Source: Hexactinellida sp. DTS-2022
Taxonomy: Eukaryota; Porifera; Hexactinellida
Length of the DNA: 64,000 bases
NCBI GenBank assembly: GCA_028753945.1
Contig: JAPNXP010000013.1
Coordinates: forward strand, 1,984,001-2,048,000
Reading direction: 5' to 3'
The position numbers were made by a program, and so were the translations under genes. Shown here piece after piece: positions 1 through 64,000 of this stretch. The stretch's first letter is position 1, and each line of letters opens with the position of its first letter. Under the pieces are notes generated by a model that was not told where the DNA came from, ran no database searches, and was given only the letters and a program-made list of their open reading frames with translations.

Positions 1-54
1 AACTCTATCAAACTCTATCAAAAAACTCTATTAAAAACTTGAACAAGCTTCATA
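1..54 (+). repeat. Short AACTCTATCAA direct repeats upstream of Helitron ORF
   Basis: AACTCTATCAA occurs twice and a diverged third copy (AACTCTATTAA) follows, directly before the ATG at 55. They may be leader or subterminal repeats of the Helitron; the window edge hides the rest. Confidence 0.4.
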
Positions 55-3000
55 ATGCCCCGAATGATAAAACGCGGTCCTCAATGCAAATCACGTTTTA
101 CTAAAAACGATGCATTGAGAATGGAAATTTTAAGGACTAATGAAACAATAGAAGCTAAACAAGCCAGGCTTGAGAAGCAAAAAAAGTATCAACTGGCATA
201 TTATGTAAAACAGAGTGATGGAGAACGAGCTTCCCGTCTCGGTAAACAACTAGAATTCCAACTATCTTACCGTGACAAACAGAGTGATGAAGAACGAGCT
301 ATCCGTCTCGGTCAACAACAAGAATTCCAATTATCTTATCGTGACAAACAAAGTGGTGAAGAACGAGCCATCCGTCTCGGTCAACAACTAGAATACCAAT
401 TATCCCACTTTGACAATCAGAATGCAGATGATCGAGCTACCCGTCTTGAACGCCAGCTAGAATATCAGAAAGCTTACTATTTAAGTGAGAGCAGCGAAGA
501 ACTAATTATCCGCCGCAAGCGCCAGCAAGATCATAATAAAGCTCATTGCGAGGACGAGAGTAATGAAAGACGAATTTCCCGTCTAGACTATCAAAGAAAG
601 TACCAGTCCTTAAGGACCAAAGGTAATAGTAATGATAGTTATCTAAATATCGCACGTTCCGTTCCTGCATCTGAATTTAACGATAATATAATCAACGAAA
701 ATTATTTTGGTGCAATGGAATTTATTTTTCCACTTTGTGGCGCGAAGTTTTGGGAGAGCGAAAAGCTTACCACTAGCACTAAGAAATGCAACAAGTTCCC
801 CCTCTGTTGTGGACAGGGGAAAGTGGTTCTACCCCCGTTAGTCTCACCGCCTGAGATGCTACTGCATCTGCTGACTACTTCTGACAAACGAGGGAGAGAG
901 TTCAGAGATAAAATTCGAGCCTAAAACTCAGCTATAGCCTTTGCTTCGCTGGGAGTAAACCTCGATAAGGAACTTGCTAGCGCGAGACGTGGAGTGTACA
1001 CCTTCCGTATCCAGGGAGTTGTAAACCATTACATCGGACAGCTGACACCCAGAGAGGGAGAAGCTCCCTCCTTTGCCCAGATATACATCCATGATGGGAT
1101 AGCTGAGGGCGAGATAGAAAACCGGCAGCGGCATCTGGGAGAGGCATCTCTGCCAGAACTGAAAGTACTGCAGGCCCTAATGCACGAGGTAAATCCTTAT
1201 GTGCAGTACTTCAGGCACGGAATAGAGCTAATGAGAGCGAAAGGAGGAACTGACGTTAGGATGATCATCCGAGCTGATGGTGTCCCTGATCCCAGACGCT
1301 ATAACGCCCCTGCTGCCCCAGAGGTAGCCGTCATCATGCCCGGAGACGGGTATTCAGAAGACGTAGCCAGCAGAGACATAGTGCTACATGCACGTACAGG
1401 GGGTTTACAGCGTATAACCGAGTGCAATTGCGCTTATGATTCTTTGCATTATGTACTTTTGTTCCACTCAGGAGATAATGGCTGGCATCTGAAAATCCCT
1501 CACAGCAGAGGGAAAGGAGATGTGACTGCATTGGAATATTACTCTTCCCGTCTGATTGTGAGAAGTGATTTGAGCTATCTACACATGTTTGGCAGACTAT
1601 TTCATCAGTACTTGGTGGATATGTTTGCTAAAGTGGAGCAACAGCGACTGAACTATATTAAGTGCAATCAGCAAAAGATTAGAGTAGATCTATACGGTGG
1701 CCTTGCTGATGCTATTTCTGCTGGCGATTCTAATCCTAGAGATTTGGGACGTAAAGTGATATTGCCTTCTTCCTTCACAGGTAGTCCTCGATAAATGTTT
1801 GAGTTATACCAAGACAGTATGCCTATAGTCAGGAAATATGTTAAGCCAGACTTATTCATTACATTTACATGCAATCCTAAATGGGAGGAGATATCCTCTG
1901 CTCTTATAGGAAACCAAAAAGCAACCGATCGTCCTGATTTAATTGTTAGAGTGTTTAAGATGAAATTGAAAGAATTACTTAATGATATCTGTAACAAACA
2001 CGTATTAGGTTAACCGTTGGCGCATGTTTATACAATAGAATTCCAAAAACGGGGCCTCCCCATGCACACATTTTGGTAATTTTATGTCAGAGCGATAAAC
2101 CTAGAGAACCATCAGATTATGACAAAATTGTAATTGCGGAAATTCACGACCCAATCCATAATCCCAGGCTTCACGATATTGTTAAGCGTTGTATGATGCA
2201 TAGTCCGTGTGGCTCTATAAGGAGGAACGCTCCTTGCATGCGTGATGGTAAATGCACGAAAAAATATCCCAAAGCTTTTGCTGAATGTACTACAACAGGC
2301 AACGATAGCTATCCTATACAGTATACCAACGTCGTGATAACAAACGAACTGTGATAGTAAATGGTATTGAATTAGACAATCGTTCGGTTGTTCCATACAA
2401 TCCTTATTTACTTCTGAAATATAATGCACATATTAATGTTGAGATTTGCAGTACAGTTAGTGCAGTAAATATCTATACAAATACGTGTACAAGGGTCATG
2501 ATAGAGCCATTGTAGAGTTCCACACTGCCGACAGTAGTGAAAGTAGTAAGACTAAGAACGTAGATGAAATTGTAAACTATCTAGAAGCTCGATACGTGTC
2601 TGCTACTGAAGCTTGCTATCGTCTCTTTGCATTTGATCTCCACGCCAATTTTCCACATGTGATGAGACTAGCTTTGCACCTGGAAGATCAGCAGCCTGTA
2701 GTGTTTGCTGAAAGTGCTTCTATAGAAGATGTACTCAGTAGGCAGAGACACACTACCCTCACTGGGTGGTTTGTTGCTAATCAAAAATTTGTGAGTGCAA
2801 GGGATCTTACTACACAAATTTTCCCGAAAAATTTGTGTGGGATAAGAATGATCGTGAATGGAAGGAGAGGATCAAAGGGCATGGCACTGTGATAGGCCGT
2901 GTCTATTCAGCTCATCCAGGTGACGGTCCGTTATTTCTTAAGAATGCTTCTCAATCATGTCACGGGCTGTACCAGTTTTCAGGATATCCGCACTCTCTCT

Positions 3001-4982
3001 GATGGCACCGTGTGTGATACCTTTAAGGAAGCAGCCCGTAGACGAGACCTGTTGGAGGATGATCAGGAATCTGAAGACTGCTTGACAGCAGCTGCAATAA
3101 GTGAAGTACCAACACAGCTACGCCAGCTATTTGTGACTATTCTTTTGTTCAACGAGTCATCTGAACCACTAGCTTTGTGGAATAAGCATAAAGTCTCCCT
3201 GTCTGAGGACTATTTATTTAAAGCTAGAGTATTAGCTCCCAATCTCGAATTGAACGAGCACTTGACTAACAAGGCATTAATAGATATTCAGTATCGACTA
3301 GAACAACAGGGTAAATCACCATCAGATTTTCCTGGAATGCCACTTACGTCTCTTGCCAAGAGTCCCTATGACCAACCTAGCATAATTCGATATGAAATGG
3401 ATTATAATGTCACTGAACAATTAACTGTTGCTGAGGAAAATATCCGGGGGCTTAACTCTGATCAAACTAACGTATTAGAATGCATAATGGAGGCAATCAA
3501 TGATCCAATGATTGCCCAGAGAGCATTTTTTATTGATGGACCCGGAGGTACTGGCAAAACCTTTCTGTACAACACGATATTAGCTAAAGCCCGAACACAG
3601 GGTCAGATCGCACTAGCGATGGCTTCTTCTGGGAGAGCAGCTCTCCTGCTGCAAGGCGGGAGGACTGTTCATTCTAGGCTAAAGATTCCAATTCCTGTGA
3701 ATGAGTTATCCGTGTGTAACATTTCTAAACAGAGTGCCTTAGCTAAACTAATACAATCTGCCAAGTTATTAGTATGGGATGAAGCCCCAATGATACATAG
3801 GCATGCTGCTGAGTGTATAGATCGAAGTTTGAGAGACCTTTGTTCGTGTAACCAACCTTTTGGTGGAAAGGTTATCGTATTTGGAGGTACTTTCGTCAAA
3901 TTCTACCAGTGATTAGGCACGGAACTAGATCAGAAGTTGTAGCTGCCTGTTTAAATAGGTCACCACTTTGGCGTTGTGTTAAAGTGATGAAATTAACGAT
4001 CAACATACGTCTTCAGCGATTATCTTCTCAGGATTCTGTTGAAGTGAGCAAATTCTCATACTTTTTGCTAAGAGTAGGCGATGGTACTGAACCTCAAAAC
4101 GAAGATAATATGGTTCATATAAATGAGAAATTTATAGTACGTGGTGAAACTTTCGCAGACTTGGCCACAACTATCTACTCTGATATTAAGGAAAATTATC
4201 AAAATCGTGATTAAATAACTTCTCGCATAATTATGTGTCCTAAGAACAACACAACAGATCAAATTAATGAGTTTGTGATGAATACAATACCCGGTGAGGC
4301 TAAAGTATTATTGAGTGCGGATTCTGCAGATTCTAATCAGGCTGCCATGTATCCAACTGAGTTTTTAAATTCCATTACGCTTGCTAGCTTACCTCCGCAT
4401 CGTCTCTACCTTAAGAAATACGCCTCAGTGATACTTTTGCGTAGTCTAAATCCCACTCAAGGGATGTGTAATGGCTCTCGCTTAACAATTATTGAAATGT
4501 CAAGCCATGTTATTGATGCTGAAATTGAAACTGGCACACATCGTGGTAAACGAGTGTTCATACCTCGCATAGTGATGATACCTTCTGAGACAGACTTCCC
4601 GTTTGTTCTCAGGCGAAAACAATTTCCAATTCGTCCTGCATTTTGTATTACTATTAACAAAGGTCAGGGCCAGAGTCTTAATTCAGTTGGTATATTTTTA
4701 CCCACTCCGGAGGCTATATTTAGTCATGGACAATTATATGTTGCTCTCAGCAGAGTCCAGAATCCTCGAGGCTTGAAAGTAATGGTATGTGGAGGAATTT
4801 ACTCTGCCTCCGGTGGAGTTTCTGTACGGAATGTAGTTTATAAGGAGGCATTTCAATATCATCTGGGAAACATTTCTCCCTCCAACCAAAACTCTGGATA
4901 TTGTTCCCCAATGGATTTGTCATTCGAGAATGCATTTTCTGATTCTGAGCCAGACTCGGTTCCAGGTAATACTGAAAAATAG
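55..4982 (+). pseudogene. Helitron Rep/helicase, decayed
   Basis: Relic of the rolling-circle Rep plus Pif1-type helicase that mobilises Helitrons. The N-terminus (55-924) has about six imperfect copies of a charged repeat (core RLGxQLEFQLSYRDKQ), common in animal Helitron proteins, followed by a Cys-containing region. Rep motifs are visible: FITFTCNPKW (about 1857), the HUH motif LPHAH (about 2056) and the two-tyrosine motif KYLYKYVYKG (2467-2496). Helicase motifs follow: Walker A GPGGTGKT (about 3538) and Walker B VWDEAP (about 3772), and the C-terminal SHGQLYVALSR (about 4720). In-frame stops lie at 922, 1792, 2011 and 4212. Frameshifts lie near 2060, 2350-2470, 2880-2940 and 3890, so no protein can be made. 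Both Rep and helicase cores are recognisable, so family identity is firm. Confidence 0.93.
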
Positions 4983-5062
4983 GAAAGTGTCCCTATCTCT
5001 CAAGTTCGACAAACTGAATTGATAGATCTCTAACAGGTTCTGTTAACCAATTTTCCCTACTT

Positions 5063-5667
5063 ATGCGTAACCATATAGCAATGACTCTTGATATGGAAAT
5101 ACAACCAATATTATCCATCCGAAATAATGAAATGGTTATTGTTGATAGCACTTTAAAGAATTACTACGCATCGCTTGAAGCAAGGCTATCACATTTGTTT
5201 GGTCACAATTTTGAATTATGCCCTGTAACTGGAGATGGTAATTGTCTTTACCGAGCCTTAGCGCATATTATTTTTGGTACATAGGCAATATATGAACATT
5301 TAAAATTTCAATTGATTCGTCAATTTCGAAACAGCCCTCTACACTGTTATAATGTAATGGAAATGTTACATTATAGCTGTGAAGAGGATTTGAACAATCA
5401 TTTAGACCTCATAAGCAAACCAAATGAATGGGGTACTGATGTAGTATTAGCTGTATTGGGTTCTCTAGCGGAGTAGCTGTACTAGTTATCAATGCTACTC
5501 ACACTAATCCTAATATGTGGAGAGTAGACTCTATCTATGCTCATGACACATTGTCATCTACAACACACAGTAATCCTGTGTTCAGCGGCCAGAAACTTGG
5601 TGTAGTGCTGCATCGACTACACAATGTTGAAGAGCTCTATCACTTCGATCCATTTTATTATAAGTAG
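5063..5667 (+). pseudogene. Helitron-associated OTU cysteine protease, broken
   Basis: OTU-family (ovarian tumour) cysteine protease domain just downstream of the Helitron helicase, on the same strand. The catalytic Cys block reads GDGNCLYRAL (about 5233-5262). The later conserved block NEWGTDVVLAVLGSL (about 5425-5469) and the C-terminal catalytic-His region YHFDP (about 5638) are recognisable. A TAG at 5282-5284 and a frameshift near 5475 break it; beyond each lesion the domain continues to a stop at 5665-5667. OTU domains are known cargo of animal Helitrons (Helentron/Helitron2 type). Whether this was a separate ORF or the tail of the Rep/helicase is unclear, because about 80 bp with stops separates them in the same orientation. 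Confidence 0.85.
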
Positions 5668-6440
5668 CTCCTAGGAATATATGTCGGCGACACTTTAAGA
5701 ACTCTCTCGGAGTATTGCTTCGGCATGCTACTCCAAGATATTTTAGCTAATTCTTTATAGATAGATATTTCAGTCAATGCATCGTCATGAACATAGACTT
5801 CCGCCAACATTGGACAGAAGTTGGGATTAGTCAAACAAAGACTAATTATTTCAGGTAGTGAACATTTTGATCCGATTTACTTGATAGTTCAACATTGTGT
5901 ATACGTATTTAGAGGAGATCTTAACAGTTTCCCTCTATGATATTATTAATCTATACTACTGTATATCTGTGATTTACATCACTTACTAATGATAGCTCTT
6001 ACGAATCATGAATGAATGGTTCCGGGTAGTGTCTCTATTGCGTGTAATTCCTGAGTAATTGCATTCTAAAAGATTATATTTTGAGCTTCTACTTATTTCC
6101 ATGATGTATGTATAAATCTATACGTATATCCATTTCATTATTTTTATACCAAAACGTGTTTATTTGTTTCTATATTTTCTTTTGAGGAAACTCACACCTC
6201 ACAAAGTGAAAAACACCCCATTATACCCACCTCTACGGACTGAGCTAGATCAATATCTCCAAGTCAACAGAAATATACGTAGCAGGCTAGCAGCAACAAA
6301 CAAGATCACTTTCAGACTGAGGTAATCAAATAAATGTAATGTTATTTTTAATTGCTTAATCGTCCAATCAAATAATATCCTCTTATATTTTGCGCCTTTA
6401 GCCATTATTTCATTGGCTCCCGAAGTAGTCATGAACAAAT
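5668..6440. other. No gene recognised
   Basis: AT-rich stretch after the OTU stop. It probably holds the Helitron 3' flank, but I could not identify a CTRR end with a preceding hairpin, so the element boundary is unresolved. Confidence 0.4.
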
Positions 6441-6452
6441 TGTTCTATAAAT
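6441..6452 (+). promoter_or_regulatory. TATA-like box (CTATAAATAC)
   Basis: A TATAAATA motif lies about 30 bp upstream of the ATG at 6476, a spacing compatible with a core promoter for the small ORF. The region is AT-rich, so chance is possible. Confidence 0.35.
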
Positions 6453-6475
6453 ACACAAAAAGTTTTTAACTAATT

Positions 6476-6667
6476 ATGCAAAATCCTATCAAAGAAATGC
6501 GAACACTATCCATTGATTCTGATATTAGTAAATTACCAGCTAATAGTGAATTACCAGCTAATGAATTACCAGCTAATAGTGAATTACCCAATCCTGCGGG
6601 TTACCCCGATGATAAACCTTCTTCACACAAAAATCGGAAGCGAGGTAATGCAACAATTGCATTGTAA
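6476..6667 (+). CDS. Small ORF with ELPAN repeats, unknown
   Basis: 63-aa ORF of unknown function, possibly a first exon. It is hydrophilic, with three to four tandem copies of a short motif (ELPANS/ELPAN) around residues 20-37 and a basic C-terminus (HKNRKRGN). A plausible splice donor GCGAG|GTAATG lies at about 6644, inside the ORF, so the real product could continue into an exon not identified here. A TATA-like box sits upstream. No homology recognised. It may be the 5' end of a transposon gene. Confidence 0.3.
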   Translation: MQNPIKEMRTLSIDSDISKLPANSELPANELPANSELPNPAGYPDDKPSSHKNRKRGNATIAL

Positions 6668-7158
6668 TTAAAAAAATAAAGTTACTACAAGATATCATCG
6701 AAGTAAGTTCCCTTAAAATAACTTCTATTTTTAATCATACAAGTATTGTGCTTAATACTAATCACCTTAAACCCAGAGGCGATGATGCTGTTTAGAGACA
6801 ACAAGATCAAATTAAATATTAACTTATAATTGGTGAGTTTTCTTTTTTCATTTCATTCTTTTTAATCTATTTGTTTTACATCTGCCTCTTTTAGATTCTC
6901 ACAGCACATCTATCTATATCTATCTACTTACCATATAATATGTCTATATCTACTATATATATGTACGTATATCTCTATATAACTATTTATTAAACGCAAT
7001 GATTATTTGTCTGTTCGCACTTTATTTTGGGAACTGGTAAGGGCTACAGACTTGAAATTTGGCAGGGGGTGTAGTTTTATATTTGAAGGAGCAAGTTAAA
7101 TCACAACTTTTCCTGAAAATTTAAAAATCATGCTCGAGACACAGTTTAAAATGTTATA
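6668..7158. other. No gene; AT-rich with CTATAT runs
   Basis: TATCTA/CTATAT microsatellite-like runs (6905-6985) lead into a stretch (about 6990-7140) that resembles animal transposon subterminal sequence. No TIR partner or ORF was found. Confidence 0.3.
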
Positions 7159-7652
7159 CAGTGTAACCTTGGTAACCGGAGCCTCGATAACCGGGGAGCG
7201 GGGAATTCTTTTTTTTAATTTCGTCGTTTAATATACAAATGACTCTCTCTAACCGGCGAATTGCCCTAAGCGGGGAATGGGGAATGTGATCTGGTTACGA
7301 CTTCGTGTATTACTTTAAATCCTAACCTCGCTAAACGGGGAATTTATAACATAAGTCGAAATGAATAGTATTATTTCAGTGTCTTTCTAATAGTACTTTA
7401 CTTAATACAAACAATGCATTCTACTAGTTTCCCTAAATCTGAAAATTTCTAGAACACAAATAAGCTACACGGCTAATTAGAATTTCCGAAAAAGTCTGTG
7501 ATGCTTGCCTGCATAAGTGTGCTAAAATATAAGTTTCAATAGAAAGTCAAGACCATAGGAAAATCAATAAATAGAGACACCCTCTAACCGGGGACTGGGG
7601 AATAACTTCAAAATCTGTAGTCCCATATTCCCCGGTTAGCGAGGTTACACTG
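7159..7652. mobile_element. TA-flanked pogo-like MITE
   Basis: Inverted termini CAGTGTAACCTTGGTAACCG at the left and the complementary CCCCGGTTAGCGAGGTTACACTG at the right (first 20 bases compared). A TA dinucleotide flanks both sides. Repeated CCGGGGA modules inside belong to the termini. No ORF, so it is non-autonomous. TIR style and TA duplication fit the pogo/Tigger branch of Tc1/mariner. Confidence 0.8.
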
Positions 7653-7983
7653 TAATAGGGTAATCAGGTACATAGATTTCAGATTTGCTACTCATAAATC
7701 CGAAAAAACCTATATTTGTCAGTTAGGAATAATTTTCGTATCCTCAGCCGTTACGAATTTACTATGACTGGGTAGACCAGAACTCCCATCAAAAAGCAAG
7801 CTATTTCAGGGGTGAATCGACAACTACTACAGCTATCATCACTCTCTAATGACGTAATCTCTTCTCTAAAAATCGCAGATTTCTTCACTCTTAAGATAAA
7901 TAACATCTTGGTCAGTATTAAAATCCGCCACCTCACACAGCTCTTCTGGATCAATCAACACCAAACACGTATCTTTTCACATA

Positions 7984-8318
7984 CAGTCTACTCCGCGTAA
8001 TTGGGACACTTTTGTTCCAGGCCTCTTGTCCCAATTAAGCGGTGATCCCAATTAACCGAAAAACCTTTGTAAAGTAGTGATTTAACTGTGATTTAAACAA
8101 ATTTTGGTTTTAAACCTGTTATAACAATTCCTCCAATGCCTGCGTACCCTTGATTCTTCTCAAACCAATAGAATGAGCCGTAATATTCTCTGGAACGTTT
8201 GATATATCCTTGAACTACAAGGTCATAATCTCTGGTAAATTTCGATTTTACGGAAATCAATGAGAATAGACAATATTTAGATATTTTGTCCTGCCTTCAT
8301 TAGTATTGACAAAGCATA
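7984..8318. mobile_element. Truncated copy of the ACTCCGCTTAATTGGGAC MITE
   Basis: Left end CAGTCTACTCCGCGTAATTG, preceded by TA. The next about 330 bp align by eye with 43574-43890, another copy in this window. The right half is missing; the sequence changes abruptly to a LINE fragment near 8320. Confidence 0.7.
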
Positions 8319-8321
8319 AAT

Positions 8322-8612
8322 CCTTAAATGGGCTCCGCTGGAAATCAAGATAGAGCTGCGCTGCAAACAGCGGATGGAAACACTGATACGGAGCCTATTC
8401 CATCCTGGATAGTAAAATATTCAATACTGCTCCTTACGCCTATCCTGAAGAAACTTATCAACACCTGTCTCAAAATCGGTCACTTTTGTTCATCATCGAA
8501 ACGCGGAATAATAATTCCTAAGCTTAAAAAACAACACTTGGATCCCGTTCTGTTCAACTATCGTCCTATTTCAAATCTTTCTTTCGTGTCTAAACTTTCC
8601 GATCTTAAGACT
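8322..8612 (+). pseudogene. LINE reverse-transcriptase fragment
   Basis: An open stretch of about 95 codons whose translation contains the signature region between RT motifs 0 and 2 of non-LTR retrotransposons: helix LLTPILKKLINTCLKIG, then KRGIIIPKLKK, then FNYRPISNLSFVSKL. The last motif (YRPISNL) is diagnostic of Jockey/CR1/L2-type RTs. Only this scrap remains. It ends in a short palindromic AAGATC-rich stretch at about 8600-8640. It is on the plus strand, so it is unlikely to be part of the minus-strand LINE endonuclease at 12-15 kb. Confidence 0.75.
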
Positions 8613-8719
8613 TAAGATCGATCTTAAACTTAAGATCTTAGTGAATACGGCCGCTGATTCAAGCGGTAAAACCAATACCATTTAATTATTGAAATTCTAA
8701 TATATAATTAAAGCTAGTA

Positions 8720-9099
8720 CAGTAGAACCTGTTAGTATGAACATTATTAACTTGCGATCCGGTGGGCGTGAATATACAGATACTAAAGTGCGTGCAATTA
8801 TCTTCAAAAATGATGTTTAATTGAGAATAGCAGAAATATTGTTGGCATGTAATTACTATTAGCTAAATAAATATATATCCATACAAGTGTAATGTGAAGA
8901 CCTATACTTATACTGTTGGGGTCTGTCTGGTGATGCTAATGTACTATTTCGGTCTAACGATATGAATTTCTGGTTAGTATGAACACAATTTTGGGACTCA
9001 AAGGATTTTCAATACAAATGACACCAGTTAATAGAAATTTCGGATAAGGTGAACAAATTTTGACGGTCCCTAAGTGTTCATATCAACGAGGTTCTACTG
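8720..9099. mobile_element. TA-flanked MITE (CAGTAGAACCTGTTAGTATG)
   Basis: Left end CAGTAGAACCTGTTAGTATG and right end complementary (CAACGAGGTTCTACTG), with TA on both sides; 380 bp with no ORF. GAACA/TGTTCAT modules recur near both ends. pogo-like type. Confidence 0.8.
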
Positions 9100-9307
9100 T
9101 ATCATGTACTGTAGGTTATATCATTTCTAATTTTTAATGAACCATAATCCAAATAAATTATTAAAGGTATGAGAAAATAATACAATTTCTTGTACAAGTA
9201 AATACTACAATTTCATTCCATATAATCTACCACTTATCCATTAATTAATTTATTATATAAATCCTCCAAATTGACTTTAACCGTTCACGCATTAACTTTA
9301 TACTATA

Positions 9308-9870
9308 CACTAACCGTCCAAAAGTATTTGAACAGGAATAATTTGTAATCAGACTTTTGAGGTTATACCAGCATAATAACATTCGTAGATGCTACAAATG
9401 GCTATTTACATGAAACGATATGTAAAGTATTATAAAACAGCAAAATATTCGAATTTTCATTTTAATGGAGGCGATAAACTCATTAAATATATAATTAGCT
9501 AATTAAATAATTATTTTGTGATAATTAAGATGCAATGGGAATATATTAATTCTGATAGCAGATTTGAATTCCACAAGGTAAAATTACTCTAACTCTATAA
9601 TTTCAAATCAATCAGAATATATTCTACTGTGATACAGCCACATTTCCATTTGTGCCACTTATGCCACAAGTGGCACGTGGCAGAAACACTTGTGCCACTC
9701 CATGGATATTTGCTAAATTGAATTGAAATCAGAATATTTTGTAATGTATATATATAATAAGATATTTGTAGTCATTTCAGAGTAGTTTAGAGAGCCGCTA
9801 ATAAGTTATCAGACGAGTATTGTGTGTGTATTAAAATCCCTACTGTTCAAATACTTTTGGCTGGTTAGTG
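9308..9870. mobile_element. TA-flanked mariner-like MITE
   Basis: Termini CACTAACCGTCCAAAAGTAT and its near-exact complement (CAAATACTTTTGGCTGGTTAGTG), with TA on both sides; about 563 bp and no ORF. It contains a GTGCCAC-rich short palindromic cluster at 9650-9700. Confidence 0.8.
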
Positions 9871-9896
9871 TATGTAGCTTGATAATTTATAGCATT

Positions 9897-10690
9897 ATGC
9901 GAGTTAGATGTTCAGCTCCTAACTGTCGTAGCGGTTATGATGGCGAAGAACCTATTCCTATTTTCAAATTGAGAGAAGAATTTCTCAGGTAAAAAGATGA
10001 GTGGAGAAAGTTTCTCCATAGAGATGATTGTTATTCTCTAAAGCAAGTCTACCTTTGTGCTAAGCATTTCCGACCTTGGGAAATTCTCTATACATATGAA
10101 GCTCTACTACCTGTGGACTGGGTGCACATTGTAAGTATTACATTTCACACTCTTATCTACTCCATCGGATTTTAAAACGGTATCCCTTATAGCTTAAATT
10201 ATAACTATGTTCTTGGTACTCTCAAATACATTTGGCAACCCATTGCAAAAGTTATAATGTTCCTACTGATTGAAACTTATCTATCAATAATTGTTTATAT
10301 TCCTAATTTCCTATTCATTACTTAAGTGGCCTCACTAATAAGTATATAAATGTACTAGCTCTTCTTTTAATAAGCATATCGAAGACCCAGACTTGTTGAT
10401 GGTGATACTCACACGATACTACCAAATTGTCCCTCATATCTTAAAAAACTGTTGAAATGCTAAAGCGTCTCGACTTTAATTTGAAGGAGAGTACATACCC
10501 AACTAAGAAAGTTTTTAGAAGAAAGTGCCCTCCAATGTAAAAAAGAAAAGCAAGAATTTGGTGTTGTTACTTTCGCTGAGCTTGTGTACAAATTGAAGAA
10601 AACTAATATTTCAAATAACTGGCTTCTCTGGTTTCCAATCCCTTCTACCTGCACATATGACACCCGTCTCTATCTCAAGACCAAGTACAA
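9897..10690 (+). pseudogene. THAP domain of a P-element-like transposase, decayed
   Basis: From the ATG at 9897 the translation begins MRVRCSAPNC and reaches LCAKHF, giving the C2CH zinc-binding spacing of a THAP DNA-binding domain (C5, C10, then C and H in CAKH). One TAA at 9993 interrupts it. The coding stretch ends at a good donor (CATT|GTAAGT, about 10132). A second piece at 10455-10690 reads about 70 codons (LKRLDFNLKES, then NNWLLWFPIPSTCTYDTRLYL) across a frameshift and may be the next exon. THAP domains form the N-terminus of P-element/THAP9 transposases. The related catalytic body in this window is at 40464-42735. It is not expressed in this form. Confidence 0.7.
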
Positions 10691-11924
10691 ATGAAATCTC
10701 ACTTAAAATAGATTTTCACTTGAATACGAAAGTTTTTCATCACAATATTCAAATTCCTATTTCTAAAAACAAAATAGATGATGTTCGTCATAGGCGTAGA
10801 GTATGACGGGGCGGCCGGGGCACGCCCCGTCAGCCCGTATGCATTACGGGGCGGAGGCCTCTTCGCCCCGTCAGCTTTCTGTTAAAGATTCCGGAAAATA
10901 TATAAATATATACAGAGTATGAAATCATGACTATTTCAATCAAGAATAAATATACTTTCCGGATATTTAATCGATAATTTACTGTACGAGTATACCAATT
11001 GTGGAATCCCGCTTAACGACCACCTCAGAATAACGATCATCCCAATATTGCTACTACTTTTTATATTATCGTTCAACCACTTATTAAGGCCTCCGGGTAC
11101 CTGCAATTTAGAACCAATGTATTTATTGTTAGTTGAATCCCCGATAGTCTATTGTATCAGCTATTATTCAAAACAAAGTTTGACTCTTTAACTCATATAC
11201 TTACCGAGTTACAGCCAAATATGTGAATTTGGAACTAAATGACCACCTATTATTATATAACATTAATTGAATATAGATCGATATTGACTATACAAAAGAT
11301 TCTATCAGAGAATTGGGTAGTTATCAATGCAATGTTAATGCATATTAAAGTTAGTACTAAGTATATAGAAAGGGGCAAAGAATCACGTTAAGTGATATAG
11401 TGTTTACTTTTGACACTACTGGAGTGACGATTCGGAATTTTCTGGAAATGTTCAACGTTCACCTTGCCTTATAGATATTTAATGACCAAACTGCTGCCGC
11501 TCTTCAAATACAAAATTCGATCCGAGAAACTTATAAATCTCAAACACACGATTTTATTAAAACAAGCTGCTCGTCCGCGCTACGCGCGTTCTTACAACTT
11601 GCACTCGGGCCTGCGGCCCTCGCTTGTATTCATGGCAAATACCTTTTCAAATGTTATACCGGTTGTATTTTGGTTGATAATTATTGCTAAAAAAGTCATG
11701 TATTCATTAAGTAGGTAGCAAGATTTTCCTTTTGTGGTAATCAACCAGATCATCAGCCAGATCCGAGAGGCGCCATTTCCTTTCTGCTTTCATGATTACC
11801 TGTTTAGACTTCTTGGTGGCTTCGTTAAACATGGGACTTGACGGCGTATGATGATACACCTCTTTCGAGAAGGGGCATGTTGTTCGTATAAGCCAGATAG
11901 CATACTATTGCAACAATTCTGATT
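10691..11924. other. Non-coding; GC-rich islets and a repeat copy
   Basis: No gene seen. Two GC-rich islets interrupt AT-rich DNA: 10812-10870 with inverted GACGGGGCG/CGCCCCGTC blocks, and 11568-11625. About 11150-11460 is a diverged copy of the interior of the foldback at 53.9-54.4 kb. Confidence 0.5.
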
Positions 11925-12180
11925 ACCATTACTTTCAGATGATTACGATTTGGATCTATATTTTTTAAGAGATTATGATTACGATTACGATTACTATAAA
12001 CTTATACAGTTGAAACCGGATATTTTTAACACCGGATATTTTTAACAATCGGATATTTTAACAAATTTTCGTTAAAAGAATGTGTTAAAAATATTCGGTT
12101 TCAACTGTATATGATTACGATTAAGAAACCCCAAAATGTATACTAATGCGGTCTGGCTAAGTCTGATAAATTCGAATCTA
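11925..12180. repeat. GATTAC-type simple repeat interrupted by a MITE
   Basis: Runs of GATTACGATTA lie on both sides of the MITE at 12007-12107, so the MITE landed inside a simple repeat. Confidence 0.7.
12007..12107. mobile_element. 101-bp TA-flanked MITE
   Basis: Termini CAGTTGAAACCGGATATTTT and the complement ATTCGGTTTCAACTG, flanked by TA on both sides. The interior is a GGATATTTTTAACA direct repeat. It is among the smallest MITEs in the window. Confidence 0.85.
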
Positions 12181-12273
12181 AAAGTACTAACAATATGGAA
12201 AGGTGTGTCCCTTTTCATGCGTAGGGGCGTGGACGCATTGGACTAGGGGAAAATACTCAAGAAGTTCCCTTAA

Positions 12274-12994
12274 GGTTAAATTACCCCACGTGAATGAAAG
12301 TTCTTGTATTAACCTGTAATTGTGAGAAATATATACCTATACGATACAAATCAATAAACCAAAAAGAAAATGTCCCTATCTATTATACTTTATATTTTTT
12401 GTCGGTTTCAAAATTTGGCTAATACAAATCTCCCATAGGGCGATTTCCAAAAGTGGTGGTAGATATTATGCGGTAATTTGGCAATGCGGCCATCAATATT
12501 TGTTATCAGAATCAATATTTAAAGATTATAAGCGTAAGGAGTTGGTAGACGGTTTACATTTTTGAATTATGACTTGGAATTCTTTTTTTCAAACATTTTA
12601 TCAAATTTCGCATAAAAAGATGATCTTTTTTTTTCATTTTTTGGTTTCAAAAGGTCGCAATATTTTTTATTTAGATCTTATCAAAATTGTAAACCGGCCA
12701 CCAACCGCCCATAACGATGATCTATGTGATATATCGCACAGGATATGTCTTTAGCAAATAATGATCTTGCAAACCACACACTTATCAGGTTGAGTCTGAA
12801 GAAATCCCCCTATGGGACTTTTGTATTACCATAATACTGCACGCCCCATAAAATCGAATTTATAGAAGATAATTGGATTTCGTTTTCAGTTTGGAACTAC
12901 CTATAATGTCTTCCATCATATATGTGATAATCAAAAACCTAACTTCAAAACGAAATTTATGTGTTTTTTAGCCTGATTCTGCCCTAATTTAACA
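12274..12994. mobile_element. TTAA-specific non-autonomous element, copy 1
   Basis: 721 bp with short inverted ends GGTTAAATTA / TAATTTAACA, flanked by TTAA at 12270-12273 and 12995-12998. A close copy is at 20538-21257. No ORF of consequence. Removal with one TTAA restores the LINE endonuclease frame. TTAA target use is typical of piggyBac and Kolobok; the ends do not let me choose. Confidence 0.85.
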
Positions 12995-13863
12995 TTAAAT
13001 GTGCGGACTCAGGTGGAATATCAATACGAATGTTGAAGTCGCCGGTGATGATGAGTGGTTCTCTGCAAATCACCACGGATTCAAGGAAGTACGAGAACTC
13101 ATCAATTTAGGTAGAGGTGGGTGGTCACAGAGTGATTATCTGAGTAAAGAGGCCTATAGTTGACAATGACACGAAGCCATGTGTTGTTTTTAGACAAGGT
13201 CCAGTCAGCAGATTCAAAGGATGAGTGTTGTCGAGGTGAGCTTCGTTTGACAGTGAATATATTGCGAATGACGTGCGAGCAGGGTTTTACACGCCTTATT
13301 TTTTTACTCGCCATAAGACTTGTTTTTTTTTATTTTAAGAAAAAATAGTATGGCGAGTATGATAAATGAAAAAAGCGAAATATAAAAATTAAGGCGAGTA
13401 AATTATTCATTGGGTGCCAGAAAAAAAATTAAGGCTAGTAAATAAAATTATTAGATGGAAAATTAATGCGTGTAAAACTTAAGGAAAGTAATTAAGGCGT
13501 GTAAATATTTGTTGAACTATAGATATTCGAAACAAGTGCTTTTTTGAAGTCTAAATTTATTAACCCAATTATTGGCAAAGGTGTAATATATTATTAAAAA
13601 TCTCTAATAAGGAAAAAGCTAATAATGGTGTTTACATATTGTAAACAGTAACTGTGCAAAGTATAATGTGAAAAATTGTGGCTAATCAACATTTATTCAT
13701 ACTTAAATGGATTAAAGGTTGTTATATGATGAGTAAAGGAATTGGGCTATGACTGAAATAAAAAGTAAGGCGAGTAAACCAATTGGGCTATGACCGAAAA
13801 AAAACTAAGGTGAGTAAACCAATTGGGGTAGGATCGAAAAATATATGGCGAGTAGATATGAAT

Positions 13864-14701
13864 CAGTGATGTGCTCCGTTACTAGTAACGGAGTAACGGT
13901 AACGGTAACGGTAACGGAAAAAGTAACGGTAACGGAAGAAAAAAAGTAACGGTAACGGAAAAAAGTAACGGTAACGGAGGAAAAAAAGTAACGGTAACGG
14001 AAAAAAGTAACGGTAACGGAAAAAAGTAACGGTAACGGAAGTAAAAGTAACGGTAACGGAAAAAGTAACGGTAAAGGAAGAAAAGAAGTAACGGTAACGG
14101 GAGAAAAAAGTGTAAGGAAATCATTTACATTTATCTTTATTCAGTCACTCTTACCATTCCATTACCGTTGCTCTCTTACCGTTCCTATGTTAAACTTTTC
14201 CATTACCGTTACTCAGTTACTCCATTATTCCGTTACTCCGTTATTCCGTTATTCCGTTACTCCGTTATTCCGTTACTCCGTTACTCCGTTACTCCGTTAT
14301 TCCGTTACTTTTAATTAATTACTGTTATCTTTAATTACATTACCGCACTGTTACATCGTTATCTTTAGTCCGTTACTTTGTTACTTTTAATCAGTTACCG
14401 TCCGTTACATTAAGCTAAAGGTAACTGATTGAATGTAACGGCTTAACGGTAACGGAAGAAATAAAGTAATCGTAACGGGGGGAAAAAAGTAACGGTAACG
14501 GAAGAGTTAAAGTAACGGTAACGGAAGAAATAAAGTAACGGTAACGGAGTAACGGTAACGGAAGAAATAAAGTAACGGTAACGGAGTAACGGTAACGGAA
14601 GAAATAAAGTAACGGTAACGGAGTAACGGTAACGGAAGAATTAAAGTAACGGTAACGGAGTAACGGAGTAACGGAAGATTTAGTAACGGAGCACATCACT
14701 G
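13864..14701. mobile_element. hAT MITE filled with GTAACG minisatellite
   Basis: Perfect inverted ends CAGTGATGTGCTCCGTTACT / complement, flanked by perfect ATATGAAT duplications (13856-13863, 14702-14709). The interior is mostly (GTAACG)n with A-rich spacers in one orientation (13890-14110), the complementary TCCGTTAC array (14170-14400), then GTAACG again (14440-14680). Long translations here are repeat artefacts. Confidence 0.9.
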
Positions 14702-14729
14702 ATATGAATGACCAAAATTAAGGCGCCTT

Positions 14730-14999
14730 CAGGGTGTGATACAGAGGGGGGGGCCCTTGGATTTCCCCCCCCCCCAGGAAAGATGCCCCCATCCCAGGAA
14801 TTGCTTAACTTTGCCTCATAATTATTAAATAAAGGATAAGTAATTGCTAATATAAACAGGATTAAAGCATAGAATGATTATGCCAACTAAATACATTAAT
14901 TTTGGCCTATACATGTATATGCTGCTCCTTTTCCAAGGGAACAGTCTGTTTCTAGGAAAGTTTCCCCCCCACCAGGAAAAATTTCTGTATCAATCCCTG
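14730..14999. mobile_element. hAT-type MITE with G/C runs
   Basis: Ends CAGGGTGTGATACAGA and complement TCTGTATCAATCCCTG. Runs of 7-11 G or C lie just inside both ends. Flanks (GGCGCCTT / GGCCTT) suggest a slightly damaged duplication. It is nested in the hAT at 13280-15033. Confidence 0.6.
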
Positions 15000-15204
15000 G
15001 CCTTAATTTTTACACTCATTTTTTAGAGCCCTGCGTGCGAGTCCTCCACCCTGACGTGATGTTTGCAATACTTAGTCGAAGAATTGTATCCAGATGGAGT
15101 GCATTCAGCGCGTGCAGCATCATCTCTCAAAGTAACCCAAGTATCAGTGATGGAGATCATGATAGGGGTGTGCTCATAGATGTGATCAAGTCAGAGTTGC
15201 ACGC

Positions 15205-15345
15205 GGGCCGAAATTTCTAACCGCGGCCCGGCCTTCGGCCCGCAATATTAGGTAAACGCGGCCCGCAGTCCGCGACTGAATTATTCGGCCCGCAAAAAGC
15301 CCGCGTGGATATTTTTGGCCCGCAAGAGGCCCGCAGGCTGTATAA
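15205..15345. repeat. GGCCCGC cluster
   Basis: About eight copies of GGCCCGC/GCGGGCC in 140 bp, strongly GC-rich against AT-rich surroundings. Such clusters are common next to hAT termini, but no paired end was found. Confidence 0.4.
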
Positions 15346-15967
15346 CTTTTCTCCCTGAACTTAACTATTATTTTCCTTACTAACTTCCTACTTGATTTCC
15401 TCCGACGAGATCCATCGGAGTACCGAATGGGGGCTCCATGGTGCTCCTGGAGTCCCCGTCAAACACGCCCCTGGGTGCAGTTATAGTATTAATCACATTA
15501 TCATCGCAAGGAACATTATCATGCCTATGTGAAACCAAATTCCAAAACAGTACAGCTTTTTATTTGGTATTATATGTCTACCAAAATTATTTGATTGACT
15601 AGCATAATTGTATGTTGTTTTATGACGTCACCAATGTTGACCCATGGTCCACTCTGATTAGTATGCAGCAACGGAGTTAAAAGAATACCACAAAACTAAA
15701 GTATAGATGACCAATCTTCAACTGCTTCTTCCTAAAAGTAATGGGCTAGTTCAGGGGTGACCAACCTTTTGCATCCTGCGGGCCACATTCAGGTAATTTG
15801 AAGAACTCGGCGGCATCACTAATCAAAGTTCCCCAATATGTTTATCATTTTCATACATAAACTTATGGGCCATGGCAAGGGGAACAAACGTTTATTGTAC
15901 TTAAAATTATAAGATTAATGTGACTTTTGAGGTTGTTTTTGATGGACAAGTTTCATAAGGTCTGGCT

Positions 15968-16526
15968 TTAGCTCTGTCGTACTGACGTACTCAACCGAAG
16001 TGATGCTGCCACATGTTCATCTGTTAGTCTTGATCGTACTTCCGATTTTGTAAGCTTCAGCAATGAAAAGGTTTGCTCACAAATATAGGTGCTATCAAAG
16101 AGAGAAAACATTCTCTGCGCACGTCTCCTTAAGTTTGGATAATGTTCGCGTGGAAGTGTTTTGTAGAACGCAAACAAATCCCTTTTACTGAATTGAGTTT
16201 GGAAGTCCGCTTTGATGATTGGATCGCTCTGGAGAGATAGCAGTTCGAGATGTAGGTTTGCAGATGCAGTATCAATATCAAATATAATTGGATTGGATAT
16301 CAAGTAAACTCAGACTGATACCTACGAAAATCAACGGAGCGTTCTGTAAATTGCTCTATCAGGCGATCGATTGACGGAATGTAGTCCTGTCCTGATCGAC
16401 GATCTTTTCCCAGAGATTTTAGTAAAGGGAAATGGGTGATGTCTTCTCGTGCCAGTTGGCGTTTTAGAATCCTCAATTTGTTGGTGAAGGCATCGACACT
16501 GGCAATCATATCCAAGATGTTCTTTG
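15968..16526 (-). pseudogene. hAT transposase, C-terminal part
   Basis: 3' part of the hAT gene whose 5' part is at 22820-23916. It encodes a region like LQGKSKNILDMIA, then after a stop/frameshift the C-terminal dimerisation segment with FSLFDSTYICEQTFSLLK, typical of the ZBED5/GTF2IRD2-like hAT branch. About 60 expected residues between the two parts are missing at the Academ-like insertion point, so that insertion coincided with or was followed by a deletion of about 200 bp. Confidence 0.8.
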
Positions 16527-18700
16527 ACTTCCCCTGTAGTGCAGCCGCTTAGTGGAAAAATTGTGCTTTTGATGATAAAAGCGTGAAACTTGGCACAAAG
16601 TAAGACCAAATCATACCAAACTTTTTTGGATATAGGGCCATCTTTGATTTTTCTCATGCAAAAAAATTTTGAGGGTCAAAATAATTGACCCCGAAAAAAA
16701 ATCGCCGTTTTAAAAAATCAAGAGTTTCTTTTCCAGTGCTCTTAAAACAACTTTTATTCTCAGATTCGTACTTAGCACTTAATTTCCAGCATTTTATGTG
16801 TATATAGACCATATTTGGAGATTTTTTTTATGTTCACTAGCAAAGGTCTTAAATGTTACACATTCTATTTCCAACTTTACTTTAACCATATCGTGTTGTC
16901 CTTTGTTTTTAGCTTATCTTATCTAAGTACTAGACCAGTGAAATACTATGTCCAAAGCCTACAAAATAGTAGGCTCCTTGCAACCTGGAACATCGGAAAT
17001 AAAATATGTCACTATAGACTGGAATTTATGTGTTTTGTGTAAGGCAGACACATATGAAAGCCTCTCTTGTTGCTGATTCAAAACATGACAAAAAAGGAGC
17101 CGGTTATAAGACCACTGCTGAAAATCTTCTGGCTAACGAAAAACTCGATTGCTTGCCAAGAACAATAAGTTTATCTCGATTAGATAAAGGTGAGGGTATT
17201 GAAGCAAGCTTCCAACATCATAAAGCGAAATGGCATGATTCATGCAGACTGAAGTTTAACAAAACAGAACTTCAAAGGGCAGAGAAGAGGAAAGTGCCCC
17301 CCGTCGCACCCGAAAACAGTTCGCCTTCAAACGTCGATAACATGTTCACCCGTGCAGGTAATAAACGGTTACATTCCACCGCCCATGACTGTTTCTTCTG
17401 TGATACGGAGGCTCAAGCTGGTGAGTCTTAGCACAGAGCGTCTACACTTCATCTTGATGTTCGTGTCCGTCATTGTGCTCTACGTTTGCAGGACAAATTT
17501 CTACTAGCTAAACTGAGTGCTGGAGACATGGTTGCTCTGGATGCTGAATATCATATCAAGTGCCTAGTTTCTCTTTACAATAGAACAAGAGAAGCAAAAA
17601 CTTGTACCACAGAATCTCATGTAGATGCTCTTAACCACGGCGTTGCATTTGCTGAACTAGTGTCCTTTATTGAAGAGGCCCGAATCGACGATCTTGTCAT
17701 ACCAATTTTCAAACTGTCTGATCTGACAAATCTGTACAGCAACAGACTAGAACAACTTGGAACATTAATGTCAGGGCATGTCCACTCTACCAAACTCAAG
17801 AATAGGATATTAAGTTATTTTCAAGATATGGAAGCTCACATGCAAGGACGTGAAATGGTTCTTGTTTTCAATGAAGATGTTGGTGCTGCTCTGGGAAAAG
17901 CATGAGAACATGACTCTGATAGTGATGCAGTTCATCTTGCAAAGGCAGCCATGATAGTTAGACGAGATATGTTTGCAATGAAAAGTAAATTCAATGGTTC
18001 ATTTGACACCCAGTGTCAGGAGCAATCTGTGCCGTTTTCACTCAAAGTACTAGTTAATATGGTGCTGAAAGGGCCTAACATCAAATCACAATCAGGTTCC
18101 TCATCAATTTCTCAGCCAGCTTTAACTATATCTCAGCTTCTGTTTTACAACAGCTCGAAGCGTTCCAAGGAGGATACAGATAACGTCAGGCACATCCAAT
18201 AGCAAGAAACACCACTGCCCATCTATTTAGGCGTGATGATCCATACAAATACCCGGAAACGTAAACTTGTTGACACTCTTTTTAACCTGGGTCTGTGCAT
18301 ATCGTATGACCGGGTATTAAACATCTCCACTGAACTGGGTAACAAAGTTTGTTATCACTATGAGCAGGAAAAAGTTGTTTGCCCCCTTCAACTCAAAGGC
18401 GGACTTTTCACAACTGCCGCAGTAGACAATATTGACCACAACCCCAGTTCAACTAGTGCTCATGACTCATTTCATGGAAATGGAATATCCCTATTTCAGC
18501 ACAAAAGTCAGAAATTCCATGGAGTCAAACGGGCTGTTATCGCTATTCAGGATTATACTAATGCGAAGAAAACGAAATTAAACCTTCCAGAATCTTACAC
18601 TAGTGTGCCTCCTATTATTATGCATAGGCATGATCCACATGTACCAAAGCTATATGGTCCCAACAGAGGAAACTGCGAGCGCTTTACAGAAGGAATATAG

Positions 18701-18762
18701 GTACAGTCTAATTTAACTTACCCTACCCAGTTTATTATCATTATATATATTTTTCTTGACAG
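18701..18762 (+). other. Small spliceosomal intron in the Academ-like gene
   Basis: GTACAG at the 5' end and a pyrimidine-rich TTTTTCTTGACAG at the 3' end. Joining the sides gives ALQKEY-R-WLKQ, in agreement with the expected protein after a local frameshift. Confidence 0.6.
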
Positions 18763-20537
18763 GTGGCTGAAACAAGTTAATCGAGTGGTGTCGACTGAAA
18801 AGAACCAGGGAGATGAGGCAGTTTCCTGGTCTGCATACCATGCTAGCCTTCAACCTCCCAATGAAGCATTAGATAGCTGTGTGACACACAATTCTCTTCT
18901 GCCCTTTTTTTTACGATCAAGCTCACTCCGTAGCCATGATTCGCCACTCAATGGATGTAGTGAAGAAGGCAGTTGATATTCTAAATCCTGGACAGGTGCC
19001 CGTCATCACTATGGATCAGCCTCTGTACGCAATTGCAAAACAAATCCAGTGGAACTGGACAACAAGCCACGGCGAAATCAATTCATTATATTTTTTGGAG
19101 GACTACATAAAGAGATGGCAGCTATCAAGACAATTGGCGATCTTCTAGATGGCAGTGGTTGGGCAGGTGCACTAGTACAAAGCAATGTTGCTACACCTGG
19201 TACGGCTGATTCATTTCTTCGGGTCGTTCATGTGTCACGCACACGACGAGCTCACCAGATCACAGCTTGCAGCCTGTATGTACTTCTGCAGAAAGCATAC
19301 TTAGAGTATTGCAATAGTTTGGGAGAGGAAGAGAATAGTTCGTCACTGGAAGATTGGTGCTCAAATAGGGCCGAATTATATCCACAGTTCAAGTTCTGGT
19401 CGTTAATCCTGCAGATGGAATTGGCAGTGATGGTCTACGTGAGATCCATAAGAGAGCCAGATTTCGAGCTATACATAGACGCTCTTACCAAGATCGTTCC
19501 CTGATTTTTCGCCTTGGACCATACTCATTACGCTAGATGGATCTATGTTCATCTTCGGGACATGGTTACACTAAAGGACGTTCATCCTACTGTGTTTTTC
19601 CGAGTTCCTGAAAGGGGACTTTGTTGTGAAGAAGACAATACGCAGATTCTCCGCTATTGCCATTGACCATGCCCACGAGCAAAATAATGCTTCTGTGAAA
19701 GATGATGGTGGAGCCGTAGGCCTAACTGAGAACCCTGCTGCTCTTCGACGCTGGATGGTGTCTGGACCTGAGATGGCCAGACCTATTGGAGAGTTTGAAG
19801 CAGCAACTGAGACTAGAAGAACACATGATATGAGACATCAAGAGGAGTCTAAACATGTACAATTGGCGTTTGCACGAGATGTGAAAAGTCTAGCAAATGC
19901 CATAGAAGAAATGAGAAACCCGTTCACTGAGAACAGCAGCGATCTTCTTGTACTGGATAGTAGAGACCTTGCTGATCCAGCCGTTATTAACACTGTGCGT
20001 AAAATTGAGAATTAGGAGAAGAGCAGTATGACACCTATGTTATTGATCGGCTTGTCAATCAAACAAAACCCATTTCAGCTCCCATCAAGAAGAACAATCT
20101 TCCCTGTTTAACCGGCTTCCTGTTCGAGAAAAGACTAAGTCACAGCTACAGCTAACTTCTCTGAAGAATGATTGTTCCCTATTTTCTCGGCTGTATGTTG
20201 CATCACAAGTACGTGGCGGTGACCTAGATGATTTTTTTAGCATGAAAATCATGCATATCCACCAGCGTTATCACAAAATGGTAAACTGAGATTGGGTACA
20301 AAGTCCGATCTAGTTAGATGCTTGGAGGACTTGGTGGTCTGCCAAGAGGACGACACGAATCCCAGTGTACAAGTTATTATTCTTGATTGATCTGTTATTG
20401 TGAAGATGCTACGTCCTGCTTCTGCAAAGACTTTCTCGGATTAGGCAAAACTAGTTTTTCTGCCATACATCCAGTCCCAGTTGCAATATGCAAGCTGAGT
20501 CGACATTATTTGGGACGAGTCAAACCCGACAACTTAA

Positions 20538-21257
20538 GGTTAAATTACCCCACGTGAATGAAAGTTCTTGTATTAATCTGTAATTGTGAGAAATAGATAC
20601 CTATACGATACAAAGCAATAAACCAAAAAGAAAATGTCCTTATCTATTATACTTTTTATTTTTTGTCGGTTTCAAGATTTGGCCAATACAAATCTCCCAT
20701 AGGGCGATTTTCAAAAGTGGTGGTAGATATTATGCGGTAATTTGGCAATGCGGCCATCAATGTTTGTTATCAGAATCAATATTTAAAGATTATGAGCGTA
20801 CTGAGTTGGTAGACGGTTTACATTTTTGAATTATGACTTGGAATTTTTTTTATCAAGCATTTAATCAAATTTCGCATAAAAAGATGACCTTTTTATTCAT
20901 TTTTTGGTTTCAGAAGGTCGCAATATTTTTTATTTAGATCTTATCAAAATTCTAAACCGGCCACCAACCGCTCATAACGATGATCTATGTGATATATCGC
21001 ACAGAATATGTCTTTAGCTATTAATGATCATCCAATCCACACACTTATTAGGTTGAGTCTGAAGAAATCCCCCTATGGGACTTTTGTATTACAATAAAAC
21101 TGCACGCCCCATAAAATCAAATTTATAAAAGATAATTCGATTTAGTTTTCAGTTTGGAACTAGCTATAATGCCTTCCATCATATATCAGAAATTTAAACT
21201 CCCACCTTCAAAACTAAATTCTTGTGTTTTTTTGGGTGAATCTGCCCTAATTTAACC
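20538..21257. mobile_element. TTAA-specific non-autonomous element, copy 2
   Basis: 720 bp, ends GGTTAAATTA / TAATTTAACC, flanked by TTAA at 20534-20537 and 21258-21261. Nearly collinear with 12274-12994. Removing it with one TTAA reads DNLKAETRRKGG in frame through the host gene. Confidence 0.9.
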
Positions 21258-22819
21258 TTAAAGGCCGAAACACGAAGAAAGGGGGGGAATGGTGTTCGGA
21301 GACGTGTGGAGCCTTCAAGTTTAGTTCCTAGAAACTGGCAAGAGTTTCTGCGCATTGATGAAAATAAAGTTGAGCTTTTCTCTTTCCTCGCACATCTATA
21401 GCATCAATTGACAGCGATAAACAGATAATCAGCACACATCACATAGAGGTACTTTGTAATCTTCCAAAAGATATCTCAAGGCTAGCTCCATGCACACATG
21501 AAGAGGCCTAGAGGCAGACACAAGGATCATTCAACATCTGGAAGATGCTATGAAAGAAGGGAATACCAAAGTATCAATATTCACAGTTGACAGAGATGTG
21601 GTAGTATTGGCAGTGACATCAGCCCAGCGTCTCAAGAAAGCTGAAATATGAATCGCTTTTGGTGCTGGAAAAAGCTTCCGTTACTTAGCAGCTCATGAGA
21701 TGGCTAGAGCTTTGGGGCCTGATCGGTGTATGGCTCTGCCAATGTTCCATGCGTTCACAGGCTGCGATACAGTGTCATGTTTTGCAGGTAGGGGAAAAAG
21801 GACAGCGTGGGACACATGGAAAGTCTAAGACGATGTCACACCAGCATTATGTTCGTTGATTGCTAACCCAGAATCCATAGAGAGTGTTATGAAGCCATTG
21901 GAGCGATTCGTAGTATTAATTTACGACCGCAACAGCAGCCTGCAATGTATCAATTAGGTCCGAAAGCAGCTCTTCACACAGAAAGGCAGATCAATAGAAG
22001 GGCTTCCCCCGACAAAAGAAGCTCTCATAAAGCACACAAAGCGTGCAGCTTATCAAACCAGTTACTCTTGGGCCCAAGCAATGGTTGCAGACCCAAAGAT
22101 TCCATCTCCGAGTAAATGGGGTTGGAAAAGTAAGGAATCAGGCGGCTGGGAAATATGCTGGACAACTCTTCCGGAAGCTACGAAGGTTTGTAGAGAACTG
22201 CTGCGGTGTGGTTGCAAGAAAGGTTGCAGAAAACAGTGCAACTGCCTAAAGGCAGCACTCCAGTGTACTGCACTTTGCCACTGTGGTGGGCTGTGCAGTG
22301 AGAACTAAAAAAAGAATCAACAATATTGTTATTTCTGTATTTTCTGATCACTACACTTGTCTAGCTTTCAATAAATTTGTACGATTGGTTAGTATCCATA
22401 TTAGTTGATTCGTACATAGTGGACATAACAAAATAAAAGGGGTCACTCAATAAGCTAGAAAAAATGTGCAATTCTGTGAAATTTCATGCCGTTGCTAGTG
22501 AACATCAAAGATCTCTCCAAATACGGTCTACATACACATTAAAATGTGGGAAATTAAGTGCTGAGCACAAATCTGAGAATAAAAAGTCGTTTAGAATGCA
22601 TCTGGATAATATAACCTTGATTTTTAAAAACGGCGATTTTCTTTTAGGGGTCAATTTTTTGACCCTCAATATTTTTTATCATGGGAAAAATCCAAGATGC
22701 CCTTATATCCAAAAACGTTTGGTATGATGTGCTCTTACTTTGTGCCAAGTTTCACGCTTTTATCATCAAAAGCACAATTTGACCAAAATGTTGCACTTAG
22801 CGGCTGCACTATTAACTCA

Positions 22820-23916
22820 AAGACACATTCCAAAACATTCCCACGGCTAAGCCATCGAATTTCTGTATAGAAACATACTATGTCGGAATACTCGGTGTTA
22901 AACTCATCTAGGACAATCTTGAATTGTCCTTGGTTGAGAGCATGTCATCGGATGAAGTTCACGTCTTTAATCACAGCTGACATGACTTCTTCAAACCCAA
23001 TTGCTTTGGGGCATAGTGCTTCTTGGTGAATAACGCAGTGATACCTCATTATTTCATGGCATTCAGAAGTCGAAACTCCACCCATACAAACTTCACCCTG
23101 TTCTTTAGCATGCTCAGTCAGTTTTCTCACTGCTCCTACCCTTGTGCCGATCATGGCAGGGGCACCATCAGTAGTTACTACACTTAGTTATCCCCATGTA
23201 CCACCTACTCCTATGTTTTCAAGCCCTTTGATTGTTTCTGCTGCAATTTTCGCTCCGGTTGTGGTAATCATCGAACGCATTTCTACCAATTCTTCTGTTA
23301 TTGCGAAGTCAGCATTTAGTCCACGAACAAAGATCAAAAGCTGTGATGTATCAGAGATATCCTTCTCTCGTCAAGAGCAAGAGAAAAATACTCTAACTTC
23401 TTGCTAACAATTTTTAGTTGTTCTCTGCTATCATCTGCCATATCAACAATTCTCCGAGTGACTGTTTGGCGGGACAAACTGACATCTTCGAACTTCTGCT
23501 TTTCCTTCGGGCAACGTTTCATTGCACATGCCACCATATATTCTTTGACAAATTCGCCATCTGAAAATGGTTTGCATTTTTCGGCTATCTTCTGTGATAC
23601 AATGTAGCTAGAAAGCATAGCTATTTCTTTGTCAATTGTAAGCCTAAATATTGAATCCTGTTGACTCTTCAGTCCCTTCATTAGTTTGCCGTGTCTTTGT
23701 TTCCTGGCCTCACCATGAAGTTCTTCAAATCATCTTTGTGCATTGTGTCGTAGTGTCTGGATACATTACTGAATTTCATTACATTTACACTCTGATTACA
23801 AATAAGACAGATCGGTTTTCCTTTCTCTTCTATGAAAAAGGACGCTAATGTCCACTCTTGATTAAAGTTCTGCCTTCAACAGTAACTTTCCTTTTCTTTA
23901 CGGGCCTTGATGCCAT
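22820..23916 (-). pseudogene. hAT transposase (ZBED5/GTF2IRD2-like), N-terminal part
   Basis: Reading down from an ATG at 23916: MASRPVKKRKV, then a BED-type zinc finger with KPICLICNQ and SRHYDTMH, then SQKIAEKCKPFSDGEFVKE and the RNase-H-fold region with SLALDE, VVTTDGAPAMIG, HCVIHQEALC and RWLSRGN. These are hallmarks of the vertebrate/invertebrate ZBED5/GTF2IRD2-like hAT family. Stops and frameshifts (near 23840, 23360, 23200 and 22950) inactivate it. It is cut at RWLSRGNVLECVFEL by the element ending at 22809. Confidence 0.85.
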
Positions 23917-24939
23917 TAAATAAGAAAAGTTACGAGTGTGATGTTGGCTGAAAATTCGACCAGCACAACTTCAGTCAATAAGTTGACTAACTTGCTGACA
24001 TCAGAATTAAATGATTTTTACAGGATTCGAAAGAGTAGAAACCTACGTTTATGAAACTAGCATTACAATTTAAATAATTTTTCATTTTCGACAAAAATAA
24101 TTGACCCCTGACCCGCACTAGTTCACCCACTTTTTTAATACACTAATTAGCACTAATTATCAAGCGGTGAAATTATGCATGTAAACTCCAGAGATATCTA
24201 CGTTTATGTTATAGAAATTTCATCAAAAATATTATGTACCTTTTGAAATACATATTAACGTTTGAATATTGAAGTTGTCAAAATCGAGTCTCCATTAAAA
24301 TCCCACTATTTATATGCATACAGCTAGCAAATAGAGTCAATTCCAGTTTGACGTAGACATTGGAAGTTATTAAATTAGATCACAAGCTTCAAGCTGATAT
24401 TCTATTACGTATTAATAATTCCTTATGAAGAGGATAATGTCAACTCACGCCTCTCATTCTTTGAATAGTCCTTTGATATTAGCAACACTATTTATTGTTT
24501 GTTTGCTTATTGAATCAATAAACTATTTCAACATATCAAACTAATCTTTTAATTTCAGAAATCATATACAAATCCCGCGATCCCGCAGTTATTTTATTTA
24601 TCTAATCTCGCCATTGATTGATCCAATACAGCCAAGAAACTTTACCATTTCTAACTTTGACTTGTGAGTATTGACTCTTGAGGTTCATTTCTTCTTATTA
24701 CATAAGATTTATGGTTTTACATATATTATATGAGGGATTTTCAACCTGGGGATCGTAAAGGCTTCCTTGGGAGGGCTCACGAAACGATTATCTTTATTGA
24801 TTAGATTTTAAAATTATTCAATTATTCATAAAATACAATATTTACTCAGGGCCGGATTAATTGTATATTTTCATTTTCTTCCCATACATACAAATTAGAC
24901 TTATCTCAACTCGCACCAAATGTAACAAGTGTTTATCAG

Positions 24940-25400
24940 ATGCCGAATACATGCTCCGAACCTTGTTGCACGAGTAACTATAATGCCGAAGATCGCATTC
25001 CGGTTTTCAAAATGCCTCAGAAATCAGATGAGCTAAGGGATGTTTGGGTTCGCGCTCTTCACAGGGAAGGTATTAATGATCTAAATACGATTTTTGTTTG
25101 AGTACAGCATTTCAGAGTAGAAGATATTGAATAAACACATAAGGTACCAAATGGAGATGGTACATATCACGAAGTCCAACGAAAAAATCCATAGTTGAAA
25201 GAAGGTACAGTGCCAGCCTATATACCAGGGTGTCCAAACTATTACTCTTCTCACCCTAATTCAAAACCAGACGCAGTCCTTCAAATCAAAAGATGACGAA
25301 CTACTCCAGTAAGCTTTTGCACTAAGTTTGAACTCACAGACTGAAGAGGAGGAAAGTACTTAATCGACAATATCCAGGACTTGAAAGATAAGGCTTCGCA
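24940..25400 (+). pseudogene. THAP N-terminus of the 15-kb element's transposase
   Basis: From ATG 24940 the translation starts MPNTCSEPCC and contains RIPVFKMPQKSDE and VWVRALHREGI, the core of a THAP C2CH domain. The expected second Cys is destroyed by a TGA (FV*VQHF; normally FxCxxHF). It continues as HKVPNGDGTYHEV, YIPGCPNYYSSHP and LIDNIQDLKDK with several stops. Together with the catalytic and OTU parts downstream on the same strand, it would form one THAP-transposase-OTU protein. The foldback at 25388-26128 interrupts it. Confidence 0.75.
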
Positions 25401-26128
25401 ACCGTGAGATTGGCCACAGGACCCCTATCAAAAAATTTCTGTTTAATATTGATTAATCTTATTCAACATATTAGCTATCTTTTTGTAACAGAGAACTTGT
25501 TTCTAGCTATCCTACTTTTCTAATTTCAACAATTATTGTGTAATTGGAACCAAAATGCTTCTATGAGAAAGCAATATTGAACTTAAATCAGGCGATTTGT
25601 ATACATCAGAGCACTATTTTTTGAAATGCGTTGATTTGAAGTTGATTTGAGCCTATACTAATTTAGTCCATATTAGTATACATTGCGTGACAGACTTCGA
25701 TTAGCGATATAAACTTTGAAACCAATAGGAATGCTTGAGTAATTTCGAAATGTCATGATATTCAAAAAATTCCAACTCGTCACTTCGTAGTATTGAATGT
25801 AAACATGAATTCAATTAAGTGAGTCTGTCACGCAATGTGCACTAGTATGTACTAAGTTAGTTTAGGCTCAAATCAACTTGAAATCAAAGCATTTCAAAAA
25901 ATAGAGCTATGATGTATACAAATCGCCTGATTTGAGTTCAATATTGCTTTCTCATAGAAGCATTTTGGTTCCAATTACACAATAATTGCTGAAATTAGAA
26001 AAGTAGGATAGCTAGAGACAAGTTCTCTGTTACAATAAGATAGCTAATATGTTAAATAAGATTAATCAATATTAAACAGAAAACTTTTGTTAGGGGTCCT
26101 GTAGCCTAAATCTCAGGGACGCGAAGCC
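25388..26128. mobile_element. Foldback element, arms about 290 bp
   Basis: Large near-palindrome: 25388-25700 is the inverse of about 25826-26128 (for example AGGCTTCGC, CAGGACCCCTA, AATCAGGCGATTTGTATACA on one side and complements on the other). The loop is about 120 bp. No ORF. No clear duplication was found. Confidence 0.85.
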
Positions 26129-26454
26129 TAAGGCCAAACATTTTTGGGGGGCCCCTAAGACTAAATACATATTAATGAAAATAAATTTATTAAGTATTAT
26201 TTTCTTAGATACATGAATCTTACATATCCATTAAACAACTTTTTTCAAGCTTTATTCTTGCCAAGTCGTCAATGATATCCGTGCGAAGACGCATGTCTAA
26301 CTAGTTAGACTTAAATTACGTACTATACATAATACGTTGCCACTTCGAGACATAATTATTAAACATTCAGATCACATTATTAATTGACGAAATGTCAAAC
26401 CAGTCAAAGTTTCTAAACAAAAACTATCATTTAATAAAAGAGATGTATTAAAAT

Positions 26455-26866
26455 TAGGGCTGAAACGATTATTCGAAATGTAACGAATGAATCTTTTTCT
26501 AAACGAACGAATATTCGAATATCGTTCGTTTGGATGACTAAGCATTAAATCAATTTCTAGCGACAAAATACATTGTAAAATAGGTTTTTGATCATGTTAC
26601 AATGGTATAATAATAGTTACGAAGTGTATTATACACAAGTTAACTAATAATCAGCTAGTTTAAGTGGGAATTTATAATTACGATATCTCTAAGCTATACA
26701 AAAGTCTTGTTGTTGTCAAAAATTAGTCAACGAATATCCGTTTCATTCTAATATTCGTCCAAACGAATATTCGTTTCGTAACGAATATTATTTTGCAAAC
26801 GAACGAATATTCGTTCAATCATTTCGAACGAATATTCGAATATTCGGTATATTCGTTTCAGCCCTA
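26455..26866. mobile_element. hAT MITE rich in AATATTCG
   Basis: Ends TAGGGCTGAAACGA and complement TCGTTTCAGCCCTA, with perfect duplication ATTAAAAT (26447-26454, 26867-26874). CGAATATTCG-type motifs recur near both ends, about ten copies in total. Confidence 0.85.
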
Positions 26867-26904
26867 ATTAAAATCAATCTAACTTCAATTACAAGGTAAT
26901 ATTT

Positions 26905-27345
26905 TGTTACTGTGCCGACTATACTCTAGTATAGTGGTCCAGTTCTAATCTTACAGCCTTTAATATTATTACTGTGCCGACTATACTATAGTATAGTGCA
27001 GCGGCGTAGGAACATTATTGTGTTTGGGGGGGACGCGAAAATCATCAACATTATTTCTATTCTCTCTTAGTTTGCTAAATACTCTTTGAATTAATAAATT
27101 TTTCTAAGATTGTTTAATAAAGTTTTCTTGCAGTAATTTAATCCAAAATACAAAAAAAACAAATTCAAATTAGAAAATTAGAACACCAGTGTTTGATGTT
27201 GGGGGGGCCACGGCCCCCCCCGTCCCCCCCATTCCTACGCCCCTGGTATAGTGGCCCAGTATTGAAATCACTGCCTTTATTATTATTATTTTTTTTACTG
27301 TGCCGACTATACTATAGTATAGTGGCCCAGTTCTAATCTTACTGC
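26905..27345. repeat. Tandem units with a CTATACTATAGTATAG palindrome
   Basis: Three units of about 65-80 bp, each with TTACTGTGCCGACTATACT and the palindrome followed by GTGGCCCAG. A hAT MITE (26999-27245) inserted in the second unit. Two related inverted copies lie at about 45465-45555. Confidence 0.75.
26999..27245. mobile_element. 247-bp hAT MITE with G/C runs
   Basis: Ends CAGCGGCGTAGGAA and complement TTCCTACGCCCCTG, with perfect duplication GTATAGTG (26991-26998, 27246-27253). Runs of 7-8 G or C are at both subterminal regions. Confidence 0.9.
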
Positions 27346-28088
27346 CTTGGTTTTTATTTATTTAGTCCATATCCGCTCTACAGGGCAGAGTTAGATTGCC
27401 CTGGAGCTCCAATTTTTAGAATCGATGTCCCATATGTTACAGATATGCATCTCGAGCCAAATATTTGATAAACCATTTTTTAATACCACTTTGACACCTT
27501 TGAAAGTTTGTCTGGTCCATAACTCAAAAAATGTCATACTAAATCCGCAATTTTTATTTCACAATTGGATTTATCATATAATTCTACGTCTGATGGGATA
27601 AGAAAATTTTTAATAATGGATTTAATTTCTGCTATAAATGGGGTTGCAATTACTTTGTTTACCCACACTTCAATTGCAGTAAAACTGTTGAATCTAATTC
27701 CATTGTTTCAACTTTTAATAATTATATTTATTTAACTTGTTAAATCCTACTCTGTTGATTCAACTTGGGGTAATTATATTGATTTAACTTATAAATTCCA
27801 GCTGGCTTCTATTTAATTGTAGTATTACTATACACTGGATTAAATAATATAATATAATACAAGGAATTTGTTGACTCAACTCAACCAACCGTGGATAACA
27901 TTGCTAAAATAAATAACTAATAATATAATTTATTATCAATACATAATGAATGAATGACATTAAACTCAAGATGGTCTATGATAGAAACAAACGTCAAATA
28001 TATTTACCGTTCCTTTTGACTCGGACAAATTAACAAATGGTTCTTGACACCTTGAGGCGTTGATGACTTGGCGAAAAAAAAATCCAAA

Positions 28089-28196
28089 ATTGCAAGCCTG
28101 TGCCGACAGCATGTTCCTTTGGAGGCACTATCAATAAAACACCTCCAAAATATAGTGCCACCAAAGGTGCATGCTGTCGGCACAGGCTGCAAATTT
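28089..28196. repeat. Compact hairpin, 40-bp arms
   Basis: The arm GCAAGCCTGTGCCGACAGCA onward pairs with its near-complement ending GCTGTCGGCACAGGCTGC. The arms are about 40 bp with few mismatches and the loop is about 20 bp. ORF calls on both strands here are by-products of the palindrome. Confidence 0.85.
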
Positions 28197-28675
28197 GTAT
28201 TTTTTTTAGAAATAGGTTCTCAACATTAGTAGTCCGACAGTGTAGAACTTCAAAGAACACAACAGATATTTTAAAAGGTAAAATACTTATTACAAATATA
28301 TGTTCATTGAAAAAGAAAATTTAAACAACTTAGCGGGAGTGAACGATGAATAAATAAAGGACAATCATATCAATGTTATAAATTATAAAATCGTATATTG
28401 AATTTGGTTGGCTTATAAATAATAGAAATTTGCATGCATCAATATCAATTCATAAATTAAAATTAGTAACACTATATCCGATAATAACGGACACAATATA
28501 AATATTAGCATACTTGCTTGACACGATGAGTCCATCTGCCCAATACATGAAGCCTCTTTTTAAAAAAATTTCAAAAATTCATCTAAACGCCCCGGAGCCG
28601 CTAAAAGCGCTGGGCCCCCCAAATACGCGGGGACCTAGGCCATGGCCTACTTGGCCTATGCGGTAATCCGGCCCT

Positions 28676-29161
28676 GTTTCAGTGCAACACAATAATGGAG
28701 AGAACAAATATGCACGCCATGTATCTGGTATTCAGCGAACACATCTAGGTGAAATTGTACAACATAAATCTGTTTCAAAATATTTTCATACACAATTTGG
28801 TTATATGGATAATGTTGTCGAGTACTGTAGTGGTAATTTTTCTCATCTTAAGACCCAAGATTGCTTAAGACAGATAAAATTTGAAGTTAGCTCGTCTAAC
28901 ATATTTTCAAACGATATGATCACGGATATTTCTGCAACTCAGGAATACTACCGTGACTTATTAAATGAGAAACCAATTCCTGGCTACGTACAATATTTTG
29001 TTAAGGAACCGTTTGTTATCCATTTATACACTATGCAACAGATAGAGTTATTGAAACTTTTAAATAAAGAGATAATTATATTTTTGGATGCTATGGGTTC
29101 TCTTATTAGTAAACCTCAATCCGTCACAAAACCAATCGACTATTATGCACTCACTCTACAG
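28676..29161 (+). pseudogene. Transposase body of the 15-kb element, part 1
   Basis: About 160 clean codons: RHVSGIQRTHLGEIVQH, then FGYMDNVVEYCSGN, PIPGYVQYFVKEPF and IIIFLDAMGSL. The last is the probable first acidic residue of an RNase-H-like catalytic core (LDATGS in relatives). The frame runs to TLQ and is cut exactly at the CTCTACAG duplication of the hAT at 29162. It resumes at 31676 as HPDYHTSPIPVAEM. The superfamily is one I know from hydra, aphid and sponge genomes, but I cannot name it with certainty. Confidence 0.75.
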
Positions 29162-31667
29162 CAGGGCTCTTCAATTGGTGGCCCGCGGGCCAAAAGTGGC
29201 CCGCTGCCTATATTTTGGTGGCCCGCCCAATCTTTTCACTTTATATATTTATTCGATATTCTTTCGCTCATAGCTACATGCTCTGCAACTGAAACTGTAA
29301 TTTATCCTTCTAGGCCCTGGGATATAGTAGTTACTTGATCATTCGAATATTCAAATTTATGTTTAACTATTATGCAACCATTGGCATAGTGTTTTACAGC
29401 ACGTTACTTTTCCCGATATTCTTCATTAAATTTCCACATGCATTAATATCCCCAATTGCATTTCTTGCATTGAGCTTGTAGTCTTGTATCCATATTATGT
29501 ATAGCACATATTGTGTTTTATTATTACCTATTTGTTATTAGCGTATAAATTATGGCTACTCCAGGTACGAAAAAGTTCAAGCCATCAGCAAATCGGAACT
29601 TTAATACTTCATGGACACAAAACTATCTTTTTATACTTTTAGATTCATCTTCGAATCCTAAGCCTAAGTGCATATTGTGTTTTGAAAAAGTTTCAGAGAT
29701 AAAAGAATACAATATTAAACGGCATTATGAAACCAAACACAAAGCCTTTGAGGATGTCTACCCCGTTGGTTCAGTAACTCGCACCTTGAAGATAGAGAAT
29801 TTAATTTCTTCACATCAACGTACAAGTGGAATCTTGATACAGTCTTGTACTCAGCAGGAAAAGGCTACAGCAGCCTCTCTTAGGGTAGCCTGGATACTTA
29901 CAAAAAAGAAAAGGCCGTTTACTGAATCGGAAACCATCAAAGAGTGTATGCTTGCAGTGTTGGAGGAAGTTGTGAGTGACAAAAAAATGAAGTCAGAAGT
30001 CATTGAATCAGTTGAACAAATTCCTCTCTCTGACACATCTACTATGCGTAGAGTAGAACTTTTAGGAATTGAAGTTTTTGAAAACCTGTTGGTCAGTCTT
30101 AAAAGTGCTGAGTTCATTTCTCTTGCAATTGACGAATCTACTGACATTAGAGATTCAGCAAAACTTTGCATCTATGTGCGATTTTTTTGTGGGAAATCTT
30201 TCCGTGAAGAATTGCTTGCATTAATTCCGCTAGAAAGCTACACAAGTGGGGAGGCTATATATAAAAAATTAACATCCTTCTTCGAATGAAATCATCTTGA
30301 TTTGCAAAAGATACGTCTTTTAGTAACTGATGGTGCCCCGTCGATGATAAGAAGGATAAAAGGAGTTGCAGCAAGATTGTCCAATGCTGTACCTCACATA
30401 CAATCTTTACATTGTATTATCCATAGAGCAGTGTTATGCAGTAAACTTTCCGATGAGTTGAAAGATGTCATGGATACTGTAATGGCAATCATAAATTTCA
30501 TCAGAAGTACATCCAGTCTTCAACATAGACTTTTCCGTAATTTGCTTGCTGATGCCTCTGCAGAGTACCAAGATTTATTGCTACATTGCGATGTTCGTTG
30601 GTTAAGTAAAGGAAATTCTCTTGATCGATTCTGTGACCTCAAAAATGAAATTCTATTGTTTCTGAGTGACTGTTCACACAAGAATGCGAAGAAATATTTG
30701 CATTTGCTTCAAGAAGATCAATTCATGGCGAGGGTACATTTTTTGAGTGATATATTTGAACATTTAAATATACTAAATTTGCAACTACAAGGTAGGCATA
30801 AGACTATAATTGACCTAGTTGAAAAGTTAAGAGCGTTCAAAGTCAAGTTAAATCTCTTATCAAATGACTTGAATTCTGGAAAGTTCTTACATTTTCCTAG
30901 GCTGGCACTTTATGTCAATAAAACTTCAACCACCGTAACCAATACAATGACAGATTTCATGATCAAGTTAATGCATAACTTTGACGAAAGGTTCCGAGAA
31001 TTTAACTTGCCAATAAATATAATGATGTTTGCACGTGATCCATTCACCATTTCATTCGAAGATAACTTTATTGAAAACGGCAAACAGTTACAACCAGCAA
31101 TTGAAGAAGGTGCTTTACAATTATAATTAGTTGATATTCGAGCGTCTAGTTTTCTTAAACAAAGTTTAGCTGATGTAGGAGGACCTGTCAAGTTCTGGAG
31201 CGAGTATATTGATCAAGGACAGTTTTTTAATTCAAGAAGAATAGCCATATATTATCTATGTTTGAATCTACCTATACATGTGAGTCAAGCTTTTCTCATA
31301 TGAATGCCATTAAGAGGACAGAGCGCAGTGCACTGTCAGACGAAATACTAGAAAATTGCATGAGAATCGCACTGACTGATCATGAACCAAATTTTCAAAT
31401 GTTGGCACGACGAATGAAATGCCACTTCTCTCATTGATATTATTATTCAATTAGTGATTTAGCTACTTTTCATTGATTTATTCATGAATTAACAATTACA
31501 ATCAATATAGATTCAAATGTTAATTTATGAAGTATGAACACAAGAAGAAGTAATTCAATTGAAATAAGCGAATATTTAAGTTATGTAGTTGAACAATTAA
31601 TAGTGGCCCGGGGAAGTGACTGATTTTTCAAAAGTGGCCCGGGAATAAAACTAATTGAAGAGCCCTG
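29162..31667 (+). mobile_element. 2.5-kb hAT transposon, perfect TIR and duplication
   Basis: Perfect 15-bp ends CAGGGCTCTTCAATT / AATTGAAGAGCCCTG, with duplication CTCTACAG (29154-29161, 31668-31675). Subterminal GTGGCCCG motifs are at both ends. It encodes the transposase at 29552-31437. Confidence 0.93.
29552..31437 (+). pseudogene. hAT transposase (ZBED5/SCAND3-like), lightly damaged
   Basis: Starts MATPGTKKFKP. BED-type zinc finger with KPKCILCFEKV and IKRHYETKH (residues about 36-62). RNase-H-like core: SLAIDESTDI (first Asp), LLVTDGAPSM (second Asp), LHCIIHRAVLC, DVRWLSKGN. C-terminal dimerisation region with YTCESSFSHMNAIKRTERS and RRMKCHFSH. About 630 residues, family-typical. Only three lesions were seen: TGA at 30287, TAA at 31124 and a frameshift near 31250. 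That suggests a young but inactivated copy. Confidence 0.9.
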
Positions 31668-31675
31668 CTCTACAG

Positions 31676-31762
31676 CATCCAGACTACCATACTAGCCCGA
31701 TACCAGTAGCAGAGATGATTAGCTCGGACCATGGTACTGCAGAGATATCGCATTTTCTAAAT
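31676..31762 (+). pseudogene. Transposase body of the 15-kb element, part 2
   Basis: In-frame continuation after hAT removal: HPDYHTSPIPVAEMISSDHG and ISHFLN, cut at TCTAAAT by the element starting at 31763. SPIPVAEM with SDHG is a recurrent block in this transposase type. Confidence 0.65.
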
Positions 31763-34468
31763 CACGGACTACTATAATACCCGGACGTGACAAAACCAAA
31801 CCACAGTCAAAAATGCGTAGGCTGAACATTGTATGACTGGAAATATGATCAATTCTGTATGTTTAGTCACTAAATTTGGTATCTAGCACAATCTTTGGGC
31901 GCTGAATTCAAAAATGACAATTTCAAGGTTCAAAAACTCACTCCCGCCCTAATTTTGGCAAAAAGGCGTAGTCACACCCAAATATTGTCGATTCCGTATT
32001 TTTGTTTCTATTACTTCATCATAACGCTGGTTCCGCCTTGTAATCGCCCATTATTAGAAATGTCCAAATTTTTCAATATTTTTGCACACACTGCGGAAGG
32101 ATGTTTTCTATCTATAGGACTTTGGTTTTCATGGATTCGACGATTATTTCCAGAGTTATGAACGTTTCAGTGGAGTGGCCTTTCATTATCAAACTCGGTT
32201 TTATAACACCAAGGTTCTTGAACACCGTAAATTAACTAGTAAATGTGATAACAATGTTTCAATATTCAGACATATGATAGTCAGGAAATTTTTGCAAAAC
32301 TCAACAAAAATTTATGTAAAAGTGAATATTGCAAAAGTTATAGCCCTTCGGCGATCTTTAGGGTACGGATTCTTAACTAATTTGTAACTCAGAGAGGAAA
32401 AGAGATAAATTCAAGTAACACTAGTGAAAAATGATCAGCACTCATGGTTTCCCATATGTAAATAATACATTTTGTGAGCCTAGGACGCACCGTTTTCGAC
32501 ATTGCCATATATGGTAGTGTGAATGTGACAAATTTTGATGACACATGCAAATTTGTATCTCCTAAACGGGAGACTCTAGAGCTTAGCTCTAAAGTGTAAT
32601 CACATTGATATATCATCTCTAAATCATTGCAAAGTCAAATATCACTCAAAACCATGGTTACCTTGCTATAAACTCGAATGCCCATATATGGAGGTGTCAT
32701 GTGACATCAAAAGAGAGAAAATCCAAATTCAAAAGTATACTAGAGCTTAGTTCTAACTTTCAGTCACTATCAGTGATTGAATTCCAGCAAGATGGCTTAT
32801 TTAAATTCCATCCCGAATCAATATTCTTCGCTGTAGACGTGTCGAAAATCGGCTCTGCCATCTGAAAACCATCATATCTAATTTTAGACTGCCACAATTT
32901 TTAAAGCTTAGTTTTGGGGAACTTTTTGAAGCTATAACGCTGAGATTTGAAATATAGCACTCTAATAAGTAAACCAAGACCTGTTACAATTCCGATTGTC
33001 CGAATTCGTCCTTAAAATACAAACTGGGGCCCTTTGGGTGCAAAAAAGTGGCTCAAATGTAGGAAAAACTATCCGATTTTTCTAAAATCGTGCAATTCCC
33101 AGAAAAATTTGACTTTTTTATTATTAAGAAGCCCCTAGAAGATCTAAAGGGGACATGCTATAATGTTTTAGACCAAAAATTAGAATTGTGCCTTTTTCAA
33201 TTTTTCAAGACTAAGCTTTTAGTACTAAATTATTCTCTATGGGAGCTTAAATCCAGCTTAGAACAAGTTAGAAGCCTTATATTAGAGACTAGCAGTCTTA
33301 AAATAGCTTATACATTATACTCCCTATGTATAGGAAGTATAGACTTACTAGGATCAACGAGTAGTGTGTTGTAGAAACTAACTAATTCTACTAAGGCGGA
33401 ACCACCGTTATTTAATAAACAAATATGGTCAATTCCATATTTTTGTTTCTATTACTTCATCATAACACTAAATTCGCAATATCCTCTTAACTAGGAACGA
33501 TATTGATGAACATATGATTGATAAATTGTTCAGCTAAATATATATTACTACGTGACCTTCGATATACAAGGCCTGAGTGCTAAGCGAAAATTTGTTTACC
33601 ATGGATTACTTAAAATGGATTGAAAAATGGAGAATTTATCTTTATTCCAATAATTAGCAATGATAGGGCTGAATAGTGTATTATAACTATATAGGAATAT
33701 GGTATCCAGGTATACATAGCACACTACAGAATTGTGATATGTCATCATCTGATGACGTTTGGTAATTTTGGTTGCGAATTATCTTGCTTTTCTAGCCTAC
33801 TTTTAACATAGTTAAACGCGTTATACGTAAATGTTCAAAATTGGGACATAGTTATACCCAGAAGTATTCGAATAAAATATAGCGAAATTATAAATGGAAT
33901 GTTTATACATTCCTTGGTTGCCATGGAAAATGTATTTTCCTAAAATGTGCCATACCTCAAAAACTATGAATGTTATGTAAACTAGGCTGGTTCTGATCTG
34001 TCCGGAATAGGTAACTTCCTATTCATCGACAATACATTTTCTATGCCTAACTTCAATAATCTTTGAGATAGTGAGATAATTAACACTTAATTCATTACCA
34101 GGTAATGACTCATTATCTCAAAGATTATTAAAGTTAGACATAATATTGAAAACATTTGGAAAATATTGAAAAATTTGGACATTTCTAATAATGGGCGATT
34201 ACAAGGCGGAAGCAGCGTTATGTAAACAAAAATATGGAATCGACCATATTTGGGTGTGACTACGCCTTTTTGCCAAAATTAGGGCGGGAGTGAGTTTTTG
34301 AACCTTGAAATTGTCATTTTTGAATTCAGCGCCCAAAGATTGTGCTAGATACCAAATTTAGTGACTAAACATACAGAATTGACCATATTTCCAGTCATAC
34401 AATGTTCAGCCCACGCATTTTTTACTGTGGTTTGGCTTTGTCACGTCCGGGTATTATAGTAGTCCGTG
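31763..34468. mobile_element. 2.7-kb element with about 310-330-bp TIRs
   Basis: Left arm (31763 to about 32094) is the inverse of the right arm (about 34162 to 34468); outer end CACGGACTACTATAATACCC. A 7-bp duplication TCTAAAT lies at 31756-31762 and 34469-34475. The interior has no convincing gene. Part of it (32380-32830) resembles 49915-50270, and 33548-34140 is a copy of the foldback at 48.1-49.1 kb, so it is itself a mosaic. Confidence 0.8.
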
Positions 34469-34475
34469 TCTAAAT

Positions 34476-34890
34476 TAATGGTATTTAAATTCAAAGTTAG
34501 TTCTCAACAAAGAAATACACATAACTAGAATAGAAATTGATTACAGTTGGGCTATGATTCATAGCACTTGTATAGCCTTTAATAAAATTAATGTTTAGGC
34601 TACCTAGAGAGTTGTTGGAAAGTAGTAAGTACAAATGTAAAGGTTATGAATAGCTTAACTGTTATACATTTATGTTCCGTCCACATAATGCATAGATTAA
34701 GTCATAACTTACATAATAAATTTAAGGTTCAAAAAAGTTAAAAACATCTTATTTTACACATGTATGCTGTAATTTTAAAAGCAAAAAGTATGCAAGAGAT
34801 AAATAGGGTTTTCGTAGGATTAAGTAATATTTTATCTATCAGTATTATAATGATTTTTGTTTAGTGGAATTAAATGGTTTACCTTATTAT
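34476..34890 (+). pseudogene. Transposase body of the 15-kb element, part 3
   Basis: Across stops and one frameshift it reads RIEIDYSWAMIHSTCIAFN, LGYLESCWKVVS and IHLCSVHIMHRLSHNL. IDYSWAMI is the likely second acidic motif (DFSWALI in relatives), and the C-x2-H-x2-H stretch follows. It is interrupted by the MITE at 34892. Confidence 0.55.
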
Positions 34891-34891
34891 A

Positions 34892-35241
34892 GGAAATTAA
34901 CGCGCCAAGAAATTAACGCGAATTTCTCCAAATCGCGTTAATTTCCTTCGTTAATTTAATTTCCTGCTATTTAGCAAAATTATACAATGGATGGACAAAC
35001 TTCCGAGCTACATATTTTCTGATGTGTAACTAGTTTAAAAGGATATACCATGTCTATCAAGTAGATTAGAAGCCTATTTGGGCACAATAATAGTATTAAA
35101 TCAGGAGATTAATAATCCTGAAATATTTTATAAAATTTATTCGCGTTAATTTCATGTATTTGAAAATGTTCAGCTCCAATTCGCGTTAATCTCATGGAGC
35201 GTTAATTTCCTTCGCGTTAATTACATGGCGCCTTAATTTCC
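34892..35241. mobile_element. TA-flanked MITE made of CGCGTTAATTTC repeats
   Basis: Inverted ends GGAAATTAACGCGCCAAG and complement CTTAATTTCC. The mirror symmetry extends outwards as CTTATTATAGG / CCTATAATAAG, so the duplication may be TA or longer. CGCGTTAATTTC modules recur at both ends and just inside. Confidence 0.75.
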
Positions 35242-35246
35242 TATAA

Positions 35247-35545
35247 TAAGTTAGTTAGAGGCGACATACTATATCAACTTGACTATGTGGAACCACCTGA
35301 AGATGATTGCACGCAAGTAGAAAACGCCACTACATATCGTGCTAAATCACCCTTTGGTAGACATTTTGATTCACTAGTATCTAAGAATCGTAATGATTTA
35401 AAAACTGATAAAATTAGTATGCTAAATGGCTGCTATTGTTCCGATATTTTAGAATATTTGTTAACATACTATTTGCCAATCTTGCCTTTATGGACTGGAA
35501 TTATATTATCTCGAACTGCTGATCAAGAAGAAACTAAAGCAAGTA
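35247..35545 (+). pseudogene. Transposase body of the 15-kb element, part 4
   Basis: About 95 clean codons: YVEPPEDDCTQVENATTY, SPFGRHFDSLV, LNGCYCSDILEYLLTYYLPI and LPLWTGIIL. It is in frame to ETKAS at the TA insertion site of the next MITE. GCYCxDIIEYLLTYYLP is a conserved block before the third acidic motif. Confidence 0.75.
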
Positions 35546-36282
35546 CAGGTATCCCTCTTTTTACGCGGTAGATGCGTTCCTTGAAAAGCCCGCGTAAAAC
35601 GAAATCGGCGTATAAAAAACGGTCTATTCTCATAGTAACATATATTAAACTAATAGATGCGTTTCCAAATATTATCAACATCGAATAAAATTTTAAATAC
35701 CTAGTGTTTAAACATTCAAACCTCCAACATCCGGACCTCTAAGATAGCCAAGGTTTTCCGTGTGCATGTTAATCCCATGGGATTTCCAATATGGGATTGG
35801 AATGGAAATTATTTTAACCTATGGGAATTCTGATAGAAACCAACTTGTGAGAATACTTGGGAATTCCCACAGAAAGGGAATTGTGGTGTGAGGCGAATTA
35901 AAATTACCTTCACACCGCAACCCTGCACCTACGGGTACCTCCCACAACCGGGTATCTTTAGTGTGTATAGTGAAGCAAATATGTATTTATTTGATCAATA
36001 ATATATTTGGATGAACCTACTAAATAACTAATAAACATCTCAAACTATCTACTATCCCTAAGTAATGATTTTTTGTTTTTTGGAAATGTAGAACTGCTTT
36101 GTTGCCACTAAATCTTAAGAATGATCTAAAATCTCGCTAAAAGAGAGAATTAATTGTATGAAAATCATAGAAAAACCGCGTAAAACGAGTTGAGGATCGC
36201 GTAAAAAAGTTTTGGTCATAAAAAATTGTTCCGCATAAAACGAAAACGCTTAAAAAAAACCGCGTAAAACGAGGTATTACTG
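35546..36282. mobile_element. TA-flanked MITE (TTTTACGCGG ends)
   Basis: Ends CAGGTATCCCTCTTTTTACG and complement CGTAAAACGAGGTATTACTG, with TA on both sides; 737 bp. ACGCGTAAAAC modules recur at both ends. Removing it with one TA gives ETKASNAIAENWF in frame. Confidence 0.9.
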
Positions 36283-36590
36283 TAATGCCATAGCAGAAAA
36301 TTGGTTTAGGATAGTTATACATCCAATATTCGAATCTAATAGACACATCAGACCTGGTGATTTTTATTCGTACAATGTATAGTAATATTCATGATAGAAT
36401 TTCTGCTTTCAAATTTGGATTTCATCCCTTGGCTTCTAAAATATTTAAAGCAAAGAAGCGTAAACTAGAAGTACCTAATGAAGAAGATTGTAAGGTGGAA
36501 TGGTCTCGGAGGAGCAAAATTCATAGGAGTTATATAACCCCAGATATAGATAATGTAGAGAAAGTTTTTGAAAATGTTATCAAACTTTAA
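36283..36590 (+). pseudogene. Transposase body of the 15-kb element, part 5
   Basis: NAIAENWFRIV (probable third catalytic acid, E in ENWF), HIRPGDF, then after a 1-bp shift RTMYSNIHDRISAFKFGFH and KIFKAKKRKLE, ending with a basic tail and a TAA at about 36590. It completes the transposase domain before the OTU region. Confidence 0.7.
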
Positions 36591-36882
36591 ATAATAATGT
36601 ACAGTCTAAAAGAGGTAAATATTTAAAGAGAAAGATTTTGGACTGAATTTCCGCGAAAAAAGAGGTAAAATCCATAGCCCCTGATGTGGTCCTCGAGGCA
36701 GCTGCTGTTGATATTATCACTGACATCGATATAATTGAAATAAGCCACTCTCCCACCCTGGTCAGATAGATATTTGTCATAATCTGAATTTTAATGTTGT
36801 AATATCGCCAGTACATAGCAAGATTAACAACAGTAATGTAAAGAGACCACTGAATGAGTATGTACCTAGCAAGACTTATTGT

Positions 36883-38015
36883 GTCCCCGGAATGGAAATT
36901 GTTTGTTTTCTTCTATAGCATATTGGATTACCGGTTGTTCGGATAATTGTCACGAAATACGGAAACTTATCGTTGATAGTATAATTAATTAATTAACAGT
37001 AATATGTGGAAAATTTATTAATAATGAATACCCAAATACTTACAGAAATATCGGAGATTATGTGGCTAAAACTGGTATGAAGAGTAATGCCAAATGGGGC
37101 GGAGATTTAGAATTATTCGCAGCATGTCTCTTATTTAGGACAGATATTTGGGTCTTTTCGAAAGACACGGGTAACACATGGAATGTTTTCTCTGGAAAAG
37201 GTGCTAGTATAGATCAGGTAATTAATACACCACCCGCCAACACCACTGGATATTTTACATTGTACATACTGGTAATCATAGGCGCCGAAAGTGGGGGGTC
37301 AGGGGGGGTTACCCTCCCTGGTTTTTGTCAGGTAGGGTTTCACCCCCCCCCCCCCCCCCTGGCTGAGGAAAGAGTCAGGAAGGGTATACCCCTCCTGGTT
37401 GGTCAGGCAGGGTATATTAGACATATTCTTTATTGTTAAAGTTAAAGTAGAAAACATACACGTAAACCCATTGAAAAATTATAATTCCATAAGGAGTCCT
37501 TCTAAATAACATTGGATTATTAATATATGTATACAATTATGCCCGTCAACATAATGATTTTCAGCCACCATAGCAGTGGCGAAACAGGGGGATGCGCTAG
37601 GGGGGGGGCGTCCCCCCCCCCCGTAAATTGAAGGGGGGGCAACATTATTGGTGCGGGTGTTACCGTTCCCTCTGGATAAAAAATACAATATTCAATATAA
37701 TTTAGTACAATAAAATATACGTATAATTCATTCAAAACAAATTGATATCTGGGTATCTCGCAGTCCATTTTTTTCTGGGGGGCTTGCCCCCAGAACCCCC
37801 CAAGGATCGCTCGCAACACTCGCTCCGCGCCCCCCAACTTTAATCTTATACTTGTAAACTTTGCGACAATGCGCCATGGGAATCGTTTTTTTGACCTTTC
37901 ACATTTAAATGTAAAGTTACACCCCCCCTGGCGCTGGAGAGTTTCGGCGCCTATGCTGGTAATCATTATGAACCAATCTTGGAATTATCAGAAAAGGAGA
38001 TAGATACGAAGTTTT
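36883..38015 (+). pseudogene. OTU protease of the 15-kb element, inactivated
   Basis: OTU domain with NGNCLFSSIAYWITGCSDN (36890 on), SNAKWGGDLELFAACLLF (37080-37135) and the His block NHYEPILEL after 37958. The usual GDGNC is RNGNC, so the catalytic-site Asp is replaced by Asn. A TAA near 36985 and a hAT MITE at 37274-37958 break it. It is the same domain type as in the Helitron and the Ginger1 gene but clearly distinct in sequence. The MITE duplication also shifts the frame by one base. Confidence 0.8.
37274..37958. mobile_element. hAT MITE with CATAGGCGCCGAAA ends, inside OTU
   Basis: Ends CATAGGCGCCGAAA / complement TTTCGGCGCCTATG, with duplication CTGGTAAT on both sides. The interior has G/C runs of 8-17 and a region (37570-37870) homologous, inverted, to 48230-48490, so it is itself composite. 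Confidence 0.85.
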
Positions 38016-39013
38016 AGAATATTTATTTTCGCGCGCATATTATGGTTATTCTATTTTAATTGTGTCGACAACGATTAACGATTAATGATTAACGATTAAT
38101 TTATAAATGTATTAATGATATTCGTGTACACACTTTATGTAAAAATTTTAATTATATAATAAATTCTTTGTATAATCTTTGAAATCTAATAAGTCATCCT
38201 ATTAAACTATCAAATTATTTAATATCTTATTTATGACCGAGCTCATCTCCTTGCAATAATTAAAACAATACTCTCTCTCCATTTGTGAAAAAGGCTATTC
38301 AGTCTACAGAATTTGGTATTAATTAATTGATGGAGTAAATTAGCCCGTTTACTATTATTGAGGGACTGTGTCCTTGGGTAATAAATGCTTTGAAATACCT
38401 CAAATATATTAATAGAATGAGAGGCGCGAGTTGACATTATCCTATTCATAAAGAATTATTAATACGTAATAGAATATCAGCTTGAAGCTTGTGATCTAAT
38501 TTAATAACTTCTAATGTCTACGTCAAACTGGAATTGACGCTATTTGCTAGCTGTATGCATATAAATAGTGGGATTTTAATGGAGACTCGATTTTGACAAC
38601 TTCAATATTCAAACGTTAATATTTCAAAAGGTACATAATATTTTTTGATGAAATTTCTATAACATAAACGTAGATAGCTCTGGAGTTTACATGCATAATT
38701 TCAGCGCTTGATAATTAGTGTTAGTGTATTAAAAAAGTGGGTGAACTAGTGCGGGTCAGGGGTCAATAATTTTTGTCGAAAATGAAATTTTTTTTAATTG
38801 TAATGCTAGTTTCATAAAAGTTTCTACTCTTTCGAATGCTGTAAAATCATTTAAATTTTATGTCAGCACGTTAGTCAACTTATTGACTGTAGTTGTGCTG
38901 GTCGAATATTCAGCCAACTTCACACTCGTGAAAAAGTTACACAAATACTAATAATTAAGAATTAAGTTCATTGTTCTGGAACGAATCCCTATTTTATACC
39001 CATAATTACGATC

Positions 39014-39239
39014 ATATTGCTAATAACATGCTATTCTTGTAGGATTCCAAATTTTGAAGAATTTCAAATAATATTACTAATATGACAAATAATAACATTC
39101 TAGATCCAATAGTAGAATTCTATACTATTGGTTACTATTGGTACTCTAGATTGTTATTATTTGTCATATTAGTAATTATTTATAATTCTTCAAATTTGAA
39201 ATACATGTACTACAAGAATAGGATGTTGCTAGCAATATG
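39014..39239. repeat. Palindromic MITE, arms about 90 bp
   Basis: TATTGCTAATAACATGCTAT onward pairs with its complement ending CAATA. The centre is CTATACTATTGGTTACTATTGG. It lies in the right remnant of the outer hAT. Confidence 0.75.
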
Positions 39240-39347
39240 GTTGTAATTATGAGGTTCCACTGTAATATTACTTATTCTCATCATGAGGCTCTGCGGGCCA
39301 CACTGAAGTGTATCGCGGGCCACAGGTTGGCCACCCCTGGGCTAGTT

Positions 39348-40290
39348 GAAGCCTACAATTATATTTTGAAATTCCATATATATAGACTGTCTATAAAAGC
39401 GAAATCAATATTCGCTAATGGAGTGGGAACAATGAGTAACTCCGGTATCTCTGCGCTACCAAAATTTGATTTTGTGAAACGTACAATGCGTCGTTTAAAA
39501 TCTTCTACAACAGATAATGTCAACAAAACTACGATGGCCGAGGAAATCTTCATAGCAGAGAAATACAAATATACTCTAAAAGGAAAGCCATTTTTGTTAT
39601 TTGACTCCGGTATTGGCGATATAAACAGGTCTTGATATTTGGGAGTACTAAAATGCTCTCACTATTGCGTGATGCAAGCAATTGGTTTGCTGACGGAACT
39701 TGTAAAGTTGTACCCAGCGAATTCTTCCAACTTTATACAATTCATTGCGAAAAAGATGGATATACTATCCCCTGCATATATGCGCTACTGAAGACAAGCG
39801 TGAAACGACATACAATAAACTCTTCAAACAACTAATCGGACTTGAACCCGGACTAAATCCATCACATATCATGGTGGATTTTGAAAAGGCTACGCTCAAT
39901 GCTTTTGAAGAAAATTTCATTGCAGTTATTTCTGGGTGTTTTTTTTCCTTTTAGCGCCCAAAAAAATTTCCGCCAAATTCAATCAAATGGGTTGACATGA
40001 CAATAATTAGAAGATGAAGAATTTCAATTCAAATGAAAATCCCACCGAGTCTTTCCTTTGTACCCGAACACGATGTAATCGATTCTTTCACCATGCTTAT
40101 TGCGGATTTTCCAGCATCAGGTAAAGGTATAGCAGAATATTTTTAGACCAACTACGTAAATCGGTATAAGACTCCCTGACCAAAGCAGAAGGCTACCTCC
40201 CTTTCCTATAAGGCTATGGAACATGTATGAGCGAGCAACATCAAGTCATCCAGTACCAACAATTCAGTTCAAGGATGGCTTAAAAAATAT
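39348..40290 (+). pseudogene. Phantom/MULE-type transposase fragment
   Basis: Transposase of the Phantom subgroup of Mutator-like elements. Visible blocks: LPKFDFVKRTMRRLKSS, KPFLLFDSG, then after a frameshift ASNWFADGTCKVVPSEFFQL (first Asp), then HIMVDFEKATLNAF (second Asp), SGCFF, SFVPEHDVIDSFTMLIADFP and NNSVQGW, where relatives usually have Glu (NNSVEGW). Several stops and frameshifts. The left part of the gene was separated by the hAT whose duplication is GGCTAGTT; the pre-insertion sequence continues at 15743 leftwards, where no clear FLYWCH finger was found. Confidence 0.8.
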
Positions 40291-40463
40291 ATATCTACAA
40301 ATAGTTTATATAGAAAATATTCGGCCTAATATGTTCGGAATCCCTTACTAACCGAAACCACTGTACTTTTTGTTGCAGCCTAAGGTCCATTTTTGATTGA
40401 CACTCTAATTTACCCCTTCGTAAGTTAGAAATTTATAACACATTTATAAAATTCGTTCCTTTA

Positions 40464-42735
40464 GGATTTTATGAAGATGTTCAGGTGGCTTTATCTCCGC
40501 AACACGTTAAAGACATTCGTGAAATTGATTCATATATCAAAGATATTTCGAGCTACCATCAAAATTCTTCCCAAAAAGAAATCAAACAAGCTATTGTCAT
40601 TCTTCAATCTTGAATTGACAAGTTTGATCTTAATAATGAACCTGATACATTATTAGCAATCCCTCGTCTCCAATTTATATTATGCCAACTCGAAAATATC
40701 TTGCTTCCCAAGCAAAGATACAGATACAATGTGATTACTCTTACACTTGCTTTAAAGGCCCAACTTATTTCTCCTGCTTGTTATAGTTTTCTTCAAACTT
40801 CTCAATGTCTTACACTTCCACATCAAAGTACATTACGAAATCTTACTTCAAAATCTGGTTTGGAATATGATTTTAGAGAATTTCTAATTAAATCAACGGA
40901 GAAGTTTACTAAACAACAGCGTCAGCTCGTATTAAACATCGATGAGGTTTATGTACAGTCTGACTTTAGCTATAAAGGAGGAAAGATTTATGGCTCATCC
41001 AGTTCGAATGTAGAAGTAGCGGCAAAAACTGTACTTGCTTTCATGGTGACTAGCCTTTTCGATAAATGGAGTGAAATAGTTCGTCTATATCCACTTGCCT
41101 CTACGGATGCTAAAGAAGTCTTTGAGATAGTGACGACTGTCATAGCTAATATTGAAAAGTGCAACCTCAATGTTGTGGTATTATGTTCAGACAACTTATC
41201 GCTAAATCAAAATTTATTCAAATTATTCTCGCACAAGCATGTAATTGAACGATCAGTTCCCCATCCTTGTGACCCCAATCGTCCTTTATTCCTCATTTTT
41301 GATTTTGTCCACATCATTAAATGTATTCGTAACTATTGGCTTAACCAACATGATCCTCAGTGTTGTTTATTTTTCCTTCTTTTGAAGATACTATTAACTT
41401 TAATTTACCAGCTGCTGTATCCAGAGCATCCTTTGAAGATATTAGGAATCAATACAGACTTGAGCACTCTTCCACCTTGAAGCAAGCATATAAATTGACC
41501 GAAAAGGTTTGCTGGCCTACCAATTTAGAGAGGCAAAATGTTAATATGCGTTGGCTGTGTTTAGCGAATCGACAAACGCTAACTTGAGGCTAAATAAACA
41601 AATTCAGGGTGCTGCTATTGTAACTCAGACTCATGAATTTCTAGATGTTATAATTCATATTTGGAAAATCTTTAATGTTAACAGTCTAATGAAAGGTAAC
41701 CGCTTAAGAGATTCCTTTTCAAACCCACTCATTAATAATGATGAACGTTTTTCATTTCTTAGTAATGTTGTTCAATGGCTAGATACTTGGAAATTGCTAC
41801 CTGGTAAGGTTGGAAAGTTAACACCCCAAACTTTCTCTAGTTTCAGACATTCTTGTTTAGTACTTCCTCAAATAGTTAACTATCTTACAAGTGACACATG
41901 TGGTTTCGCTTATATTATATCCTCCCGTCTTCAGAACGATCCCCTTGAACACCGTTTTGGCGTTTATCGACAAATGTCAGGTGCTCAGTATAGTATATCT
42001 GTCCTCCAAATTCTTGAAAGTGAGCGAAGATTAAAGCTTTCTTCAATATTAAAGTTATTTCAGAAGGATACTTCTGGAGAAATGTCACTTAAAGACTTTA
42101 TTAAGACATTTACCTCGGAGGAAGAACCGGTTGAAATAACTCCATTAGAAGATTTCTTGTCGCTGTTGGACAATTCTATTACCCTTCCTGAAGTAGATGA
42201 AACTACTCTCCTAGCATTGGCATTTGTAGCTGGATACGCTGTCCATTCTACATTCTATAAATACAAAGATAAGTTTGGGGAATGCTTTGCTAGTTTAACC
42301 AAACAGAGAGATATTCATTTTGAAAATCAAGATAGTGTGAATCTACTCATTCAAATAACAGATCGAGGAGGATTAAAGTATCCATCAATGGAGGTTCTAG
42401 AATCGTACATTCTCCTTTGGAAAATCTATACTGCAATTGAAGAGCAACCGATATTATTCAGCAAATTTATTTCATCAACCCCGCGAAAAATTCTTGTATC
42501 TCTCTCTACTATCAAAATAGAAGATACATCATCTTTGACAGAATTTTGGAGAAGTAATTGCGACTACTGTCTCAAGGTTAAATGGGATCTATTGAAGAAA
42601 ATACTTTGTACCATCTCTAATTGCATTCTGTCAAATAAAGTTCGCAACTTAAATTCACTCAAAGTACTCAAATCTTCAAAACGAACTTCTAATATTGAGG
42701 ACAACAGGAAATTAAAGAAATTCAATCTTAATTAA
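40464..42735 (+). pseudogene. P-element/THAP9-like transposase, nearly complete body
   Basis: Begins after a credible acceptor (TTCCTTTAG|GA, 40463) with FYEDVQVALSPQHVK. Core: LTLPHQSTLRNLTS, LVLNIDEVYVQSDFSYKGG (first Asp), KTVLAFMVTSLFDKWSE, VVLCSDNLSLN (second Asp), PHPCDPNRPLFLIFDFVHI and IRNYWLN, then after a frameshift near 41350 TLKQAYKLTEKV and ERQNVN, then after another near 41560 LTPQTFSSFRHSC and RLQNDPLEHRFGVYRQMSG (catalytic Glu). The final 394 codons are uninterrupted to TAA 42735. Only about two frameshifts and one stop (40611) were seen. No THAP exon was found directly upstream. Confidence 0.88.
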
Positions 42736-43573
42736 TATAATTGTTTCAGTATGTGATTGAATACATATGTTATCTGTTTTAAGTGTCGGAGTTAATGATG
42801 AATACTCTTCTGTTTCAAAATTATCGTTATACAATGCCATCTACTTACCATCCATGGTCCAAAGTAGTTGTAAGTCCTGTATTACGACTTCCCGTACAGG
42901 GATATCTTCACATACTTGAAAGGAATTGCTTAGAATTTTCAATTCTAGCATATTTAGTTACTTCATATTATCTCTATGTATTTTCATTCGTATTCATCTA
43001 AAAAATATCTCTTTTCAATACCTTCAGTTGAAATTAATATTTAGGGAAAGAAGTGTCCAGCGACCAAGTGTCCGATTACCGTTAGAATTAGTTATGAAAA
43101 TCTTAGCTTGTGAAACAGTGAGCAACTTTGAATATTTTAGTTAATTCTAATATCACTAAGTTGCTAGGAAAATGCTAACAAATTCCTTACTATTCAGTAG
43201 AATACCTTAGTAATTGCGCAAATGTATGACATTTAGTTAATAATAACAACTGAGCACTTAAGGACAATTTCATCTATGAGAGGAACAAACTATGAACTCA
43301 TATTGGATTTTTGAAATGGAAGGAAGTTAGTTTTGTGCAATTAGGAGGGTATTTTGTGTGATGCACCAGGACAGCTATGCTATAAAGTGATCTAAGGTTT
43401 ATATGAGTTCTAATACACAATATATAACATTCAGTAAGCATCAACCCCTTTACATGAGTGTATAAATCCTTATATCCCTTGCGACTGGACTTTTACGAAA
43501 TTCTCATGTTCAAGATATTTGAACAATAACCATGGGTGAATATTAAAAGATTGTTAACAAACCAAAAAGTTTG
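42736..43573. other. No gene recognised
   Basis: AT-rich DNA after the P-like transposase stop. It presumably includes that element's 3' end, but no inverted terminus could be paired. Confidence 0.4.
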
Positions 43574-44100
43574 TAGTCTACTCCGCTTAATTGGGACACG
43601 TTTGTTCGAGGACACTTGTCCCAATTAACCGAAAAAATTATGTAAGTGTGATCTACCTCGATTTGCCACATTTTACAATTAAATTGTTACAGCAATTCCT
43701 ACAATGCCTGCAGACTCTTGAAACTACTCAAACCCATAGTATGAGCCCTAATATTCTGTGGACCAATTGAAACTAACCCTGAGCCACAAGGTCATGATCT
43801 CAAGCAAAATTTCGATTTTCGGAAATCAAAAAGAAACAGACCCTAATTAGATATTTTGTTATGCCTTTATCAGAATGGACAAAGATTATTTGAATTTGTT
43901 CTGATAAATATGAATTTTCTATTGAGCGAGTACCAATTTTGAACCAAATTTGTTGAGTTTCTCTCGATTAAGCGGAGTTTGTCCCGATTAACAGAAAATA
44001 TTTAGTATTAGGTGCTATGTAAAGGATTCCGTGTTTGGGAGTTGTCCCAATTAAACGGTTGTCCCGATTAACCGGTGTCCCAATTAAGCGGAGTACACTG
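43574..44100. mobile_element. TA-flanked pogo-like MITE (ACTCCGCTTAATTGGGAC)
   Basis: The right end complements CAGTGTACTCCGCTTAATTG; the left end is the same with two changes. Internal repeats GATTAACCG/GATTAAGCG near both ends. A partial copy is at 7984-8318. Confidence 0.85.
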
Positions 44101-44570
44101 TATTTTAATTGATTTAGAACAGACTCCCAGAACTAAGGGTAAAAGACCTCGTACATAATTTTTTATACCATTCATTCCAATGACCTATATGCCAGTAATA
44201 CTTCACTTTTAAGTGTCTGCAATACAAATGCCTGTTGCCTATAAACTAGTTTTAAGCCACTGTCCATTATATCCAACTTCATTACAACGGAGTTCACTGT
44301 ATATCGAAGCATAATGCTAGTAAGAATAGTCCAACTAGAAAGCTCATAAAAATCATATATTATCAAATATTTACAAAATTTCCACAACTGAAAATCTAAA
44401 ATTACAGTTGTGTCGACTGCTTTATTTGTCGGATCAATGATTAATAGTGGCTCCACAAGAAAATGTCTGCACAGATGACAGCTGGAATCTACGATATTTT
44501 ATTCCCTTGGCAGAATTTGATTTACAAACATAAATCTTGTTGATACTGTATTAAATTGATTTATTACAAG
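44101..44570. other. No gene recognised
   Basis: The short minus-strand ORF of 94 codons in this stretch shows no motif and AT-driven composition. I do not support it as a gene. Confidence 0.35.
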
Positions 44571-44755
44571 CAGGCTTTCATCCAGGCAAAATTTCCCGCG
44601 CGCCTAGATTAAGTTTGAGCTCGCTCACACGCGCCTAAAATGTTCAATTTGTATTACGTCTATGGGAGCATCTCTCGATTTTCGCGCGCCTAGAAAAGTT
44701 TCCTTTTGAAATTACGCGCCTGAAGGCGCGTCGCATACGCCTAGATGAAACCCTG
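44571..44755. mobile_element. 185-bp hAT MITE (GGCGCG-rich), copy 1
   Basis: Ends CAGGCTTTCATCCAGGC and complement GCCTAGATGAAACCCTG, with perfect duplication ATTACAAG. A near-identical inverted copy is at 53510-53694. Confidence 0.92.
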
Positions 44756-44763
44756 ATTACAAG

Positions 44764-45864
44764 CTTTTCGATTTCGGTAGCTTCAAGATGGACCACTACT
44801 GAACAGGTACGCTTGCTCGATATGTTCATTAAATTATCTGTAATATTTTTATTTTTCAACTTGACACTAATAAAAAATTATTAATAGCCAATAGTCATTT
44901 TTTATCAGTATAAGCATTTACTTATTATACCTGTTGGCATCCATGTATGTAAGTTCAATTGATTTTACCTAATTCTAAACAGGGGTGGGGTTGGTCAACC
45001 ATTCTGAGTCTACGGTTACGATTCGATTTATCGCCACAGTTAACCGGTTAACCAACGATCGTATTCAATAGCATATGATATAACCAATAGAATTTTTAAT
45101 AATAGTACACTATAAAACTCGCTTTATAAAGTATATTGCCCTTGTACTGATACATTTCGTGCTTCATCAGGATCATGAAAATTAGGTAGAATTTACAAAA
45201 TTGTGATGAGCTATTAGCTGCAAAAATGCTTTTTTGAAAGTAATGATTCAAAAAAAATTTACCTATGGGACAAAAACTGCTAGGTCCACCTAAATTTTTC
45301 CCATATCGAAATTGAAAAGTCGGGCCACAAGATGTACATTAATCAACAACCTTGATACCGATCTTTGAAAACTCAAAAGCTCTGGCACTGATTGTCTAGC
45401 CAGGGCAGGCGTAACGGAGAAGAAAAATATAGAAATAACAACTCAGTGCTTTCAATCCACTATCTATTGTATAGTCGGCACAGTAAATCTAACCAAGGCA
45501 GTGGTTTAAATATGGGCTACTCTACTATTGTAAAGTCGGCACAGTAAAATAGAAGCCAATATTCTTGAATAGAAGGTAATCGACCACTGATAACAAATAC
45601 AATTAATACCTTAATTTGTAGCTAAATATGTATTAATTAATAAATTATCTCTGATTTATCTATTTTCCCCACTGAATGGTGATCGTAATCCTAGTTTCCT
45701 GTCCGTTAATGCATATTATTCCAAACAACCCCAAATATGTTATATAAATATACAGTCGTATGATTGTATACTCCGAGAAGATCTGAAGTATAATATTTTT
45801 TTAAATAACTACCAAATACGTGTAATTATAGTGAACATATCCAGTAGTGTGTTATGAACTAGAC
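44764..45864. other. No gene; repeat scraps
   Basis: Contains a hAT-like end CAGGGGTGGGGTTGGTCAACC (44982, first 20 bases considered) without a partner, and inverted copies of the CTATAC palindrome module (45465-45555). Confidence 0.4.
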
Positions 45865-46111
45865 CTGGGTTCCGAAAACTTTCATTTATATCAGGCCACA
45901 AAATTTTAACAAATATTTCCTCAGGCCCCAAACAATATCGATAAATTTTTCGAAATTTATAACAAAACTATTATGTTGTTGTATTACTAAAACTATACTA
46001 ATTTATAAGCAAAAAGTACACACAAATTACAAATTTCCATTGGGCTTCAGGCCACACATAAGGTTGTTTCAGGCCGCATGTGGCCTGAAAAACCTAGTTT
46101 GCGGAACCCTG
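45865..46111. mobile_element. 247-bp hAT MITE with AGGCC motifs
   Basis: Ends CTGGGTTCCGAAAAC and complement GTTTGCGGAACCCTG, with perfect duplication AACTAGAC. CAGGCC motifs are at both subterminal regions. Confidence 0.88.
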
Positions 46112-46447
46112 AACTAGACCCAACATTTCATATTATCATTTAAAACTAATCAAACACTATGCTCAAACTAAGTTTAGACTTAGTTTGTACTTCTTTTTGT
46201 TTTGGGAGTACAAAGTAGTTTCAGAGTCAGTTTAAGCTTAGTTGTTTGCTTAACTTGGTTCAAACTAAGTATATTAATCAATAGGTTTATACTCAGTTTA
46301 AGGATTGTAGTGAATAAAAATAGTTACAAAATTGAAACAAAAATAGTTTAAGTGAATTATGCTTGCATAAAATAAATAATAAGTGATACTAATTCAAACG
46401 TAAGTGTTAATATGTCGAGTAAATAAGATAGATCAGACTCAAATCAT

Positions 46448-47215
46448 TTATACAAAAGTCATAATTCCACGGAGAGCATCGCCTTGCTTAGTAGTTAATC
46501 GTGCTAAGTTGTCGCTACATTTCCAAAAGTAGATCTTACCATCCCCACTTATCTTTGTGATAAGAAAGTCGCTATCCTCTCCCTCATGGTACCATTCGTA
46601 CCGACTAGCTACATGACCCTTACAAGTCGAATGAGAGAACAGGGTTGGCAGCACTTCAGCTTCTAAATTTCTTACTGCAGTGATACGATCAGGATCCTTG
46701 AGAACCTTACTGATATCGTCAGATATCACTAGAGGAACTAACGAATTATCAGATAAGTTGTCAGGCAAGTAAGGGATAAGTAGTTTCTCTTCAATGGCGG
46801 TTTTAATTAAAAAAACGTAAACATTTGTGTGGGTGTAAGTGTTCCTGCATACAAACATTACATAAAATTCTGGCATTTTAGCACCAAAGTTTAGTTTCTG
46901 GTAATCAACTGTAGGGAACATAAGAGGGGGATCAGTATGGGAAGTATTTAGAAAAGTTAGTATTATCTGATCGCCATCTCCTACACCATATGAAACTTTT
47001 CTACATGTGTCTGACATACTTCTATTAGGATTAGCAACATATATGCTGTACTCAGTACCCAGGTATCGCTTCAGAGCCATTTTTATGAATAGAAGGTCGT
47101 TTGGGCGCTTTAACTCTTTGGAAAGACGGTTAACTGTGTTGGTTACTAATACAGAATTGGGTTTTGATTGAGAGACAGTACCATCAGAAGAATTTTTGCT
47201 GAATGAACACCCCAT
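46448..47215 (-). CDS. Orphan 255-aa protein with N-terminal acylation signal
   Basis: Uninterrupted intronless ORF, unlike nearly everything around it. It starts MGCSFSKN: Gly2 followed by Cys3 and Ser6 is a textbook N-myristoylation plus palmitoylation context, so a membrane-anchored peripheral protein is likely. No transmembrane segment is evident. The centre is moderately hydrophobic (MPEFYVMFVCRN, NVYVFLIKTAI) and the C-terminus has GDGKIYFWKCSDN and ends in LRGIMTFV. Residues 10-40 are Ser/Asn-rich. No family recognised. It may be a host gene or a captured ORF. Upstream (on the minus strand) there is an AT-rich TTAATATAG stretch about 20 bp before the ATG; no clear AATAAA signal was seen after the stop. 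Confidence 0.6.
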   Translation of the reverse strand: MGCSFSKNSSDGTVSQSKPNSVLVTNTVNRLSKELKRPNDLLFIKMALKRYLGTEYSIYVANPNRSMSDTCRKVSYGVGDGDQIILTFLNTSHTDPPLMFPTVDYQKLNFGAKMPEFYVMFVCRNTYTHTNVYVFLIKTAIEEKLLIPYLPDNLSDNSLVPLVISDDISKVLKDPDRITAVRNLEAEVLPTLFSHSTCKGHVASRYEWYHEGEDSDFLITKISGDGKIYFWKCSDNLARLTTKQGDALRGIMTFV

Positions 47216-48009
47216 AATAACAATCGCTATATTAAAAAATGTTGCAAGTATAAAATTATAATAGCAAAAAAATTAATGCCGTCATTCACAAGAGTATTTC
47301 AAAAAAATCTTAATTAAAGCCTGTTTTACAATACATGTGAATCAAATCAAATATTTCAAATTACTTGATTTGATTTGATTTTAGAAAAAAATGATTTATT
47401 TACAGCCATGCAACAACAGATACAAATCTTTATATGTCACACAGAGTAAACAAACTTCATGTACTGAATATGCGAGTTGCTTTAAATTAAGAATTTTTCA
47501 CAATTCTAGGAAATCAAGAATCGTGATAAAAGCTATTAATTTGTGAAATTCATGTATAATTGTAGTTAATTTGGTATAAACTATTCGTTCTCGGTCGTTT
47601 CGCGACAGCACACTCATAAAAATGTTTACCACGAAGCAGGCTTTGTTAGTTAATGAAATAATTTCACAACTAATTAGACTCGGATACTATTTAGGCTCAA
47701 GAGGTTTGCAGAAATAATAGTCAGTATTAAGATAGGATTTGAATTTTTTATCATCCTCTGAAGTAGTTAATTAACCTTGATTTAATTAACTAAAATGTCA
47801 GAATATATAATTACTACAAAGAACGAACATTAATTGGTGTGTTTTATGTAGTACTAGAAAGTCTAGAATATCATGCATTAATGAATATAGGAACATTTCC
47901 TAATTTAACATAAAACAAACACACCAATAGTGATCTAATAATGATGATATATGTAGTAAACTGCGGGTAAATCTATTCGTAGACGAATTTTTGGTAACGA
48001 ATTGTACAT
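47216..48009. other. No gene; one 97-bp inverted repeat
   Basis: Upstream of the orphan ORF. It contains ATTGGTGTGTTTTATGTA (47832) with its near-complement at about 47910-47930, possibly a tiny MITE, and ATCAAATCAAAT runs at 47340-47385. Confidence 0.4.
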
Positions 48010-48085
48010 GTCACGAGCAGGGCCTTCGAGAGGTTTTTCGGGCCCCAGGGCAAACAATAATGAGAGGCCTGTCACGAAAAATTGG

Positions 48086-49118
48086 TCCGGGCGTGACCTT
48101 CGTTATATAAGGCCATACTACTGAGTAGATTTTGCTAGACCATGGATTACTTAAAGGCCATTGATTATTAGCTAACATATCTTTATCTCAATAGCTAGTA
48201 TTGACAGCATAGGCGCAAAGTTTTACAAGTCTGAGGTTAAAGGTGGGGGGGCGCGGAGCGAGTGTAGCGAGCGATTTTTTGGGGTCTGGGGGGCTTGCCC
48301 CCCCTGAAAAAATTGATTGCAACAAATGACATTTTTGAATGAATTATACGTATATTTTACTATCCTAAATTATATTGAACATTTTATTTTTTATCCAGAG
48401 GGCACGGTAACACCCGCACCATTAACGTTGCCCCCCTTCAACTTTTACGGGGGGCGGCACGCGCCCCCACGCCCCCCCCTGTTTGCGCCACTGATTGACA
48501 GACCTGAGAAATGCATTATAATTGTATAGGAAGTTAGGAACATGATATCAAGACATACATAACACCCTTTAGAAGTGTGATATATCACCATTTGATTACG
48601 TAAACGCTATTTTTCGTGGGAATTATCGTGTTTTTATAGCCTGCTTTTAACATAGTTAAACGCGTTATAAATGTTCAAAATTGGAACATGAGGATGTCAA
48701 TAACTAGTTGAATGAAATATATCGAATTATAAATGGAATGTTGACACATTCCTCAGTTGCCAGGGAAATGTATATTTCCTAAATTGAGCCATAACTCAAA
48801 AACTATCTATTTTATGTAAACTATGCTAGTACTGATCTATCCGCAATTGGTAACTTCCTATTCATTGATAATACATTTTCTAGGCCTACAATAATTTTTG
48901 AGATAATGAGATTATTAGCACTTAATTCTTTATATGGTAATACACTCATTATCTCAATATCATGTTCCTAACTTCCTATACAATTATAATGCATTTCTCA
49001 GGTCTGTCAATATTAGTTATTGAGATAAAGATATGTCAGCTAATAATCAATGGCCTTTAAGTAATACATGGTTCGGAGTAGTAGTAAGGCCCTATATAAC
49101 GAAGGTCACGGTCCGGGA
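48086..49118. mobile_element. Foldback element with about 140-bp arms
   Basis: Left end TCCGGGCGTGACCTTCGTTA, with its complement at 49085-49118. Arms share GGCCATTGATTATTAGCTAA and CTGAGAAATGCATTATAATT. A related truncated copy is at 33548-34140 inside another element. Confidence 0.8.
48208..48493. mobile_element. 286-bp hAT MITE with G/C runs
   Basis: Ends CATAGGCGCAAAG and complement CAGTGGCGCAAAC, with perfect duplication ATTGACAG. It interrupts the left arm of the foldback. The interior resembles 37570-37870 (inverted). Confidence 0.9.
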
Positions 49119-49428
49119 AACCAAAGTTTTCAAGGAAATTTGGTCCCTCTGATGTTTATGTTTATTTAGTTACCGTATTTGCTAGAATAGTAGCCTAGGC
49201 GAATTTCGCCATATTGAGACCCAAAATTTTATGAATAAGCCTTTCACTGGAAAATTGGGCCCCGAAAATTGATCCTGGACCAAATTCCATGTAAAACTGG
49301 TCCTAGGACCATTATTTTTATGGGACCAATTTTCCATTGACAAACCCCTCTGGAACCTGTCCGAAACCCAAATGTTCATTTTACACGATTTCTTTATCTC
49401 TTTATAATTAAAGTTTGAGTTAACTATA

Positions 49429-50999
49429 CAGTTGACTCCGCTTAATAGAGCCACCTCGGGACCAAGTTGTTCTGACCCGATTAAGGGTGTCCATGGAAGG
49501 AGAATAATGGGAAATATCCGTAAGAAAAACAGTGAATTCAAATATTTATTTATTGACCAAGCACGGCAGAAGGACGATAACTAACGTTTGTACATAGTTT
49601 AGAATCTCTAAAAAGCGTATATTCAGAGTTATGAGCTATTTTGTACTGCGAATCACTGGTTTCACCACTTTTAACGATTATCTGTAATGTATTCCTCAAC
49701 AATGGTAGGAGTGGCGATATCATTACTCTATCCAAGCAATCACTGACGAAAATAATCAACAATTGATCAAAAAAAATAATAAAAAAGTGAAAATTCAGAC
49801 TTTTATGGCCTATAATCACATTCGAGGGTACGTTTTCTTCTCAATTTTCTATCTCAGACACCCGAGGTGCTATAATCAATCTTAACGTCTCAAAATACTC
49901 GCAATACCCGACTTCCTATCCGTCAATAATACATTTTGTGACCTTAACACGCACCGTTTTCAAAATGGTCCATATATGGGCATGTAATGTGCCCATTTTT
50001 GATGACACAGCAAATTTCTTATCTCCTAAAGTATAAACTCTAGAACTTAGTACTAAACATATAATCACATCAATATCCCAATACAAACTCATTGGAATAA
50101 CAAATGATACCATTATCCAATTAGTTACATTCCTATAAATTCACATACCCATATATGGTGGTGTCCTCTCAACACTGTGCCCATAAACCCTTAAATTAAT
50201 TAATTTGCTAGAGCTTAGCTCTAACTTCCCAGAAATATCAATGATCTATTGCAAGTTTGAAGGTAAAGTTTTATAAGGTATAAAACAATTTTCCACAAGA
50301 TTGCAACCCCTCTTTACCATTTTTCCACGAATATTTGGATTGACCAGATGCCGGACTAAATGCCAGACTTTTTTGAGAAAGATACAATCGATTAAGACTC
50401 AAAAAATTTTATACACAATGAATGACACTTACCTTCAAGCCCGAATTTTTTTTTTCGCAGAAATCAGCAATATTTCATGGAGATAATGCGCTTACAATGA
50501 AAATTCGTTGATAAATACATCCTTTTTGGACTCCGGAGCCTTCATAATTAATTATTGCCTCATAAAAGTAATTAATCGCTACCTGAGTCAATGGGGCGGT
50601 AATAATAGACCTATTAGAAGTTAAGTATTGAATTAGAACATTATAGTACAAGTATGAATCAGTTTACTAATGCATTTAAACTATGTTATATAGATAGACG
50701 CTCTTATTCTAATATTGAAAGTATCTATACTTAGCCACAAAAATTTGTTCTAGAAGTCTATTACTGACTTCTAAGTTATGCTCACCCCAGCCCTCAGTGA
50801 TACTTCACTAATGGAAATAAATGCTCATTTGGATAATCCTTTCATTAATCAAAAATTCCTATCCCCGGACACCGTTAAGCGGAGAAACCAATTAACCGAA
50901 AATATTGTAAGACAAACTGTGATTCTGTCCTATAAATCCTGTGAAATTTTGACCCGATTAAGCGGAGAAACCGATTAACCGTTGGCTCTATTTTGACTG
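49429..50999. mobile_element. 1.57-kb TA-flanked element, pogo-like ends
   Basis: Left end CAGTTGACTCCGCTTAATAG and right end complement GGCTCTATTTTGACTG, with TA on both sides. GATTAAGCGGAGAAACCGATTAACCG lies near the right end. No transposase found; 49915-50270 matches 32380-32830. Right end duplicated (ATAGTTGACTGTATA), so the exact boundary is uncertain. Confidence 0.65.
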
Positions 51000-51108
51000 T
51001 ATAGTTGACTGTATATCATTCAATAATACTATCTGAAGGCAGCTTAAACTAATAACTTTGTTAGGAATTTTCACGGGCCCCGTCGGGGCAAATGTCCCCC
51101 CCCCCCTG

Positions 51109-52056
51109 GTCACGAGATGCATTGTATCGAAATGTATGTATGCCGAGCAAATTATAATATTCAGCAAAAGATGATTTGCTTAGAAGTTACACAATTTGAT
51201 CGCGTAAGTAATTAATACCGCAACAAATATCTATTTTAACAAAGTTCTATTTGAGATAATTATATTAATTAGATGCACAATTGTAACGAATTCACGAACA
51301 AATGTCTTCATTGATTGCAAGAATGAATTATATCAGAAACTTAATTTCCAGTCATCGGTTAACTATAATTCTTCAAATCACAGTAAAGCAATTATTAACG
51401 AGATTCTACAGAATTTAATAAATGTGTATTCTACTTTATATTCATATTAAATTAGTCAACATACCACATAAAGGCATTAAAAAAGAACCCGCCAAACTAT
51501 TGAGTACGTATACTGAAAATGAACGTTAACAAAGACAAAAAGAAAAGGAAAACGTAAAACAAAGCCGAACATTCAAGAAGTTATTAATTAATAAAATTTG
51601 TAGATTACATAATTAGATAATTATGAAATATATGTATTCAGTATTCATATTAAGTCAAACTAAACATTTGTGTACAAATTTGAGATAGAAATCACAAATC
51701 ATTACATAATATGTGCCTCAACTTTAGTATAAATTAAACTAAATTTTAAATACATAATTTCATTTTATGGCAATCTAAAATTGGAATTTACCACCAGCTT
51801 TGCTTAGATGAGTCGGCCAAATATGAAATAGTAGAGTTATATTGTGATATTTGCACATAATTAGTATTGTTTATTGTTCTTTATTAATGTTTGCGTGAAC
51901 AATTGTACCATTGTTAAAACATTACTAATCAAGAAAAAGTTTCACATCAAATTTGGGATTAATTATTCCGGCGAACCTTAAAACTGGACCCCAATCCAAT
52001 TAGCACATCCAAGAAAATTGGCAAGGTTAATTAAGGTAGTCTTGGGTGCATAAATT
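51109..52056. other. No gene recognised
   Basis: AT-rich DNA without motif-bearing ORFs or paired termini. Confidence 0.4.
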
Positions 52057-53474
52057 CAGGGCCGGCGAGAGGGGGGGGGGGTTGCTTGGGGTAAAACCGG
52101 GGGGCCCGGGATAACTAGGGGCCCCGGATCGGCATCTGAATGTTTAAATTAGGACTTTATAATATTGAGTCTGCAAAATAGTTATTGTGCCTTATGATAC
52201 ATCTTTCACCACAAAAAATGAATTCCTTCGTTACACTAATAATTGTTATCATAAATATATACAGTATATCACAAAAGATCCAATGTGTCACTAATAAATT
52301 GTTACAAATCGAATTTCATTGGTTGAAACCATATTATTAGTTTTTGCTAAGCTTGACTCATTGAGAAATCCTATATTTTTCTAACAAAAATTTCATTTTA
52401 CTTGACCAATTAAATTATTTTACAATTATATTATCTTTGTTCTATCTTTACTGAAATTTTCGTCTAATTGGGAATTTCTTTCGATTTGCAATGTATTTCT
52501 GTCTAATGTTTCGGGAATTTTAAAAATTCAATCCTGGTCGGAGGATGTGGAGGGGCCACAGTGGGCAAAAAGGGCAGATTAAACTATCACAGGTGCAAAT
52601 ACCCTTAAGAACTGTAGCTCGTTCTTAGTAGCATAGTTGTCAATTGTGGAACATATCTAGCTCCTGAATTTCATCCGAACCGAATTAAATTATCTTACTG
52701 AAATTTTAAAAGCATGAATGAATTCCTAACTTGAAGTGCTGATTGATAGATTTTAGCATAAAATATCATAAAAACATTGTTCTCAATTAGAAAAAAAAAA
52801 ATATGGAAACATTCGAACTTCTATTGAAATCTAAAATTCTAATTTTATTAAATTTTCTTAATTGAAAGGGGTTTTGGTAGGCAGAGACCATTGTTCAGCT
52901 GGGAAAGTTTTCCGTCACGTTCCGTCACTTAGCAAGTGCATTTGATAAAGAATTTTCTCTAGTTAAATATAAACTGATTTAAATTTTGGGCCAAAATAGG
53001 CCAAAGAAGTCCGAAGACTAAATATGGGAAACAAATGTATTTAATATTTATCTAGAGTGGGATTGATAAAATGTATGCTCATCTAAAAGCATGAGGTAGC
53101 TAGTTTACTAAATGTTTATGTATTAATCTAGGATAAAAATTGATTCGAATAAGCCTATGATAGTGCATATATGCTGCTTTTATATTGTTAGAAATACTAT
53201 GAAACTAGATAGCATAATAGAAACTCCTACAACGCTTGAAATTCGTATATGATGACTGCTACTAAAAAAAATTGACATATTTTCACTACCAATTGGAATG
53301 TGCTAAAAGTAATTACATTTATTTGATCCTTAGGTATCTTAGAAATAGATAATATATCAATTCCACGAATAAGGTTGCATGAACAATAAAGCTATTTCCA
53401 CTGGTTTGCCCACTGTGCCGGGGCCCGGCCAGAAATCTTACCAGGGGCCCCCATAATTTCTGTCGCCGGCCCTG
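52057..53474. mobile_element. 1.4-kb non-autonomous hAT
   Basis: Ends CAGGGCCGGCGA and complement TCGCCGGCCCTG, with duplication CATAAATT / CATATATT (one mismatch). GGGGCCCC motifs and a G10 run are near the ends. The interior is AT-rich without an ORF. Confidence 0.8.
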
Positions 53475-53509
53475 CATATATTATTCAAATATATAGACTA
53501 ATTTCCGGG

Positions 53510-53694
53510 CAGGGTTTCATCTAGGCGTATGCGACGCGCCTCCAGGCGCGTAATTTCAAAAGGGAACTTTTCTAGGCGCACGAAAATCGAGAGATGCTCC
53601 CATAGACGTAATACAAATTGAGCATTTTAGGCGCGTTTGAGCGAGCTCAAACTTAATCTAGGCGCGCGGGAAATTTTGCCTGGAAGAAAGCCTG
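53510..53694. mobile_element. 185-bp hAT MITE (GGCGCG-rich), copy 2
   Basis: Inverted copy of 44571-44755, ends CAGGGTTTCATCTAGGCG / complement. Duplication TTTCCGGG / ATTCCGGG (one mismatch). Confidence 0.9.
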
Positions 53695-53902
53695 ATTCCG
53701 GGTACCGACAATTCGTACCACGACAATTCGTATCTAATTTGATTGGTCTAATTATTTATAAAAGTTAGGTATAAATTATTGTATTTTTATTTGAGTATTA
53801 AATTAAGGAATAAATTGCTGTATCTACAGTAAGAATATAACTATAATATCTTGTCATCAACTAAATCGTATTTGTGAAGATGGAATTTATCTTAAAAATG
53901 GC

Positions 53903-54434
53903 TAAGTATCCCCTGGAAATCTAAAGAGGTCTTCAGCTTGTTAGTCTGTCTCATAAAATCCCTTCCAATTATCTATTGTTTAAGACAAAGTTTGACTCTG
54001 TAGCTTATATACTTCCCGAGATACAGCAAGGTATGTGGATATGGAACTAAATGACAAATGATTGACCATAACATTAATTGAAATTTTCGTATAAACGTGG
54101 ATAGATCTTAAAACTTGGGTTATTATGAATGCGATGTTAGTATCGATATAGTTAGTACTAAGTATATGCTTGGGGGCTATAGAAAGGAATAAATGATCTA
54201 ATGTTTATTTTTCACACTACGTGGGTGATCAGTCAGAATTTTCAGGATGATGAAACATTCCTGAGAAATCAATCATTTGTCATTTAGTTCCATATCCACA
54301 TACCTTGCTGTATCTCGGGAAGTATATAAGCTACAGAGTCAAACTTTGTCTTAAACAATAGATAATTGGAAGGGATTTTATGAGACAGACTAACAAGCTG
54401 AAGACCTCTTTAGATTTCCAGGGGATACTTGGCC
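53903..54434. mobile_element. Foldback element, arms about 165 bp
   Basis: AAGTATCCCCTGGAAATCTA onward is repeated in inverse up to 54434; the loop is about 200 bp. The loop and inner arm match 11150-11460 (diverged copy). Confidence 0.85.
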
Positions 54435-54556
54435 TTAATCCTATAATGAAATTTATAAACTGGCCTTCTATTTTTTTGGCCTTCTCGGTGACATACACGG
54501 CCGTATATTAAGTAGGCCATGCTGCACCCTTATGTGTTTCTCAAAAACTTTGTTTC

Positions 54557-54870
54557 TTGTTTAGAGTGCTGGAGAGCTCTTCCTACAGAGAAAGGAAAAT
54601 TATCTTCCCAAACATTCAAAAGTTCATACATACCTGCAAGGCCTTATCCTTACTACTCGAATTGATTTGTACAAAATATGGTTTCAAATACCTTCTGACA
54701 TCAAGGATACAAAACGATACTTTAGAACACCATTTTGGTTTACCGGCAAATGTCAGGTTCACAGTATCACATATCATATTGTCAAATCCTGGATTCTGAG
54801 CGCCGGCATCAGCTTTCTAATATTCCGAAATTGTTTCAGATCAGAATAGAATCTGATACTATTAAGAGAC
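54557..54870 (+). pseudogene. P-element-like transposase, C-terminal fragment
   Basis: Across frameshifts the translation reads KYLLTSRIQNDTLEHHFG then VYRQMSGSQYHISYCQILDS and RRHQLSNIPKLFQ. These blocks align with RLQNDPLEHRFGVYRQMSG and onward in the copy at 40464-42735. Only about 100 residues around the catalytic Glu remain. It is a different, more decayed copy. Confidence 0.85.
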
Positions 54871-55001
54871 CTGTTGTGTGGTATTTTGAGACGCTGTGGT
54901 ATTTTGAGACGCCTATATGATACACTCTATACACCATGGATGTGCTATTACAAATTAGACTGTGATATTTTGAGACGCTGTGGTATTCTGAGGCGCAACT
55001 A

Positions 55002-55008
55002 TATAAGG
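55002..55008 (+). promoter_or_regulatory. TATA box of the Ginger1-type gene
   Basis: TATAAGG lies 118 bp upstream of the ATG at 55120, leaving room for a short AT-rich leader with AATCAATCAATC repeats (55050-55100). Just upstream is a direct repeat of TATTTTGAGACGCTGTGGTA (54890, 54966). Confidence 0.55.
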
Positions 55009-55119
55009 TAAATTATATTACTCTGCTTGTCTACAACTATCACAACACAATCAATCAATCAATCAAACAAACTAATCAAACCAAACCAAATAATCAATCA
55101 TTTCTATTCTGATTTTCAA

Positions 55120-58100
55120 ATGAATTCAGAAGAGTATCAAGAAATTATTCAGTTTCTTCGCGAACAAAAATATCCTGAGACAGTACAAGACTCACGGCAA
55201 ACAAGATGGAATTACAAAAGAAAACTGTCCTCCTATTTCATTGCAGAATCCGACACACTATTCAAGGTGAGATTTTTTTTAACCCCAAAAATGACTCGCT
55301 ATACTAATAAATAATCCCATTATTTATATATTAATTAAAAATACAGTAGATCCTCTTTAATTAACAGCCACTGCATAACGGTTACTTGTCTATAACGGCC
55401 ATTTTGCCCTGTCCTTTCCTGGTCCTTATTACTTAGCAGGTTCTACTATATTTGATTTAATAGTTTTAATTAATCTTCTCCTTAGAGAGTTAAACTGGGA
55501 GGTACAGAAACAGATTTGGAAGTTCCATTTAAGTCTCAGTTTGATGATATTTATCAAAGGTTCCATGACCAAGTTGTTCATCCAGGGATTCACGCCACTC
55601 TTCATTCAGTTCAGCAAAGATACACATGGACAGGCATGCACATTGACGTTCGAGATTATGTAAGTTAATATGATAATGAAATTTATTTGAACAATTTGTA
55701 TTTGATGTCTTTCGAATTAAAATTGCTTAATTAATAAGGGTAACTTATCTACTCAAAATAGGAAAAAGTAGTTACTTTTCAAATTATAGCCAACTGGATC
55801 ACCCTGGTCCTCATTTTGCAACTTCAACCAATCTAATCTTTGATTTCTGTACGAAAAATTTCCCTATTTCCTAACGATTATATAATTATATAATTATCCC
55901 TTAACCTACAATTAGTTCGATTTATTTTCAATTAAAATCAATTTGTAATGTTATGTTGATATATTCATTTGATTTATTTTACAATTACTGGGTAAATTGC
56001 ATTGCAATTATCAATTCAGTACATACTCGAATCAGACGTACCAATTTCTATTCCCAACTAAATTCTGCTAGTAAGTACTCTTAGAAAATTGTCAGCAGAA
56101 CTTCGTTAGTGTTTTGATTGTCTGAGTACGTGACAACCAAAATACTTTTATATTATCGTTGAGTATGTTTGAAGACTGTATACCCTTTACATCGTATTTA
56201 CACAATTCAACAAGTCAGCATTTCGACCTGTGGATTATGCATACGGTTTAGACATGCCTTCCGTTAGTACGTACTTTGTCTTGTTTCCCAAGGCTTGTAC
56301 GCCTTAATCGAGTTCTATTATATTTCTATTCTAATTGATGTACGTACATCCCAAAATAGCATTAGAATGCAGTGTTAGTGGAACATTTCAGTTGAATCAT
56401 CCATGTGCTGTAATCGTAATTATTAAGTTCTAGATTGTCTAATTAGTAAAGCATTTTATTTTGACGACTAATAGCAACTAACATGATTTCGCAAGATCCC
56501 AAATTGTTTTTATATTTATTTTTATAATGTTCAGTTAACTTTAATCAACCATTTACGAATTTTATATAATGGTGTAATTAGATATCGATGCTGTAACTAA
56601 TACAAAATTATTAAAAAATGCCATATTATAATTACTTTCTTGTATACTAAAGGTAAGGACTTGCCATACATGTCAGATGACAGCGGCCTTGCCACCACAA
56701 CCGCAAAAGAAGCTCCAACCAATCCCACCTCCATCTAAAACGTGGAAACATATAGGGATGGACCTTATATGTGATTTCTCTGAGAGCAAAGATGGATATA
56801 AACACATCTTAGTCACTGTTTGTTATCTGAGCAAATACGTTGCAGTGCGCGCTCTCAAGTCGAAGACATCAGAAGAAGTAATCCAGAATCTTAAGGATAT
56901 CTACCTCGATATGGGATTACCCGATATTATTCAGCACGACCAAGGAAGGGAGTTTACAAGTAATGTGAGTTGCATAATCATTTTTCTACATTCTAATCGA
57001 ATATTATAATTATCAGTGACATATGGCTAAATATGTATTTTTTATAATATTAGTACGTATTCGATAGTAATTTTGCTTGTATTATTCATAGATATTTCAG
57101 GAATTTCACCGGAAATTAGGAGTTGAAAATCGTAGCACTCGTGCATACCACCCGATGGCTAACGGTTTAGTCGAAGCACACAATAAGATTCTCAAAAGGT
57201 AGTGTTATTAGTTAACTAGTAAATGATAACAACATTTCGAATGCATGATTTAGGATAATATACCAACTATGAAAGTTCTTTTTTAGTAAACTGAACAAAA
57301 TGGAAATCCAGACTGGGGATCATTGGACAAATCTTCTAAAAGCTGCTGCAATAACAATGAATTCTACCTTTAAAAGGTCCCATGGACAAACTCCATTCAA
57401 GGTTATGTGGGCAAGAGAGTCCAGGCATCAAGATCTTCTATCGACCATTAACAACCTGCAGTGCAACACTGAAGAAGATTTTGCAATAGACGATGCTATT
57501 ATGAGCGAATTCATTCCTCCACTCGATGATATTGAAGAAATATCAGACATCTTTTCTCCACCACTTGACATTCCCCAAGAAGAAGTTACTAGTATTGATG
57601 AATCTCGTACTTCTACACAGCAATCAGCAATGGATAGTATCAACTTTGAGCAAATAAAACAGAAGATGCAGTATGATAAGAAGGTCAACGAAGGACGGTT
57701 AGTTTAGCTATATTATAAATTCAACAATGTTTTCTTACTCACATTTTATTATCATTATGACATCTGTAGTGCCTTTCTGAAGATGGATGATAAGATCATA
57801 TACACTAACATGCCAAAGATCAAACACTTACCCAAAACGAAGAAGCAATCAAAATATATTGGGCCTTACACGGTGTCGAAAGTAACAGATAGTCATGTTA
57901 CTATTTCTCAGACAGAATTAGGAGCCAAAAAAGACAAGAAAATTCCAATCCATATCACACGTCCTTATTTTGTAAGAAACACTAAGAAGAAAGTAAACCT
58001 CGATTCGAGCATAGGTGTCGACACATCACAGGTACTATTGATCAAATCATACATAATTAGAAATTAGTGTCAATTTAATTGAAAATATTCAATTTTAGAC

Positions 58101-59418
58101 TTGCCTGAATCTCTATGGATTTACAGCAGTATCTATATTTACACATCTAACTACTTTCAAAGTAAGGATTCCATTCTCTTGACATTCCTGAATTATTGTT
58201 GAGAAGTCATTGTTATTTTATAATTTACTTCTCCAATTGATGTCAATTTCAGTTATCTCATAAACTTCCAGGCAATAATGATTACTTCATCATTTTTTTG
58301 AATTTCTAGGAAATTCTAAAACAGAATATTCTCCAAGGAACCTTCGCGACTCCTTTACATGAGAAATTGTACAGAAGCTTAAACAAACAACACATCTATA
58401 CTCCCAACACCTATTTATTTCAGTTTTTGAATGGTGAAAAAGAAGATAAAATTGTAAGTCTAACCGAGTATAAATTAGAAAATTTTAGATTAGTTAAACA
58501 CAACTTATATCCATTGTATTTATATATCTGTAGAAGAGAGACATAATTGAGACTGTAATGGAATGGACACCAGATATTTATCCTAGTTTTACAGATAATG
58601 AGCGTGCTAGACATACACACAAAATACTGTATTTCGTGGTAAGTATTCTACACAATATTATTGAGATACCTTATATGGATGCTCTAATTAATTGTGTAAT
58701 TTTATTATACTTAATGATTCCTATATACCTTTATTAGGCGATGGAGTATCTCAATACAATGCTATGGGACACGTTCGACGAAAAAGATCAAACCGTTATT
58801 ACAGATGCCTATCCGGATGACCCAAAAATTATTGTTATAGATGAGAATTGGCAGCGTAGTAAATGTGTTCTCTTGGGGATAACATTTGATTCAGTTAGCA
58901 AGCAACCATCGGATCTCGTTGGACAGCCACTAAGCAAATACGAACCAGAGCTGACAGAGAAAATCAAAGGAGATGGTAATTGTCTCTTCAGATGTCTCTC
59001 CAAAATAATTACTGGGAGTGAAAACAGCCACCTACAGCTTCGTTCCATTATATGCCGATTTATAGCCAGTGAAGGGACAGCAAAACTTGGATGGTATTTT
59101 AAATCAAAGCAAACAACACCGTGTCATTACCTCACACACGAAAACGCTATCTATCGTGAATCCATTTGGGGAAGTGATGTTGAAATTATGGCTGCTTCTG
59201 CTATTCTGAATGCCGATATCTACGTTGCTAACAACGATTATAGAATGCCAGAGTCTGTAATTCGTCATGTGCGTTGGAGCTTGCTCAGATCTACTAACAG
59301 CCCGACTGCCAATCTTTACATCAAAAATTTCGTCCTACATTATGAACCTGTTGTATCAATGCTGAAATCTCCTATCCCGACGTATGGAACTACAACAGAT
59401 GAAGTCCTAACAGTGTAA
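55120..59418 (+). CDS. Ginger1-type integrase/transposase fused to OTU protease, 10 exons
   Basis: Exons: 55120-55266, 55486-55659, 56653-56964, 57092-57198, 57287-57697, 57770-58031, 58099-58161, 58310-58453, 58534-58638, 58738-59418. All introns are GT-AG and phases join, giving about 801 aa with no stop. Domains: N-terminal YQEI/QKYP (YPYY-like), zinc site FHDQVVHPGIH plus TCHTC, integrase core GMDLI, HDQGREFTSN and GLVEAHN with 35 residues between the second Asp and the Glu, GPY/F module YIGPYTV, and an OTU domain GDGNCLFRCL, WGSDVEIMAA, VLHYEPV with Cys and His present. This order is the described Ginger1 architecture. The ATG is chosen because it begins the conserved block. It may be an intact transposon gene or a domesticated one; no element termini found. 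Confidence 0.88.
55344..55448. mobile_element. 105-bp TA-flanked MITE in intron 1
   Basis: Ends CAGTAGATCCTCTTTAAT and the complement of TTAGCAGGTTCTACTA, with TA on both sides, inside the first intron of the Ginger1-type gene. Confidence 0.7.
55660..56652 (+). other. Intron 2 of the Ginger1-type gene
   Basis: A 993-bp AT-rich intron, the longest in the gene (others are about 70-220 bp). It separates the His pair and the Cys pair of the integrase zinc-binding domain. No internal element recognised. Confidence 0.7.
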
Positions 59419-59595
59419 TAACAACTCACAACACTCTTTCGAAAGCGCTCAAAGACAAGGTACATCGAACTTTGTGGGGACCTCTGCTAGAGGTTATTCA
59501 GGCAACGCAATCCCTATCATGGTGAGCCCAGATAATGGAAACGTGACCTGCAACGGCACATCCCCAGTGGCGAGAGACGAGCTGTTATCTACAAG
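59419..59595 (+). other. Possible extra coding stretch after the OTU stop
   Basis: In the +1 frame relative to the OTU exon, 59411-59595 is open (NNNSQHSFESAQRQG to VARDELLSTR) and ends at a consensus donor ACAAG|GTAAAT. A matching acceptor at 62281 opens the frame of the next exon. Either a 1-bp shift has separated an original C-terminus from the OTU, or alternative splicing is used. Confidence 0.35.
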
Positions 59596-59625
59596 GTAAA
59601 TAAAAGATGACAACAAATAGGTAAG

Positions 59626-62186
59626 CAGGGTTGGGTTCAAGTATTTTGAAAGTACTTAAGTACAAGTACAAGTACTCCAAAAATTTTCAAGTACAATTAC
59701 AAGTACAATTACAATTGAAATGAAAGTACTTAAGTACAATTACAAGTACTTTCGGAAAGTACTTAAGTACAATTTTAAGTACTTTTGAAATTTAATGATA
59801 ATTAATATTGCTGATAGACGATAATTAGTTCTCTACGTTCAAACACAACAAATATAAATGAACATAATTAAGATCAATCCATATTAGACCTAAGAAACAT
59901 CAGTGTTTCAAAAGTTTTGTCAGAAAGATTGCATCTATCTGGACGAAAGACCTTTCCAGCGATACTGAAAAGGCGTTCAACAGGAGCAGATGACGCTGGA
60001 ACTGCTAGATGTTTCATGGCTAATTCGGCGAGTTTTGGGTATGTATCTGCATGATCTTTCCAGAACGCAAGTGGATTAGAGTTTCCTGGAATAGTTGGTT
60101 TGAGTAAATATTCTCTAAGCTCTGATTCATCCGTGTATATGTTTTCTGTGTCTTCTTCATCCGAATCCATAAACGAAAACAATTTAGTCCTTTTTGATTT
60201 TGGTTGTTCACTTTCACACTCTACTACCACTGGGCGGTTTGATTTTTTGTTTTCAATTTTGTACATCTTGGACAATAGTTCACTTTTGTGATGATCTCTT
60301 TCATTGCCATCTTTGCACCACTTCAGTTTAAAACGAGGATCTAATATACTAGCTGTCGTATATGTATCTTCGGATTCATAAATGATAAGTCGACGTTCAA
60401 CTGATTCTGCAAGTTCTTTTACTAAGGCGTTAGAATATTTCATGCGAAGTGTTGACAGTTGACCCCTTAAACCTCTTATACATGGGATGACTAAGCTTGA
60501 AGATACTTTGTTCTCAATTTGGGCAATATCGGTCGCTTCCTCAAAAGGGGATAGGATTTCCACAAAATCTCTGAGTGTGTTTCGTTCATATGCTGCTAAC
60601 TTGGCAGTGTCAAGGGCGTTTAATTTATCTTGATCAACTTTAAGGATTGACTTAATCATTATTAGTTGTGAGTTCCAACGAGTAGGGACGCTTGACTGTA
60701 ACCTATTCTCACCAATCAGTACATCTGTGGCAACAGTTGACTTGCGTACATGTGATACGATTGTAGATACCTTCGAAATAACCTTCGAAAAAATATCAGC
60801 TTTTTTAAGGCCATCCTTTACTACAAGCTGAAGTGTATGTGCAAAGCAAGAGTTACGAACTGGAGGGAGTAAAGCAAGGGCATCATCTTCTAATTCAAAA
60901 TTAGGATCACAGTAGTTTTCAATATCATCTTCACTGTCACTTTGATCGGATTCCTGCTGTAGAGTGTCGAACCCAGGTAGACTGAATGCATTTACCATAT
61001 TGTACGCGTTGTCAGTAATGATGGTAGAGATTTTGTTGTTGATTTCAAAAGAAGCTATCATTTCCTGAAATTTGTCATATATGTTGCAAGCAGAATGTCT
61101 GCCTGAGAATCTGTGACATGCAACCATTATGGAATTTATTTTCCAGTCCAAGATGAAGTGACCAGTAATCCCTATATAACTCTTCATCTGTCTGTTTGAC
61201 CATAGGTCAGTAGTCAGAGCAATACTAGAAACTTGTTCAACCTTTTTGACAATATTTTCGTGGATCTTTCTATATTTTCCCTCTATCAGTTTAGTAGAAA
61301 GATGCTTTCTGGTAGGCACTTGGTATTTAGGGTCCAACTTGTATATAAAATTTCGAAATCTTGAACTCTCAACAACTGAGAGTGGCAGCAAATCCCCTGC
61401 GATAAAATTCACAAGTTCATCAGTAATTTCAAGTTGATGTAAATCATGAAGAGGATACTTTTTATTCGAAGTGGTTAGTGGGTTAAGTTTCAGTTGTTTG
61501 TCATCCGTTGGTTCTTTGAAACTGTAGAGTTCTTCATACTTAATAAGGTGATTTCGCTTCATATGCTTGATGAAGTTGGATGTTACTTTTAAACAACCTG
61601 AAATTTCTTTCAGACAATATTTGCATGTCGCTTTGAAATTCGCATCTAAATTATCCGGTATATCAAAGTGCTTTAATACGTCTGGAAGCTTTCTGCTAGC
61701 CATAATTGAGTTTGAAGAAGAGATATCAAAAATCATTCTGGAAACCATCTCCAGATACTTATAATATGTGAGATATCCATATAGTGAATATGCGTAATGA
61801 AAAGAAACCTAATTGTGTTTACGATTGATTCCTACCATTGTTTGTTACTTTTAGCAAAGATTGTACTGCTTCACTTAATAAATATATCACACATCAAGTA
61901 GTATAGTGAGCTTGCACTGCAATGATCAACAATAGAAACTATAGTGTTGATCAATAAATTGGCAACAAAGCCAACAATCATTTTAGTTAAGAATAGAAGT
62001 TCTAAAAAGTACTTGAAAAAGTACTTGAAAAGTAATGTAAATTTCAAGTACATTTGGAAAGTATTTAAGTACAAGTACAAGTACATTGGGTTAAACAAAA
62101 AAGTACTTAAGTACAAGTACAAGTACTCAAAAATGTGTACTTAAGTACAGAAGTACTTAAGTAAATTGTACTTGAACCCAACCCTG
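59626..62186 (-). mobile_element. 2.56-kb hAT transposon, apparently intact
   Basis: Ends CAGGGTTGGGTTCAAGTA and complement TACTTGAACCCAACCCTG, with perfect duplication TAGGTAAG (59618-59625, 62187-62194). AAGTAC/GTACTT repeated about ten times or more at each end, likely transposase binding sites. It carries an unbroken transposase, so it is potentially autonomous. Confidence 0.95.
59874..61748 (-). CDS. hAT transposase, intact (624 aa)
   Basis: Cut-and-paste transposase acting on the flanking TIRs. BED-type zinc finger: CKYCLKEI with IKHMKRNH (residues about 42-66). RNase-H-like catalytic core: LTTDLWSN (Asp), IITDNAYNMV (Asp), CFAHTLQLVV and VPTRWNS. An acidic loop (SDQSDSEDDIE) lies mid-protein. 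C-terminal hATC dimerisation domain: YPKLAELAMKHLAVPASSAPVERLFS and CNLSDKTFETLMFL (quoted in parts from residues about 570-620). Length and domain order are family-typical, and no lesion was seen. The ORF opens at 61748, but an internal Met at 61703 (MASRKLPDVL) may be the true start. The gene is antisense to the upstream Ginger1-type gene. Confidence 0.95.
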   Translation of the reverse strand: MVSRMIFDISSSNSIMASRKLPDVLKHFDIPDNLDANFKATCKYCLKEISGCLKVTSNFIKHMKRNHLIKYEELYSFKEPTDDKQLKLNPLTTSNKKYPLHDLHQLEITDELVNFIAGDLLPLSVVESSRFRNFIYKLDPKYQVPTRKHLSTKLIEGKYRKIHENIVKKVEQVSSIALTTDLWSNRQMKSYIGITGHFILDWKINSIMVACHRFSGRHSACNIYDKFQEMIASFEINNKISTIITDNAYNMVNAFSLPGFDTLQQESDQSDSEDDIENYCDPNFELEDDALALLPPVRNSCFAHTLQLVVKDGLKKADIFSKVISKVSTIVSHVRKSTVATDVLIGENRLQSSVPTRWNSQLIMIKSILKVDQDKLNALDTAKLAAYERNTLRDFVEILSPFEEATDIAQIENKVSSSLVIPCIRGLRGQLSTLRMKYSNALVKELAESVERRLIIYESEDTYTTASILDPRFKLKWCKDGNERDHHKSELLSKMYKIENKKSNRPVVVECESEQPKSKRTKLFSFMDSDEEDTENIYTDESELREYLLKPTIPGNSNPLAFWKDHADTYPKLAELAMKHLAVPASSAPVERLFSIAGKVFRPDRCNLSDKTFETLMFLRSNMD

Positions 62187-62281
62187 TAGGTAAGTGATAT
62201 ACCTATGGAATCAAGTGAGTTTTAAAGTTATTTTTTTAATTGTAGTTAATATTGTTTGCGTTTATTTCTTTTAAGTTTTAG

Positions 62282-62456
62282 GTACATTGGAAACCGCCTC
62301 GCCTTCTTAGGGTTCTTCATAATACCTGGAACTAGATCAACAAAATTCCCCATGCCAATTCTTCCGTTTATCCAGTTTCATAAACATATAGCGAACTCTC
62401 GATTAAATTATAATAGGAAATTAGAACAATTTACAAACAAACTGGTTTTTAATTAA
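62282..62456 (+). other. Possible last exon joined across the hAT insertion
   Basis: After acceptor TTTTAG|G (62281) about 58 codons are open: YIGNRLAFLGFFIIPGTRS to NKLVFN and TAA. The phase fits the donor at 59595 (AG|G). If real, the intact hAT at 59626 sits harmlessly in an intron of 2.7 kb. Confidence 0.35.
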
Positions 62457-63429
62457 AAAGAAATAGAATAATTAATTTACTAATACTACACTAGGTACAG
62501 CAGCTAGAAACGATATTAATAAATAATTGTTATATAGCGCTGTCGTATGCCATAAAAAAGAGTATCTAATTTCAGTACATATGTCTGGCTATAATTTGGT
62601 TGTTGTTGTGGAATACTGAGATAATAACTAGCCAAAATTTCCATTTCTTTCAGTTAGCTAAGTTAAAACTTTCGTTGTGATAACTTATCATAGTTTTTAT
62701 TAAACCTTCTGTTTAATAAAAACCCTCAGTCTCATGTAATGGGTAAATTGTCCTGAGCCTAGGTCCCGCTAATGGTGTCAAGAGATAAGTTCGGTGTTTT
62801 CAGGTAAGCTCTTGACATCCCTCAACCGTTAGGCTCGCGGTTGGGGAAAGGTACAGAGTGTGTTCCAAGTACACTCACAGCGAAACTACTCTTTAGTAGC
62901 TAGCTGCAGCCCTGAGGGACCAACCTACTATTAATTAATTAATTAATTAATTTATTTATTTAACACTACTTCACAGCATAATCAATCATCTCTCCATATA
63001 GGTTACTAACAGGCAGTTATCAAGACATTTTATCTTATTACTCTGCGAGAAGAATCGAGCCTGAACATTGTACAAGCCAGAACAAGTAGTTCCCGTCCTG
63101 AATTTGTGAATTTTGATGGATTAGTTTATATCCTTTACACGTTAGTTATGTGGTATATTTATTATATCTTTCTGAAACTGTTACTCTGATATTTCCCATT
63201 AAATTTATTAATAAAAGATATCAATGCATAATAGTGGCTAATCTTAATAACAGGGTGATAAAAGTAAATTTTTAATATAAATTGCTTTTAGTTAGACATA
63301 CATATTTATTTAATCAAAAATATAATCAGGGAGTAATTAGGTATGTATTGTAGCCAAACAAAGTGGAGAAATAAGATAATAAACTAGTAGTTAGATAAAT
63401 TAGATATCGTGTTACTTAGGAAGCATTTT
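62457..63429. other. No gene; possible retroelement tail
   Basis: 62740-62925 is a GC-richer block (GAGCCTAGGTCCCGC, CTCAACCGTTAGGCTCGCGG) ending in (TTAA)n and (TTTA)n at 62933-62965. A unique body with a tetranucleotide tail fits the 3' end of a LINE or SINE. No pol III boxes or ORF identified. Confidence 0.4.
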
Positions 63430-63510
63430 AAGCTTCCACAATGTGTGCACTTGGCCCAAATTACACAAGTTTCATAAGCTTCCACAATGTGTGCACTTGG
63501 CCCAAATTAC
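63430..63510. repeat. 35-bp direct repeat, two copies
   Basis: AAGCTTCCACAATGTGTGCA... occurs identically at 63430-63464 and 63476-63510, 11 bp apart. Its position 100 bp before the small ORF at 63607 could be regulatory. Confidence 0.8.
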
Positions 63511-63606
63511 GTTTTTAATGTTTCATGACTCAGTTTTGTGCTACAATGGTTTACAACTTACAACTATAAATACCATATGAAATATGCAAAAGTAATTACA
63601 GCTATA

Positions 63607-63852
63607 ATGGATTCTTCAGATAGATACTATATTGAATTTATTGAACAGATGGAAAAAGAATACGAAGAAAAAAAAATGAGCATGATGGAAGAGACATGCA
63701 AAATGATTGATGAACACAAAGCGTATTTAGATATGAAAAGGGCGGAATGGGAAATCGAAAAAAAGCATTTGAAAAAAAATCAGAAAATTAAAACAAACGA
63801 TAATACGAATGGGGGATATAGATTCAGATTAAGTGGAGAATTATTTAATTAG
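63607..63852 (+). CDS. Small coiled-coil ORF, unknown
   Basis: 81 codons from ATG 63607: MDSSDRYYIEFIEQMEKEYE, then a charged helix rich in Glu/Lys with heptad-like Met/Leu spacing (MEETCKMIDEHKAYLDMKR), a basic KKNQKIK stretch and C-terminal SGELFN. A coiled-coil tail like this is common at the C-terminus of MADF/Myb-like proteins of Harbinger-type elements, but no such partner is seen. An acceptor-like TTACAG lies just upstream, so it may be a last exon. AATAAA follows at 63908. Confidence 0.4.
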   Translation: MDSSDRYYIEFIEQMEKEYEEKKMSMMEETCKMIDEHKAYLDMKRAEWEIEKKHLKKNQKIKTNDNTNGGYRFRLSGELFN

Positions 63853-63907
63853 AAGAAGAGTATTAGACTTTAGTTTGTAATGTGTTTTTTGTTAATTCAT
63901 AAGATTA

Positions 63908-63913
63908 AATAAA
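63908..63913 (+). terminator. Poly(A) signal AATAAA
   Basis: AATAAA 55 bp after the stop of the coiled-coil ORF, followed by a GTTGTG stretch that suits a downstream element. Confidence 0.5.
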
Positions 63914-64000
63914 GTTGTGCTTTACTAGTATTTTAATTAATGGTATTTTTTAATTAATTAATCTATAAGGGAAAATGCATATAGCTTGACTAGATCCTGT

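Follow-up and report, generated by a model that had tools for sequence, protein, structure and literature searches.

An interrupted gene for an RNase-H-like core and an OTU domain within a probable dead DNA transposon of a hexactinellid sponge

Introduction

THAP fingers are known from P and Kolobok elements, and OTU proteases are known from Ginger1 and Helitron-type elements. Which kind of element might combine both domains with an RNase-H-like core between long inverted ends? This question is raised by a locus in Hexactinellida sp. DTS-2022 (assembly GCA_028753945.1, contig JAPNXP010000013.1), for which we analysed positions 1,984,001 to 2,048,000 of the forward strand, a stretch of 64,000 nucleotides referred to below as the window. 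A sequence-only reading had proposed a 15-kb element with Mutator-like ends, in which a single plus-strand gene carries all three domains and the core is unlike that of MULEs, perhaps defining an undescribed lineage. Our analysis favours, with a probability of roughly 0.7, a dead autonomous DNA transposon of the cut-and-paste kind, about 4.7 kb long, whose enzyme consists of the RNase-H-like core and the OTU domain, probably preceded by the THAP finger.

Results

Boundaries of the element

The element is present as a single copy in the window and spans 14,998 bp (23932-38929). Six later inserts lie inside it (Table 1) and together account for 10,303 bp. This leaves 4,695 bp, a figure that depends on inserts A and D, whose borders were placed by inference, and the size of 15 kb given earlier therefore has to be abandoned for the transposon itself. 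Both ends start with ACGAGTGTGA, beginning ACGAG, and open the inverted arms that had been put at about 525 bp. When the left arm is aligned to the reverse complement of the right arm, there are 25 mismatches and 21 gap positions. The arms have no further blastn match of at least 80 bp within the window, and their internal repeats are unremarkable (one 14-base and one 15-base pair).

The proposed near 9-bp target-site duplication is also present, as judged from this one copy, with 8 bp on the left, 9 bp on the right and one base difference between them. Alternatively, an exact 9-mer, AAAAGTTAC, can be placed on either side, in which case the element ends differ by 4 bp. In 200,000 random draws, a common 9-mer no more than 4 nt from each of the two borders turned up 122 times. 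The left and right flanks of the element are parts of one hAT copy. A separate hAT copy had been considered as a model of the empty site, and was dropped because 15752 and 39339 are the two ends of the same hAT.

Table 1. Features of the element and its surroundings (window coordinates)
Feature	Position	Strand	Remarks
Host hAT copy that received the element	15752..39339	-	Perfect 8-bp duplication GGCTAGTT
Target-site duplication, left copy GAAAAGTT	23924..23931		One base shorter than right copy
Left inverted arm	23932..24496	+	522/547 aligned positions identical to right arm
THAP stretch, probably transposase gene start	24940..25389	+	5 stops in 150 codons; gene membership probable
Nested block A	25391..28675		Fold-back 25391-26129 and hAT-like right end at 28676; left border inferred
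Core piece with first Asp (LDAMGS)	28676..29161	+
Nested insert B, hAT copy	29162..31667	+	8-bp duplication CTCTACAG; hAT-type domains
Core piece HPDYHTSPIPVAEMISSDH after insert B	31668..31762	+
Nested insert C	31763..34468		About 320-bp inverted ends; 7-bp duplication TCTAAAT
Core piece, second Asp (IEIDYSWAMI) and CxxH (HLCSVH)	34469..34885	+
Nested insert D, MITE-like	34886..35250		Borders inferred
Core piece (SPFGRHF ... LPILPLWTG)	35251..35545	+
Nested insert E	35546..36282		TA duplication
Core piece, Glu (AENWFRI) and RPGDF	36283..36587	+	Frame change inside
OTU domain, Cys motif (NGNC) and middle	36882..37276	+
Nested insert F	37277..37955		hAT-like ends; duplication CTGGTAAT
OTU end, His motif (NHYEP) and stop codon	37956..38017	+
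Right inverted arm	38380..38929	-	Aligned to left arm
Target-site duplication, right copy GAAAAAGTT	38930..38938		9 bp

A gene interrupted by later insertions

The gene fills the interior of the element, with the THAP start about 440 bp past the left arm and the stop codon about 360 bp ahead of the right arm. Its reading frame is unchanged across all four of the inserts that have clear duplications, and the 840 codons chosen for it contain 8 stops, whereas the other two frames average 77.5. The OTU domain expected between the arms (36882-38017, plus strand) scores 23.8 bits as a single piece and 36.4 bits when its pieces are joined, against a Pfam cut-off of 23.3. Over 146 positions it is 26% identical to the OTU domain of a Ginger-like copy in the window. 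That the core and the OTU domain belong to one interrupted gene is well supported. The other OTU domain of the window lies at 58738.

The position of the THAP finger in this gene is less certain. The domain (about 24952-25215, plus strand) scores 18.7 bits in its open piece, under the Pfam cut-off of 23.9, and 33.6 bits once stops are read as X. It may have had another history, because five of the stops fall within its 150 codons and three within the remaining 690, a contrast that is exaggerated by the picking of core pieces around damage. Membership is also less sure because the THAP stretch is enclosed by a perfect inverted pair of 13 bp that may represent the termini of a hAT-like insert. 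The left member, CAGGGCCGGATTA, lies at 24847, the right one is its complement and ends at 28676, and neither occurs a second time in the window. Such an insert (24847-28676) could have carried the THAP finger, leaving an element of core and OTU domain whose front was lost. The hAT-like shape of the pair and the denser stops fit this alternative, but no matching duplication flanks the pair (left TATTTACT, right TTTCAGTG), the ends are dissimilar past the 13 bp (73 of 100 shuffles align equally well), and 25391 marks the start of a separate sub-block that has a fold-back of its own. It would also leave the core without a front: the core reading frame starts at the insert border at 28676 and to the left of 24847 open stretches reach 15 codons at most in every frame, so nothing there but the THAP stretch could supply the missing part. 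Just ahead of block A, the THAP frame is open for a few codons only (2, 15 and 19 in the three frames). Block A may itself start at 24847 instead of 25391, and a search for a duplication flanking it found none. A foreign THAP finger is a credible reading that we judge the less probable one, and we lean towards a THAP finger in the same protein as the core and the OTU domain. The single plus-strand gene proposed earlier thus stands for the core and the OTU domain, in their order and with the frame kept, but is only probable for the THAP finger.

The RNase-H-like core

The three core motifs named in the sequence-only reading were located on the plus strand, LDAMGS at about 29084, DYSWAMI at about 34539 and AENWF at about 36293. 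By inspection, the putative catalytic order is D-D-CxxH-E, with CSVH as the CxxH motif, and strand-like and helix-like stretches follow an order compatible with an RNase H fold. With residues picked by eye across joined pieces, the approximate spacing is 74-76 residues between the two aspartates and 200 from aspartate to glutamate.

The profile searches against known transposases that had been suggested as a check produced no match beyond chance. In Pfam, at E values up to 10, the joined core matched neither MULE nor Transposase_mut nor any other transposase family, a search of low power with one decayed sequence; the best match was a chance one (E 0.077). The best match in the PDB was MOB1 (E 0.19). 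For comparison with bacterial IS256 transposases, a profile was built from PF10551 and PF00872 matches in bacterial genomes, comprising 23 sequences (22 unique matches plus the seed) drawn from 69 candidate frames at 41 loci. The core did not score above shuffled sequences against this profile, since 2 of 60 shuffles equalled it. When the comparison was repeated, the core scored -1.9 bits, equalled by 19 of the 187 shuffles that were scored (500 made). The best hhalign match between core and IS256 does, at that level, set CxxH against CxxH. Similarity to the hAT and P proteins of the window was not significant (best E 0.045 in a search of four sequences). The hAT dimerisation domain PF05699 is absent from the core and OTU pieces, while the hAT pieces 59877-61808 and 15971-16309 both score above its cut-off.

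Search for relatives

No relatives were recognised among viral contigs, genome contigs, phages or PHROGs, a set of collections with no animal genome collection among them. Viral contigs were scanned with protein pieces, one query being the other OTU domain at 58738, and with DNA patterns. One contig (L001) matched a DNA pattern that was one base off and gave nothing convincing in tblastn, and another (L077) had a 13-residue match that was judged to be chance, with other pieces reaching E 0.023 at best. The pattern ENWFR-13-RPG matched genome contigs 14 times, and neither tblastn nor visual inspection identified a relative among these. One piece queried against phage proteins had no match, and three pieces searched against PHROGs gave nothing under E 0.05. 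Among the literature matches listed, in a search with Repbase reports outside its scope, there was no transposon combining THAP with OTU; in one THAP/OTU search the only listed match with both terms concerned vessel gene expression (PMC3712983).

Discussion

Relation to known transposons

The core probably sits somewhere in the broad CxxH assemblage that includes MuDR, P, hAT, Kolobok and Dada, with its general build nearest to MuDR. No superfamily is assigned because no Pfam family recognises the core and its IS256 likeness does not rise above that of shuffles. The closest call is a divergent MULE lineage to which THAP and OTU were added, in which case only the extra domains would be new, and we give this reading slightly less than an even chance. 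The Mutator-like character claimed from the ends holds up, as passages of PMC6446971 and PMC13359780 describe MULEs with inverted ends of up to hundreds of bp and duplications of about 8-11 bp, compared with arms of about 550 bp and a duplication of 8-9 bp here. The D-D and D-E spacings also fall within the ranges of 60-84 and 120-214 given for arthropod MULEs in the part of PMC13359780 concerned, the core has a CxxH motif, which the best hhalign match places on that of IS256, a kin of MULEs, and Ulp1, a related protease, occurs in some Mutator elements according to a passage of PMC2836005. Against a MULE are the missing MULE and Transposase_mut matches and the IS256 scores at the level of shuffles. 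The term OTU does not occur in PMC6446971 or PMC13359780, nor THAP in PMC13359780, and neither domain appears in the passages found on MULEs. The earlier claim of a core unlike MULEs therefore stands for the profiles but not for the spacings. Rehavkus elements, in passages of PMC6446971 and PMC13359780, have a PHD finger and a minisatellite ahead of the right end; in our element the pieces scanned contain no PHD finger and no minisatellite precedes the right end. The tandem repeats in 37000-38929 are a run of 17 C bases within insert F (37343-37359) and a 7-base unit repeated 4.3 times (38070-38099).

A Galileo-type element of the P superfamily with an added OTU domain would account for a THAP finger and long inverted ends, since passages of PMC3688188 and PMC3573991 give Galileo a THAP finger shown to bind within inverted ends of 0.5-1.2 kb, and the duplication here is close to 8 bp. 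However, Galileo duplications are 7 bp in the relevant part of PMC3573991, the passages of both papers on Galileo contain no OTU, and the THAP finger is itself only a probable part of the gene. The core also lacks the P-type domain PF21787, which the same scan detects with 54.5 bits in a decayed P element of the window (40614-41477), and shows no sequence similarity to that element; we regard this origin as very improbable. Kolobok elements, in passages of PMC6004289 and PMC9587614, likewise join THAP to a DDE core with CxxH, but have TTAA duplications and RR...YY ends, unlike the ACGAG ends and the flanks GAAAAGTT and GAAAAAGTT seen here. Ginger1, as described in part of PMC2836005, moves by cut and paste, and in several families its transposase carries an OTU domain at the C terminus, but its core is a Gypsy-type integrase, whereas our core has no rve or Gypsy-type match in Pfam. 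Dada elements have a DDE core with DxxH, duplications of 6-7 bp and insertions in small RNA genes (PMC3706591, in part), unlike an element with an 8-9 bp duplication inside a hAT copy; Rfam and tRNA scans of the window found no match. The arms and the gene might also be unrelated, with a non-autonomous long-ended element having captured a foreign gene in the manner of a Pack-MULE. A single copy and an unassigned core leave room for this, but the gene occupies the interior from edge to edge with a transposase-like catalytic layout, and other autonomous genes between the arms are found only in later inserts that have ends of their own, making this the least probable of the readings. Finally, a superfamily-level branch of CxxH DDE transposases in its own right, defined by a THAP front, an OTU back, ends of about 550 bp beginning ACGAG and a 9-bp duplication, and separate from MULE, P, hAT, Kolobok and Dada, is an unlikely outcome.

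Proposed mechanism and implications

As an autonomous cut-and-paste transposon, the element would have inserted into a hAT copy and then been struck by further elements. Its transposase would comprise about 900 residues with the THAP finger counted. The N-terminal finger may bind sites in the long inverted ends, and the core, through its putative D, D, E and CxxH residues, would excise the element and join it to target cuts staggered by about 9 bp. At the C terminus, the OTU protease might remove ubiquitin from the transposase itself or from host factors of repair or silencing.

Because the core is invisible to Pfam, copies elsewhere may have escaped annotation or been taken for THAP or OTU genes of the host. 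The present basis is one dead copy. If relatives confirm it, the OTU domain would have a further transposase core as its partner, in an element with long ends and perhaps together with a THAP finger. The discussion in PMC2836005 includes a suggestion that ubiquitin and SUMO proteases act actively in transposition, and the element, if confirmed, would add a case to it.

Borders and original size of the element

The inverted arms of the element both begin with ACGAGTGTGA; in their alignment 522 positions are identical, 25 are mismatched and 21 are gaps. Directly outside them lie the near-duplicates GAAAAGTT (left) and GAAAAAGTT (right). A 9-mer in common as close to both borders was seen at 122 of 200,000 random position pairs from the window. 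Another placement of the borders yields an exact 9-mer, AAAAGTTAC, but the element ends then differ by 4 bp; on this single copy the duplication is 8 or 9 bp long. Because both flanks derive from one host hAT copy, the borders are very likely those of a genuine insertion. The arms bracketing a plus-strand gene, noticed in the sequence-only reading, are real, and their borders are now better defined.

The 15-kb size reported there was not upheld. Six nested inserts, with one copy of each duplication counted, total 10,303 bp, so that 4,695 bp remain for the element itself; two of the inserts have inferred borders.

Features of the window and their positions
Feature	Positions	Strand	Duplication	Remarks
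Probable disrupted Helitron	43-4979	plus		frames, one with PIF1-like helicase (E 9.4e-51)
Second THAP-like stretch	9909-10172			34.7% identical to the element's THAP (49 residues); the one piece scanned does not match Pfam THAP
Host hAT	15752-39339	minus	GGCTAGTT (perfect)	dimerisation domain at 15971-16309
Second element in host hAT	16537-22811			inverted ends ~330 bp, 83% identical; plus-strand frames at 17018-20012, no Pfam match for four tried
Element	23932-38929	plus (gene)		arms 23932-24496 and 38380-38929
THAP stretch	24940-25389	plus
Nested 3.3 kb block	25391-28675			borders inferred
Nested hAT copy	29162-31667		CTCTACAG
Nested element, ~320-bp inverted ends	31763-34468		TCTAAAT (7 bp)	no frame >103 codons; interior resembles 48535-48957 and 49913-50245
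Nested MITE-like element	34886-35250			borders inferred
Nested TA-flanked element	35546-36282
Nested hAT-like element	37277-37955		CTGGTAAT
P-element transposase	40614-42732			two frames, PF21787 in the first (E 2e-14)
Frame of 274 codons	46451-47272	minus		no significant Pfam match; contains MGCSFSK, a possible myristoylation start
Ginger1-like in appearance	56632-59415			part of a Gypsy-type integrase, matching rve under its cut-off (E 1e-6), then OTU (E 4.1e-9)

The interrupted gene and its domains

At all four inserts with clear duplications, the reading frame is identical before and after the insert. The 12 pieces counted hold 8 stops in 840 codons against a mean of 77.5 in the two other frames, a count biased towards the gene by the choice of pieces and frames by eye. 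Frame changes occur besides the stops, and this copy is dead.

With its pieces joined, the OTU domain scores 36.4 bits (E 8.7e-9), and we take its NGNC and NHYEP to occupy the positions of the catalytic Cys and His. It is 26% identical over 146 positions to the other OTU of the window. The THAP profile matches at 33.6 bits (E 6.9e-8) with stops treated as X, at 18.7 bits, under the cut-off, in the open piece alone, and a PDB search gave a weak match to THAP2 (E 0.036).

Of the proposed union of THAP, transposase and OTU, the RNase-H-like core and OTU in one gene are well supported, and THAP in the same protein is probable (about 60%). THAP could instead have been brought in by a single insert at 24847-28676. 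CAGGGCCGGATTA, found nowhere in the window but at 24847, and its complement, likewise present once and ending at 28676, form a perfect 13-bp, hAT-like inverted pair around the THAP stretch and the 3.3 kb block; THAP is also more heavily decayed than the other pieces, with five of the eight stops within its 150 codons. However, no duplication flanking this pair was found, and its ends are dissimilar past 13 bp (73 of 100 shuffles align equally well). Such an insert would also leave the core without a front, because the core frame begins at the insert border and the longest open frame upstream of 24847 is at most 15 codons in all frames. Counting against THAP in this gene, its frame too is open for only a few codons immediately before the 3.3 kb block.

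The transposase core

By inspection, the core presents strands and helices in RNase H order: a strand with Asp (IIIFLDAMG), strands YYALTL and PIPVAEMIS, a helix, a second strand with Asp (ITRIEIDYSW), a strand with CxxH (TVIHLCSVH), a helical insertion and a helix with Glu (NAIAENWFRI). By script, 76 residues lie between the two Asp, two of them duplication-derived, and Glu follows the second Asp after about 200 residues, with a damaged stretch filled with eight X. In arthropod MULEs the first spacing is 60-76 (84 in Ghost) and the second 120-135, apart from four families at 151, 156, 172 and 214 (PMC13359780). The core spacings are compatible with MULE, neither excluding nor proving it.

The profile search of the core called for earlier, run against Pfam and IS256, gave no superfamily match above chance. 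Pfam returned a single chance match (E 0.077), while the same scan recovered the decayed P element (PF21787, 54.5 bits) and the window's other OTU (37.5 bits); in PDB the core matched MOB1 (E 0.19). When hhalign compared the core with an alignment of 23 IS256 sequences, its top match paired the CxxH stretches in register, at a score that 2 of 60 shuffles also reached, and hmmsearch gave -1.9 bits, a value attained by 19 of 187 scored shuffles. These tests lend no support to kinship with IS256 and, for one decayed sequence, count weakly against it.

Relation to known transposons

Galileo also combines long arms with THAP, which binds within those arms; its duplications are 7 bp (PMC3688188, PMC3573991). 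THAP and CxxH are likewise present in Kolobok, whose duplications are TTAA (PMC6004289). Ginger1 has a C-terminal OTU, but attached to an integrase core; OTU also occurs in some Helitrons, and Ulp1 in some Mutator elements (PMC2836005). MULEs share arms, duplication length and catalytic spacing. The Mutator-like biology first proposed fits the arms and the 8-9 bp duplication. Pfam gives the core no MULE match; the spacings allow MULE. Membership is withheld because of the profile result, and the core is at most a candidate for a new superfamily.

Convincing relatives were not found in viral contigs, prokaryote genomes or phages, which says little because none of these collections is animal. 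The types of transposon in the window point to an animal host. Among the literature matches listed, which did not cover Repbase reports, no transposon had both THAP and OTU, so an earlier description is quite possible.

The whole cycle would most likely be ordinary cut-and-paste. THAP would bind sites inside the arms, and the DDE core would excise the element and insert it with a stagger of about 9 bp. In the least supported step, OTU may strip ubiquitin off the transposase or host factors, a role modelled on one suggested for Ginger1. The element probably works like a Mutator-type element.
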